From NCBI GenBank assembly GCA_020723385.1, contig DYIZ01000046.1, positions 1 to 39,978 of the forward strand: a stretch of DNA of 39,978 nucleotides, written 5' to 3'. Source of the DNA: Candidatus Aquidulcis sp. Its GTDB lineage: Bacteria > Chloroflexota > Anaerolineae > Anaerolineales > UBA4823. This document shows, in pieces, positions 1-39,978 of this stretch (position 1 is its first letter; every line of letters starts with the position of its first letter). Under the pieces are notes generated by a model. That model did not search any database. It was not told the origin of the DNA and worked only from the letters and a program-made list of their open reading frames with translations. Made by a program: the position numbers and the translations under genes.

Positions 1-2757
1 ACTGCAATGGTCGGGGTCGCTGGGGGCGCAGGCCTTGGCGGTAAGGGTCGTTTGCGCGTCAATCCCAACGTGGGTTGATGGATAAACGGCGGTGAACGCG
101 CCGCTCGCCGCAGCGGTGGTGGAAATCACTTCCACGCCGTTTTCGTACACCCGGATGAGCGCGCCCCCCTGGGCCATGCCGCTCAGAGTGACGCTGCCCG
201 CCGGGTCGGGGCAAATCTCGCCATTGCCAGGGGAGATGATCAGCGGGGGGAAGAGCGGCACTGCGGTGGCCGCCAGGAGATCGAAGTGGAAGCCGGCCGC
301 GTTGAGTTCAGCTTGATTGACCAAGTCGCGGCCTGGCTCCGGCTGGGCGTACAGGGTGGAAAGCTGAATTTCACCCGATTGGCCCACCGCCACGGGGGAG
401 GCGGTCTGCCAGGTGAGGGTCTGACCCTGCTGGGTGAAGCTCATCTCCGTGTTATGGTTTTCGTACACGAGATCGAGTTCTGCCGGAAGGGTATCGGTTA
501 TCGAGATCGTGAGGGCGGGCGGGTTAGGATCGGGGCTGCCATAGTAGTAACGCAGCAAGTAGCGCTGCCGCAGCAAGCCAAGCGGTTCGCCGCCCTCCGG
601 GTCGGGCAAGATGACCCACTGGGGGGCAAAGGCCACCTTCTCGGCGGCGAAATCCTCCCCAAGGAGGTAGGGATACTCGTCGGCGCCGAGGTCGGGAGCG
701 GTTCCAGCCGGGAGGGGGCGGGCGTCGCCGTCAATATCGTCGGTCGCGCCGGCGTCCACACCCTGCCCCAGCCCCGCCGAGTAGCGGGTGATGTGATAAC
801 CGTCAACGTCGAAACCCGCCGGGCCTTCGATGTGCCCGGTTTCGTTCACCGCGCCGATGATGTCGGTGGTGTTGCGATCCCACAGCGCCTGCGCCAGGTT
901 CGCTATACCGTTTGCGCCCACGCTCAAGCCGGTGGTGTTCTGTGCGAAGATGGTGTTGGTGATCGCCAGGGTGGCGCCGCCCATGACGTAAATGCCGGTG
1001 CCATCACGCGCCAGGGTGAGATGGCTGCCATCCAGGCTGGCGCCTGTTTGGAGGTGAATGGCAGTTCCGGGGTTGTCAGTGAGCGCCAAATTTTGCATGG
1101 CTACCTGGATATTGTCGTTGATTTTTATGGCGCGTCCACTCGTATCGTGGATGCGGCAGTGGTGAACCGTCACATCCGACGATGCGATGTACAGGCCGTT
1201 GCCCGCGCCGCCCGCCGAGCCGCCATAGCCGATGTCGCAGTAGGCCAGGCTGGCATGGGAACCGCTTTGCAGACTGATCGCCGCCCAGTCGCCGGGCTGC
1301 GGGGCGGCAGACTGCGAGGTAAAAGTGACAGGAAGAGCAGGTGTGCCTTCGGCAACCAGACTGCCGTAGACGTTCATGCCTGTGTTGCCAGCAAATTTGA
1401 TAGTTGTTCCGGCGGTCACGGTCAGGGTATAACCGGCATTCACGTTACCCCCGCCATAGTAGATGGGCGCGCCGTTCAGGGCAATTGGGCTGCCATCCAG
1501 GGTCATATCTCGATCCACGTGGCTGGGAGGAATCCACAGGACATCTACATTGTTGTCGTGCAGCCAGACATTTGTGTAACTGGGGTTCTGGGCAATCGTA
1601 CTCTGGCGGAGGGGATAATTCTGGGGGTTATGGTCAATCTCCACATCCTCGAACAGCGGGGTAAGCCCCGTCCCCTGGATGTAAACCGGATGCCCATTGG
1701 TATCGTGAATGCGGCAGTGTCGCACCGTCACATCCGATGTCTGAATGTGAAGGCCGATGCTGGATCCACCCGGCGCGCCGCCGTAGGCAATGTCGCAGTA
1801 TGCCAGCCGCCCGCGGGAACCGCTTTCCAGACTGATCGCCCCCCAATCGCCGGGAAGAGGGGCTGCCGACTGTGTCGTGAAGGTGACGGGTGAGGTAGGG
1901 CTGCCTTCGGCGACCAGGCCGCCAATCACATTCAAGGTTCTGTTGCCAGCCATCTTGATGGTTGTCCCGGCGGTCACGGTCAGCGTGCTGCCTGCATTCA
2001 CGTTGCCACCCTCATAGTAAATGGGTGCGCCATTTAGAGCTGCCGGGCTGCCATCCAGAGTCACATTTCGATCCACATTACTGAGAGGGATCCACAAGGC
2101 ATCTACATTGTTGTCGTGCAGCCAGACATTTGTGTAACTGGGGTTCTGGGCAATCGTACTCTGGCGGAGGGGATAATTCTGGGGGTTATGGTCAATCTCC
2201 ACATCCTCGAACAGCGGGGTAAGCCCCATCCCCTGGATATAAACCGGATGCCCATTGGTATCGTGAATACGGCAGTGGCTCACCGTCACATCCGAAGTTT
2301 GGATGTGGAGGCCGATGCTGGAGCCGCCCGGCGCGCCGGCATAAGCCACGTCACAATAGGCCAGCCGTCCACGGGAACCGCTCTGAAAATTGATTGCCCC
2401 CCAATCGCCGGGTTGAGGGGTGGCGCTCGATGAAGTAAACGTAATCGGTTGGGAGCTTGTACCCTCGGCAACCAGCACGCCGTTGACATTCATGGCCTGG
2501 TTCCCATTGACAAGGATTTCCGCGCCGCCCTCGATCGTCAGTGTGACCCCCGCGGCCACAGTTAAACTGCTGACGATATGCGGGTTGTCAGCCGCGCACC
2601 ATTCCTGGCTGAAAGAAATTGTGCCGCTGTGCGGCCCGGCGACGCAGGCATCCGGCCCGGCGTGGGCTGGCTCAGGCATCAGCAACAGCAGCCACAGGCA
2701 GGCCAATGCCAGCCCCAAGCAAAGTGGAATGATCACAGACAGTCCTCGGGTATTCAT
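1..2757 (-). CDS. Secreted right-handed beta-helix repeat protein (5' part, continues past position 1)
   Basis: The frame is open from an ATG at 2757, preceded by AGGAGG about 7 nt upstream, down to position 1 with no stop, so at least 919 residues are encoded and the C-terminus lies outside the window. Residues 1-33 are a Sec signal peptide with a likely cleavage after AHA. Next come parallel beta-helix modules in a 186-residue tandem repeat, recognisable by VTVSHCRIHDTNG-type lines. A DGDARP...PDLGADEY stretch, typical of the end of secreted beta-helix domains, lies near residues 672-697. It is followed by a DUF11-like segment (ITDTLPAELDLVYE) and an Ig-like stalk. The protein is probably cell-surface or extracellular; its ligand or substrate is unknown. 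No catalytic pectate-lyase residues could be assigned. A long plus-strand frame through this gene is an antisense shadow. Confidence 0.85.
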   Translation of the reverse strand, partial: MNTRGLSVIIPLCLGLALACLWLLLLMPEPAHAGPDACVAGPHSGTISFSQEWCAADNPHIVSSLTVAAGVTLTIEGGAEILVNGNQAMNVNGVLVAEGTSSQPITFTSSSATPQPGDWGAINFQSGSRGRLAYCDVAYAGAPGGSSIGLHIQTSDVTVSHCRIHDTNGHPVYIQGMGLTPLFEDVEIDHNPQNYPLRQSTIAQNPSYTNVWLHDNNVDALWIPLSNVDRNVTLDGSPAALNGAPIYYEGGNVNAGSTLTVTAGTTIKMAGNRTLNVIGGLVAEGSPTSPVTFTTQSAAPLPGDWGAISLESGSRGRLAYCDIAYGGAPGGSSIGLHIQTSDVTVRHCRIHDTNGHPVYIQGTGLTPLFEDVEIDHNPQNYPLRQSTIAQNPSYTNVWLHDNNVDVLWIPPSHVDRDMTLDGSPIALNGAPIYYGGGNVNAGYTLTVTAGTTIKFAGNTGMNVYGSLVAEGTPALPVTFTSQSAAPQPGDWAAISLQSGSHASLAYCDIGYGGSAGGAGNGLYIASSDVTVHHCRIHDTSGRAIKINDNIQVAMQNLALTDNPGTAIHLQTGASLDGSHLTLARDGTGIYVMGGATLAITNTIFAQNTTGLSVGANGIANLAQALWDRNTTDIIGAVNETGHIEGPAGFDVDGYHITRYSAGLGQGVDAGATDDIDGDARPLPAGTAPDLGADEYPYLLGEDFAAEKVAFAPQWVILPDPEGGEPLGLLRQRYLLRYYYGSPDPNPPALTISITDTLPAELDLVYENHNTEMSFTQQGQTLTWQTASPVAVGQSGEIQLSTLYAQPEPGRDLVNQAELNAAGFHFDLLAATAVPLFPPLIISPGNGEICPDPAGSVTLSGMAQGGALIRVYENGVEVISTTAAASGAFTAVYPSTHVGIDAQTTLTAKACAPSDPDHCS
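1142..2335 (-). repeat. 558-bp in-frame tandem repeat within the beta-helix gene
   Basis: Matching landmarks recur at a constant 558-bp offset (186 codons): a GTATCGTG-type sequence at 1142 and 1700, and ATCTACATTG at 1543 and 2101. Two copies are near-identical, with 1542-1669 and 2100-2227 matching base for base over about 128 bp. The third copy (around 1142-1340) is more diverged. Confidence 0.8.
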
Positions 2758-2852
2758 AGGATGTTCCTCCTGAAAGATACGATAACTGGACTTTGGCCCG
2801 GATTCTCTATCGGCTCTGCAGCTATTGCTACTCAGCCAGCCGTCAACGTTTC

Positions 2853-2874
2853 GAAACCCGCTTCAGCGGGTTTC
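2853..2874. repeat. Perfect palindrome with TTCA loop
   Basis: GAAACCCGC and GCGGGTTTC form a 9-bp perfect stem around a TTCA loop. It lies between the small ORF and the beta-helix gene, beside a second palindrome with the same loop at 2886-2907. There is no clear T-run, so a terminator role is uncertain. It resembles a small dispersed palindromic repeat. Confidence 0.6.
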
Positions 2875-2882
2875 TGGCCTTT

Positions 2883-3149
2883 TCAGCCGCCGATTTCAAT
2901 CGGCGGCGGGGGCGGCTGAATAGTAACCTGCGACTTATCAATGGCGGCGGGTTGAGCAACTGCCTCTGACGCGCCAGCTTCGTCTGTCGAATGCGCAATG
3001 GCGCGCAGCAAGGCCACCAGGCTGTATTCGCCGGTGAAGGTGTGATCTGCTCCGCTGGACACATCGCAGAGGATGCCGCGCAATGTCCCCGGCTCATTCT
3101 GATCTATCAGCAAACGCAGGATTAGGGTGACAGTGGTACGCACAGTCAC
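2883..3149 (-). CDS. Small conserved-looking hypothetical protein (88 aa)
   Basis: The 88-residue protein starts at a GTG (3149); a second GTG at 3143 is possible and neither has a strong ribosome site. The N-terminal half (TVTLILRLLIDQNEPGTLRG, then FTGEYSLVALLRAI) reads as a compact amphipathic alpha/beta unit. I recall similar short proteins from Anaerolineae, but that is memory, not a search. Residues 60-88 are low-complexity and end in a Pro-run and IEIGG encoded by a palindromic repeat, so the tail may be a recent extension. Function is unknown. It lies 125 bp upstream of the beta-helix gene on the same strand. Confidence 0.5.
   Translation of the reverse strand: MTVRTTVTLILRLLIDQNEPGTLRGILCDVSSGADHTFTGEYSLVALLRAIAHSTDEAGASEAVAQPAAIDKSQVTIQPPPPPIEIGG
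2886..2907. repeat. Second perfect palindrome with TTCA loop
   Basis: GCCGCCGAT and ATCGGCGGC form a 9-bp perfect stem around TTCA. It overlaps the last codons of the small ORF at 2883-3149, so it supplies that protein's Pro-rich IEIGG tail. Confidence 0.6.
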
Positions 3150-3284
3150 AAATTACCAGGATAGACTGACAAAAAACTGACTTTCCCCCTAACCCGCATA
3201 AAGCGGAACCACCTGAACCTCATCTCAGAATTGCGGATAAAGAACATCCGTGTGCTTTTTCTGCAAAGAACATTTGGGTTAGGC

Positions 3285-5195
3285 CTATTGCAATGACTGA
3301 TAAAGCGCTTTCAACTCCCCAGTTGGCTCGATGCTAAATTCCTCTTGCAGGCGGCTTTCCAAATCCCGATAGAGGCGTAAAGCTGTGATGCGGTCTTGCA
3401 TGTGGATGCAAGCCTGCATACCAATCAACACCGCCTGCTCCAGCCAGGGATCTTCGGTCAGAACTCGCCTGCAGAAATCCAGAGCTTGTGCGTGTTGACC
3501 TGCCTGCAAAGCTTGCCTGGCGACAATCAGCAATGCCCGCAAATAGTGCTGGATCAATAACTCTCGTTTGCAGGAAGCCCAATCATGATAACGATCTTTT
3601 GGGAAGGGTTCGCCTGGATAATGAGAGATCGCTTCTTCCCATTCCCCCTGGCTGAAATGCGCCTCGAAGGTCTCGAAATCCACCTGTGAGCCAGGCGGCA
3701 AAAACAAGGTGACCTGTCCCTCTTCGACGATGAGATACCGCGAGGGAAATTTATCGGGCAGATCGGGTTCCAACGCCCTCCGCAGAGCCGAGGTTGCCTG
3801 GTGAAAAAAGGGGGTGGCTGCCGAGAGGGATTTCTCGGGCCACAGGGCCGCGATGATCTGCTCGCGGGATAGGGACCGGCCAGGGCTGATGAGCAGCAGG
3901 CGGAACAACTCGCCGGCCTGTCGCCGCCAGGCAGCCGCCTCTATCTGCCTGCCCTGGCGGTAAACATCAAAGCTCCCCAGAGTGGCAATACGCAGCGGCG
4001 GCGGCGGTACACTCGCCAGGTGATCGAGCAGCATGGCAGTTACCGACTGTATGTGGGGATCGTTGTGGCTCAAGTAATGGGCGAGAAGTGGAAAAGCCAG
4101 CACTCGTTCGCGTTCCAATAGATAACTGAAGTTGCCACTGACTATGAGAGAGACTGCTTCGAGGTAAGCTGAGTCAGCCTCGGGGCGCGCCTGTTGGTAA
4201 AGCAGGGCGGCTAATAGCAAGCTGGCGCGCGCCAGATCGTAAGTCTGCTGCCGGGCGCCTAAATCTTGGATCGCCAGGCGTAAGTCGCTTTCGGCAGCGA
4301 GCAGGTCCCCTTTCAGCCAGGTCGAACGCCCACGCTCGATCAGCGTACGGCCTGACATGCGCCGGGTTCCCATACGATTAGCCCATGCTACCGCGTCATT
4401 TGCCCACTCGTAAGCGGCAGAAGCATTGCCGGCCATTTGGTGGTAACTGCTCAGTCCCATACGCAGGAAAACATTCAAACCAAGGTCGCCTGTAGCCTCG
4501 GCAATGGAGCGAGCCTGCGCGTAAAAGGAAAATGCTGTGGGCAAATCACCCTCAGCCTGGGCCAGGGTAGCGCACAGCCAGGCATGATATCCCTGGTGGG
4601 GTAAATTGCCCGGGACCAGCCTGACTAATCTGTTTAGCACCTGACGAGCCTGGTCAAACTGGCCTTTGTTCAGGTGCATGAAGGTCAACGAGACCAGGAT
4701 CGAGACCAGGAAAGGCGAATGGTCTCGGGTTGCAATACGGTCGGCCTCATTCTCTGCGGCGAAGGCCAGGTCGAACTGCCCCCGGAGGGCGTAGACACAA
4801 ACGGCCAGGTTGTGCAGTGTGCTCAGGAGTGCGCGGTCAAAACTGATCCGGCGGCACAGGTCGGCGGCGGCCAGGTAGCACGATTCGGCTTCATCCAGCG
4901 AACCAGTCTCCATGGCGTGGTGGCCGAGCAGGATGAGCGCAGACGCTCGCGGGCGCGACTCTTGCCCGGCGAGAGCCAAGGCCTCGTTTGCGGCAGCCTG
5001 CATCTCGGGAAAGTGACCCAGGCGATAGAGCACTTCGCCGACGCGCACCAACGCGTTCGACATGCCATCCGAATCGCCAGCCGAGCGGAATTGCTCGAGG
5101 GCCTTGCGCGCCCTTTCGAGCGCCGCGCCCATCTGGCCCGAGCGTTCGAGGTCAATACTTTCAGCAAGCAATGGGGCAACATCAGCGTTTTGCAT
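3285..5195 (-). CDS. TPR/BTAD transcriptional regulator (SARP-like C-terminus)
   Basis: A 636-residue protein starting at ATG 5195 (GGAAG upstream); a GTG one codon earlier is the alternative. Residues 1-380 are alpha-helical TPR-like repeats with alternating small and aromatic residues. Residues about 401-500 (LRIATLGSFDVYRQG, LSREQIIAALWPE) are an OmpR/SARP-type winged helix, and about 505-637 a bacterial transcriptional activator domain ending EEFSIEPTGELKALYQSL. The order is inverted compared with classical SARPs, where the DNA-binding domain is N-terminal. There is no kinase or P-loop domain. It is presumably a cytoplasmic activator that senses a signal through the TPR half. Its start lies 33 bp after the stop of the small secreted protein upstream, so the two are probably co-transcribed. 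The target genes cannot be read from the sequence; the divergent TPR/lipoprotein operon is a candidate. Confidence 0.85.
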   Translation of the reverse strand: MQNADVAPLLAESIDLERSGQMGAALERARKALEQFRSAGDSDGMSNALVRVGEVLYRLGHFPEMQAAANEALALAGQESRPRASALILLGHHAMETGSLDEAESCYLAAADLCRRISFDRALLSTLHNLAVCVYALRGQFDLAFAAENEADRIATRDHSPFLVSILVSLTFMHLNKGQFDQARQVLNRLVRLVPGNLPHQGYHAWLCATLAQAEGDLPTAFSFYAQARSIAEATGDLGLNVFLRMGLSSYHQMAGNASAAYEWANDAVAWANRMGTRRMSGRTLIERGRSTWLKGDLLAAESDLRLAIQDLGARQQTYDLARASLLLAALLYQQARPEADSAYLEAVSLIVSGNFSYLLERERVLAFPLLAHYLSHNDPHIQSVTAMLLDHLASVPPPPLRIATLGSFDVYRQGRQIEAAAWRRQAGELFRLLLISPGRSLSREQIIAALWPEKSLSAATPFFHQATSALRRALEPDLPDKFPSRYLIVEEGQVTLFLPPGSQVDFETFEAHFSQGEWEEAISHYPGEPFPKDRYHDWASCKRELLIQHYLRALLIVARQALQAGQHAQALDFCRRVLTEDPWLEQAVLIGMQACIHMQDRITALRLYRDLESRLQEEFSIEPTGELKALYQSLQ

Positions 5196-5228
5196 CACAC
5201 GGCTTCCGTTTCGACTTGGCCTTTTTAA

Positions 5229-5414
5229 TCATTTTGGAACAGGAACTGCGGTAGATGTTGGCGTTGGGGACTCTTGCCTGAGTATTACCGGGAGATAACC
5301 AGAAGACTGAACGGTTGGGGTATGCGGTGCAGCCCTGCCCCCCAAAAGTCCACTCGATGCGATGATGATAGCAACAATGCCAACAGCGATGATCAGCCAT
5401 TTTGCGCTTTTCAT
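5229..5414 (-). CDS. Small secreted or membrane-anchored protein with YLPVILR motif
   Basis: A 61-residue protein with a strong ribosome site (AGGAGG, 6 nt before ATG 5414), which makes it a real gene despite its size. Residues 3-24 are a hydrophobic signal or anchor segment. The rest is a short extracellular tail with a YLPVILR motif and a Pro-Thr-Ser stretch, ending in VPVPK. YLP-L/V motifs beside PT-rich linkers are common in secreted Chloroflexota proteins (from memory). It is the first gene of a likely two-gene unit with the TPR/BTAD regulator. Function unknown; a surface peptide or sensor partner for the regulator would fit. Confidence 0.6.
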   Translation of the reverse strand: MKSAKWLIIAVGIVAIIIASSGLLGGRAAPHTPTVQSSGYLPVILRQESPTPTSTAVPVPK

Positions 5415-5530
5415 ACGATACCTCCTGCTGTTGCATTGATATAGGCTTGTTCAAGAACCCATTTGACTTTGCTTATTATATACCCGGCGCGCTGATTACA
5501 CCCCGGTGACAATCGCCCGCTAAATGTCAC

Positions 5531-5560
5531 TTGACACTGGCTTTTCGTTTACAGTAAACT
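5531..5560 (+). promoter_or_regulatory. Candidate sigma70-type promoter for the TPR/lipoprotein operon
   Basis: TTGACA (5531-5536) is followed after 18 bp by TAAACT (5555-5560), a perfect -35 with a weak -10. It lies about 85 bp before the first gene, in the 230-bp divergent intergenic region 5415-5644. On the other strand TATAAT (5480-5475) could be a -10 for the divergent gene, but no matching -35 was seen. Confidence 0.35.
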
Positions 5561-5644
5561 GGAAACATAATGTAGGCTTTGGGGAATGATCATGCACAAA
5601 AACCCTTTAGCTTCGCCAGAATAATTTGAGATATTCACTTCGCG

Positions 5645-8179
5645 GTGACGATCATCCTGATGATGATGGGTAAAATGACCGAACAAACCACACCTCCCGA
5701 CTCAGACCCGGTATTCATATCCGATGCCGGTATGAAAATCGAATCGGCTCAACTGCCTGCAACGGGGCTGGAGACACAATCGGCGGAAAACGATGCACCG
5801 CAAAGCCCGGTAGAGGCGGAAGTGGATGGGCTAATGAAACCCGATGTGTCGCCACCAGCCGATACCAAGAAGCCCCGGCTTATGCACAGAATTCCGCGCC
5901 AACTGTTGGCTGTGTTGTTGCTCCAATTGACCGGGTTTGGGCTTGGACTGTTTTACATCCGCCGCTGGCTGGCTGGGGTGGTCAACTTTCTAGCCACCCT
6001 CATTTTTGTCATTATAGCTTCTATGATGAATGCCTCCCATAACCCGGTTCTTTGGCTTGGTATTTTCGGCGGGTGGCTACTTGTAGGAACCGTCGCAGGT
6101 GGATGGGCAGCTTTTAGAACGCAGCGAACCGTCCCCGTTGGGGCGATTTATGGAGCATGGCGTCCTGCTCTCATGGCGTTGATCCTCCTCGGGGTTGAGC
6201 TCGGAGGAATAGTGGGATTTACCGCCCTCGGGAAAAACGAATTTACCGCCGGTATGGCAGCCTATCAATCCGCCGACTGCCGTTCAGCTTTGCAGCGTTT
6301 CCACACCCTCTCGACATTCTTCGAATTGACTTTCGATCCAAATATAACCACTGCCGATGACAAAGCACATGAATGTAGTTTGCTTGTCTATGGTGAGACT
6401 CTCTTGGATCAGGGCGAGTACGATAAAGCTATTACTGCTTATAACACCTACCTCAGCCAATACCCACAAGGCCAACTGGCGTCTGTCACGCTGGAAAGTA
6501 TCAGTCAAGCATACAGCGACTGGGCAAACGCGCTTTACGATTCGGGTGACTACCCGGGCGCGCTCGAAAAGTGCTACGCCATCATCACAGGTTATCCTGA
6601 AACGCCAGCCGGAAAGCAGATCAGTTTGTTGACGGCTGAAGCTTATGTGGCCTGGGCAAGCCAACTCTCAGCTCAAGGGGATTATCCAACAGCTTATCAG
6701 CAATACCGGATAGTACTCGATCAATTCCCCACTTCGCCTGCCAGAGATACTGCTGATGCTCAAACAGCTATACTTCTGGATGAATGGGCTGTAAAACTGG
6801 TGAACCAGGGCGATTACGCTGATGCGATTAATAAATACCTGACCATCATGAGTTTCTATCCCAATACACCTTTCGACCTGAGTGCAGCTCAGGCTGCATC
6901 GGAAACTTACGCCCAATGGGCTGACGAATTGTCCGAGGCTGAAGACTATGACCAAGCCATCGCACAATACCTGGGTGTTATGGGCTGTTGCTCGGAGACG
7001 CCTGTCGGGCTGCAAGCCCCTGAGATGATAGCAACGATTTACAGTGCCTGGGCAAATGATCTGAGCCAACAAGGTAACTACGCTGCCGCTGTCGAGAAAT
7101 ACCAAATTTTACGAGGCTATTACCCCGATACACTTGTCGCGGCGCAGATAGATGATCAGCTTGCTGCAGCCTATATCGGGTGGGCAGCCGACTTGCAACG
7201 TCAAGGCGATTTTGCTTCAGCGATTGGCAAGTATCAAGTAGTTCTGGATTATTACGCTGCTACATCTGCGGCCGAGCAATCTGTCGTCTCGATGGCGCAA
7301 GCATATCTCGGTTGGGCGAATCAGCTCTTTAGCAAAGGTCAGTATCAGGAGGCCATCAGTAAATATTTAATCATACTCGATGAATATCCCCAGTCTCTTG
7401 CAGCGGTTGAAGCCGCCGATGCCTTGCCGGGTGTTTATGTCGCCTTGGGCTCCAGCCTCCAACAAACAAGCAGTTATATGGAAGCTATCGAAAAATACAC
7501 CATTGCTCTTAACTATTTTACGAACTCTGCCGCGTTCACTGCAACGCAAACAGCTATCGGAAGCGCTTATACCGACTGGGGCATCCAACTCACTGAGCAA
7601 GATAAATTTACCGCCGCAATCAGAAAATTTTATGCTGCTCAAGAGGTAACAACCGACCCGTCTATCATAGAAATTGCCCAACAAGGCTATGATGATGCAT
7701 TGTGGGGATTGGCAGTGGATACAAACGGCGAGGGCAAGCAATTGCTGGAAGCCGCGCTGGTCAATGCCTGCGCTGGCCTGCCCGCAATTTCACCTGCGGT
7801 TGGGCTTGGAGCCGAATGGTCGGCCAAGGCTTTGGTATGTAGCGATTCGGATCTAACCCTGCCTAATGACCTCATGGCGACCAATCCGGCTAGTTTTGCC
7901 TATGCAGTGGGAAAAGAAATTGGCGCCAATCCATTTGGGATGTGCCTGTACTTTGATAGTAAAAATAAGCCATATTGGCTTATTCTCCAACAATTATGGG
8001 TAAGGGCAATTGTATATAGCTCGCAAACTGGAGAGCTGGTTTTCCAGAAAACCCTGACTGGCTCTGAACCGCCGGGATGCCCTCGTTTGGCCAAGTTCTC
8101 ATCGGACACCGAATACCTGACCGGCTCTGAACCGTCGAATGACGACATCATTACCTGGTTGCGCGAAATCATCCAGTAG
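5645..8179 (+). CDS. Membrane-anchored tetratricopeptide repeat protein
   Basis: An 844-residue protein if the GTG at 5645 is used. ATGs at 5660 and 5675 are alternatives, and none has a good ribosome site. Residues 1-80 are acidic, Pro-rich and probably cytoplasmic. Four hydrophobic segments follow near 86-106, 109-127, 133-155 and 174-194. Residues about 200-620 hold some nine TPR-like units with a period near 44 residues and the consensus WA-L-QGDY-AI-KY-IL-YP-TP. The C-terminal 180 residues form a separate domain of unknown fold, with a repeated LTGSEP motif near the end. TPR arrays of this kind usually scaffold protein complexes. It is followed 15 bp later by a lipoprotein gene, so both products probably act at the cell envelope. 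Confidence 0.8.
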   Translation: MTIILMMMGKMTEQTTPPDSDPVFISDAGMKIESAQLPATGLETQSAENDAPQSPVEAEVDGLMKPDVSPPADTKKPRLMHRIPRQLLAVLLLQLTGFGLGLFYIRRWLAGVVNFLATLIFVIIASMMNASHNPVLWLGIFGGWLLVGTVAGGWAAFRTQRTVPVGAIYGAWRPALMALILLGVELGGIVGFTALGKNEFTAGMAAYQSADCRSALQRFHTLSTFFELTFDPNITTADDKAHECSLLVYGETLLDQGEYDKAITAYNTYLSQYPQGQLASVTLESISQAYSDWANALYDSGDYPGALEKCYAIITGYPETPAGKQISLLTAEAYVAWASQLSAQGDYPTAYQQYRIVLDQFPTSPARDTADAQTAILLDEWAVKLVNQGDYADAINKYLTIMSFYPNTPFDLSAAQAASETYAQWADELSEAEDYDQAIAQYLGVMGCCSETPVGLQAPEMIATIYSAWANDLSQQGNYAAAVEKYQILRGYYPDTLVAAQIDDQLAAAYIGWAADLQRQGDFASAIGKYQVVLDYYAATSAAEQSVVSMAQAYLGWANQLFSKGQYQEAISKYLIILDEYPQSLAAVEAADALPGVYVALGSSLQQTSSYMEAIEKYTIALNYFTNSAAFTATQTAIGSAYTDWGIQLTEQDKFTAAIRKFYAAQEVTTDPSIIEIAQQGYDDALWGLAVDTNGEGKQLLEAALVNACAGLPAISPAVGLGAEWSAKALVCSDSDLTLPNDLMATNPASFAYAVGKEIGANPFGMCLYFDSKNKPYWLILQQLWVRAIVYSSQTGELVFQKTLTGSEPPGCPRLAKFSSDTEYLTGSEPSNDDIITWLREIIQ

Positions 8180-8194
8180 TAGAGGAGCAATACT

Positions 8195-9529
8195 GTGAAA
8201 CGTAATCGGCTACTCATAACGATTGGAGGATTGCTATGGTTCGTGATCATCACAGGCTGCGGAATGTCGTCCACCCGGCTGGATGCTTTTGCAAAGAAGG
8301 AGGCTGGGCCAGATGTCGCTACCTGGTCTGCCGTCATGCCATCGGCAACGTCTCCTCACGCAACCGTAACCCCCACCCAGACCCCAATCCCAATCGGTAC
8401 GAGCACACCCACGCTCTCAGCCACGCGCACCATCGCACCAACAGGTACCGACATCCCAACCCTCACACCGACAGATGACCCGCTTCTGATAAGAAAAAAT
8501 CCTTGCGTGAGCTATTACGATCAGACTTTAGGAGCGCTCAAATTTGCCTGCCTGCGGGATGGCAACTGGGATATACAGATTGTGGATAACATCGGAAATG
8601 TCGGGAAGTATTCGTCGTTGGCATTTGACCGGCATGCGCATGCTCATATCAGCTACTTCGATGAGACAAACAGCGTTCTCAAATACGCCGCCTGGGATGG
8701 GGCGAATTGGCGCATTCAATTTGTTGATATCGATGGGGAGGTAGGCCAGTATACCTCCCTCGCCCTGGATTACTCTGGCAGTCCGGCAATCAGCTATTTT
8801 GATGTTGCACATAGCGCCATCAAATTAGCCTGGTTGACCGGTGATACCTGGCAAATTCGGATGGTGAAAACCGTGTTTTTGGCAGCGGATGATGATGAAG
8901 GGATTTCAGAGACTTCGTTGTTATTCGATACAGAAGGCAATCCCCTGATTGGCTATCTGGACAGTAGTGTAAGCGCATCCAAAGATTCCGGCGATGCATC
9001 CCTAAGACTCTCTAGCTGGCAAGATGGTCTTTGGGGTGTCGAGATTGTTATCCCTTCACTCACTGCTGTCAGCGGTTTTTTAGACTTCTCGCTCGCCCTG
9101 GATTCGCAAGGGAATCCAGGCCTCAGTTATATCCACAACGCGAACTTGTTCTTCGGAAGCTGGACCGGGAGTGAATGGGAGTTCCAAAACCTGGATAATA
9201 CGGAAAATGTAGGTGCGTACAACTCACTCGCCTTCGACAAAGACGATCACCCCCATATCAGTTACTTCGACGAAACCTCAGCCAATTTAAAATGCACTAT
9301 TTGGGATGGAAAAAAGTGGGGAACGCACAATGTTGACGTACGAGGCAACACAGGCCGGTTTACTTCTATCGCCATTGATCATAACGACACGCCTTATATT
9401 GCCTACTTCGATGACACAAATGGAGACCTGAAAATCGCCTATTATTCGGGCGATTGGCATTACCAGATTGTGGATTCAGAAGGCGTAGTAGGCCTGTATA
9501 CATCCTTGGATTTCGAGCCGGGTTATTAA
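8195..9529 (+). CDS. Lipoprotein with predicted seven-bladed beta-propeller
   Basis: A 444-residue protein from GTG 8195, with AGAGGAG placed correctly upstream. Residues 1-25 are a signal peptide with an ITGC lipobox, followed by a Pro-Thr-Ser-rich spacer to about residue 95. Seven imperfect repeats of about 47 residues follow, with the pattern Y-SLA-D--G-PHISYFD----LKYA-WDG--W----VD--G-VG. The first repeat lacks its SLA-D strand and the C-terminus supplies one (YTSLDF), which suggests a closed propeller with Velcro closure. It is probably displayed outside the membrane. No catalytic residues are apparent. It forms an operon with the TPR protein. Transcription appears to end before the lacI promoter at 9622, though no clear terminator was seen. 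Confidence 0.75.
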   Translation: MKRNRLLITIGGLLWFVIITGCGMSSTRLDAFAKKEAGPDVATWSAVMPSATSPHATVTPTQTPIPIGTSTPTLSATRTIAPTGTDIPTLTPTDDPLLIRKNPCVSYYDQTLGALKFACLRDGNWDIQIVDNIGNVGKYSSLAFDRHAHAHISYFDETNSVLKYAAWDGANWRIQFVDIDGEVGQYTSLALDYSGSPAISYFDVAHSAIKLAWLTGDTWQIRMVKTVFLAADDDEGISETSLLFDTEGNPLIGYLDSSVSASKDSGDASLRLSSWQDGLWGVEIVIPSLTAVSGFLDFSLALDSQGNPGLSYIHNANLFFGSWTGSEWEFQNLDNTENVGAYNSLAFDKDDHPHISYFDETSANLKCTIWDGKKWGTHNVDVRGNTGRFTSIAIDHNDTPYIAYFDDTNGDLKIAYYSGDWHYQIVDSEGVVGLYTSLDFEPGY

Positions 9530-9621
9530 TCCTCTTCTCCCATAGTCGTTCAATTCCAACCGGTTATAGGTGTACCCATTTAATTCCCACTGTTTCCACT
9601 ACAACTTTTTTCCGCGAATGC

Positions 9622-9650
9622 TTGACTCCCGGGAATGATTTCGCTATAAT
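9622..9650 (+). promoter_or_regulatory. Sigma70-type promoter of the lacI gene
   Basis: TTGACT (9622-9627), a 17-bp spacer, then a perfect TATAAT (9645-9650). The LacI-type operator begins 2 bp after the -10 box, so bound repressor would block transcription initiation. Confidence 0.75.
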
Positions 9651-9652
9651 TA

Positions 9653-9666
9653 TGGAAACGTTTCCA
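9653..9666. promoter_or_regulatory. LacI-family operator O1
   Basis: TGGAAACGTTTCCA is a perfect 14-bp palindrome with the central CG typical of LacI/PurR-family operators. It covers the expected transcription start of the adjacent promoter. Confidence 0.8.
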
Positions 9667-9728
9667 AATCAATTTGACTTACAACACCTCGCAAGCGCTT
9701 AGCTCAAGCTTGATCTTGAATAAAACAT

Positions 9729-9782
9729 CGCCTTTCGGCCTGGAATACGCTTAATTCGAATCATATCGCCAGGCCAAAGGCG
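9729..9782 (+). promoter_or_regulatory. Leader inverted repeat upstream of lacI
   Basis: CGCCTTTCGGCCTGG (9729-9743) pairs with CCAGGCCAAAGGCG (9769-9782), with a single bulged base and a 25-nt loop. It lies in the leader between the two operators. It is not followed by a T-run, so an mRNA-structure role is more likely than termination. Confidence 0.45.
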
Positions 9783-9799
9783 AAAATATCGGGAAGGCA

Positions 9800-9813
9800 T
9801 GTAAACGTTTCCA
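9800..9813. promoter_or_regulatory. LacI-family operator O2 overlapping the ribosome-binding region
   Basis: TGTAAACGTTTCCA matches O1 at 13 of 14 positions and ends 3 bp before the lacI ATG at 9817. Its centre lies 147 bp (about 14 helical turns) from the centre of O1, a spacing that would allow DNA looping. Confidence 0.75.
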
Positions 9814-9816
9814 AAT

Positions 9817-10854
9817 ATGACGAAACAAAACCCTTCTTCCAAAGTGACGATTGTCGAGGTAGCCCGCAGGGGTGGTGTTTCACTGGGCACAGTCTCGCGT
9901 GTGATCAATAACGATGTTCACGTTGCTCCCGAGACACGCGAGCGCGTTTCAAAAGTAATGCAGGAAATGGGATATGTCGCCAATCGCCAGGCGCGCAGCC
10001 TGAGGGGCAGCAAGACCAACGTGATCGGCGTCTTAGTGCCTGACCTGGGCACCGGCTATATCGGGGAAATTATGCACGGCATTGACACAGAATTGGGGGT
10101 AGCCCAGTTCGACTTAATGCTCTTTACCACCCACCGGACTGCTATCAAAGAAGCCAATTACGTTGCGAATATGGTGCGGGGTATGGTGGATGGGCTGCTG
10201 CTGGTTCTGCCGCGCAATCCTGCCGATTATACGGGGACGCTGACCCATCGGAAGTTCCCTTTTGTTCTCATTGACCACCAGGGTAATAGCGATCCATGCC
10301 CGGCTGTTGGCGCGACCAACTGGCAGGGTGCCTATAACGCCACAGATTATCTGATCAAACTAGGACACACGCGGATTGGTTTTATCACCGGCTCGATGGA
10401 CCTTGGCGCCGCGACGGATCGCCTGGATGGGTACAAAGCTGCCTTGCGTGTCAATCACATTTCCGAAGACCCCCGGTTGGTCTGCGAAGGCACCTTCTTC
10501 CAACCTGAAGGTTATTCGGGAGCCTGCGCTCTGTTAGATATTGACGCCCCCCCAACTGCAATTTTTGCTTCGAATGACGCTATGGCGATGGGGGCGATGG
10601 ATGCGGTTCGTGCCCGTGGTTTGCGTATCCCGGAAGATATCTCCATCCTCGGGTTTGACGATGTTCCTCAGGCAGCGCTGGTACGCCCGGCGCTGACCAC
10701 CGTCCGTCAACCGCTGGAACAGATGGGACGGGTTGCCACCCAAATGTTATTGGATCTGCTCCATGATCCGAGCAAACATCTCGACCGAATCGAGTTGCCT
10801 ACTGAATTGATCGTGCGCGGCTCGACATCATCCCCAAAGGACAAGGCTGGCTAA
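9817..10854 (+). CDS. LacI-family transcriptional repressor
   Basis: A 345-residue protein, normal for the family. Residues 10-35 (VTIVEVARRGGVSLGTVSRV) are the helix-turn-helix, followed by a hinge helix (ANRQARSLRGSKTN) and a periplasmic-binding-protein-like effector domain with IGVLVPDL and ILGFDDVPQAALVRPALTTV segments. It likely binds a sugar and controls the ABC operon that starts 153 bp downstream. Two palindromic operators in its own promoter and start region point to autorepression. No matching operator was found between lacI and the binding-protein gene, so control of the transporter may occur through read-through from the lacI promoter. The ligand is not identifiable; xylo-oligosaccharide is a contextual guess. 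Confidence 0.9.
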   Translation: MTKQNPSSKVTIVEVARRGGVSLGTVSRVINNDVHVAPETRERVSKVMQEMGYVANRQARSLRGSKTNVIGVLVPDLGTGYIGEIMHGIDTELGVAQFDLMLFTTHRTAIKEANYVANMVRGMVDGLLLVLPRNPADYTGTLTHRKFPFVLIDHQGNSDPCPAVGATNWQGAYNATDYLIKLGHTRIGFITGSMDLGAATDRLDGYKAALRVNHISEDPRLVCEGTFFQPEGYSGACALLDIDAPPTAIFASNDAMAMGAMDAVRARGLRIPEDISILGFDDVPQAALVRPALTTVRQPLEQMGRVATQMLLDLLHDPSKHLDRIELPTELIVRGSTSSPKDKAG

Positions 10855-10884
10855 CCATCGAGGGCGCGCCAGCCTTGCCTTTTT
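10843..10884 (+). terminator. Possible terminator at the end of lacI
   Basis: AAGGCTGG (10843-10850) pairs with CCAGCCTT (10869-10876), followed by GCCTTTTTCG. The stem spans the stop codon and the loop is 18 nt, so termination may be partial. Confidence 0.45.
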
Positions 10885-11007
10885 CGTTTGGAACCCTTTT
10901 TTGAAAGGAGTGCCAAAACATCCAGATTATACCTAATCTTTACTTCCTCAGCGTTTGCAGAATAAAACTTAATACCGACTGTTTGAAACAACGAAAAGGA
11001 GAAGAAC

Positions 11008-12327
11008 ATGTCTCGCAAGTTATACACTTTCTTGAGCCTCGTGCTGGTTCTTGCATTTGCATTAGCTGCATGTGCAAAACCTACTACCCAAGCACCGGCT
11101 GCAACATCAAAACCTGCTGCGACTAACACACCCGTAAAGGTCACAATTACCTGGTGGCATATCCAGGTAGCCGATGACCAAAAGGCGCTGTGGCAGCAGT
11201 TAGCGGATCAATATACCGCTGCTCATCCGAATGTCACTGTTGAAATTACAGTGCTCGAGAATGAGGCCTTCAAGACCAAGCTCGCCACCGTCATGCAGTC
11301 AGGTGATCCCCCGGATATTTTCCAAAGCTGGGGCGGCGGCACGATGAATGAATATGTCAGTGCTGGCCTGCTCAAGGACATTACCGCTGACCTCGATAAG
11401 GATGGCTGGCGGAACACTTTTTCACCGGGCGCTCTGGGTGTATACAGCTACAAGGGCAAAAATTACGGTGTGCCTCGTGATATGGGCGCGGTCGGTTTCT
11501 GGTACAACAAGGATCTGTTTGCTCAAGCTGGCATTACAAATCCTCCGACCACCTGGACCGAATTTCTCGATGATGTGAAGAAGCTCAAGGCCGCCGGCAT
11601 CACCCCCATCGCTTTGGGCGAGGGAGACAAGTGGCCCGGCGGGTTCTGGTGGGAATACCTGGCGGTCCGGATTGGCGGAAAGGCCGCCTTCGATGCCGCC
11701 TACAGTCACACTGGCGCTTTCACCGATGCGCCATTCATCGAGGCTGGTGTCAAACTCCAGGAGCTGGTCGCCCTGGAGCCATTCCAGGAGGGTTTCCTGG
11801 GGGCGACCTGGCCCGATGAGCAGGTGGTGATGGCAACCGAGAAGGCCGCCATGGATTTGATGGGACAGTGGGCGCCGGGTGCCTTCAAGGATGCCAGCGT
11901 TGACAAAATGGGATTGGGCGATAAATTGGGATGGTTCCCCTTCCCGGCGGTTGAAGGCGGCGCAGGCGATGCAGCCGACGCTCTCGGCGGTGGAAACGGA
12001 TTCGTAATCGGCAAGAATGCTCCCCCGGAGGCCGTAGATTTCCTCAAGTTCCTCAGCAGCGTCGACTCGCAGGTTGCCCAAGCCAAGATTGGCCTCTCAG
12101 TGCCCGTTGTCAACGGGGCTGAAGTGGGGCTATCCGACCCCATGCTGCTGCTCGTCCAAAAAGGCGCAGCCGCAGCGAAATATTTCCAGCTTTACTACGA
12201 TCAGGCCATGCCGCCCGCGGTTGGCTCTGTGGTGAATGACAGCGTCCAGGGACTTTTTGCCGGTACGCTCACCCCCGAGCAGGCTGCTCAGGCGATTGAA
12301 GATTCAGCCAAGAAAGAAGTTAAGTAA
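11008..12327 (+). CDS. Sugar ABC transporter substrate-binding lipoprotein (CUT1 family)
   Basis: A 439-residue protein with GGAG upstream of the ATG. Residues 1-21 are a signal peptide ending in a LAAC lipobox with Cys22, and an Ala/Pro/Thr spacer follows. The body is an extracellular solute-binding family 1 fold (ITWWHIQVADDQ..., GDPPDIFQSWGGG, GVPRDMGAVGFWYNKDLF). It would capture an oligosaccharide outside the membrane and pass it to the two permeases encoded next. No ATPase is encoded in this operon, so a shared MsmX/MalK-type ATPase from elsewhere is expected. The neighbours (LacI repressor, xylose genes, GH3 enzyme) suggest xylo-oligosaccharides or a related plant glycan, but specificity is not visible in the sequence. 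Confidence 0.9.
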   Translation: MSRKLYTFLSLVLVLAFALAACAKPTTQAPAATSKPAATNTPVKVTITWWHIQVADDQKALWQQLADQYTAAHPNVTVEITVLENEAFKTKLATVMQSGDPPDIFQSWGGGTMNEYVSAGLLKDITADLDKDGWRNTFSPGALGVYSYKGKNYGVPRDMGAVGFWYNKDLFAQAGITNPPTTWTEFLDDVKKLKAAGITPIALGEGDKWPGGFWWEYLAVRIGGKAAFDAAYSHTGAFTDAPFIEAGVKLQELVALEPFQEGFLGATWPDEQVVMATEKAAMDLMGQWAPGAFKDASVDKMGLGDKLGWFPFPAVEGGAGDAADALGGGNGFVIGKNAPPEAVDFLKFLSSVDSQVAQAKIGLSVPVVNGAEVGLSDPMLLLVQKGAAAAKYFQLYYDQAMPPAVGSVVNDSVQGLFAGTLTPEQAAQAIEDSAKKEVK

Positions 12328-12344
12328 CTCAAAGTTGTCGAAAA

Positions 12345-12380
12345 TGCGGGGATCGGGTTCGAGAAAAACCGATCCCCGCA
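12345..12380 (+). promoter_or_regulatory. Intercistronic hairpin after the binding-protein gene
   Basis: TGCGGGGATCGG and CCGATCCCCGCA form a 12-bp perfect stem with a 12-nt loop, starting 18 nt after the stop codon. There is no T-run. It probably protects the upstream mRNA or attenuates read-through, so that binding protein exceeds permease. Confidence 0.7.
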
Positions 12381-12411
12381 ACTTTGCCCAGCCCAGCCAG
12401 GCCCACCCACC

Positions 12412-13359
12412 ATGCAACCGATCCCTGCGATCCCGGATATTTTGAAACTCAAGCGAGGCACAGGTTCATCCCATCGTTTTCAAGATAACCTGACGATTGC
12501 CTTGTTTCTCTTGCCTGCCCTCATCCTGTTTTTGATTTTCGTCATCTATCCAATTTTTCAATCTGTTTATTACAGCCTTTTCGACTGGAAGGGTTTTGGC
12601 CCCGCAGTGGACTTTGTTGGGCTGGATAATTTCATCAATATCCTCACCGACAAAGTGTTTTTGATCGCACTCCGCAACGGGGTTTTCATCATCGCTTTCT
12701 CCCTGGTTTTTCAATTGCCCTTATCGCTGGCGCTGGCCGTGCTGGTGGGGCGAGATTTGCCCGGACGGGTCTTTTTTCGCACCATATTTTTCATGCCCTA
12801 TGTACTTTCCGAGGTTATGGCAGCCATTATGTGGCTGTTCCTTTACAACGCTGACCCGGAGCGCGGCCTGCTCAATGCCCTGCTGGTTCTTTTCCCCGGC
12901 GGCAAGGCCATACCCTGGTTGAGTGACACCAACATCGTTTTGCCGGCTGTTTTTTTGGCTATCACCTGGAAATATTTTGGATTTCACATGCTGTTGTATC
13001 TGGCGGGGCTCCAAAATATTCCAATTGAGATTGAGGAAGCCGGGCGCGTAGACGGCGCCAATAGCTTCCAGAATTTTTTCTACATTACCCTGCCCCTGCT
13101 TGGCAGCACGATCCGCACATCGGTATATCTGTCTGTGCTTGGCTCGCTCCAACAATTCATTCTGGTCTGGATTATGACCAAAGGCGGGCCGGTCAACGCC
13201 AGTGAAACTCTCGCTACCTATATGTACCGCTTTGGGTTTGTTCGTTTCCAGCTTGGCTATGGCTCTGCGGTGGCGATCTACATGTTCCTGATTTGTCTGA
13301 CCTTCTCCCTGGTCTACCGGCGGTTGACGCGCCAGCCCGATTATCTGACCGGATTGTAG
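12412..13359 (+). CDS. Sugar ABC transporter permease (MalF/UgpA-like)
   Basis: A 315-residue inner-membrane protein with about six transmembrane segments, beginning near residues 28-50. The EAA loop for coupling to the ATPase reads EEAGRVDGANSFQNFFYITLPLL around residues 205-227. It is the first of two permeases of the CUT1 importer and lies 84 bp after the binding-protein gene, the gap being occupied by a hairpin. The start ATG follows a weak ribosome site. It forms a heterodimer with the next gene product. Confidence 0.88.
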   Translation: MQPIPAIPDILKLKRGTGSSHRFQDNLTIALFLLPALILFLIFVIYPIFQSVYYSLFDWKGFGPAVDFVGLDNFINILTDKVFLIALRNGVFIIAFSLVFQLPLSLALAVLVGRDLPGRVFFRTIFFMPYVLSEVMAAIMWLFLYNADPERGLLNALLVLFPGGKAIPWLSDTNIVLPAVFLAITWKYFGFHMLLYLAGLQNIPIEIEEAGRVDGANSFQNFFYITLPLLGSTIRTSVYLSVLGSLQQFILVWIMTKGGPVNASETLATYMYRFGFVRFQLGYGSAVAIYMFLICLTFSLVYRRLTRQPDYLTGL

Positions 13360-13372
13360 AAAGCATGCGCTC

Positions 13373-14230
13373 ATGACACTCCCCTATTCACGCCCGCGCT
13401 GGAATACGAAAAAATTTGTTTCGAGATTTATTCAGTATTCCGTGCTTTCCCTGATTGTCGTGATTGTATTCGTCCCTCTTGTGATGCTGATATTCGGGGC
13501 GCTCAAAACACGCGGCGAGTTCATGACACGCCCCTACGTCGTCCCTATCCCTCCCAGGTGGGAAAACATCATCAGCATTCTGAGCCACGCTTCCTTCTGG
13601 CTGATGCTGCGTAACAGTCTCGTGGTGATGGTCGCCGCTACGGCGGGCGTTTTATTGGTGTGCAGTCTCGCTGCCTTCGTATTTGCCCGCATGGAATTTC
13701 GCTCCAAGCCCATCTTTATCAACCTCTTCACGGTGGGGCTTATGTTCCCGATCAATGTCGCCATACTGCCTGTCTATTTCGTCCTGCGCCAAATGGATAT
13801 GATTGACAAGTTGTGGGGCGTCATCTTGGTGCAAATCGCCTTCCAGTTATCCGGCAACATCATGATTTTGCGAGGCTTTTTCACCGCCATCCCGGCAGAA
13901 TTGCAGGATGCGGCGTACATGGATGGCTGCACCGTTTTTGACTTTTTCTGGCGCATCCTGCTTCCGCTGGCGCGCCCGGCTCTGTCGGCGGTGGCCGCGC
14001 TGACCATGATCGTCAGTTGGAACGATCTGCTGGTGCCGCTGGTGGTGATCAACAACGAAAAGCTGTGGACCCTGCCACTGGGAACCATGCAATTCCAGGG
14101 GCAATATGGGCAAGATTTGGCAATGATCTCGGCTTTCGTCGCGTTATCCGCCGTGCCCACGATCATTTTTTACCTGTTCGCCGAACGTCAAATCGTTTCC
14201 GGCCTGACAGCCGGCGCTGTAAAAGGTTAG
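13373..14230 (+). CDS. Sugar ABC transporter permease (MalG/UgpE-like)
   Basis: A 285-residue inner-membrane protein with six predicted transmembrane segments. Its EAA loop (AELQDAAYMDGCTVFDFFWR) lies near residues 178-197. It begins 13 bp after the partner permease and completes the CUT1 membrane channel. The C-terminus (LFAERQIVSGLTAGAVKG) is typical of the MalG-like subunit. The operon appears to end here, with a short hairpin over the stop codon. Confidence 0.9.
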   Translation: MTLPYSRPRWNTKKFVSRFIQYSVLSLIVVIVFVPLVMLIFGALKTRGEFMTRPYVVPIPPRWENIISILSHASFWLMLRNSLVVMVAATAGVLLVCSLAAFVFARMEFRSKPIFINLFTVGLMFPINVAILPVYFVLRQMDMIDKLWGVILVQIAFQLSGNIMILRGFFTAIPAELQDAAYMDGCTVFDFFWRILLPLARPALSAVAALTMIVSWNDLLVPLVVINNEKLWTLPLGTMQFQGQYGQDLAMISAFVALSAVPTIIFYLFAERQIVSGLTAGAVKG

Positions 14231-14234
14231 CGCC
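14213..14234 (+). terminator. Short hairpin at the end of the CUT1 operon
   Basis: GGCGCT (14213-14218) pairs with AGCGCC (14229-14234) across the stop codon and is followed by TTCTTC. This is a weak terminator candidate separating the CUT1 operon from xylF. Confidence 0.35.
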
Positions 14235-14397
14235 TTCTTCACAAGGTCTCATCAGATCGGCGCGAACAATATAGATGCAATGTCATTTTCAAGGAGGTCT
14301 ATGCAGAGATAGCCAGCAAAGATAGTCAACAGATTTTCGACCCGCACAAGTCAGTTGTACTGCATCCTATTCATCATCAACATTAAGGAGAATGAGA

Positions 14398-15501
14398 ATG
14401 AAATCCAATCGTATTTTGCTCACTATTTTCAGCCTGATCATTATCGCCGTGTTGATAACAGGTTGTGGCGGCACTTCCTCGAAAAAAACCAAGATTGGCC
14501 TGTCTTTTTCGGATTTCGCGACCGAACGCTGGAAAAGAGAAGCCGACCAAATGACCCAATTGCTCGAAGCAAAGGGTTATGAGGTGGTTGTTCAGGAAGC
14601 TAACCATGACGTTAAATTGCAGAATGATCAGATTGACAATATGGTCGCGCAAGGCGTAAAAGGTCTTATCGTCATTGCCGAAGACGGCGATGCCGCGGTC
14701 ACCTCTGTGGACAAGGCCGCCAAAGCGGGCGTGATCGTGGTTGCCTACGACCGCCTGATCAAGACTTCCAGCATTGCGGCTTACCTATCTTTCAACAACG
14801 TTGAGGTTGGTCGCCAGGAAGCGCTGGGTGTGATGACGGCGCTGGGAATTCCCGGAAGCGCCACCTGGACCAAAGATAACCCTGCCAAGATCGTCCTATC
14901 CGGCGGCTCCCCGACCGATAACAACGCCATCCTCGTCCGCCAGGGCCAGATGGAAGTCATCCAACCCTACCTCGACCAGGGTATCATCAAAGTTGTGGCT
15001 GATCAGTGGGTAGATAACTGGGATGCCGCCACAGCCGAGAAGATGATGGAAAATATCCTCACGGCTCAGCAGAATAAGATTGACGGCGTGATCGCCTCCA
15101 ACGACGGCACCGCGTTGGGCGAGCTGCAAGCGATGAAAGCCCAGGGATTGGCAGGCAATGTGCCCATCTCCGGCCAGGATGCAACAGCCGACGGCTGCAA
15201 CAGTATCGTGAAAGGCGAGCAGACCGTCAGCGTTTACAAGGACATCCGCCTGCTCACCCCCATGGCGGTTGACCTGTTGGATTCCCTGCTGAAAGGTCAG
15301 AAAGTCGCCGATTTGGAGCAATTCACACTGGCAGAGCTGACCAACGACACGTCCAAAACCGGCAATGTCCAGGCTCTCTTCCTCCCGGTTCAGCAGGTCA
15401 CCAAAGACAACGTCTACGAACTCATCGTGAAAAGCGGCTTCCAGCCCTATGACGATGTGTATCGCGATATTCCCGAAAGCCAGCGCCCTCCGAAGCCTTA
15501 G
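14398..15501 (+). CDS. xylF: D-xylose ABC transporter substrate-binding lipoprotein
   Basis: A 367-residue protein from ATG 14398, chosen over the ATG at 14392 because AAGGAG (14384-14389) is 8 nt away rather than 2. Signal peptide residues 1-22 end in LITGC (Cys23). The body is a periplasmic-binding-protein fold with XylF-type motifs: a start like IGLSFSDFATERW, VIVVAYDRLI near residue 120, and ASNDGTALGELQAM. It delivers xylose to the XylG/XylH transporter encoded directly downstream. It is preceded by a 167-bp gap with no LacI-type operator. It is followed by a hairpin, as is the other plus-strand binding-protein gene. Confidence 0.92.
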   Translation: MKSNRILLTIFSLIIIAVLITGCGGTSSKKTKIGLSFSDFATERWKREADQMTQLLEAKGYEVVVQEANHDVKLQNDQIDNMVAQGVKGLIVIAEDGDAAVTSVDKAAKAGVIVVAYDRLIKTSSIAAYLSFNNVEVGRQEALGVMTALGIPGSATWTKDNPAKIVLSGGSPTDNNAILVRQGQMEVIQPYLDQGIIKVVADQWVDNWDAATAEKMMENILTAQQNKIDGVIASNDGTALGELQAMKAQGLAGNVPISGQDATADGCNSIVKGEQTVSVYKDIRLLTPMAVDLLDSLLKGQKVADLEQFTLAELTNDTSKTGNVQALFLPVQQVTKDNVYELIVKSGFQPYDDVYRDIPESQRPPKP

Positions 15502-15523
15502 GCGTCGGTTCCTCCTCCTCCCT

Positions 15524-15559
15524 TTCCCGGCCTCTCAGTCCCAACTGGGGGGCCGGGAA
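15524..15559 (+). promoter_or_regulatory. Intercistronic hairpin after xylF
   Basis: TTCCCGGCC and GGCCGGGAA form a 9-bp perfect stem beginning 23 nt after the xylF stop. There is no T-run. The position matches the hairpins that follow the other two binding-protein genes. Confidence 0.65.
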
Positions 15560-15592
15560 TCCTCGCAAATAGAATATCCTCCAGGCAAAGAG

Positions 15593-17131
15593 ATGGCGAT
15601 GAATAATGACATAATCCTCGAATTCAGAAATGTCACCAAGCGATTTCCGGGTGTGGTGGCATTGAGTGATGCTTCCTTCCAGATTCGCCGGGGAGAGATC
15701 CATGGGATTTGCGGCGAGAACGGGGCTGGAAAATCCACCTTGATGAAAATCCTCTCGGGGGTTTACCCTCACGGGACTTACGAAGGCCATGTAATTTACA
15801 ACGGCGAGGAACTGAAATTACGGGCAAGCTCAATTCACGAAGCCGCCGAAAGAGGGATTGCTATCGTTTACCAGGAGCTGACGCTGATCCCAACCATGAC
15901 CGTTGGGGAAAATGTCTTCCTGGGACGCGAGCCGGTCGAATTTGGCGTGATCAACCGGGATAAGCTGTATGCGGATACGCGCGCTATCCTCTCCAAATAC
16001 CAAATGGACGTTTCTCCGCTCGAAATCGTCAAGAATCTGGGGGTTGGTAAGATGCAAATGGTCGAGATCGCCAAGGCTCTTTCCGAAAACGCCAAAGTCT
16101 TGATTTTGGATGAGCCTACCAGTGCGCTCAGTAAAGCAGAGGTCGAAAAATTGATGGGAATTTTGAGGGGGTTAAAAGAGCACGGCGTCACTTGCATTTA
16201 TATCAGCCATAAACTTGAGGAGTTTTTCCAGATCACGGATTCGATCACTGTCTTGCGCGATGGCAAGATGATTACCACTCAGCCAACGAGTGAGCTAAAT
16301 CTCGAAAAATTGGTCAGCACCATGGTCGGGCGCGAAATGAAAGAGCGTTTCCCCAAGGGAAAGCGCAGCCCAGGCCGGGTGATTTTCGAGGTGGAAAACC
16401 TTCACGCTCTCGATCCCAATGATTCTGAACGGGAAGTTTTGAAAGGCGTCTCTTTTGATCTGCGGGAAGGGGAAATCCTCGGCATCGCCGGTCTCATGGG
16501 TTCCGGACGCACCGAGTTGGTTATGACCATCTTTGGGGAATACGGAAAAATCACCAGTGGCAAGATCAGGCTGAATGGGCGTGAAATCAAGATCAAAAGC
16601 TCGCATGAAGCCATGCTGCATGGCATCAGCCTGGTTCCTGAAGATCGCAAACAGCACGGATTGGTCTTGATCCAGTCAATTTTGAGAAATATTTCCCTGG
16701 CGAATCTGGATCAATTTGCACACTGGTTCAGGATTGATGATTCCGCCGAGCTTAAAGCAAGCTTGAGCTTTGCCAAAAGCCTGGCGATCAAAGCGCCCGA
16801 CTTGCACGCACCCGCCGATTCTCTGTCGGGAGGCAACCAGCAAAAAGTCGTAATTTCCAAATGGCTGATGTCCAAACCAAAAGTATTGATCATGGACGAC
16901 CCCACGCGAGGGGTTGATGTGGGAGCGAAATTTGAAATTTACAAGTTGATGAATGACTTGAGCGAGAGCGGCATCTCGATCATCATGATTTCCAGCGAAT
17001 TGGAGGAAGTCGTGGGCATGAGCGACAGGATCATGGTGATGTGCGAGGATAAATCTAATGGCACGTTCGATGTTTCAGAAGCAACGCAAGAAAGAATCAT
17101 GGCTTTAGCGACCGGCATCTCAGCAGGTTGA
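15593..17131 (+). CDS. xylG: D-xylose ABC transporter ATP-binding protein (two ABC domains)
   Basis: A 512-residue protein from ATG 15593; ATG 15599 is equally possible and the ribosome site is weak. The N-terminal ABC domain has Walker A GENGAGKS at residues 41-48 and Walker B VLILDEPTSAL. The C-terminal domain has a degenerate Walker A (GLMGSGRTE), signature LSGGNQQKV and VLIMDDPTRGVDVGAK. This two-domain architecture with one degenerate site is standard for CUT2 sugar ATPases. It energises xylose import with XylH. An in-frame upstream extension to 15449 would overlap xylF and is rejected. Confidence 0.93.
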   Translation: MAMNNDIILEFRNVTKRFPGVVALSDASFQIRRGEIHGICGENGAGKSTLMKILSGVYPHGTYEGHVIYNGEELKLRASSIHEAAERGIAIVYQELTLIPTMTVGENVFLGREPVEFGVINRDKLYADTRAILSKYQMDVSPLEIVKNLGVGKMQMVEIAKALSENAKVLILDEPTSALSKAEVEKLMGILRGLKEHGVTCIYISHKLEEFFQITDSITVLRDGKMITTQPTSELNLEKLVSTMVGREMKERFPKGKRSPGRVIFEVENLHALDPNDSEREVLKGVSFDLREGEILGIAGLMGSGRTELVMTIFGEYGKITSGKIRLNGREIKIKSSHEAMLHGISLVPEDRKQHGLVLIQSILRNISLANLDQFAHWFRIDDSAELKASLSFAKSLAIKAPDLHAPADSLSGGNQQKVVISKWLMSKPKVLIMDDPTRGVDVGAKFEIYKLMNDLSESGISIIMISSELEEVVGMSDRIMVMCEDKSNGTFDVSEATQERIMALATGISAG

Positions 17132-17154
17132 TTCCATATCGAAAGGCGATCACA

Positions 17155-18354
17155 ATGAGCGTAACCTCTACTTCTCCAACGACAAACCCGTTATCAGATT
17201 TTGCAAAAAGGCTCCGCGCTAATTTCCAGACATATGCCTTGATCGTGGCGACAGTCATCATTTGGGTCGGCTTTTCAGTTTGGAGCGGCGGCACCTATTT
17301 GGGCGCGCAAAACTTTTCGAACATTTTTCGCCAAATGACCATCACCGCGCTGCTTTCGGTGGGTATGGTGCTGGTGATCGTCACAGGCCACATTGACCTG
17401 TCCGTCGGAAAACTGGCTGGATTTGTGTCGGTCGTTGTCGCTTATATGCAGGCCACTTATTGGCCCAAAGTCCTCCCCGGGCACGAGTTATTGACCACTA
17501 TTTTATCGGTCCTGATTGGCCTGGCTGTTGGCGCGCTGTATGGTGTGTTCCAGGGATATGTTATCGCTCATTTACGCGTCCCGGCTTTCATTGTGACGCT
17601 GGGTAGTTTTTGGATCTTGAATGGTGCAATTCTTCTCCGCACAGCCGGCAAAACCATCCCGGCAAACCAGCCGTTCCTTTCGGTGATCGCGCAAGGCTAT
17701 CTCTCCCCTCTGGTAGGATGGATCGTTGCCATCTTCGTCGTGGGCTTGTTGTTCATCACAATGTTCATTAGCCGGCGGCGGAAAGTCAAATATGGATTCG
17801 ATCTCCCCCCTATTTATCAGGATTTAACGCGAACTGCCTTCTTTGCAGCGCTTGTGGTCGCGTACGTCTTTTATGTAAATCAATACAATGGCATCCAAAT
17901 CCCCGTCCTTTTACTGGCTGTGATTGCCGTTGCCGTGGCCTACATCTCGAATAATACCAGGTTTGGGCGTTACGCTTACGCTATCGGCGGAAACCGCGAA
18001 GCTACACGGCTGTCGGGCGTCAATATTCGCGGTAACATTTTCATGGTCTTCGTGCTGATGGGATTTTTGTGCGGCGTCTCTGGGGTGACCCTGGCTTCTT
18101 ACGTTGGGTATGGTACCATCGCAGCAGGCACCGGTTACGAGCTGGACGCCATCGCAGCTTGCATTTTGGGCGGCACATCCACCCTGGGTGGGATCGGGAC
18201 GATCCCCGGCGCAATGATCGGCGGGCTGATCATGGCCAGCCTTACCACGGGCTTGCAAATCATGAACGTGGCTCCCGCCTGGCAATATGTGCTCAAAGGG
18301 CTGGTGCTGGTTCTCGCCGTTTATGTGGATGTCTACTTCAAGAAAAATCGCTAA
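17155..18354 (+). CDS. xylH: D-xylose ABC transporter permease
   Basis: A 399-residue membrane protein from ATG 17155 (AAAGG upstream). It has about ten hydrophobic segments, the CUT2-family signatures [20 protein letters not shown] near residues 71-90 and [20 protein letters not shown] near 340-360, and an extended central loop ([14 protein letters not shown]) that XylH proteins have and RbsC lacks. It forms the channel for xylose uptake. It lies 23 bp after xylG and 23 bp before xylA, in one operon. Confidence 0.92.
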
Positions 18355-18377
18355 CTCAATCTGATAAGGATAATCTC

Positions 18378-19544
18378 ATGTCTGACTATATCCCAAAACC
18401 TGAACACAAATTTACCTTTGGTCTTTGGACTGTGGGCAATACTGGCCGTGATCCATTTGGCAGCCCAGTGCGAGAAGCAAAATCGCCGGTGGAGCTTGTC
18501 CATCTGTTGGCAGAAGTTGGCGCGTACGGCGTTAACTTTCATGATGATGATCTCATCCCCGTAGATGCGACTCCCTCGGAGCGCGACCGCATCGTGCGGC
18601 AATTCAAAGCGGCGCTGACCGAAACAGGTCTCTGTGTCCCCATGGCGACCACCAACCTCTTCGGGGATCCGATTTTCAAGGATGGCGCCTTTACATCCAA
18701 TGACCCCAAAGTGCGCGCCTACGCGCTTCAAAAAACCATGAACGCCATTGACCTGGGTGTGGAGCTTGGCGCAAAGGTGTATGTCTTTTGGGGCGGGCGT
18801 GAGGGCACAGAAACCGATGCCTCCAAGAACCCGATCAGTGCAATCATACGCACGCGCGAAGCCATGAACTTCCTGTGCGACTACGTGCTGGATCGGAAAT
18901 ACGATCTGAAATTTGCCCTCGAAGCCAAGCCCAACGAGCCGCGCAGCGATATTTATAACGCCACCGCCGGGCACATGCTGGCCTTAATCGCCACTCTCGA
19001 CCACCCCGAAATGGTCGGCGTCAACCCCGAAGTGGCGCACGAACACATGGCAGGGCTTAATTTCACGCACGGCGTAGCCCAGGCATTGGAAGCCGGTAAG
19101 CTGTTCCACATTGACCTGAACGACCAGGCTTTTGGGCGTTACGACCAGGATTTCCGTTTTGGCGCAGTGAATTTGAAGAGCGCCTTTTTCCTGGTGAAAC
19201 TGCTGGAAGACAATGGTTATAACGGCAGCCGCCACTTCGACGCCCACGCCTATCGCACCGAAGACTATGAAGGCGTGAAAGACTTCGCCCGCGGCTGTAT
19301 ACGCACTTACCTCATCCTCAAAGAAAAAGCCGCCCGTTTCAATGCCGATAAAGAAATCCAGGCATTGTTGGCAGAGATCAACGCGGATGACGGCTCGATG
19401 GCTTCATTCTGCGGCACATATACTTCCACAAAAGCCGCCGCTTTGAAAGCGCAGTCATTCGACCGCCAGGCGATCAGCCAACGCGGCCTGGGATATGAGC
19501 GCCTCGATCAGCTAACCATCGAATTGCTATTGGGAATCAGGTAA
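18378..19544 (+). CDS. xylA: Xylose isomerase, class I (Streptomyces-type)
   Basis: A 388-residue enzyme from ATG 18378 with AAGGA upstream; a longer frame opening at 18069 overlaps xylH and is rejected. It converts D-xylose to D-xylulose in the cytoplasm. Every active-site residue of the Streptomyces enzymes is present with a uniform +1 shift: His55, Asp58, Trp138, Glu182, Lys184, Glu218, His221, Asp246, Asp256, Asp258 and Asp288. Two divalent-metal sites are therefore intact. It sits in the XylFGH operon and supplies xylulose for the kinase encoded at 22368. It is the shorter class I form, not the longer class II form of E. coli. Confidence 0.95.
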
Positions 19545-19565
19545 TCGTCAACTATCGTTCGTAGT

Positions 19566-19581
19566 AGGCGCTTGAGCGCCT
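19566..19581. repeat. Perfect short palindrome between xylA and the GH3 gene
   Basis: AGGCGCT-TG-AGCGCCT, a 7-bp stem with a 2-nt core, followed by further GCGCC/GCGC sequence. It resembles small GC-rich dispersed palindromes common in Chloroflexota intergenic DNA (from memory). A role in mRNA stability is possible. Confidence 0.45.
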
Positions 19582-19629
19582 TTATGCGCCAAAGCGCACA
19601 GGCATTCAAAAACCCCAGGAGTTCACTGA

Positions 19630-21990
19630 GTGCAAAAACCTTCAGCTCGACCCCTTCATCTCGATCCATCCCTTCCAACCGCCATGCGGCTCCACCACCT
19701 GCTCGCGCGCATGACGTTGGATGAAAAACTCGCACAGTTGACTTCCTTTTGGTTCAACGAACTGCAAGATGGGCGGGACAATCTGGATGATCAAAAAATG
19801 CGCACTCTGTTGGGAAACGGCATCGGCCAGGTTTCACGCGTGGGCGGATCGAGCACACTCGCGCCGGTAGACGCCGCCCGCGCGGGGAACACGATCCAAC
19901 GTTTTTTGATCAACCAAACCCGCCTGGGGATTCCCGCCATCTTGCACGAAGAGTGCTGCTCGGGATACGTGGGCCTCGGAGGAACAGCATTCCCCCAAAT
20001 GATCGGTTTGGCCAGCACCTGGAATCCGGCGCTGGCCGAGCAAATGACCCGCGAAATCCGCTGCCAGATGCTGGCTATCGGGGCGCGCCAGGGCTTAGGG
20101 CCCGTTCTCGACATCCCCAGCGACCCGCGCTGGGGGCGCATCGAAGAAACCTTCGGAGAAGACCCGCTGCTGGTGACGCAGTTCGGACTGGCCTACATTC
20201 GCGGCCTGCAAGGGCCGAACGCGGCAGACGGCGTGATGGCCACCGGGAAACATTTCGTTGGCCACAGCCTGTCCAGCGGGGGCCTGAACTGCGCCCCGGT
20301 TCAAATGGGCTGGCGCACGCTGTGGGAGATGTATCTCATGCCGTTCCAGGCTGCCATCGAAGAAGCCGGCCTGCGATCGGTGATGAACGCCTACCCAGAA
20401 TTGGATGGCGAAGTGGTAGCAGCCTCGCGCGCCGTTCTGGCCGATCTGCTGCGCGGCAAATTGGGTTTCAACGGTTTGCTGGTTTCCGATTACAACGCCA
20501 TCCCGATGATCCATTCCTATTACCGCGCCGCCCCCGACGATCAAACGGCCGCGGTTAAAGCCATCAAGGCTGGAATTGAAATGGAATTGCCCTCGCGCGT
20601 TTGTTACGGAGAACCGCTGCGCGCTGCAATCGAAGCCGGGGAAATATCCATCGGCGAAATTGACTCGATCGTGACGCGTATCCTCCAGACCAAATTCGAG
20701 CTTGGCCTGTTTGATAATCCGTATGTGGATGAAAACGCCGTTCTGGAAATCTTTGAAACCAAAGCCCAGCGCGCCCTGGCCAAGGAGATCGCCCGCCAGA
20801 GCCTGGTGTTGCTCAAAAACGACGGCTTGCTGCCGCTGAGAAAGCCGGGCACGCTTGCCATCATCGGCCCCAACGCCGACGCGCCGCGCAACTTGCTGGG
20901 CGATTACAGCTATGCTTCCATGGCGGAGTCTATGGCTTATCAGCCCATGCCCGCCTCCGTCTTTATCGAGGGGATAGATAACGATCACCTTCGAGCAAAT
21001 TCTGTGCAAACTTCCTCGATCTTGCGCGGTATCCAGACGTATCTTGGCGAAGATGCGAAAATCCTTTACGCCCGCGGCTGCGATGTGATCGAGCCGGATC
21101 GCTCCGCTTTCGATGAAGCCATCCAGACAGCGGGGCAGGCGGACACCGTGATTCTCGTTCTCGGAGATAAATCCGGCATGACCCCTGAATGCACCACCGG
21201 AGAAACCCGCGACCGCGCGGACCTGGGCCTGCCCGGTGTTCAGGAGGATCTGGCGAAAGCGATTGCCGCCGTGGGCAAGCCGGTTGTCGTCGTGCTGATC
21301 AATGGGAGGCCGGTCTCCTCGCCCTGGTTGCAGGAAAACGTCCCCGCGATTTTGGAAGCCTGGCTGCCGGGCGAGGAAGGCGCGTCGGCTATCGCGGAGG
21401 TGCTTTTCGGCGCGGCCAATCCTGGCGGCAAACTGCCGGTGACGGTGGCGCGCGCCGTGGGTCAGATACCGCTTCGGTACAACCATAAGCCGTCCGGCAG
21501 CCATTCCAACTGGCATGGCGACTACGTCGAAACGCCGGTTACCCCCCTATATCCCTTCGGCCACGGGTTGAGCTACACCACCTTCGCTTATTCCAATTTG
21601 CGCCTCTCGACGAAAAAGGCTGCCTGCGGGGAACAGGTTGACATCACTTTGACCGTGACCAATACCGGCAAAGTCGCTGGCGACGAGGTCGTGCAGTTGT
21701 ATCTCTGCGACGAATATGCCAGCATCCCGCGCCCGGTGAAAGAGCTGAAAGGATTCTGCCGCGTGGCCCTCGCGCCAGGACAACGCCGCGAAGTTTCCTT
21801 CCATCTCCCGGTGAACATGCTGGCATTCTATGATGAGACCTTGAATCTTGTCGTCGAAGCGGGCATAATCAAAGTCATGGTTGGCAGCTCTTCGGCTGAT
21901 ATTCGCCTGAAAGATGAGTTCGAGATTTCGGGCGCTGCGAAAACCCCCGTAGCGCAGCGTATCTTCACCTGCCCGGTGACGATAGAATAA
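19630..21990 (+). CDS. Glycoside hydrolase family 3 (beta-glucosidase / beta-xylosidase)
   Basis: A 786-residue enzyme from GTG 19630, supported by AGGAG 8 nt upstream; no signal peptide is evident, so it is probably cytoplasmic. The N-terminal barrel carries DPRWGRIEETFGEDP (165-179), GKHFVGH (206-212) and the nucleophile Asp287 in LVSDYNA. The alpha/beta sandwich domain follows (SLVLLKNDGLLPL), then a fibronectin III-like C-terminal domain (LTVTNTGKVAGDEVVQLYL). It releases terminal beta-linked glucose or xylose from imported oligosaccharides. Placement between xylA and xylB favours beta-xylosidase activity, but GH3 specificity cannot be assigned from sequence alone. Confidence 0.9.
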   Translation: MQKPSARPLHLDPSLPTAMRLHHLLARMTLDEKLAQLTSFWFNELQDGRDNLDDQKMRTLLGNGIGQVSRVGGSSTLAPVDAARAGNTIQRFLINQTRLGIPAILHEECCSGYVGLGGTAFPQMIGLASTWNPALAEQMTREIRCQMLAIGARQGLGPVLDIPSDPRWGRIEETFGEDPLLVTQFGLAYIRGLQGPNAADGVMATGKHFVGHSLSSGGLNCAPVQMGWRTLWEMYLMPFQAAIEEAGLRSVMNAYPELDGEVVAASRAVLADLLRGKLGFNGLLVSDYNAIPMIHSYYRAAPDDQTAAVKAIKAGIEMELPSRVCYGEPLRAAIEAGEISIGEIDSIVTRILQTKFELGLFDNPYVDENAVLEIFETKAQRALAKEIARQSLVLLKNDGLLPLRKPGTLAIIGPNADAPRNLLGDYSYASMAESMAYQPMPASVFIEGIDNDHLRANSVQTSSILRGIQTYLGEDAKILYARGCDVIEPDRSAFDEAIQTAGQADTVILVLGDKSGMTPECTTGETRDRADLGLPGVQEDLAKAIAAVGKPVVVVLINGRPVSSPWLQENVPAILEAWLPGEEGASAIAEVLFGAANPGGKLPVTVARAVGQIPLRYNHKPSGSHSNWHGDYVETPVTPLYPFGHGLSYTTFAYSNLRLSTKKAACGEQVDITLTVTNTGKVAGDEVVQLYLCDEYASIPRPVKELKGFCRVALAPGQRREVSFHLPVNMLAFYDETLNLVVEAGIIKVMVGSSSADIRLKDEFEISGAAKTPVAQRIFTCPVTIE

Positions 21991-22077
21991 AAACCAGGCT
22001 CTCTCCCCAAAGGCGGGAATTCGCCCCGTTAGAAACAGTAGAACCTAAAAACGCAATATTGCATAATACATTATTGG

Positions 22078-22232
22078 ATGTCATTCCGAACCGTCGCCCT
22101 AAAAGCCAGTCAATTAGTTCAGGTAACTGTGGCGACGGTGAGGAATCCCTACTGAGCGGTGTGAACTCATGCCTGAATTGGTTCGAACTCATGCTCTGCA
22201 TCAGGGATTCCTCGTTTCACTCGGAATGACAT
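22078..22232. mobile_element. MITE-like palindromic element between the GH3 gene and xylB
   Basis: Terminal inverted repeats ATGTCATTCCGA (22078-22089) and TCGGAATGACAT (22221-22232) are perfect over 12 bp. Inside lie further inverted pairs: CCGTCGCC/GGCGACGG (22091-22098, 22131-22138) and GAGGAATCCCT/AGGGATTCCTC (22140-22150, 22203-22213). There is no coding capacity and no clear target-site duplication. TGTCATTCCGA ends with GAGGAATCC cores match a non-autonomous repeat I recall from many environmental bacterial genomes. The remainder of the 377-bp gap 21991-22367 shows no gene; 22233-22367 presumably contains the xylB promoter. Confidence 0.65.
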
Positions 22233-22367
22233 AGAAAACCACAGGGTGTTCAGAGCTAATTGTACGGTACTGCAATAAAAACATTCGTGCTATTCGACCA
22301 TTTGTGACATTCGTGACAAAAACGAAACGCTTGTAAATGTTCGGTAACAAACTCTCGTAGAGGCCTC

Positions 22368-23891
22368 ATGTCAACCCCTTCCCTTTTCCTCGGTATAGAC
22401 GTTTCCACAACCGCCACCAAAGCCCTGCTCATTGACGAGCTGGGACAAGTCGTGGCCGTCGCATCCTCGCCGCACACCTTGCAGACGCCCAGGCCCCTCT
22501 GGTCGGAGCAGGAGCCTCACGAATGGTGGCTCGCCGCTTCGGCCAGTTGCCGCTCGGTATTGGAAAAAGCCGGCGTCAGCGGCGAAAATGTCGCCGCAGT
22601 CGGGTTGACGGGACAAATGCACGGCCTCGTCTTGCTCGACGAGAAGGGCGAAGTCCTGCGTCCCGCCATCCTGTGGAATGACCAGCGCACTCAAAGCCAG
22701 TGCGACGAAATCCACCAGCGCATTGGGAAAGAGAAATTCATCCAGATAACGGGCAACGTCGCCCTGACCGGTTTCACCGCCCCGAAGATTTTGTGGGTCA
22801 AAGAAAACGAACCGGCGGTGTATGCAAAAGTGAAACACGTCTTGCTGCCGAAGGATTATGTGCGTTACAAATTGACCGCTACCTATGCTATGGACAAAGC
22901 CGACGGCGCAGGCACGGTGCTGTTCGATCTGAAATCCCGCGATTGGTCGAGTGAAGTGCTCGACGAGTTGGATATTGACCCGGCTTGGATGCCGCCCACC
23001 TTCGAGGGGCCTCAATTCACGGGGCGCATCACCCCTGGGGCTGCGGCTGCCACCGGGTTAATAGCAGGCACCCCCGTCGCGGCCGGCGGCGGCGACCAGG
23101 CCGCTCAAGCCGTTGGAGTCGGTGCGGTGGAGCCGGGCGTGGTCGCGCTGACGGTTGGCACGAGCGGCGTCGTGTTTGCCACGACGCCCTCGGCACTGAT
23201 CGAACCCGAAGGGCGGCTTCATGCCTTTTGTCACGCCGCGCCGGGGCGATGGCACTTCATGGGTGTGATGCTTTCCGCCGCAGGCAGTTTGCAGTGGTAT
23301 CGCGATACGCTCGCCCCGCAGATGAGCTTCGACGAGCTGCTGAGAGAAGCCGGGCCGGTTCCCGCCGGAAGCGAGGGGCTGCAATTCCTGCCGTACCTCA
23401 GCGGCGAGCGCACGCCCTACCCCGACCCGCTGGCGCGTGGCGCATTCGTCGGTTTGACGCTGCGCCATGGCCGCGGCCATCTGACGCGTGCCGTGCTCGA
23501 AGGGGTATCCTTCGGGTTGAAAGATAGCTTTACATTGATTCAAAACGCTGGCCTGGGGGAGATCAGCCAGGTGCGCGCCTCAGGCGGCGGTGTGAAAAGC
23601 GCGCTCTGGCGGCAAATCCTGGCCTCTGTTCTCGAAGCAGAATTGGCGACAGTCAATACCACGGAGGGCGCGGCCTTCGGCGCGGCGCTGCTGGCGGGGG
23701 TTGGGGCAGGCGCGTGGCCGGATGTCGAATCTGCCTGCAAAACGGCAGTCAAGGTGACCGGGAGCATGATGCCCGACGCGGCGCAGGTAGAAATATACCG
23801 GGAAGCCTACCCGCTCTATCGAGGGTTGTACCCGGCGTTGAAACCCAGTTTCGGGGAGATTACCCGCCGCTCACCGGAGGGTATATTTTGA
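22368..23891 (+). CDS. xylB: Xylulokinase (FGGY family)
   Basis: A 507-residue cytoplasmic kinase with GAGG upstream of the ATG. It phosphorylates D-xylulose to xylulose 5-phosphate. Residues 9-20 (GIDVSTTATKAL) are the phosphate-binding start with Asp11. MHGLVLLDEKG and RPAILWNDQRT are the substrate motifs, and Asp243 in AGGGDQAAQAVG is the catalytic base position (Asp233 in E. coli XylB). The C-terminal FGGY signature is ASGGGVKSALWRQI. It is separated from the xylA operon by a MITE-like element and probably has its own promoter. Its last 32 bp overlap the end of the convergent MoaD-like gene. Confidence 0.93.
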   Translation: MSTPSLFLGIDVSTTATKALLIDELGQVVAVASSPHTLQTPRPLWSEQEPHEWWLAASASCRSVLEKAGVSGENVAAVGLTGQMHGLVLLDEKGEVLRPAILWNDQRTQSQCDEIHQRIGKEKFIQITGNVALTGFTAPKILWVKENEPAVYAKVKHVLLPKDYVRYKLTATYAMDKADGAGTVLFDLKSRDWSSEVLDELDIDPAWMPPTFEGPQFTGRITPGAAAATGLIAGTPVAAGGGDQAAQAVGVGAVEPGVVALTVGTSGVVFATTPSALIEPEGRLHAFCHAAPGRWHFMGVMLSAAGSLQWYRDTLAPQMSFDELLREAGPVPAGSEGLQFLPYLSGERTPYPDPLARGAFVGLTLRHGRGHLTRAVLEGVSFGLKDSFTLIQNAGLGEISQVRASGGGVKSALWRQILASVLEAELATVNTTEGAAFGAALLAGVGAGAWPDVESACKTAVKVTGSMMPDAAQVEIYREAYPLYRGLYPALKPSFGEITRRSPEGIF

Positions 23892-24090
23892 CTTCATCTT
23901 GCTGGGAGATGACGGCGCTTTGAAGCTCGACCAATTCACCGTTTACCACAGCCAGATTGATCTCAGCCACAGGGATTCCCAACCGGGTTAGTATCTCGCT
24001 CAACCGGCTGGGCTTTTCCAATGGCACATCAACCTGGTGTGGATGGCCGGGGATGTAAAACGAAAACTGTCCGCCCAAATGAAGTTTCAC
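23860..24090 (-). CDS. MoaD/ThiS-family sulfur-carrier-like protein
   Basis: A 76-residue protein with the ubiquitin-like fold pattern of the family and the diagnostic C-terminal Gly-Gly (IYPPVSGG). In MoaD the terminal glycine is thiocarboxylated and donates sulfur to make molybdopterin. The start ATG overlaps the stop of the AOR gene (ATGA at 24090-24087), so translation is coupled. MoaD-like genes are often paired with tungsten AOR genes, where they presumably supply the tungstopterin cofactor. A dedicated tungstopterin role is inferred. It ends in a 32-bp convergent overlap with xylB and has no obvious terminator. Confidence 0.85.
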   Translation of the reverse strand: MKLHLGGQFSFYIPGHPHQVDVPLEKPSRLSEILTRLGIPVAEINLAVVNGELVELQSAVISQQDEVKIYPPVSGG

Positions 24091-25982
24091 CGCATTCCTA
24101 TCGAGTCTGCTGCCCAGCCGAGCGAGAGAGCCTCCAGCCGCTCCTGAGTCGGCTGGCCGGTTTCAGGATCCCAGCCTTTCAAGCCATACAAGACAGTCAG
24201 CGCATGCTCGAACTCATCGCGCGGGATGGCGTTGCCCTGCAAGGGGCCATTTTCCAGCCCTTGAAAAAGCCGTTCTGGCAGGGTGTCGTCTTTACGTGAG
24301 AACCCCTCGCGGAGATTGAATATCCGCGCCATATTGGTAGCGCGCTCGCCAATTTGCAGGGCTTCCTCCATCGTCATGTCCCAGCCGGTGGCGGCGTTGA
24401 TCGAAACCAGCACCTCTTCGGGAAGGATGAATGAGCGCGGCGCGGGGCCAAAGAAACAGTAACCGATCGCCTTTTCCAGGCTGTTCCATCTTTCCAGGAT
24501 ATAAAAGTGGTTCATCTTTTCATCGCTCAGGCTGCGCGGCGGTTGAGCCACGGCAATCCCGAGAGAGCGGGCGTTCTTGAACGTGAGCGAATCCGGGTTT
24601 GCCAGAGTGGGATCGTGCGCCACCACCAGATGGTCAGCGCCGATTTCGGAGATGGCGTACCCCATCCCGACGTTGTATTTCCCGCGCGGCTCGTGCATCG
24701 CCAATTCCTGCCCTTTGACCTGCATGGCAAAGAATTTCGCCTCACCGCCAATTTTTTCGGCAGCGCGCCGGCTGCCCTCGGCCAGCAAATCGCCAAAACC
24801 CTGCCGCCTGGCGATGCGGACGATCATTTGGAGCATGGCTTCGGCGTTGCCAAAGCGCAGCTCAATGCCATCGGTATCGTCCAGGCCAATCAGGCCATGT
24901 TCGAAGCATTCCATGGCAAAAGCAATCGTCGCGCCGGTGGAAATGCTGTCGAGCATGAAAGCGTTGCAAAGCTCGTTGGCTTTAGCGATGGCGTGCAGAT
25001 CATTGATGCCGCAGTCCGGGCCAAATGCGCCGACCGTTTCATATTCCGGGCCGCCGTAAACCGATACCTGGCCGTCAATGGCGACTTCGCGCTTGCAGCG
25101 GATGGCGCAGGCGTAACAACTACGCCGGGCGGTAAGCAGTTGCTTCTCGTAAGCTTCCCATTTGACATCGTCCACGTTTTCAAATGTGCCTTGGCGGAAG
25201 TTACGGGTCGGCAGAATCCCGCCGGTGTTGAGCGCCTCGACGAGACCGGGTGTGCCGCGTTGCTGCAAATCCCAGGCCTGGGGGCTTTCGCGCACGCCTT
25301 TTGCCAGTTTGCGGCCCAGCGCCATGAGCGCTTCGGAGTCGTACGCCAGGGTCTGGTAACGCTGGCTGCCGCGCACAGCCACAGCCCGCAGGTTCTTCGA
25401 CCCCATGACCGCGCCCATCCCGTTGCGCCCGTTGAAATGGCGCAGATCGTTGGTTATGCCGGCGTAGCGCACCAGGTTTTCGCCCGCAATGCCGATTTGA
25501 AGGACGCGGATTTTATCGTCGCCCAGCTCAGCGCGGATCGTCTCCTGAACGGGAGCAGTCTCCTGGCCCCATAGGTGGGCGGCCGGGCGGATTTCAGCCT
25601 GCCCATCGTGAACCCAGAGGTAAACCGGCTGGGGTGCGCGTCCGGTGAAGACGATGGCTTCGAAGCCCGCCATCTTAAGCTCCGGCCCCCAGAAGCCGCC
25701 CGCTTCCGATTCGCCGTAGCCGTTAGTCAACGGCGAGCGCGCCGAAACAACGTAGCGTGTGGCCGTGGAAACCGGCGCGCCCGTCAGCAGTCCATTGGCC
25801 ATCACCAGCACATTTTCAGGCGCAAAGGGTTCGGTATGGGCGGGGAGTTCTTTCAGCAGGATATAGCCAGCCAGCGCCTTGCCGCCCGGGTAAAGGCGGT
25901 AAAAGTCTTCACTGAGTGTTTCGATAGCCATCGCGCCGGTAGTCAGATTAACTCGCAAGACTTTTGCGGTGGTTCCATACAT
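24087..25982 (-). CDS. aor: Aldehyde:ferredoxin oxidoreductase (tungsten AOR family)
   Basis: A 631-residue protein, typical for the family, with GGAG 7-8 nt before ATG 25982. AOR enzymes oxidise aldehydes to carboxylic acids with ferredoxin, using a bis-tungstopterin and one [4Fe-4S] cluster. The cluster ligands are visible as Cys289, Cys292, Cys296 and Cys509. N-terminal AOR motifs include LYPGGKALAGYILLKEL and ESEAGGFWGPELKMAGF, and pterin-binding stretches include GRNGMGAVMGSKNLRAVAV and EIGADHLVVAHDP. It lies 22 bp downstream of the M24 gene in the LarA-M24-AOR-MoaD unit. The substrate is unknown; in this context an aldehyde such as sulfolactaldehyde or a sugar-derived aldehyde is plausible. 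The requirement for tungsten implies anaerobic or low-oxygen metabolism. Confidence 0.92.
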   Translation of the reverse strand: MYGTTAKVLRVNLTTGAMAIETLSEDFYRLYPGGKALAGYILLKELPAHTEPFAPENVLVMANGLLTGAPVSTATRYVVSARSPLTNGYGESEAGGFWGPELKMAGFEAIVFTGRAPQPVYLWVHDGQAEIRPAAHLWGQETAPVQETIRAELGDDKIRVLQIGIAGENLVRYAGITNDLRHFNGRNGMGAVMGSKNLRAVAVRGSQRYQTLAYDSEALMALGRKLAKGVRESPQAWDLQQRGTPGLVEALNTGGILPTRNFRQGTFENVDDVKWEAYEKQLLTARRSCYACAIRCKREVAIDGQVSVYGGPEYETVGAFGPDCGINDLHAIAKANELCNAFMLDSISTGATIAFAMECFEHGLIGLDDTDGIELRFGNAEAMLQMIVRIARRQGFGDLLAEGSRRAAEKIGGEAKFFAMQVKGQELAMHEPRGKYNVGMGYAISEIGADHLVVAHDPTLANPDSLTFKNARSLGIAVAQPPRSLSDEKMNHFYILERWNSLEKAIGYCFFGPAPRSFILPEEVLVSINAATGWDMTMEEALQIGERATNMARIFNLREGFSRKDDTLPERLFQGLENGPLQGNAIPRDEFEHALTVLYGLKGWDPETGQPTQERLEALSLGWAADSIGMR

Positions 25983-26004
25983 AGGTCATCTCCAGAATAT
26001 ACCG

Positions 26005-27123
26005 CTAAACTTCCAATGCCAGCGCGCAGGGAACTTCTCCTGGCTGGCCGTGAATTTGAATAGATATTATCGGCCAAAGTGAAGTGATCGTCAAGATTTC
26101 GTTGGTCTCTGACCCAACCAGAATAGTATCTTCCATTTTGGCCCCGGCGATAGACGGATTCCAGGCCAGCGCCTGGCCTTCAATGATGACATCGCTGGAG
26201 GCGGGCGTTCCGAGATACTCGCGCGGCTCGTAACCAGTCACCCCGCCCTGGTGGTGCTGGCGCCACTCATCGGGGAAGCCCGCACGGGCGTACGCCTCCT
26301 GCCCCTGGGTAAGAACATCGTTGAGCGTACGCCCAGGCCGCGAGTGCGCGATCAGCGCGGCGTTCACCTGGGCCGCGGCGGAAATCCGGCGGCGCAGATC
26401 ATCTGGCAGCGGGCCGAAATGCACCAATCGGGTTATCGAACACACCAATCCCTGACGCCGTCCGCTCAGTACCAGCATGGCGTATTTGTCCAGCTTTTTC
26501 TCGGTCGGTAGGGGATGACGGAAGCGGTAGACGCGCTCGTCGGTGGCGATCAGGTTGACGATGGGCTGGATGCCGCGCTGTTGGGCTTCGCTGCCAAGCA
26601 GCGAAGCAAGCTGGTACTCGCTCATACCGGGACGAATCGCCTGCGCCGTGGAGGACATGGCTGCGGCGCACCGGCGGCCCAGCTCTCGGAAGCGCTCGCC
26701 CTCTTGGGGGGTCAGGCGGGCGCGCAGGCGCGCCATGTCGGCGCTGATCTCTTTCGAGTTGGGGAAAGGCACATCGGAAACCAACGACAGACCGGAGACC
26801 AGGCTTTGCAGCGCCACGAGGGGGGTATCCCAGGGGGAAACGTGAAACTCCCAGCCCTGGTCAGCCAGTTTTTCTTCCTGTTCCAGGCGCGGCGCTTCGA
26901 TGGTGTTGGCGGCTAAATAGAGGCGCTGGCGGGTGATCAGGAGGGATGCCGCACCTTCGGTTGTGGCAGTATTAACGTAGGAAGCCGCGCCGCAAGTGGC
27001 CCAGGCGAAGCTGCTCACCCGGCGCAGGAGCACCCCGTCCACAGCATGTTTATCGAGCAGCTCACGCAGGATGGTGATTTTGGTCTGGAATTCAGGGCTT
27101 TTCGGCAGCATAGGAATAGTCAT
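26005..27123 (-). CDS. M24-family (Xaa-Pro aminopeptidase-like) protein with degenerate metal site
   Basis: A 372-residue protein with the creatinase N-terminal domain (residues 1-140, FAWATCGAASYVNTATTEGA) and a pita-bread C-terminal domain. Active M24 peptidases bind two metals through Asp, Asp, His, Glu, Glu. Here the first Asp region reads MLVLSGRRQG, the second Asp is Ser229 (CSITR), the first Glu is Asn322 (WNPS), while His291 and Glu331 may remain. It is therefore unlikely to be a normal dimetal peptidase; a non-peptidase hydrolase, binding or chaperone role is possible. Its ATG overlaps the LarA stop (ATGA), so translation is coupled to LarA. No clear ribosome site is present. Confidence 0.8.
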   Translation of the reverse strand: MTIPMLPKSPEFQTKITILRELLDKHAVDGVLLRRVSSFAWATCGAASYVNTATTEGAASLLITRQRLYLAANTIEAPRLEQEEKLADQGWEFHVSPWDTPLVALQSLVSGLSLVSDVPFPNSKEISADMARLRARLTPQEGERFRELGRRCAAAMSSTAQAIRPGMSEYQLASLLGSEAQQRGIQPIVNLIATDERVYRFRHPLPTEKKLDKYAMLVLSGRRQGLVCSITRLVHFGPLPDDLRRRISAAAQVNAALIAHSRPGRTLNDVLTQGQEAYARAGFPDEWRQHHQGGVTGYEPREYLGTPASSDVIIEGQALAWNPSIAGAKMEDTILVGSETNEILTITSLWPIISIQIHGQPGEVPCALALEV

Positions 27124-28421
27124 TTCAGAATATATGGGATTGTGGATGAAGCGTGGGGCAGGATGCCGACGCGCTCGCCGGGCTGCAAATCAGCCAGCGC
27201 CAGGTCTATAGCGGTTTGCAGGTCGCGCACCGGGTTGAGCAGCAGGGCGCTGGCGAGAGCCGCCTCCATCTCGGAGCAGAACAGCAGGCGCAACCGGGAT
27301 GCATCACGGGCGATTTGGTAGGCTTTGTGCGGGCCGATGCGGAAACCTTCGGCGTTGAAACATTCCAGGATTTCAGCGTAGGATAGCTTGCCGCTCATCC
27401 ATTCTTCGTAGTGCGAGCTGCCGGAGCCTTCGGGACAGGCGGCGGCGAGGATGACCGTGCCGCCAGGGCGTGTGACCCGCGCGGCGTGCGCCAATCCTTT
27501 TTGAGCCTGGTACACGTTGATGTCTTTGGGATGCCCGCCGGGGGAGGAAATCGTCAGCCCGTATGGCTGCCGGACGGCTACCTGGCAGGCCTGCCGTGAG
27601 AGTTCCAGCCCGGCGCGCACTACCTGGCGCGGGTCGCCGGCCAGGGCATGGACAATTTGTTTATCCTGGTTCAAGATGGCATTGAGCGCCAGGTGAACGC
27701 CAATTTTCTGCCCGATTTCCTCGATATCCTGGCGGGCCGGGTTGTTTTCGTATTCGCCCAACTGCGAGTCGGGGTGTGTCATCAGGGCGTGGTTGTGGTT
27801 GATGGTTCTCAACCCCGAAAGCCCGATAGCTGCCGTTTTGACGCCGCCGGAGAAGCCCGCGAATTGGTGGGGCTCGATATTGCCGATCACGATACGCAGG
27901 TCGGCGTCCATCCAGGTCCGGTTGCCGATCACGATCTTGAAATCAGACTGAATGTAACCTCTGTTCGAACAGACCGGTGTGCCGCGCGAGGTCGCACCCA
28001 GGTCTAGCAGCAAGTTGGTATTTTCAGCATCGTGCGAGATGACCGTGTAGCGTGCCAGGATATCGGCGGGCAGGATGGATGGGAACTCGCCGGGGGCCAT
28101 CGGGGGATGGGTGCCAGCGGCGATGTAGAAGGTAATCGCAGAGTCGGGGATCCCCAGGGCCGAGAGATGTTCCATCAAGGGTGGTAAAAGCTGATGGTGG
28201 GGTACCGGGCGTGTCTTGTCGTTGATGGCAATTGCCGCCGAGCGAGCGCCAGCGAAATCGGCCCAGCGCACCTCCCCGAGCAGGTGATCGAGCGCGGCGT
28301 GGACGACTCCGAGCGGATCGTCAGCCGGGCGGGTTGCTGGCGCTTCGATGATGTCCACGTCGAGATGGCCGGGGAGGCGAGCTGTCAGGAACGAGCGCCC
28401 ATAAGGAACATGAATTTCCAC
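27120..28421 (-). CDS. larA: LarA-type nickel-pincer racemase/epimerase
   Basis: A 433-residue protein from GTG 28421, chosen because GGAG lies 7 nt upstream and the length then matches LarA (about 425); a longer frame to 28526 would overlap the exporter gene. LarA enzymes invert alpha-hydroxyacids through a nickel pincer nucleotide covalently held by a lysine. Visible residues: His105 (AAGTHPP), His185 and Lys195 in EPHQFAGFSGGVK with the exact family spacing, and a His pair near 209-211 (NHNHAL). Two adjacent copies of a 14-residue unit precede the catalytic loop (153-166 and 167-180). It starts 2 bp after the exporter stop. The cofactor genes larB/C/E are not in the window. The substrate is unknown; lactate or sulfolactate are candidates. 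Confidence 0.85.
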   Translation of the reverse strand: MEIHVPYGRSFLTARLPGHLDVDIIEAPATRPADDPLGVVHAALDHLLGEVRWADFAGARSAAIAINDKTRPVPHHQLLPPLMEHLSALGIPDSAITFYIAAGTHPPMAPGEFPSILPADILARYTVISHDAENTNLLLDLGATSRGTPVCSNRGYIQSDFKIVIGNRTWMDADLRIVIGNIEPHQFAGFSGGVKTAAIGLSGLRTINHNHALMTHPDSQLGEYENNPARQDIEEIGQKIGVHLALNAILNQDKQIVHALAGDPRQVVRAGLELSRQACQVAVRQPYGLTISSPGGHPKDINVYQAQKGLAHAARVTRPGGTVILAAACPEGSGSSHYEEWMSGKLSYAEILECFNAEGFRIGPHKAYQIARDASRLRLLFCSEMEAALASALLLNPVRDLQTAIDLALADLQPGERVGILPHASSTIPYILK

Positions 28422-28423
28422 TG

Positions 28424-29542
28424 TCAAGCTCCGAGCGGGGTGAGCAAAATAAGGCTCAAGCTGACAATCGCCAGGACAACCGCCACGCAGGTGCCGATGA
28501 TCAACGGCTTTATGCCAAGTTTCCACAGGGCCGAAAGGTCGGTATTCAGGCCCACGCCGGCCAAAGCCATCAAGATGGCGAATTTGGAGATTTCATCGAG
28601 GGCTTTCAGCGCGCCTGCGGCCAGGTGCAAATCGCCGGGGCTGGAGACGCTCTGCGGCAAAACGCCGAGGGCGACTCCCAGCGTGCGGATGAGCGACATC
28701 ACCAGGAAGCCGATCACAAACCCAGGGACGAGCTTGCCCCAGTCGAGGCGCGAGGCCTGAACGGCTTTGGCGCTCATTTTATTGTTCAACCCTCGGGAGT
28801 AGATCAATCCGAACAACACGATGAGCGGGGCCATGAGTGTGTTGCGGGTCAATTTGACGACTGTCGCCACATCGAGGGCCGCCTCGCCAAAAATTGCGCC
28901 GACAGCCACCACCTGGGAAGTATCATTGACTGCGGTGCCCGCCCACAGGCCAAAAGATCGGTCGGAGAGGCCAATCAGGTGACCGATCATCGGGTAAACC
29001 AGCACCGCAATCAGGCCGAAGAACGTAATCGTTGCCACGGCGAAACTCATCTCTTCTTCGTCCGCCTCCAGCACCGGGGCAGTGGCGACGATAGCGCTGT
29101 TCCCGCAGATGGCGGTGCCCACGCCGATCAACGCCGCCAGGCGGGGTGGTACGTGGAAGATGCGGCCGGCAAAATAGGCCAATACAAGGGCGACCGTGAT
29201 GCAGATTGTGACCAGCGCCAGGGCAGTCACCCCGGTGGCGGCCACATCCTGGAGGCTCAGGCGCAAGCCCAACAGGATGATCCCGAAGCGCAGAATGCGC
29301 TGGATGGAAAACTTCACCCCGTCTTTGACGCGTTCGCCCAGCCCTATCGAATTGCGTAGATATAAACCTAAAAGGACTGCCACCAGGATTTCGCTGATGG
29401 ATTTACTGAGCGTGGCGTTCGGGATCAGCCCGTGAATGAAACGGCTGGCAATCGCCACGCCCAGAACCAGGTGCAGGCCGGTCCAGCTCTGTTGTAGTTC
29501 GCGCTGGAGTGGCTGAAATAATTTTTTGAATGAGGTCAACAT
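28424..29542 (-). CDS. YeiH/PSE-family putative sulfate or sulfite exporter
   Basis: A 372-residue membrane protein from ATG 29542, with AGGA 8 nt upstream; an upstream extension to 29602 runs through the terminator hairpin and is rejected. It has about ten hydrophobic segments and the family motifs IGVGTAICGNSAIVATAPV and AVNDTSQVVAVGAIFG (COG2855/UPF0324, putative sulfate exporter family). Members of this family are encoded beside sulfonate-degrading enzymes such as sulfolactate sulfo-lyase in other bacteria. Here it lies directly downstream of the SuyA/SuyB-like pair and 2 bp upstream of larA. The predicted role is removal of sulfite or sulfate released in the cytoplasm. Transport itself is not proven by the sequence. 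Confidence 0.8.
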   Translation of the reverse strand: MLTSFKKLFQPLQRELQQSWTGLHLVLGVAIASRFIHGLIPNATLSKSISEILVAVLLGLYLRNSIGLGERVKDGVKFSIQRILRFGIILLGLRLSLQDVAATGVTALALVTICITVALVLAYFAGRIFHVPPRLAALIGVGTAICGNSAIVATAPVLEADEEEMSFAVATITFFGLIAVLVYPMIGHLIGLSDRSFGLWAGTAVNDTSQVVAVGAIFGEAALDVATVVKLTRNTLMAPLIVLFGLIYSRGLNNKMSAKAVQASRLDWGKLVPGFVIGFLVMSLIRTLGVALGVLPQSVSSPGDLHLAAGALKALDEISKFAILMALAGVGLNTDLSALWKLGIKPLIIGTCVAVVLAIVSLSLILLTPLGA

Positions 29543-29566
29543 GAATATCCTGATCAAAAAGAAGGG

Positions 29567-29607
29567 GTGGGGTGTTTGTGCGGACGAAGCCCGCATAAAC
29601 ACCCCAC
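29567..29607 (-). terminator. Rho-independent terminator or attenuator between lyase and exporter genes
   Basis: Arms 29567-29583 and 29591-29607 pair over 17 bp with a single mismatch and a 7-nt loop. On the minus strand the stem is followed by CCCTTCTTTTTGATC, a T-rich tract. It lies 39 bp after the lyase stop. Downstream genes must be read through or have their own promoter. Confidence 0.75.
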
Positions 29608-29645
29608 TTGCCTCTTCTTTTAGTTTTCTTCTTGGGAAAAAGGCG

Positions 29646-30812
29646 CTATGCGCTGCGGTAGAGCTTGGTGATCACAAACTCATCGTGACGCAGGGTTTCA
29701 GCGTTGGTCAGGCGGCCATTGATGGTGTGCGCCATCATTTCCAGCGTGCGGTCGGCGGCGCCATCCAGGTTGTATTCGAAGCGCAGCAGGCCGGAGATGT
29801 CCACATCAATATGCTCCGACATGGTTTCGACTGTCAGCGGGTTGGCCGAAAGTTTGATGACCGGCTCGATCGGGTTGCCGATGATGTTGCCCTGCCCGGT
29901 AGTGAACAGGTGCAGCACAGCACCCGCCGCGCAGCAGAGCGTGACCATCTCGGCAGCCGCGCTGGACGAATCCATGAAGTGCAGGCCGGGGCCTTTGGGC
30001 GCTTCAGCCGGTTTTAGGAAGCCAACGATGGTGCAGCGCCCCATTTTTTCCACGTTGCCGAGCGCCTTCTCGTCAATGGTCGAAAGGCCTCCGCGGATGT
30101 TGCCTTCTGTGGGCTGGGTGCCCAGCAGGCTGACGCCCTGGGATTCGACCAGTTCCTGGTAGTTGTCGAAAGCGGCCTTGAATTGGGCGGCAATTTCCGG
30201 GGTGGCGCACTGCTCGATGATTTTGTCTTCCGCGCCGGTCACTTCGGTGGTTTCGCCGAAGATGAGGGTATTGCCATTCTTCTCCAGCCGCTCGAAGACG
30301 CGCCCAACCGTGGGGTTGGAGGCCAGCCCGCTGGTCGTATCGGATTCGCCGCATTTGGTCGAAACCCAGATCTCTTCCCATTGCACCGGGACGCGTGGCA
30401 GCTCGGTCGCATACTGGACGAACTCCTTGGCCTTGCGGGAGGCCATCTCGATGGTCTTCAGGTCGCCGTAGCGTTCGATGCTGAAACCAGCCACGGGCTT
30501 GCCGGTCTCGGCGATGCCTTTGACAATGTAATCGGTCCAATTCGGCTCGATGCCGATCACGATAACGGCTGCCACGTTGGGGTTTCTGCCGGTACCAATG
30601 AGGGTATCGAAGGTCAAGTTGAGATCGTCGCCGAATTGCAGACGACCGTAAGGGTGGGTGAGGGCCATGGTGCCGCGTATCAGGCGGGCGACGCCTTCCA
30701 CCGCAGCGTTGGAAATGTCGTCCACCGACATGATCAGAACGTGGTTGCGAATACCGACGCGCCCATTTTCGCGGCGGTAACCCATCAGGGGAAAATCTTT
30801 ATAAGTAGCCAT
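29646..30812 (-). CDS. suyB: UxaA-family lyase large subunit, probable (2R)-sulfolactate sulfo-lyase beta (SuyB-like)
   Basis: A 388-residue protein from ATG 30812, with AGGAG 5 nt upstream. It matches the C-terminal catalytic part of altronate/galactarate dehydratases but is encoded apart from the SAF domain, as in SuyA/SuyB. SuyAB cleaves 3-sulfolactate to pyruvate and sulfite. Motifs: GRVGIRNHVLI (18-27), GRNPNVAAVIVIGIEP (75-90) and KCGESDTTSGLASNPTVG (153-170). Usual UxaA cysteines after HPYG and in the GCE turn are Arg56 and Ile88 here, and CGGSD reads CGESD. I recall GIEP and CGESDTT as SuyB-like, but this was not checked. The neighbouring exporter supports SuyB; altronate dehydratase is the alternative. 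No uronate isomerase or tagaturonate reductase is nearby. Confidence 0.65.
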   Translation of the reverse strand: MATYKDFPLMGYRRENGRVGIRNHVLIMSVDDISNAAVEGVARLIRGTMALTHPYGRLQFGDDLNLTFDTLIGTGRNPNVAAVIVIGIEPNWTDYIVKGIAETGKPVAGFSIERYGDLKTIEMASRKAKEFVQYATELPRVPVQWEEIWVSTKCGESDTTSGLASNPTVGRVFERLEKNGNTLIFGETTEVTGAEDKIIEQCATPEIAAQFKAAFDNYQELVESQGVSLLGTQPTEGNIRGGLSTIDEKALGNVEKMGRCTIVGFLKPAEAPKGPGLHFMDSSSAAAEMVTLCCAAGAVLHLFTTGQGNIIGNPIEPVIKLSANPLTVETMSEHIDVDISGLLRFEYNLDGAADRTLEMMAHTINGRLTNAETLRHDEFVITKLYRSA

Positions 30813-30820
30813 AATGACTC

Positions 30821-31132
30821 CTACTTCTCGAATATTTTTGAACTGCTGGCTGCCCATCGCAGGCTTTTGATATTGTGCACGTGCACGTGCGCCCCCAGGC
30901 GGATGGCCTGGATGGCATAGCCGATGGCGCGTCCATATTCCTGGATATGTTTGCCGTTCTCCAGGGCGCGCATGGCAACTTTGTGACCCAGGGGAATATC
31001 CTCGACGACTTTGATCGGGGTGACCGGATTGCCTTCGAGGGTTACGGCTTCGACTTCTTCGCCCGCTTTGATGTTCATGGCGGCGACGCCCACATCATCG
31101 CTGGCTTCATGCAATAAAATGCCTTTTTTCAT
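30821..31132 (-). CDS. suyA: UxaA N-terminal SAF-domain subunit, probable sulfolactate sulfo-lyase alpha (SuyA-like)
   Basis: A 103-residue protein from ATG 31132 with AAGGAGAG upstream; an extension to 31195 is not supported. It is a stand-alone SAF domain: DIPLGHKVAMRALENGKHI (about 51-69), EYGRAIGYAIQAIRLGAHVHVHN (71-93). In fused UxaA this forms the N-terminus; a separate gene of this size followed by the large subunit is the arrangement of SuyA/SuyB and of two-gene altronate dehydratases. It ends 8 bp before the large-subunit start, so the two form one complex. It begins 136 bp after the transaldolase gene; that gap shows no clear hairpin or promoter. Confidence 0.65.
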   Translation of the reverse strand: MKKGILLHEASDDVGVAAMNIKAGEEVEAVTLEGNPVTPIKVVEDIPLGHKVAMRALENGKHIQEYGRAIGYAIQAIRLGAHVHVHNIKSLRWAASSSKIFEK

Positions 31133-31268
31133 ACTGATCTCTCCTTCAATGTATGATTGAATCTTGATCGTTTCACGATGGCAGCACTTCTCCATGTCTC
31201 GACTATTGAATCGCCCCCTTCGGATGCCTCTTCACCTGGGTGCAGTGTACCCTCGCGGCTATCTTGGA

Positions 31269-31931
31269 TTATTTATACGGTGTCTGATCCCAAAACTCCT
31301 GGAATTTCTGCAAGCCCACGCCGGTGTACGGGTGGTCGAAGGCCTCCTTGTACACAGCCAGCCCGGCAGTCACGATATCCGCTCCGGCGACCGCCGCGTC
31401 CACGATCTGGCGGCCATTGCGCACCGCGGCCACGATGATTTCGCTGTCGAAACCATAATTGTCACGAATGTCGAGGATTTCTTCGACAAAACTCTGGACT
31501 TCTTCGCCGTTGGCTTCCTTCCAGCCGATGAATGGCGAGATAAAGTACGCTCCCATCCTCATGGCTTGCAGCGCCTGCGCGGCAGAGAAAACCAGGGTCA
31601 AATTCGAGCGGATGCCTTTTTCTTTCAAGACCGCCACCGCCTTGAAACCGGCTTCGGTGGCGGGTAGCTTGATCACGAAGTTCGGGCTGATCGCCGCCAG
31701 GATTTCACCTTCGGCGACCATTTTTTCATAATCGGTGAAGTGGGGATTCACCTCGACGGATATCGGCTTGTCGGTGCCGGCAAAGAGAGCGCCGATCTCA
31801 CGAATCACGGTTAGAAACGGCTTGCCCGACGCCTGCACATGGCGCGGGTTGGTGGTGACGCCATCCAGGTTCCACATTTTCAAAGCATATTCGATTTCTT
31901 GAACATGCGCGCTATCGAGAAAGAATTTCAT
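31269..31931 (-). CDS. Transaldolase-like aldolase (FSA/TalC family), divergent
   Basis: A 220-residue enzyme, the normal length for FSA/TalC, with GGAG upstream of ATG 31931. Class I Schiff-base chemistry is supported by Lys88 (NFVIKLPAT) and Asp6 (FLDSA). Several otherwise conserved residues differ: TTNPS is TTNPRH (Arg30, His31), the phosphate-binding Arg of E. coli FSA (Arg134, in NR or GR) is Trp137 (PFIGW), and Ser166 (AAS) is Val170 (AAVR). It may therefore act on a ketose without a 6-phosphate, for example 6-deoxy-6-sulfofructose. It lies 16 bp after the GH31 gene. A plain dihydroxyacetone-transferring aldolase cannot be excluded. Confidence 0.85.
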   Translation of the reverse strand: MKFFLDSAHVQEIEYALKMWNLDGVTTNPRHVQASGKPFLTVIREIGALFAGTDKPISVEVNPHFTDYEKMVAEGEILAAISPNFVIKLPATEAGFKAVAVLKEKGIRSNLTLVFSAAQALQAMRMGAYFISPFIGWKEANGEEVQSFVEEILDIRDNYGFDSEIIVAAVRNGRQIVDAAVAGADIVTAGLAVYKEAFDHPYTGVGLQKFQEFWDQTPYK

Positions 31932-31947
31932 ACGGTTCTCCAGTCAA

Positions 31948-34119
31948 TCATTTATGTTGGATTTTGACATCGGACGGGAGGTTGGCGATGTTCCCATCGG
32001 ATGATATGCTCAAATCGAGACCCGGCAATTGCATTCCCTGCCGGGGCTTGCCAAACGCCCAAACTTGTTCCAGGTCCAGCCCGGGCTTGAGTTCACCGGT
32101 ATGCTGGACGGCTGGCCCCAAGGGGAGGAGGGCCCCTTCTCTCCCGAAAACGGGTATGCGGTCGAGCGGGACATCCCACTCGAAGTGCTGCGGCCCCTCC
32201 AGCCAGGTCTGATTCCAGATGTCGAACCACTTCCCGGCGGGCAGGTAGAAGCGTACTTTCCCGCCCGGCACAACCACGGGGACTACTAGCAGCGATCCGC
32301 CTAGCATATATTGCTGGTCGAATTGCCAGGCAATACGATCCTCAGGGAAGGCCAGGACCATCGAGCGCATCACCGGCATCCCGGTCTGGCTGGCTTCCAG
32401 CGCACAGCCTTGCAAGTAGGGGATCAACTGGTAGCGCCAGTCCAGCCATTTGCGGATGATCTCCTCCGCCTGCTCGCCATAGACCCAGGGTTCGCGTTCG
32501 CCCAGGCCGTGGAAGCGGGTGTGCGACGCCATCACGCCAGCCTGCGCCCAGCGGATATACAGCTCAGGCTCCGGGTTGCCGATGGCGAACCCGCCAATAT
32601 CGTGAGCGTAGAACGGCCCGCCGCTCATCCCCCAGGCCTGCCCGCCGCGAATGGAGGCAGCCAGCCCTTCCCAGTCGGATTGCGGATCGCCACCCCATTG
32701 CACGGGGTAACGCTGCCCGCCGGCCCAGGCTGCCCGCCCCCAAACCATTGGTTCATCCTGGCTGTACATCTCGGTGGCTTCGTAGACGCAGCGGTTGTAT
32801 AAATGCGTGTAGACATTGTGCAGGCGTTTGCCGCGGTCGCCGTTGAAAGCCACGACCTCCTCGGGAACCGCCTCGCCGTAATCGGTTTTCATCACGCTGA
32901 CGCCGATGTCGAACAACTGCTTGTGCTGATCGCGGTACCAGGCGTACGCATCGGGATTGGTGAGATCAATGATCCCGCTGGGCATCAGGTGCGGCCAGCT
33001 TTTGTCATACGGCCAGGGGAACCAGCGGTGGATATAGGGGGCGCCGTCCGGGTTTTTGAGGAAATACCCCTTTTCGGCCAATTCATTGAACAACGGATTG
33101 CGGGTCGAGAGATAGGAATATTCCCACAGGTTCAGCCGGATGCCCAGGGCGCGCAGCTTCTGAACGAACCCGGCCGGGTCAGGATAACGCGCTGGATCCC
33201 ATCGGAAATCGAAACGATCTTCCATGGTGTGCCAGGCGCGGCCATCCAGGAGCAGCACATCGCAGGGGATCTTGTGTTCCCGTAATTTCTGGGCGACATC
33301 CAGCGCAATCTCGCCGGTGCGATAGTAGGCGCGCGACATCCAAATGCCATAACTCCAGCGCGGCGGCAGAGCAGCGCGTCCGGTCAGGTGGGTGTAGCGC
33401 TCGATCATCTTGGCGGGGCTGTCGGCGGCGATGAAGAACAGGTCGAGTTCAGCGTCGAAGACCTGTAAAATGTAACTGCGATGCGACCATTGGGGATACC
33501 CGACCCCATGCGTCACTTTCGAGGGGGTATGGGTAAACAGCCCCCAGCCCTCGGGACTCCAGGCGAAGGGGGTATTCTTGTAAGAAAGCTCGGAGTTGAG
33601 CGTGGTGGCATCCTCGTTCCAGTTGTGGATGAGCTGCCCGCGCCGGTTGAGGGCGGCCCACTTCTCGCCTAACCCGTAGATAGGCTCGCCATTTCCTAAT
33701 GCCAGCGCCACAAGCCAGGAATCATTCCGCCTGGCAAATGGGGAGAAGCGCAATTGGCCCTCGATGGTGCGATCGGTGACGGATTGCAGCAGCAGTTTCT
33801 TGCCCTGGTAAAAGCGAATGCGCATGGGGCTGCTCAGGATTTCGAGCGCCATGTTGCCGGATTGAACCCGGTAGCCATGCTGAATCGCGGAAACTTCCAA
33901 TTCGAGCTGCTCAGATGTCTTATCCAGAATACCGTAATCGGGCTGGCTATGTTCTGCGACCAGCTTCATCCGCAGAATGCCAGGCGCAAAGCAGGTGATT
34001 TCGAAATCGCCGGCCAGGGTGCGAAACGTTGCACAAGTGGGCGTTTGCACTTTGAGTGAAATTGCTTCGAGGGATTCATAACCTTTTTGAAGGATGATGC
34101 CTTCGTGATGGAGAATCAT
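31948..34119 (-). CDS. Glycoside hydrolase family 31 (YicI-like alpha-glycosidase)
   Basis: A 723-residue protein without signal peptide, start ATG 34119 with GGAG upstream. The catalytic nucleophile is Asp413 (KTDYGE) and the acid/base is Asp478 (WGGD), with YAHDIGGF further on; the overall layout follows E. coli alpha-xylosidase YicI. It hydrolyses an alpha-linked sugar imported by the adjacent ABC system. Differences: the loop normally reading WINPY is LWEYSY (331-336), and the region 292-302 (DGRAWHTMEDR) and 364-376 (HRWFPWPYDKSWP) is Arg/Trp-rich. The sulfoquinovosidase signature (Gln, Gln, Arg-x-x-Trp, Tyr) is not seen, the Tyr being Phe511. Substrate is open: alpha-xyloside, alpha-glucoside or an unusual sugar. 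Confidence 0.87.
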   Translation of the reverse strand: MILHHEGIILQKGYESLEAISLKVQTPTCATFRTLAGDFEITCFAPGILRMKLVAEHSQPDYGILDKTSEQLELEVSAIQHGYRVQSGNMALEILSSPMRIRFYQGKKLLLQSVTDRTIEGQLRFSPFARRNDSWLVALALGNGEPIYGLGEKWAALNRRGQLIHNWNEDATTLNSELSYKNTPFAWSPEGWGLFTHTPSKVTHGVGYPQWSHRSYILQVFDAELDLFFIAADSPAKMIERYTHLTGRAALPPRWSYGIWMSRAYYRTGEIALDVAQKLREHKIPCDVLLLDGRAWHTMEDRFDFRWDPARYPDPAGFVQKLRALGIRLNLWEYSYLSTRNPLFNELAEKGYFLKNPDGAPYIHRWFPWPYDKSWPHLMPSGIIDLTNPDAYAWYRDQHKQLFDIGVSVMKTDYGEAVPEEVVAFNGDRGKRLHNVYTHLYNRCVYEATEMYSQDEPMVWGRAAWAGGQRYPVQWGGDPQSDWEGLAASIRGGQAWGMSGGPFYAHDIGGFAIGNPEPELYIRWAQAGVMASHTRFHGLGEREPWVYGEQAEEIIRKWLDWRYQLIPYLQGCALEASQTGMPVMRSMVLAFPEDRIAWQFDQQYMLGGSLLVVPVVVPGGKVRFYLPAGKWFDIWNQTWLEGPQHFEWDVPLDRIPVFGREGALLPLGPAVQHTGELKPGLDLEQVWAFGKPRQGMQLPGLDLSISSDGNIANLPSDVKIQHK

Positions 34120-34145
34120 TTATCAGCTCCGCTGTTGATCCAGGA

Positions 34146-35198
34146 TTACTTCATGCCGGTGGTAGCGATGCCGGTCGTGATATAGCGCTGGAGGAAGCCA
34201 AAAACCAGCGTGATGGGGAGCAGCGTCAATACCGTCATCGCCAGAATGAGATTCCACTGGACGTTTAGCTCACCCTGGAAGGAAGCCAGCCCAACCTGGA
34301 GGGTGAAATACTCGCTGCGGCTCAAAACGACCAGGGGCCAGAGAAAATCATTCCAGCGCCACATGATCGAGAAAATGGTCAGCACCGCCAGGGCCGGTTT
34401 TGCCAGGGGCAGGATGACCTGCGAATAGATGCGCCACTCGCTGGCGCCGTCAATGCGGGCCGCATCAATCAGCTCATCGGGGATGGTGAGCATATACTGG
34501 CGCAGCAGGAACACGCCGGTGGGGGTGGCTGCCGCCGGGACGATGATGCCCAGGAGGTTGTTGTTCCAACCGACATTCGTAATCACTAAAAATACGGGGA
34601 CCAACACCACCGAGAGCGGCACCATCAATGTACTGATCATGATGATGAAAATGGTTTGGCGTCCGCGAAATTTATACTTGCTCAGAGCGAACGCCGCCAT
34701 GCTGTTGACCAGCAGGGTCAGCAACGTCGCGAAAACGGTCACAATCACGCTGTTCCATAAATAGAGACCGAAATTGAAACTCTCTACGCCTTCGATGTAG
34801 TTATCCAGGCCAAAATACACCCGCTCAACCGGCTGGCGTTTGTTGATATTGACCTTGATAATCTCGCCAGGGTTGGCGGGGTCAATCATCTGGGCTTCCA
34901 GGCCGATGCGCCGCACCTGTGCCAGAGTCTGGGTGGCGCCGTCATCCATTTTGATTATGTATAACGGCAATGGGTCTTCATACCCATCCACCACCACTGT
35001 CTCCTGGCGATAAGGTAACAAGCGCGGCGGGAATTTGACGATTTCGCCGGAGGTCTTGAAGGAAGAAAGGACCAGCCATACGATTGGGCCAAACATAAAA
35101 ATAACGCCCAGAGCGAGGTATCCATAAGAGAGCACATCGGTGAAATCGAGCTTTTTGCGGCCTTTGGTCCGCCGCAGACCGTCCACTATCGTGTTCAT
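34146..35198 (-). CDS. Sugar ABC transporter permease (MalG-like) with extended extracellular loop
   Basis: A 350-residue membrane protein from ATG 35198, with GAGGA upstream inside the end of the previous gene. The EAA loop reads DELIDAARIDGASEWRIYSQ. Between the first transmembrane segment and the core lies an extra domain of about 70 residues (about 68-138) with VVVDGYEDPLPLYIIKMDDG and repeated charged residues. Such an insert occurs in some CUT1 permeases and may contact the binding protein. It starts 1 bp after its partner's stop and ends 26 bp before GH31. No ATPase gene is present in the cluster. Confidence 0.88.
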   Translation of the reverse strand: MNTIVDGLRRTKGRKKLDFTDVLSYGYLALGVIFMFGPIVWLVLSSFKTSGEIVKFPPRLLPYRQETVVVDGYEDPLPLYIIKMDDGATQTLAQVRRIGLEAQMIDPANPGEIIKVNINKRQPVERVYFGLDNYIEGVESFNFGLYLWNSVIVTVFATLLTLLVNSMAAFALSKYKFRGRQTIFIIMISTLMVPLSVVLVPVFLVITNVGWNNNLLGIIVPAAATPTGVFLLRQYMLTIPDELIDAARIDGASEWRIYSQVILPLAKPALAVLTIFSIMWRWNDFLWPLVVLSRSEYFTLQVGLASFQGELNVQWNLILAMTVLTLLPITLVFGFLQRYITTGIATTGMK

Positions 35199-35199
35199 C

Positions 35200-36213
35200 T
35201 CAATTTTCCTCCCGCCGGGCAATCAATTGAACCAATGTCAGGATGACCAGCGCGCCCGCCATCAGCAAGGATGCCGCCGCGGCCAGGCCGAACTGCTTGT
35301 TCGGGCTGGAAAAGCCATAACTGTAGATGTATTGCACAATATAGAGCGTTGCAGTTCCGGGGCCGCCTCCGGTGAAGGCAAAGACGATGTCGAAAACCTG
35401 AACGGCCCGTATCAAGGATAGAACCAGAACCACTACCATCGTCGGCATGAGCAGCGGCATGGTAATTTTCGAAAAAGATTGCCAGGGATTAGCCCCATCT
35501 ATCGCTGCCGCTTCATACAAATCCGCTGGGATGGATTGCAAACCGGCCAGCAGGATGAGTGTATAAAACCCCATAAATGCCCACACGCTGATCAGGATGA
35601 CCAACAACCTGGCCCATTGGGCGTTGACCAAAAAGGGGATTTTGTCATACCCCAGGCCGGTCAGGATGCCGTTCAGCAGGCCATTTTCCTGTAAGATCCA
35701 CTTCCAGATGAGGGCGACCACGATTGGGGAGAGCAGCACCGGGTAGAAAAAAACACTTCGGAAGAAGCCGCGAGCTTTGATATTCCGATTCAGGATCAGA
35801 GCTGTGATGAGTGACAGCAGCACCATCAAAGCGACTTGAAAAACCACATAACCGATTGTGTTATACACCGCCCGCCAGAACAAATCTTCGCCGCAGGTGC
35901 GAGGCTCGAGGTAATTCTCGCAGGCCAATAAACGGTCGAAATTTACCGTACCGGCCCAGGGACGATCGAATGGCGAAAATGACGAGCCCCCCGTAAATGC
36001 ATAAACAAAGTTGAGCAGCATGGGGAAAAGGATGAATATGCCAAATATCAGCAGGTTCGGCAGAACAAAAACATAGGGCATGCCGCGTACCCCGATAATG
36101 CGTTGTGTCGTGCCAAAAATCAAGTCGAGAAGAGAAATAATAAGGTCATAGATCGAAGTGAATACCCCGCTGACAGCATTTCTGGCACGTTTTATCCCAG
36201 GTTGCGCAAGCAT
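35200..36213 (-). CDS. Sugar ABC transporter permease (MalF-like)
   Basis: A 337-residue membrane protein from ATG 36213, with GGAGAGG upstream; the frame extends to 36258 but that part crosses a hairpin. It has about six core transmembrane segments, an extracytoplasmic loop with two cysteines (LACENYLEPRTCGED) and the EAA loop ADLYEAAAIDGANPWQSFSK. It pairs with the MalG-like subunit to form the channel for the sugar captured by the upstream binding protein. Confidence 0.88.
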   Translation of the reverse strand: MLAQPGIKRARNAVSGVFTSIYDLIISLLDLIFGTTQRIIGVRGMPYVFVLPNLLIFGIFILFPMLLNFVYAFTGGSSFSPFDRPWAGTVNFDRLLACENYLEPRTCGEDLFWRAVYNTIGYVVFQVALMVLLSLITALILNRNIKARGFFRSVFFYPVLLSPIVVALIWKWILQENGLLNGILTGLGYDKIPFLVNAQWARLLVILISVWAFMGFYTLILLAGLQSIPADLYEAAAIDGANPWQSFSKITMPLLMPTMVVVLVLSLIRAVQVFDIVFAFTGGGPGTATLYIVQYIYSYGFSSPNKQFGLAAAASLLMAGALVILTLVQLIARREEN

Positions 36214-36229
36214 GTCGCCTCTCCAATCT

Positions 36230-36264
36230 GGCGGGGTGCAGTGATTACGGAACTGCACCCCGCC
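36230..36264 (-). promoter_or_regulatory. Intercistronic hairpin after the third binding-protein gene
   Basis: GGCGGGGTGCAGT and ACTGCACCCCGCC form a 13-bp perfect stem with a 9-nt loop, beginning 16 nt after the binding-protein stop on the minus strand. There is no T-run. It is equivalent in position to the hairpins at 12345-12380 and 15524-15559. Confidence 0.75.
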
Positions 36265-36279
36265 ATAGTAGATGAGAAG

Positions 36280-37680
36280 TTACTTCTGTGCTTCGGCAAT
36301 AGCCTTGTCAATATCATCCTGAAGATTGACCAGCATCTCGTCGAGGGTCAATTCGCCGCTCAGATATTGGGCAATGCGGTTGGCGCTGTTGCGATAATAC
36401 GCAAAGGCGTAGGGATGAACGTTCAAGGATACGGCCTGATCCGTCAGCTTCGGAACTTCTGCCGTGTAAGCTGATAGGGCAGCCAGCACTAAAGGATTAT
36501 CGGTTTTGAATTCGACGCCGTTGGTCGCGACCGCTGTATGCGCAGGCAGAGACAGCGTGCCAGCCGAGAACTCGCGATAGTTTTCTTCCTGGATCAGGAA
36601 TTCAACCAGTTTGGCGACTTCCGCGGGGTGCTGGGTGCCAGCGAAAGCAACCACAGCAGAACCACCGGCGATCCCGGTTGAGCCACCGTCTCCCGTAGGA
36701 TTGGGAACGACGACCCAGTCGAAGGCATCTCCAACATCCTTTGCAATACCGTTGATCTGCCAGGAGCCGGACATGCACATCACCAACTGAGCCGATTTGA
36801 AAGCGGCAATGCAACTGTTGACCGGTTCAGCGCCCAACCAAACCTCTTTGGGAGTGATCTCTTCGTCGTGCCAGCTTTTTACGATTTCGGCGAAAGCGCG
36901 GAAGCCGGGTGTATCCACCGTGAAGTTGCCTTCAGCATCTATCAAAGTCGCGCCCATGCTCATGGCTGGGCCAGCAAAACGATGCCCGGTGCGATCAATG
37001 GCGATGGCGTATTGCACGCCAGTGGCCTCGGCAACCTGCTTGGTCAACTCGGTCCATTCTTGCCAGGTGGTTCCCTCGCCCGGTAATGCCACACCCGCCT
37101 GGTCGAATAAGGTTTTGTTAACGTATGGCCCGGTCACCGTGAGAGTATCCGGGTAGCCGCCATAGCCCAGTGCTTCCAGAATGGGGGCGGGGAAGTTGGC
37201 TTCATAGGAAGCTGAATCAGCCAGGAGGGGGCGTAGATCTAACAGTTTGCCTCGGTAAGCGCCGAAGTTCGTGATCCGAGCAAGGTCCGGCCCCTGGCCG
37301 CTTTCTACCTGAACAGGCAGTTGTTCATCAATGGTTTTGTAAGGCACGACATCCAGGATAACGGTGATATTTGGATTTTCCGCCATGAACTTGTCAATCA
37401 AGGGTCTGATTATGTCAGCTTCGACGCCATCAGCATAATAGGTAAAGCGCAATTCGACTGGCTCAGCGGTAGGTACGGCGGTCGGTTCGTCTGTTGGGAT
37501 GGCGGTAGGAACATCAGTGGGCACTGCGGTCGGGACTTCAGTGGGGACCGCGGTTGGCACCGCTGTGGGAACCGGAGCTTTCGTTGCAGTCGGCGCCGGT
37601 GTTGGCGTGGTTCCACATGCAGATAGAAGCACTGCAACCAACAGCAATGGGATAAACAGCTTATTCAGTTTCATCTTCAT
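36280..37680 (-). CDS. Sugar ABC transporter substrate-binding lipoprotein with long PT linker
   Basis: A 466-residue protein from ATG 37680 (AAGGAG 4 nt upstream); ATG 37674 is a close alternative, and an extension to 37785 is not supported. Signal peptide residues 1-21 end in LLSAC (Cys22). Residues 25-74 are a low-complexity tether of about a dozen x-P-T units (VPTAVPTEVPT...). The solute-binding family 1 domain follows (ELRFTYYADGVEADII, ESGQGPDLARITNFGAYRG, WQEWTELTKQVAEATG). It probably binds the glycoside that the GH31 enzyme later hydrolyses. It is the first gene after the ROK-isomerase pair, 159 bp downstream of the isomerase. Confidence 0.9.
   Translation of the reverse strand: MKMKLNKLFIPLLLVAVLLSACGTTPTPAPTATKAPVPTAVPTAVPTEVPTAVPTDVPTAIPTDEPTAVPTAEPVELRFTYYADGVEADIIRPLIDKFMAENPNITVILDVVPYKTIDEQLPVQVESGQGPDLARITNFGAYRGKLLDLRPLLADSASYEANFPAPILEALGYGGYPDTLTVTGPYVNKTLFDQAGVALPGEGTTWQEWTELTKQVAEATGVQYAIAIDRTGHRFAGPAMSMGATLIDAEGNFTVDTPGFRAFAEIVKSWHDEEITPKEVWLGAEPVNSCIAAFKSAQLVMCMSGSWQINGIAKDVGDAFDWVVVPNPTGDGGSTGIAGGSAVVAFAGTQHPAEVAKLVEFLIQEENYREFSAGTLSLPAHTAVATNGVEFKTDNPLVLAALSAYTAEVPKLTDQAVSLNVHPYAFAYYRNSANRIAQYLSGELTLDEMLVNLQDDIDKAIAEAQK
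37453..37620 (-). repeat. Low-complexity repeat encoding the Pro-Thr linker
   Basis: Short tandem units of about 12 bp encoding V/I-P-T-x within the binding-protein gene. This kind of sequence expands and contracts by slippage. Confidence 0.6.
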
Positions 37681-37719
37681 TCTTCTCCTTGTTCGGATTA
37701 GCCGGAAGGTACCGGGGTT

Positions 37720-37745
37720 TGTGAAAATATAGTCACAGATGTGAC
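37720..37745. promoter_or_regulatory. Palindromic candidate operator upstream of the ABC/GH31 operon
   Basis: GTCACA-GA-TGTGAC (37732-37745) has perfect 6-bp arms. It overlaps a second pair, TGTGA...TCACA (37720-37737, 8-bp spacer), reminiscent of CRP/FNR-type half sites but with altered spacing. On the minus strand TATATT (just before TTCACA) could be the -10 box. It lies about 40-65 bp upstream of the binding-protein start, a suitable place for a local regulator. Confidence 0.45.
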
Positions 37746-37760
37746 CTTTGGGCGGTGTTT

Positions 37761-37778
37761 CCTTGCTCACAAGCAAGG
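37761..37778 (-). terminator. Short hairpin between isomerase and binding-protein genes
   Basis: CCTTGC (37761-37766) and GCAAGG (37773-37778) with a 6-nt loop, about 60 bp after the isomerase stop. There is no T-run, so terminator function is weakly supported. Confidence 0.3.
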
Positions 37779-37839
37779 GCTTCACTTACGTCGGACAATA
37801 GTTTTAGATTGATGGTTGATATTGCGATACTATGGATTT

Positions 37840-39213
37840 TTAGGGAGTCACCTCCTGTTCCCCAATGGTTAAAATGGGCAATCCAATTAAATCGGCAAAT
37901 GCTTGCAAGGGATCGCAATAATTGCCATAAACGAGTGAAATGTGATGTTCAAGCCCCTCACGCATCAAGAGATCGAGGAATTCGTGGGCTGAACAATCCA
38001 GCCTCAGGGTTCCCGCGGTCCCGCTGAAAGGTTTGGGTTCAGCCAGGATTTCACCTTTGCCAAGAATCAGGCGCAAACTCCCTGTGGATTGGCTGATGCG
38101 GGCAATCGTAACGTTACCCGGCTTGAGTGGAAAATCCATCACGAGGGGGACACGCCGGTTAGAATGAATGCCACCATGCGGCTGCGAATTCGGATCTGCC
38201 ATGGAAAGGGGGGCCAGCCCACAATGCCAGAGTGCAATCCTGTTTTGGGCCTCGTCTACCCCTACCATGTCGGTGCCGAAAGCAGGGCTGTCGGATATCC
38301 ACTGGATGATTAATTGGGTCAGTGTGCCGTTGATATCCGCTTCGCAGCTACAAGGCAAGGGCGTGGATTGCCCAAATCCGTCACTGAGCATGGACATGGC
38401 TCCGCAGGCCGCGCAGCCCATTTCGGTAAAGAACTCCGGCCAGCAGCGGACAGCTAACCCATCCAGGTTTTTCTCGAGAGCGATTTCTTTCAGGGCGTTA
38501 TAAACCCCCAGGGTCCCGTTTAACGGCGCTTGATCGAGGGCGGCTAAATTATCCAGGCGGGCATCCAATTGAGTGCGAGTCCGGTTGATCACTTCCACCG
38601 GTATCCTGCGGGCGCGGGCAAAGATTTCTGCCAATTCGATCTGGATGACTTGTACGCCAAAGATATTTTGTAATTGGGGTTCGTCTAAATGGCAGGAGTC
38701 CATTCCAACCGGATGCTCACCCACCACGCCCAGGCGTGCTGATTTCAGCCGGCGCCAAAGCGAGCCAGCGGCTGCCAAAGAATTGATTTTTCGCAAAACA
38801 GCCGGGTCTTGTGGCAAACCATAAGCATAGTCATATTTGCGCTTGCGAAGTGTGAGCGCGTGACCAGCCAGGTTGATGCCACACAGCGAATTCAAGCGCA
38901 GACGTTCGCCTGTCCATGGCTCGGGGACCGCCCACAGGAAAACGGGGACATTCACATTCTCGGTCAATGCGGTGACCATCGTGCTGTCTGCGAACGTCGC
39001 CTGGAAAATGAGAAGCATGTCAACATCTGTGGAGACCAGGTCTGCGGCGGCAGCTTGGGCGGATGGCAGATCGGATACGGCTGCTGATGGGCCATTTAAT
39101 TCAAATCCAGCCGAGATTAATGCCTCTCGCGCCATGCGAATCATTTCATTGGCCAAAGCCACGTCAAATGTTGTGCGTACAAGAGGAATAAAGGCAATGC
39201 GAAGGTTTTTCAC
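37840..39213 (-). CDS. L-fucose/L-arabinose isomerase-like protein (COG2407 type)
   Basis: A 457-residue protein from GTG 39213, which overlaps the ROK stop (GTGA) and has AGGAAGG upstream; the longer frame to 39291 lies inside the ROK gene. The N-terminal half is an alpha/beta domain (RIAFIPLVRTTFDV, DMLLIFQATFADSTMV). The C-terminal half has family motifs LAVRCWPEF, PCSCEADINGTLT and a HCGLAPLS stretch with likely metal-binding Glu and His. Members interconvert aldoses and ketoses or are uncharacterised. Next to GH31 and a transaldolase it would turn the released sugar into a ketose for cleavage. Whether it matches the sulfoquinovose isomerases of transaldolase-type sulfoglycolysis must be tested by alignment. 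Confidence 0.75.
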   Translation of the reverse strand: MKNLRIAFIPLVRTTFDVALANEMIRMAREALISAGFELNGPSAAVSDLPSAQAAAADLVSTDVDMLLIFQATFADSTMVTALTENVNVPVFLWAVPEPWTGERLRLNSLCGINLAGHALTLRKRKYDYAYGLPQDPAVLRKINSLAAAGSLWRRLKSARLGVVGEHPVGMDSCHLDEPQLQNIFGVQVIQIELAEIFARARRIPVEVINRTRTQLDARLDNLAALDQAPLNGTLGVYNALKEIALEKNLDGLAVRCWPEFFTEMGCAACGAMSMLSDGFGQSTPLPCSCEADINGTLTQLIIQWISDSPAFGTDMVGVDEAQNRIALWHCGLAPLSMADPNSQPHGGIHSNRRVPLVMDFPLKPGNVTIARISQSTGSLRLILGKGEILAEPKPFSGTAGTLRLDCSAHEFLDLLMREGLEHHISLVYGNYCDPLQAFADLIGLPILTIGEQEVTP

Positions 39214-39978
39214 ACTTGACCTTCCTGCTCGGGTTGGTAGAAAAATTGCATCAATGCCAGTGCGGCCGCGCCAATCATGCCGGCTTTCCACCCAAAAGTG
39301 GTCGCTTGCAGGCGGACTTTTTTACCCAGCCCGCCAAAAGACATCTGGCGAACGGTCTCGTTGGTTTGTTCGAGAAACAAATCCTGACCTTGAGAATAAA
39401 TGCCGCCGAGTAAAATCAATTCGGGATTGAAGAGGTTGACTACGTAGGCTAACGCCAAGCCAAGGTAATAGGCGCGCTCACTCAGCATGTGTTGGACATC
39501 CAGGTCGCCTTGCCGGGCGGCTATGAAAACGCGCTCGATCAATGGGACATCCTGTCGAGAATTGATCGTCTGTGCAAGAATGCCCCCTGGTTTCAAATGG
39601 GATAAAGTTTCTGCCTGTCGAAGGATGGCTGGCTCAGAAACCAGGGTTTCCAGGCAGCCACTATTGCCGCAATGACAAGGTTCGCCGCCGCGCATCAACA
39701 TAACCGTGTGGCCGATTTCACCAGCGCCAGTGCTGCTGCCGCGAAAAACTTTTCCATCGAAAACCAGGCCCGCGCCAACACCTGTGCGGCCGTAGACAAA
39801 TGCCAGAGAGTTTACCCCGCGGCCTGCGCCGAAATAGGTCTCGCCGATTGCCATGGCGCGCACGTTGTTATCTACCACCACTGGCAGGTTTAACGCTTTT
39901 TGGAAGTAGGCGCGGATGGGAACATTGTGCCAGTTGAGATTGGGGGCCAGCAAGTTCTCGCCTGTAGAGAAATCAACC
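39210..39978 (-). CDS. ROK-family sugar kinase or repressor (5' part missing)
   Basis: The C-terminal 255 residues are in the window and the frame stays open to position 39978, so the N-terminus is outside. ROK features are clear: a start region reading STGENLLAPNLNWHNVPI, VDNNVRAMA with the catalytic Asp position, and the zinc motif CHCGNSGCLE. Because the N-terminus is missing it cannot be decided whether a helix-turn-helix is present (XylR/NagC-type repressor) or not (glucokinase-type). Its stop overlaps the isomerase start, so the two are co-translated. As a repressor it would be the natural local regulator of the downstream operon, acting perhaps on the palindrome at 37720-37745. Confidence 0.88.
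   Translation of the reverse strand, partial: VDFSTGENLLAPNLNWHNVPIRAYFQKALNLPVVVDNNVRAMAIGETYFGAGRGVNSLAFVYGRTGVGAGLVFDGKVFRGSSTGAGEIGHTVMLMRGGEPCHCGNSGCLETLVSEPAILRQAETLSHLKPGGILAQTINSRQDVPLIERVFIAARQGDLDVQHMLSERAYYLGLALAYVVNLFNPELILLGGIYSQGQDLFLEQTNETVRQMSFGGLGKKVRLQATTFGWKAGMIGAAALALMQFFYQPEQEGQV

Follow-up and report, generated by a model that had tools for sequence, protein, structure and literature searches.

The window analysed here, the whole of a 39,978-nucleotide contig of Candidatus Aquidulcis sp. (Chloroflexota), encodes a LarAH5-group protein, an NPN-dependent racemase whose probable role, at the step linking sulfoglycolysis to the sulfo-lyase SuyAB, is to turn (S)-sulfolactate into (R)-sulfolactate. 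This reading draws on gene content, conserved residues, the predicted fold, a conserved linkage and the absence of ComC beside LarA, all observed in this study. The elements of the stereochemical gap named in the original prediction are in print, with S-sulfolactaldehyde formed from the sugar, SuyAB being R-specific, and SlcC/ComC acting as a two-component racemase (PMC12421959, PMC9594981). In the proposed route, sulfoquinovose would be taken to (S)-sulfolactaldehyde by an enzyme resembling fucose isomerase together with a sulfofructose transaldolase, and an aldehyde:ferredoxin oxidoreductase (AOR) would oxidize the aldehyde to (S)-sulfolactate. LarA would move the hydride of C2 onto its nickel-pincer cofactor and return it, H105 and H185 presumably serving as acid and base; H365 and K366 lie where they could bind the sulfonate, as for the second carboxylate of malate. 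SuyAB would split (R)-sulfolactate into pyruvate and sulfite, and a YeiH-type protein would export the sulfite. LarA would in this way replace the NAD-dependent pair SlcC and ComC; its substrate and the direction and stereochemistry of its reaction are what we infer. If this is true, one redox-neutral racemase would complete an anaerobic pathway by which Chloroflexota and others turn the plant-sulfolipid head group into pyruvate and sulfite, and the LarAH5 enzymes would gain a candidate native substrate, a question left open in 2020. The only sulfolactate-level bridge described in the literature that we found is the dehydrogenase pair, and our search found no proposal of a LarA-type sulfolactate racemase.

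Features of the window, with the basis for each assignment
Feature	Coordinates	Strand	Basis or remark
AOR family, predicted sulfolactaldehyde to sulfolactate	24087..25982	-	PF01314, PF02730
M24-fold protein	26005..27123	-	PF00557, 56.5 bits; 4-bp overlap with LarA
LarAH5-type NPN-dependent 2-hydroxyacid racemase, predicted sulfolactate racemase	27120..28421	-	NF052595, PDB, residues, model
In-frame 14-residue insertion (about residues 158-171)	27909..27950	-	Alignments, base-by-base reading, pLDDT
YeiH/PF03601-type exporter, predicted sulfite exporter	28424..29602	-	PF03601, 253 bits
SuyB, large subunit of (R)-sulfolactate sulfo-lyase	29646..30857	-	Identity; true start may be inside the ORF
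SuyA, small SAF-domain subunit	30821..31195	-	PF08666; adjoins SuyB here and in relatives
Sulfofructose-type transaldolase (SF-TAL)	31269..31931	-	Best PDB matches BmSF-TAL 8bc3 and kin
GH31 glycosidase, nearer YicI than sulfoquinovosidase YihQ	31948..34119	-	PDB, 408 vs 133 bits
Two sugar ABC-transporter permeases	34146..36258	-	PF00528 in both ORFs
Sugar ABC-transporter binding protein	36280..37785	-	PF01547
Fucose-isomerase-like protein, predicted sulfoquinovose isomerase	37840..39291	-	PF02952; in the operon of several relatives
ROK-family protein at the contig end	39210..39953	-	PF00480; window is the whole contig

The larA gene is read on the minus strand, from a GTG start at 28421 to a stop at 27120 (433 amino acids), the coordinates having been given correctly before, with the strand left out, and its tight packing is also as first described, the exporter stop lying 2 bp before its start codon and its own stop overlapping the M24 start as ATGA. 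The protein scores 524.2 bits against NF052595 (LarAH5, "malate racemase"; cut-off 462) and thus passes the NCBIfam equivalog cut-off, while the model for lactate racemase gives 268.7 bits (cut-off 460), so that a lactate racemase can be set aside. Membership in the malate-racemase group had been missed earlier. D68, R71, H105, H185, F187, K195, H211, K308, and H365 do not vary across the 92 aligned rows, among them that of the window copy, and they comprise the matches to the catalytic set of the LarA superfamily (H105, H185, and K308, for H108, H174, and K298 of LarA) and to its NPN residues (R71, K195, and H211, for R75, K184, and H200). Alignment thus bears out H105, H185, and K195 as originally named; as to the histidine placed "near 209-211," position 209 varies between rows and H211 does not, which identifies H211 as the nickel ligand. 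H365 (92 of 92 rows) and K366 (91 of 92; LarA positions 358 and 359, H/Q and K) form the published malate-racemase signature, which holds the second acid group (PMC11770544). The best PDB match is Mar2 (6d6z), and the AlphaFold model (mean pLDDT 93.0), whose best PDB folds are LarA and Mar2, contains the two-domain LarA fold (7s91, E 5e-43; 5huq_A, TM 0.90). The relatives were placed in a quick tree, in which 39 of the 87 inner branches are open.

The window copy also carries an insertion, overlooked before, that occurs in none of the other 91 aligned rows. It precedes the catalytic loop and echoes the next strand (DFKIVIGN/DLRIVIGN), and its residues 160-171 have pLDDT below 50, forming a low-confidence loop in a model that keeps the fold. 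A recent exact duplication as its source is unsupported, with only 29 of 78 bases matching at offset 42.

The earlier assignment of a sulfite/sulfate-type exporter holds at the level of PF03601 (YeiH-like), well over the cut-off, but not at that of the narrower TIGR00698 (156.5 vs 232.6 bits); the protein is 32% identical to the exporter adjoining SuyAB in Paracoccus versutus. Sulfite, the product of SuyAB, is a competitive inhibitor of LarA (PMC11851776). The transaldolase matches 8bc3 and its kin in the PDB at 259-263 bits, the next family following at 167 bits, and has the TTNPRH motif in common with BmSF-TAL. As to SlaB, no match to the aldehyde dehydrogenase adjoining SuyAB in Rhodococcus koreensis was found within the window, and the AOR-family enzyme may take the sulfolactaldehyde oxidation step; an AOR gene follows larA in several relatives too, and a ferredoxin-coupled aldehyde dehydrogenase has been suggested for this oxidation in a Desulfovibrio strain (PMC6278857). 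An M24 homologue directly follows larA in seven of the 80 LarAH5 loci compared, all seven with a true SuyB. The GH31 protein does not conserve R301, W304, and Y508, the sulfonate-binding residues of YihQ, so that sulfoquinovose is only a presumed starting sugar.

The linkage of larA with suyAB extends well beyond this contig. The 80 LarAH5 loci compared come from named genomes and, being the best 80 of 590 relatives, are not an even sample; 27 have a true SuyB nearby (69-90% identical to that of the window), 21 a SuyB-like protein of only 36-39% identity, and 32 neither, a locus with a 50-residue SuyB match (L098) being counted among the 32. One of the 32 (L084) shares 68% identity with the relative that served as the scan query, and nine of them have less than 3 kb of upstream sequence. 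In 26 of these 27 linked loci, true SuyB lies upstream of LarA and is read in the same direction. The 27 are distributed over the Chloroflexota (17), Actinomycetota (7), Verrucomicrobiota (2), and Acidobacteriota (1). Among 400 genomes from the phylum of the window, just 17 have a SuyB with 57% identity or more. As to ComA, 18 regions were read (about 8 kb on each side where the contig allows), from 15 of the 20 genomes with a match among 396 sampled from the class, and LarA is present in none of these stretches.

No ComC adjoins LarA in these best 80 loci, even with the threshold at E 1e-3; an SlcC does so in one, a doubtful case of a PGDH-like protein some 8 kb downstream (L085). Thirteen LarA-less SuyB loci from the same phylum, by comparison, have a ComC-like protein in six cases and an SlcC-like protein in eight, one of the latter (L202) being 33% identical and about 5 kb off. 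Several of these LarA-less loci have a comparable cluster of isomerase, permease, and transaldolase-family genes, the transaldolase-family protein being only 32-34% identical to that of the window. Three loci (L199, L201, and L205) and a fourth cut at a contig end (L208) have SuyB without LarA, ComC, or SlcC in the flanks, and a racemase gene is therefore not always near suyAB. Over whole genomes, Ldh_2, the family of ComC, is missing from all seven close genomes with LarA and SuyAB and present in five of the 23 distinct genomes of this kind that were tested; it is present in all eight tested genomes whose SuyB locus is without LarA, a figure inflated by a biased choice, as five of the eight were known beforehand to have ComC locally. 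The Fisher values calculated here take account of neither phylogeny nor this choice. Of 15 such genomes, 13 were read locally and eight, picked after the local result, were searched genome-wide, with LarA ruled out at the SuyB locus only.

No match to larB or larC was found in the source genome (assembly 95.6% complete), and the best larE match reaches 37.9 bits against a cut-off of 150, so that for this genome the absence of larBCE, named originally as evidence that would refute the predicted role, does hold; the role for its part gains from the SuyAB-LarA linkage in four phyla and from the lack of ComC in the 80 loci. The cofactor pathway LarB/LarC/LarE is a feature of the host and not of the protein. 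Both larB and larC are present in 11 of the 29 SuyB-linked LarAH5 genomes (among them those of L095 and of L143, a chromosome-level record) and were not found in 18, and the cofactor-binding residues are invariant also in LarA of the genomes without larBC; for these reasons we do not regard the missing genes as decisive. The 29 genomes are those of the 27 true-SuyB loci together with G000 and G022 (L083, L088, L090, L105, and L107 being taken as G005, G023, G115, G010, and G110, whose contigs agree with theirs in length), with a partial LarB of 111 bits, under the cut-off, counted as absent (L139) and a LarC with one internal stop counted as present (L161, genome G144). The search for LarC and LarB covered the genomes of 50 of the 80 loci and a further set of 40 chosen genomes; in that set, 10 have both genes and one (G021) a LarC fragment only. 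Assembly gaps alone are rejected as the cause, since larB and larC exceed their cut-offs in the same 15 of the 50 genomes, and G012, a genome in a single contig, carries a gene of the LarA family (under the LarAH5 cut-off) but neither larB nor larC.

It could be argued from the same absence that a former sulfolactate racemase has become cofactor-less here, with larBCE lost and the only copy among the 92 rows to bear the insertion now decaying. We regard such decay as improbable, given that the reading frame and the operon are intact, that the residues binding the cofactor do not vary even where larBC is missing, that the insertion leaves the modelled fold in place, and that the source genome has also retained another LarA protein, which is GntE-like. 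That the protein is a C2 epimerase of sugar acids supplying a dehydratase of the UxaA type, with "SuyAB" misread, appears highly improbable. SuyB does belong to the galactarate/altronate dehydratase family, and 21 of the 80 loci have no more than a SuyB-like protein, but among the 40 matches listed (of 314) the window SuyB shares 58-63% identity with 13 plasmid proteins, among them the UxaA-family protein of the hpsN/hpsO cluster of Cupriavidus pinatubonensis (61.5%), and at most 38% with the remaining 27, a clear gap to other UxaA proteins. Judged by these identities, it is nearer the SuyB clade than other UxaA proteins, with the SAF subunit SuyA adjoining. The sulfofructose type of the transaldolase also speaks against such an epimerase, as do the loop and helix-14 residues of LarA, which differ from the E, V, A, and H given for gluconate epimerases (PMC11770544).

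A racemase of malate, or of a tartrate-type substrate, as in the NCBIfam name, with an incidental position in the operon, seems to us unlikely, even though the protein passes the cut-off of that model and has the H/K signature, Mar1, the LarAH5 reference from Desulfitobacterium hafniense, epimerises tartrate as a side activity (PMC11770544), and related EPHHF-type LarAH5 proteins occur outside Suy clusters, adjoining NusB-like and PEP-carboxykinase-like genes (names assigned by eye). Profile matches recognised no malate-specific gene in the operon, the linkage with SuyAB recurs in four phyla, and residue 186 is Gln in all 29 rows with a true SuyB and His, as in the EPHHF type, in none of the 50 Suy-linked rows. 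The name itself rests on Mar1, whose KM for L-malate is 55 mM and whose authors considered that malate is perhaps not the native substrate (PMC7583248); the candidates that they name in the respective passage are tartrate and 2-hydroxysuccinamate, not sulfolactate (PMC7583248).

Returning to the sulfolactate racemase, a broader proposal can be offered tentatively: the EPHQF branch of LarAH5, possibly with Mar1, might consist of dedicated sulfolactate racemases, transferred through at least four phyla and replacing SlcC/ComC by a single enzyme. Many of the hosts might then be nickel-pincer auxotrophs that retain NPN enzymes without larB/larC, and as to the source of the cofactor for LarA, NPN might be taken from neighbours or synthesized by an as yet undescribed route. 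The lack of larB/larC in many LarA-bearing genomes raises a separate question of cofactor supply.

Several known systems come close to the one proposed here. Mar1 (NF052595) is of the same subfamily by the curated cut-off and shares the catalytic, cofactor, and second-acid-group residues of malate racemases; its main printed activity is on malate, whereas the neighbours of the window gene point to sulfolactate, and larBC is often missing in the group of the latter. Its host species has been linked to the same compound, sulfolactate being an electron acceptor for D. hafniense DCB-2 (PMC12890257) and a suyB candidate being present in strain DSM 12704 (PMC6278857). Mar2 of Thermoanaerobacterium thermosaccharolyticum (6d6z, 7s91), the best solved relative, is alike in fold and catalytic residues, but is only about 30% identical and has YK after the catalytic His, where the window protein has QF. 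The extended sulfo-TAL clusters of Thermotogae and Chloroflexi, already in print, combine the transaldolase route with SuyAB as here (PMC9594981), the passages on these clusters mentioning neither a racemase nor an aldehyde:ferredoxin oxidoreductase. The SlcC and ComC pair of Chromohalobacter and Paracoccus shares the proposed net step, from (S)- to (R)-sulfolactate before SuyAB, but while that pair consists of two NAD(P)-dependent dehydrogenases working via free sulfopyruvate, LarA would be a single NPN enzyme with a hidden hydride transfer.

The best-supported reading of the window's LarA protein is that it is a nickel-pincer nucleotide (NPN)-dependent sulfolactate racemase, which we consider fairly probable, sulfolactate as the substrate being a prediction from gene context and chemistry. 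The layout originally predicted, with an exporter gene ending 2 bp upstream and the downstream gene in ATGA overlap, is borne out on the minus strand, and the active-site residues named at the time are all found in the alignment. In NCBIfam profile searches, the protein scores above the cut-off of the LarAH5 model (524.2 vs. 462 bits) and below the cut-offs of the LarAH6, lactate racemase, and LarAH10 models, and by the available tests it classifies as a LarAH5 member. The closest solved structures are Mar2 (from Thermoanaerobacterium thermosaccharolyticum) and other LarA proteins, and an AlphaFold model built with 46 relatives has a mean pLDDT of 93.0, with values below 50 at residues 160-171, which constitute the insertion. 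The source assembly (6.43 Mb, 239 contigs) is 95.6% complete, and the window is one entire contig.

Coordinates of the genes and clusters discussed (L-numbers are loci fetched from the genomes searched)
Feature	Location	Strand	Remark
LarA	window, 28421..27120	minus	GTG start, 433 aa
M24 protein	window, 26005-27123	minus	
Xylose-type cluster	window, 9817-23891	plus	runs towards the operon
Second LarA-family gene, source genome	L056:639-2207 (contig C32)		
SuyB-like/LarA example	L125:6770-11251		
LarAH5/ComA run, Anaerolineae CSMAG_2273	L102:2942-11245		

From position 39953, the operon proceeds down the minus strand through genes for a ROK protein, a fucose-isomerase-like protein, a sugar binding protein, two permeases, a GH31 enzyme, a transaldolase, the SAF-domain SuyA and SuyB of (R)-sulfolactate sulfo-lyase, a PF03601 exporter, LarA, the M24 protein, and an aldehyde:ferredoxin oxidoreductase (AOR). 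The transaldolase matches solved sulfofructose transaldolases at 259-263 bits (next family, 167 bits), and SuyB is 58-63% identical to 13 plasmid records, among them those of the Cupriavidus pinatubonensis hpsN/hpsO cluster and of a Paracoccus cluster that includes a ‘putative sulfate exporter’; the remaining 27 matches of 40 listed (from 314 records) reach at most 38%. The GH31 protein is nearer YicI than YihQ, and the sulfonate residues of YihQ are absent from it; thus sulfoquinovose as the starting sugar is proposed on the basis of the transaldolase and SuyAB, not of the glycosidase. By eye, the M24 protein seemingly lacks the metal-binding Asp residues of M24 peptidases. LarA genes belonging to other groups also have AOR-family genes (29-42% identity) no more than about 3.5 kb away (L050, L051, L052, L054), and the separate xylose-type cluster on the opposite strand comprises a LacI regulator, ABC transporters, a xylose-isomerase-like barrel, GH3, and xylulokinase. 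Chloroflexi sulfo-TAL clusters with SuyAB have already been published (excerpts of PMC9594981).

Proteins above the LarAH5 cut-off are encoded in 14 of 121 genomes (the source genome, itself one of the 14, and 120 relatives). Of the 13 other LarAH5 loci examined from these relatives, 6 have SuyA and SuyB genes upstream of LarA, versus none of 6 loci whose LarA falls below this cut-off. For 80 LarAH5 loci from named genomes, the best 80 of 590 relatives, the flanks encode a true SuyB (69-90% identity to that of the window) in 27 cases, a SuyB-like protein (36-39%) in 21, and neither in 32. All of the 27 true-SuyB loci among these 80 come from metagenome-assembled genomes (phyla as given in the titles: Chloroflexota, 17; Actinomycetota, 7; Verrucomicrobiota, 2; Acidobacteriota, 1), and in a quick LarA tree the labels are clustered, the seven Actinomycetota sequences forming one group and those of Verrucomicrobiota and Acidobacteriota falling elsewhere. 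An M24 homologue follows LarA in 7 of the best 80, all with true SuyB. In the 21 SuyB-like loci of the same 80 (L125, for example), the SuyB-like gene stands ahead of LarA, in many cases accompanied by a GH4 glycosidase gene, and 6 of them also encode an SF-TAL homologue of about 70% identity or higher (partial in one locus); these SuyB-like proteins may form a further branch of sulfolactate lyases or be a different dehydratase.

Sulfolactate, which we favour over malate as the substrate, is malate with the second carboxylate replaced by a sulfonate. At two positions malate racemases have H/Q and K, of which the K presumably binds the second acid group (excerpts of PMC11770544); both positions are present in the window's LarA, the pair being nearly invariant across 92 aligned sequences. 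For Mar1, the Desulfitobacterium hafniense LarAH5 reference enzyme, a published table gives a KM of 55 mM for L-malate, and its authors regard malate as possibly non-native, naming tartrate or 2-hydroxysuccinamate as options (excerpts of PMC7583248). Sulfolactate is an electron acceptor for D. hafniense DCB-2 (PMC12890257, in part), and a suyB candidate occurs in strain DSM 12704 (PMC6278857, in part), though either strain may differ from that of Mar1. In the same alignment, residue 186 is Gln in 29/29 true-SuyB and 20/21 SuyB-like sequences, and His in 12 of 42 others and in no Suy-linked sequence. In L152 and L158, LarAH5 genes with an EPHHF loop adjoin, by eye, Asp23-, NusB-, and PEP-carboxykinase-like genes, not Suy genes, and perhaps encode true malate racemases. 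In the open-licence text accessible, we found no publication that connects sulfolactate to LarA proteins; the word does not occur in the LarA papers found, and in the accessible part of a sulfolactate paper (PMC12421959) the sole ‘lara’ string is an author's name.

In L102, a LarAH5 gene stands in a run with ComA (phosphosulfolactate synthase), PGK-like, PFK, Cgl0159-type, and GH4 genes; SuyAB are absent from this run, and a homologue of the PF03601-type exporter (39%) lies about 9 kb upstream. This is a second link between LarA and sulfolactate chemistry, and ComA might work in reverse and release sulfite. Two further loci (L237 in genome G633, L239 in genome G699) combine ComA (83-84% to that of L102), the same uncharacterised 330-aa protein, and a PF03601-type exporter homologue, with no LarA within the 17 kb examined, possibly a ComA-based sulfonate module.

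As to cofactor supply, the proposed check for larB, larC, and larE went against expectation: larB and larC were not found in the source genome, and larE-like matches are sub-threshold. This genome also encodes another LarA-family protein, which is GntE-like in its loop residues (EV) and whose gene adjoins, by eye, a 6-phosphogluconate-dehydrogenase-like gene. Both larB and larC are present in 11 of 29 SuyB-linked LarAH5 genomes and in 10 of 40 chosen genomes (a LarC fragment alone in one), and for 50 named-genome loci the two coincide above cut-off in the same 15 genomes and no others. The LarA cofactor residues are invariant in the 92 sequences with or without larB/larC in the genome. It appears that genomes without larBC have lost cofactor synthesis and kept the need, and therefore they would rely on uptake or an as yet unrecognized route for NPN. 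About 15% of the genomes analysed in PMC11796402 (excerpts) possess larB, larE, and larC without larA; we found no discussion of the reverse case in the literature passages accessible. Sulfite is a reversible competitive LarA inhibitor that also guards the cofactor against oxidation (excerpts of PMC11851776). Because of this inhibition, a sulfite-releasing pathway would be a difficult setting for LarA, and the adjoining exporter gene may be relevant.

SuyB at 57% identity or more is encoded in 17 of 400 genomes evenly sampled from the phylum, with LarA beside it in two, the source genome and G110. The remaining 15 provided 13 loci for local examination, none with LarA (E 1e-3); a ComC-like gene is found in 6 and an SlcC-like gene in 8 (the match in L202 weak and distant), these being the dehydrogenases of the known two-enzyme sulfolactate racemisation. 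Neither of these nor LarA was found in L199, L201, and L205, and L208 ends at a contig edge. Beside LarA, ComC is found in none of the best 80 LarAH5 loci (of 590 relatives) and an SlcC match in one, resembling phosphoglycerate dehydrogenase. Genome-wide, Ldh_2, the family holding ComC, is found in 0 of 7 close LarA+SuyAB genomes, in 5 of the 23 distinct LarA+SuyAB genomes searched (24 entries, one duplicate), and in 8 of 8 genomes searched that have a LarA-less SuyB locus, these 8 having been selected from the 15 with knowledge of the local result; the P values calculated are descriptive, ignoring relatedness and the choice of the 8 genomes. Four of the LarA-less loci (L196-L198 and L204) possess a similar cluster of isomerase, permease, and transaldolase-family genes, the transaldolase only 32-33% identical to the window's, and they encode an aldehyde dehydrogenase, SlcC, and ComC, while the window has AOR and LarA in their place.
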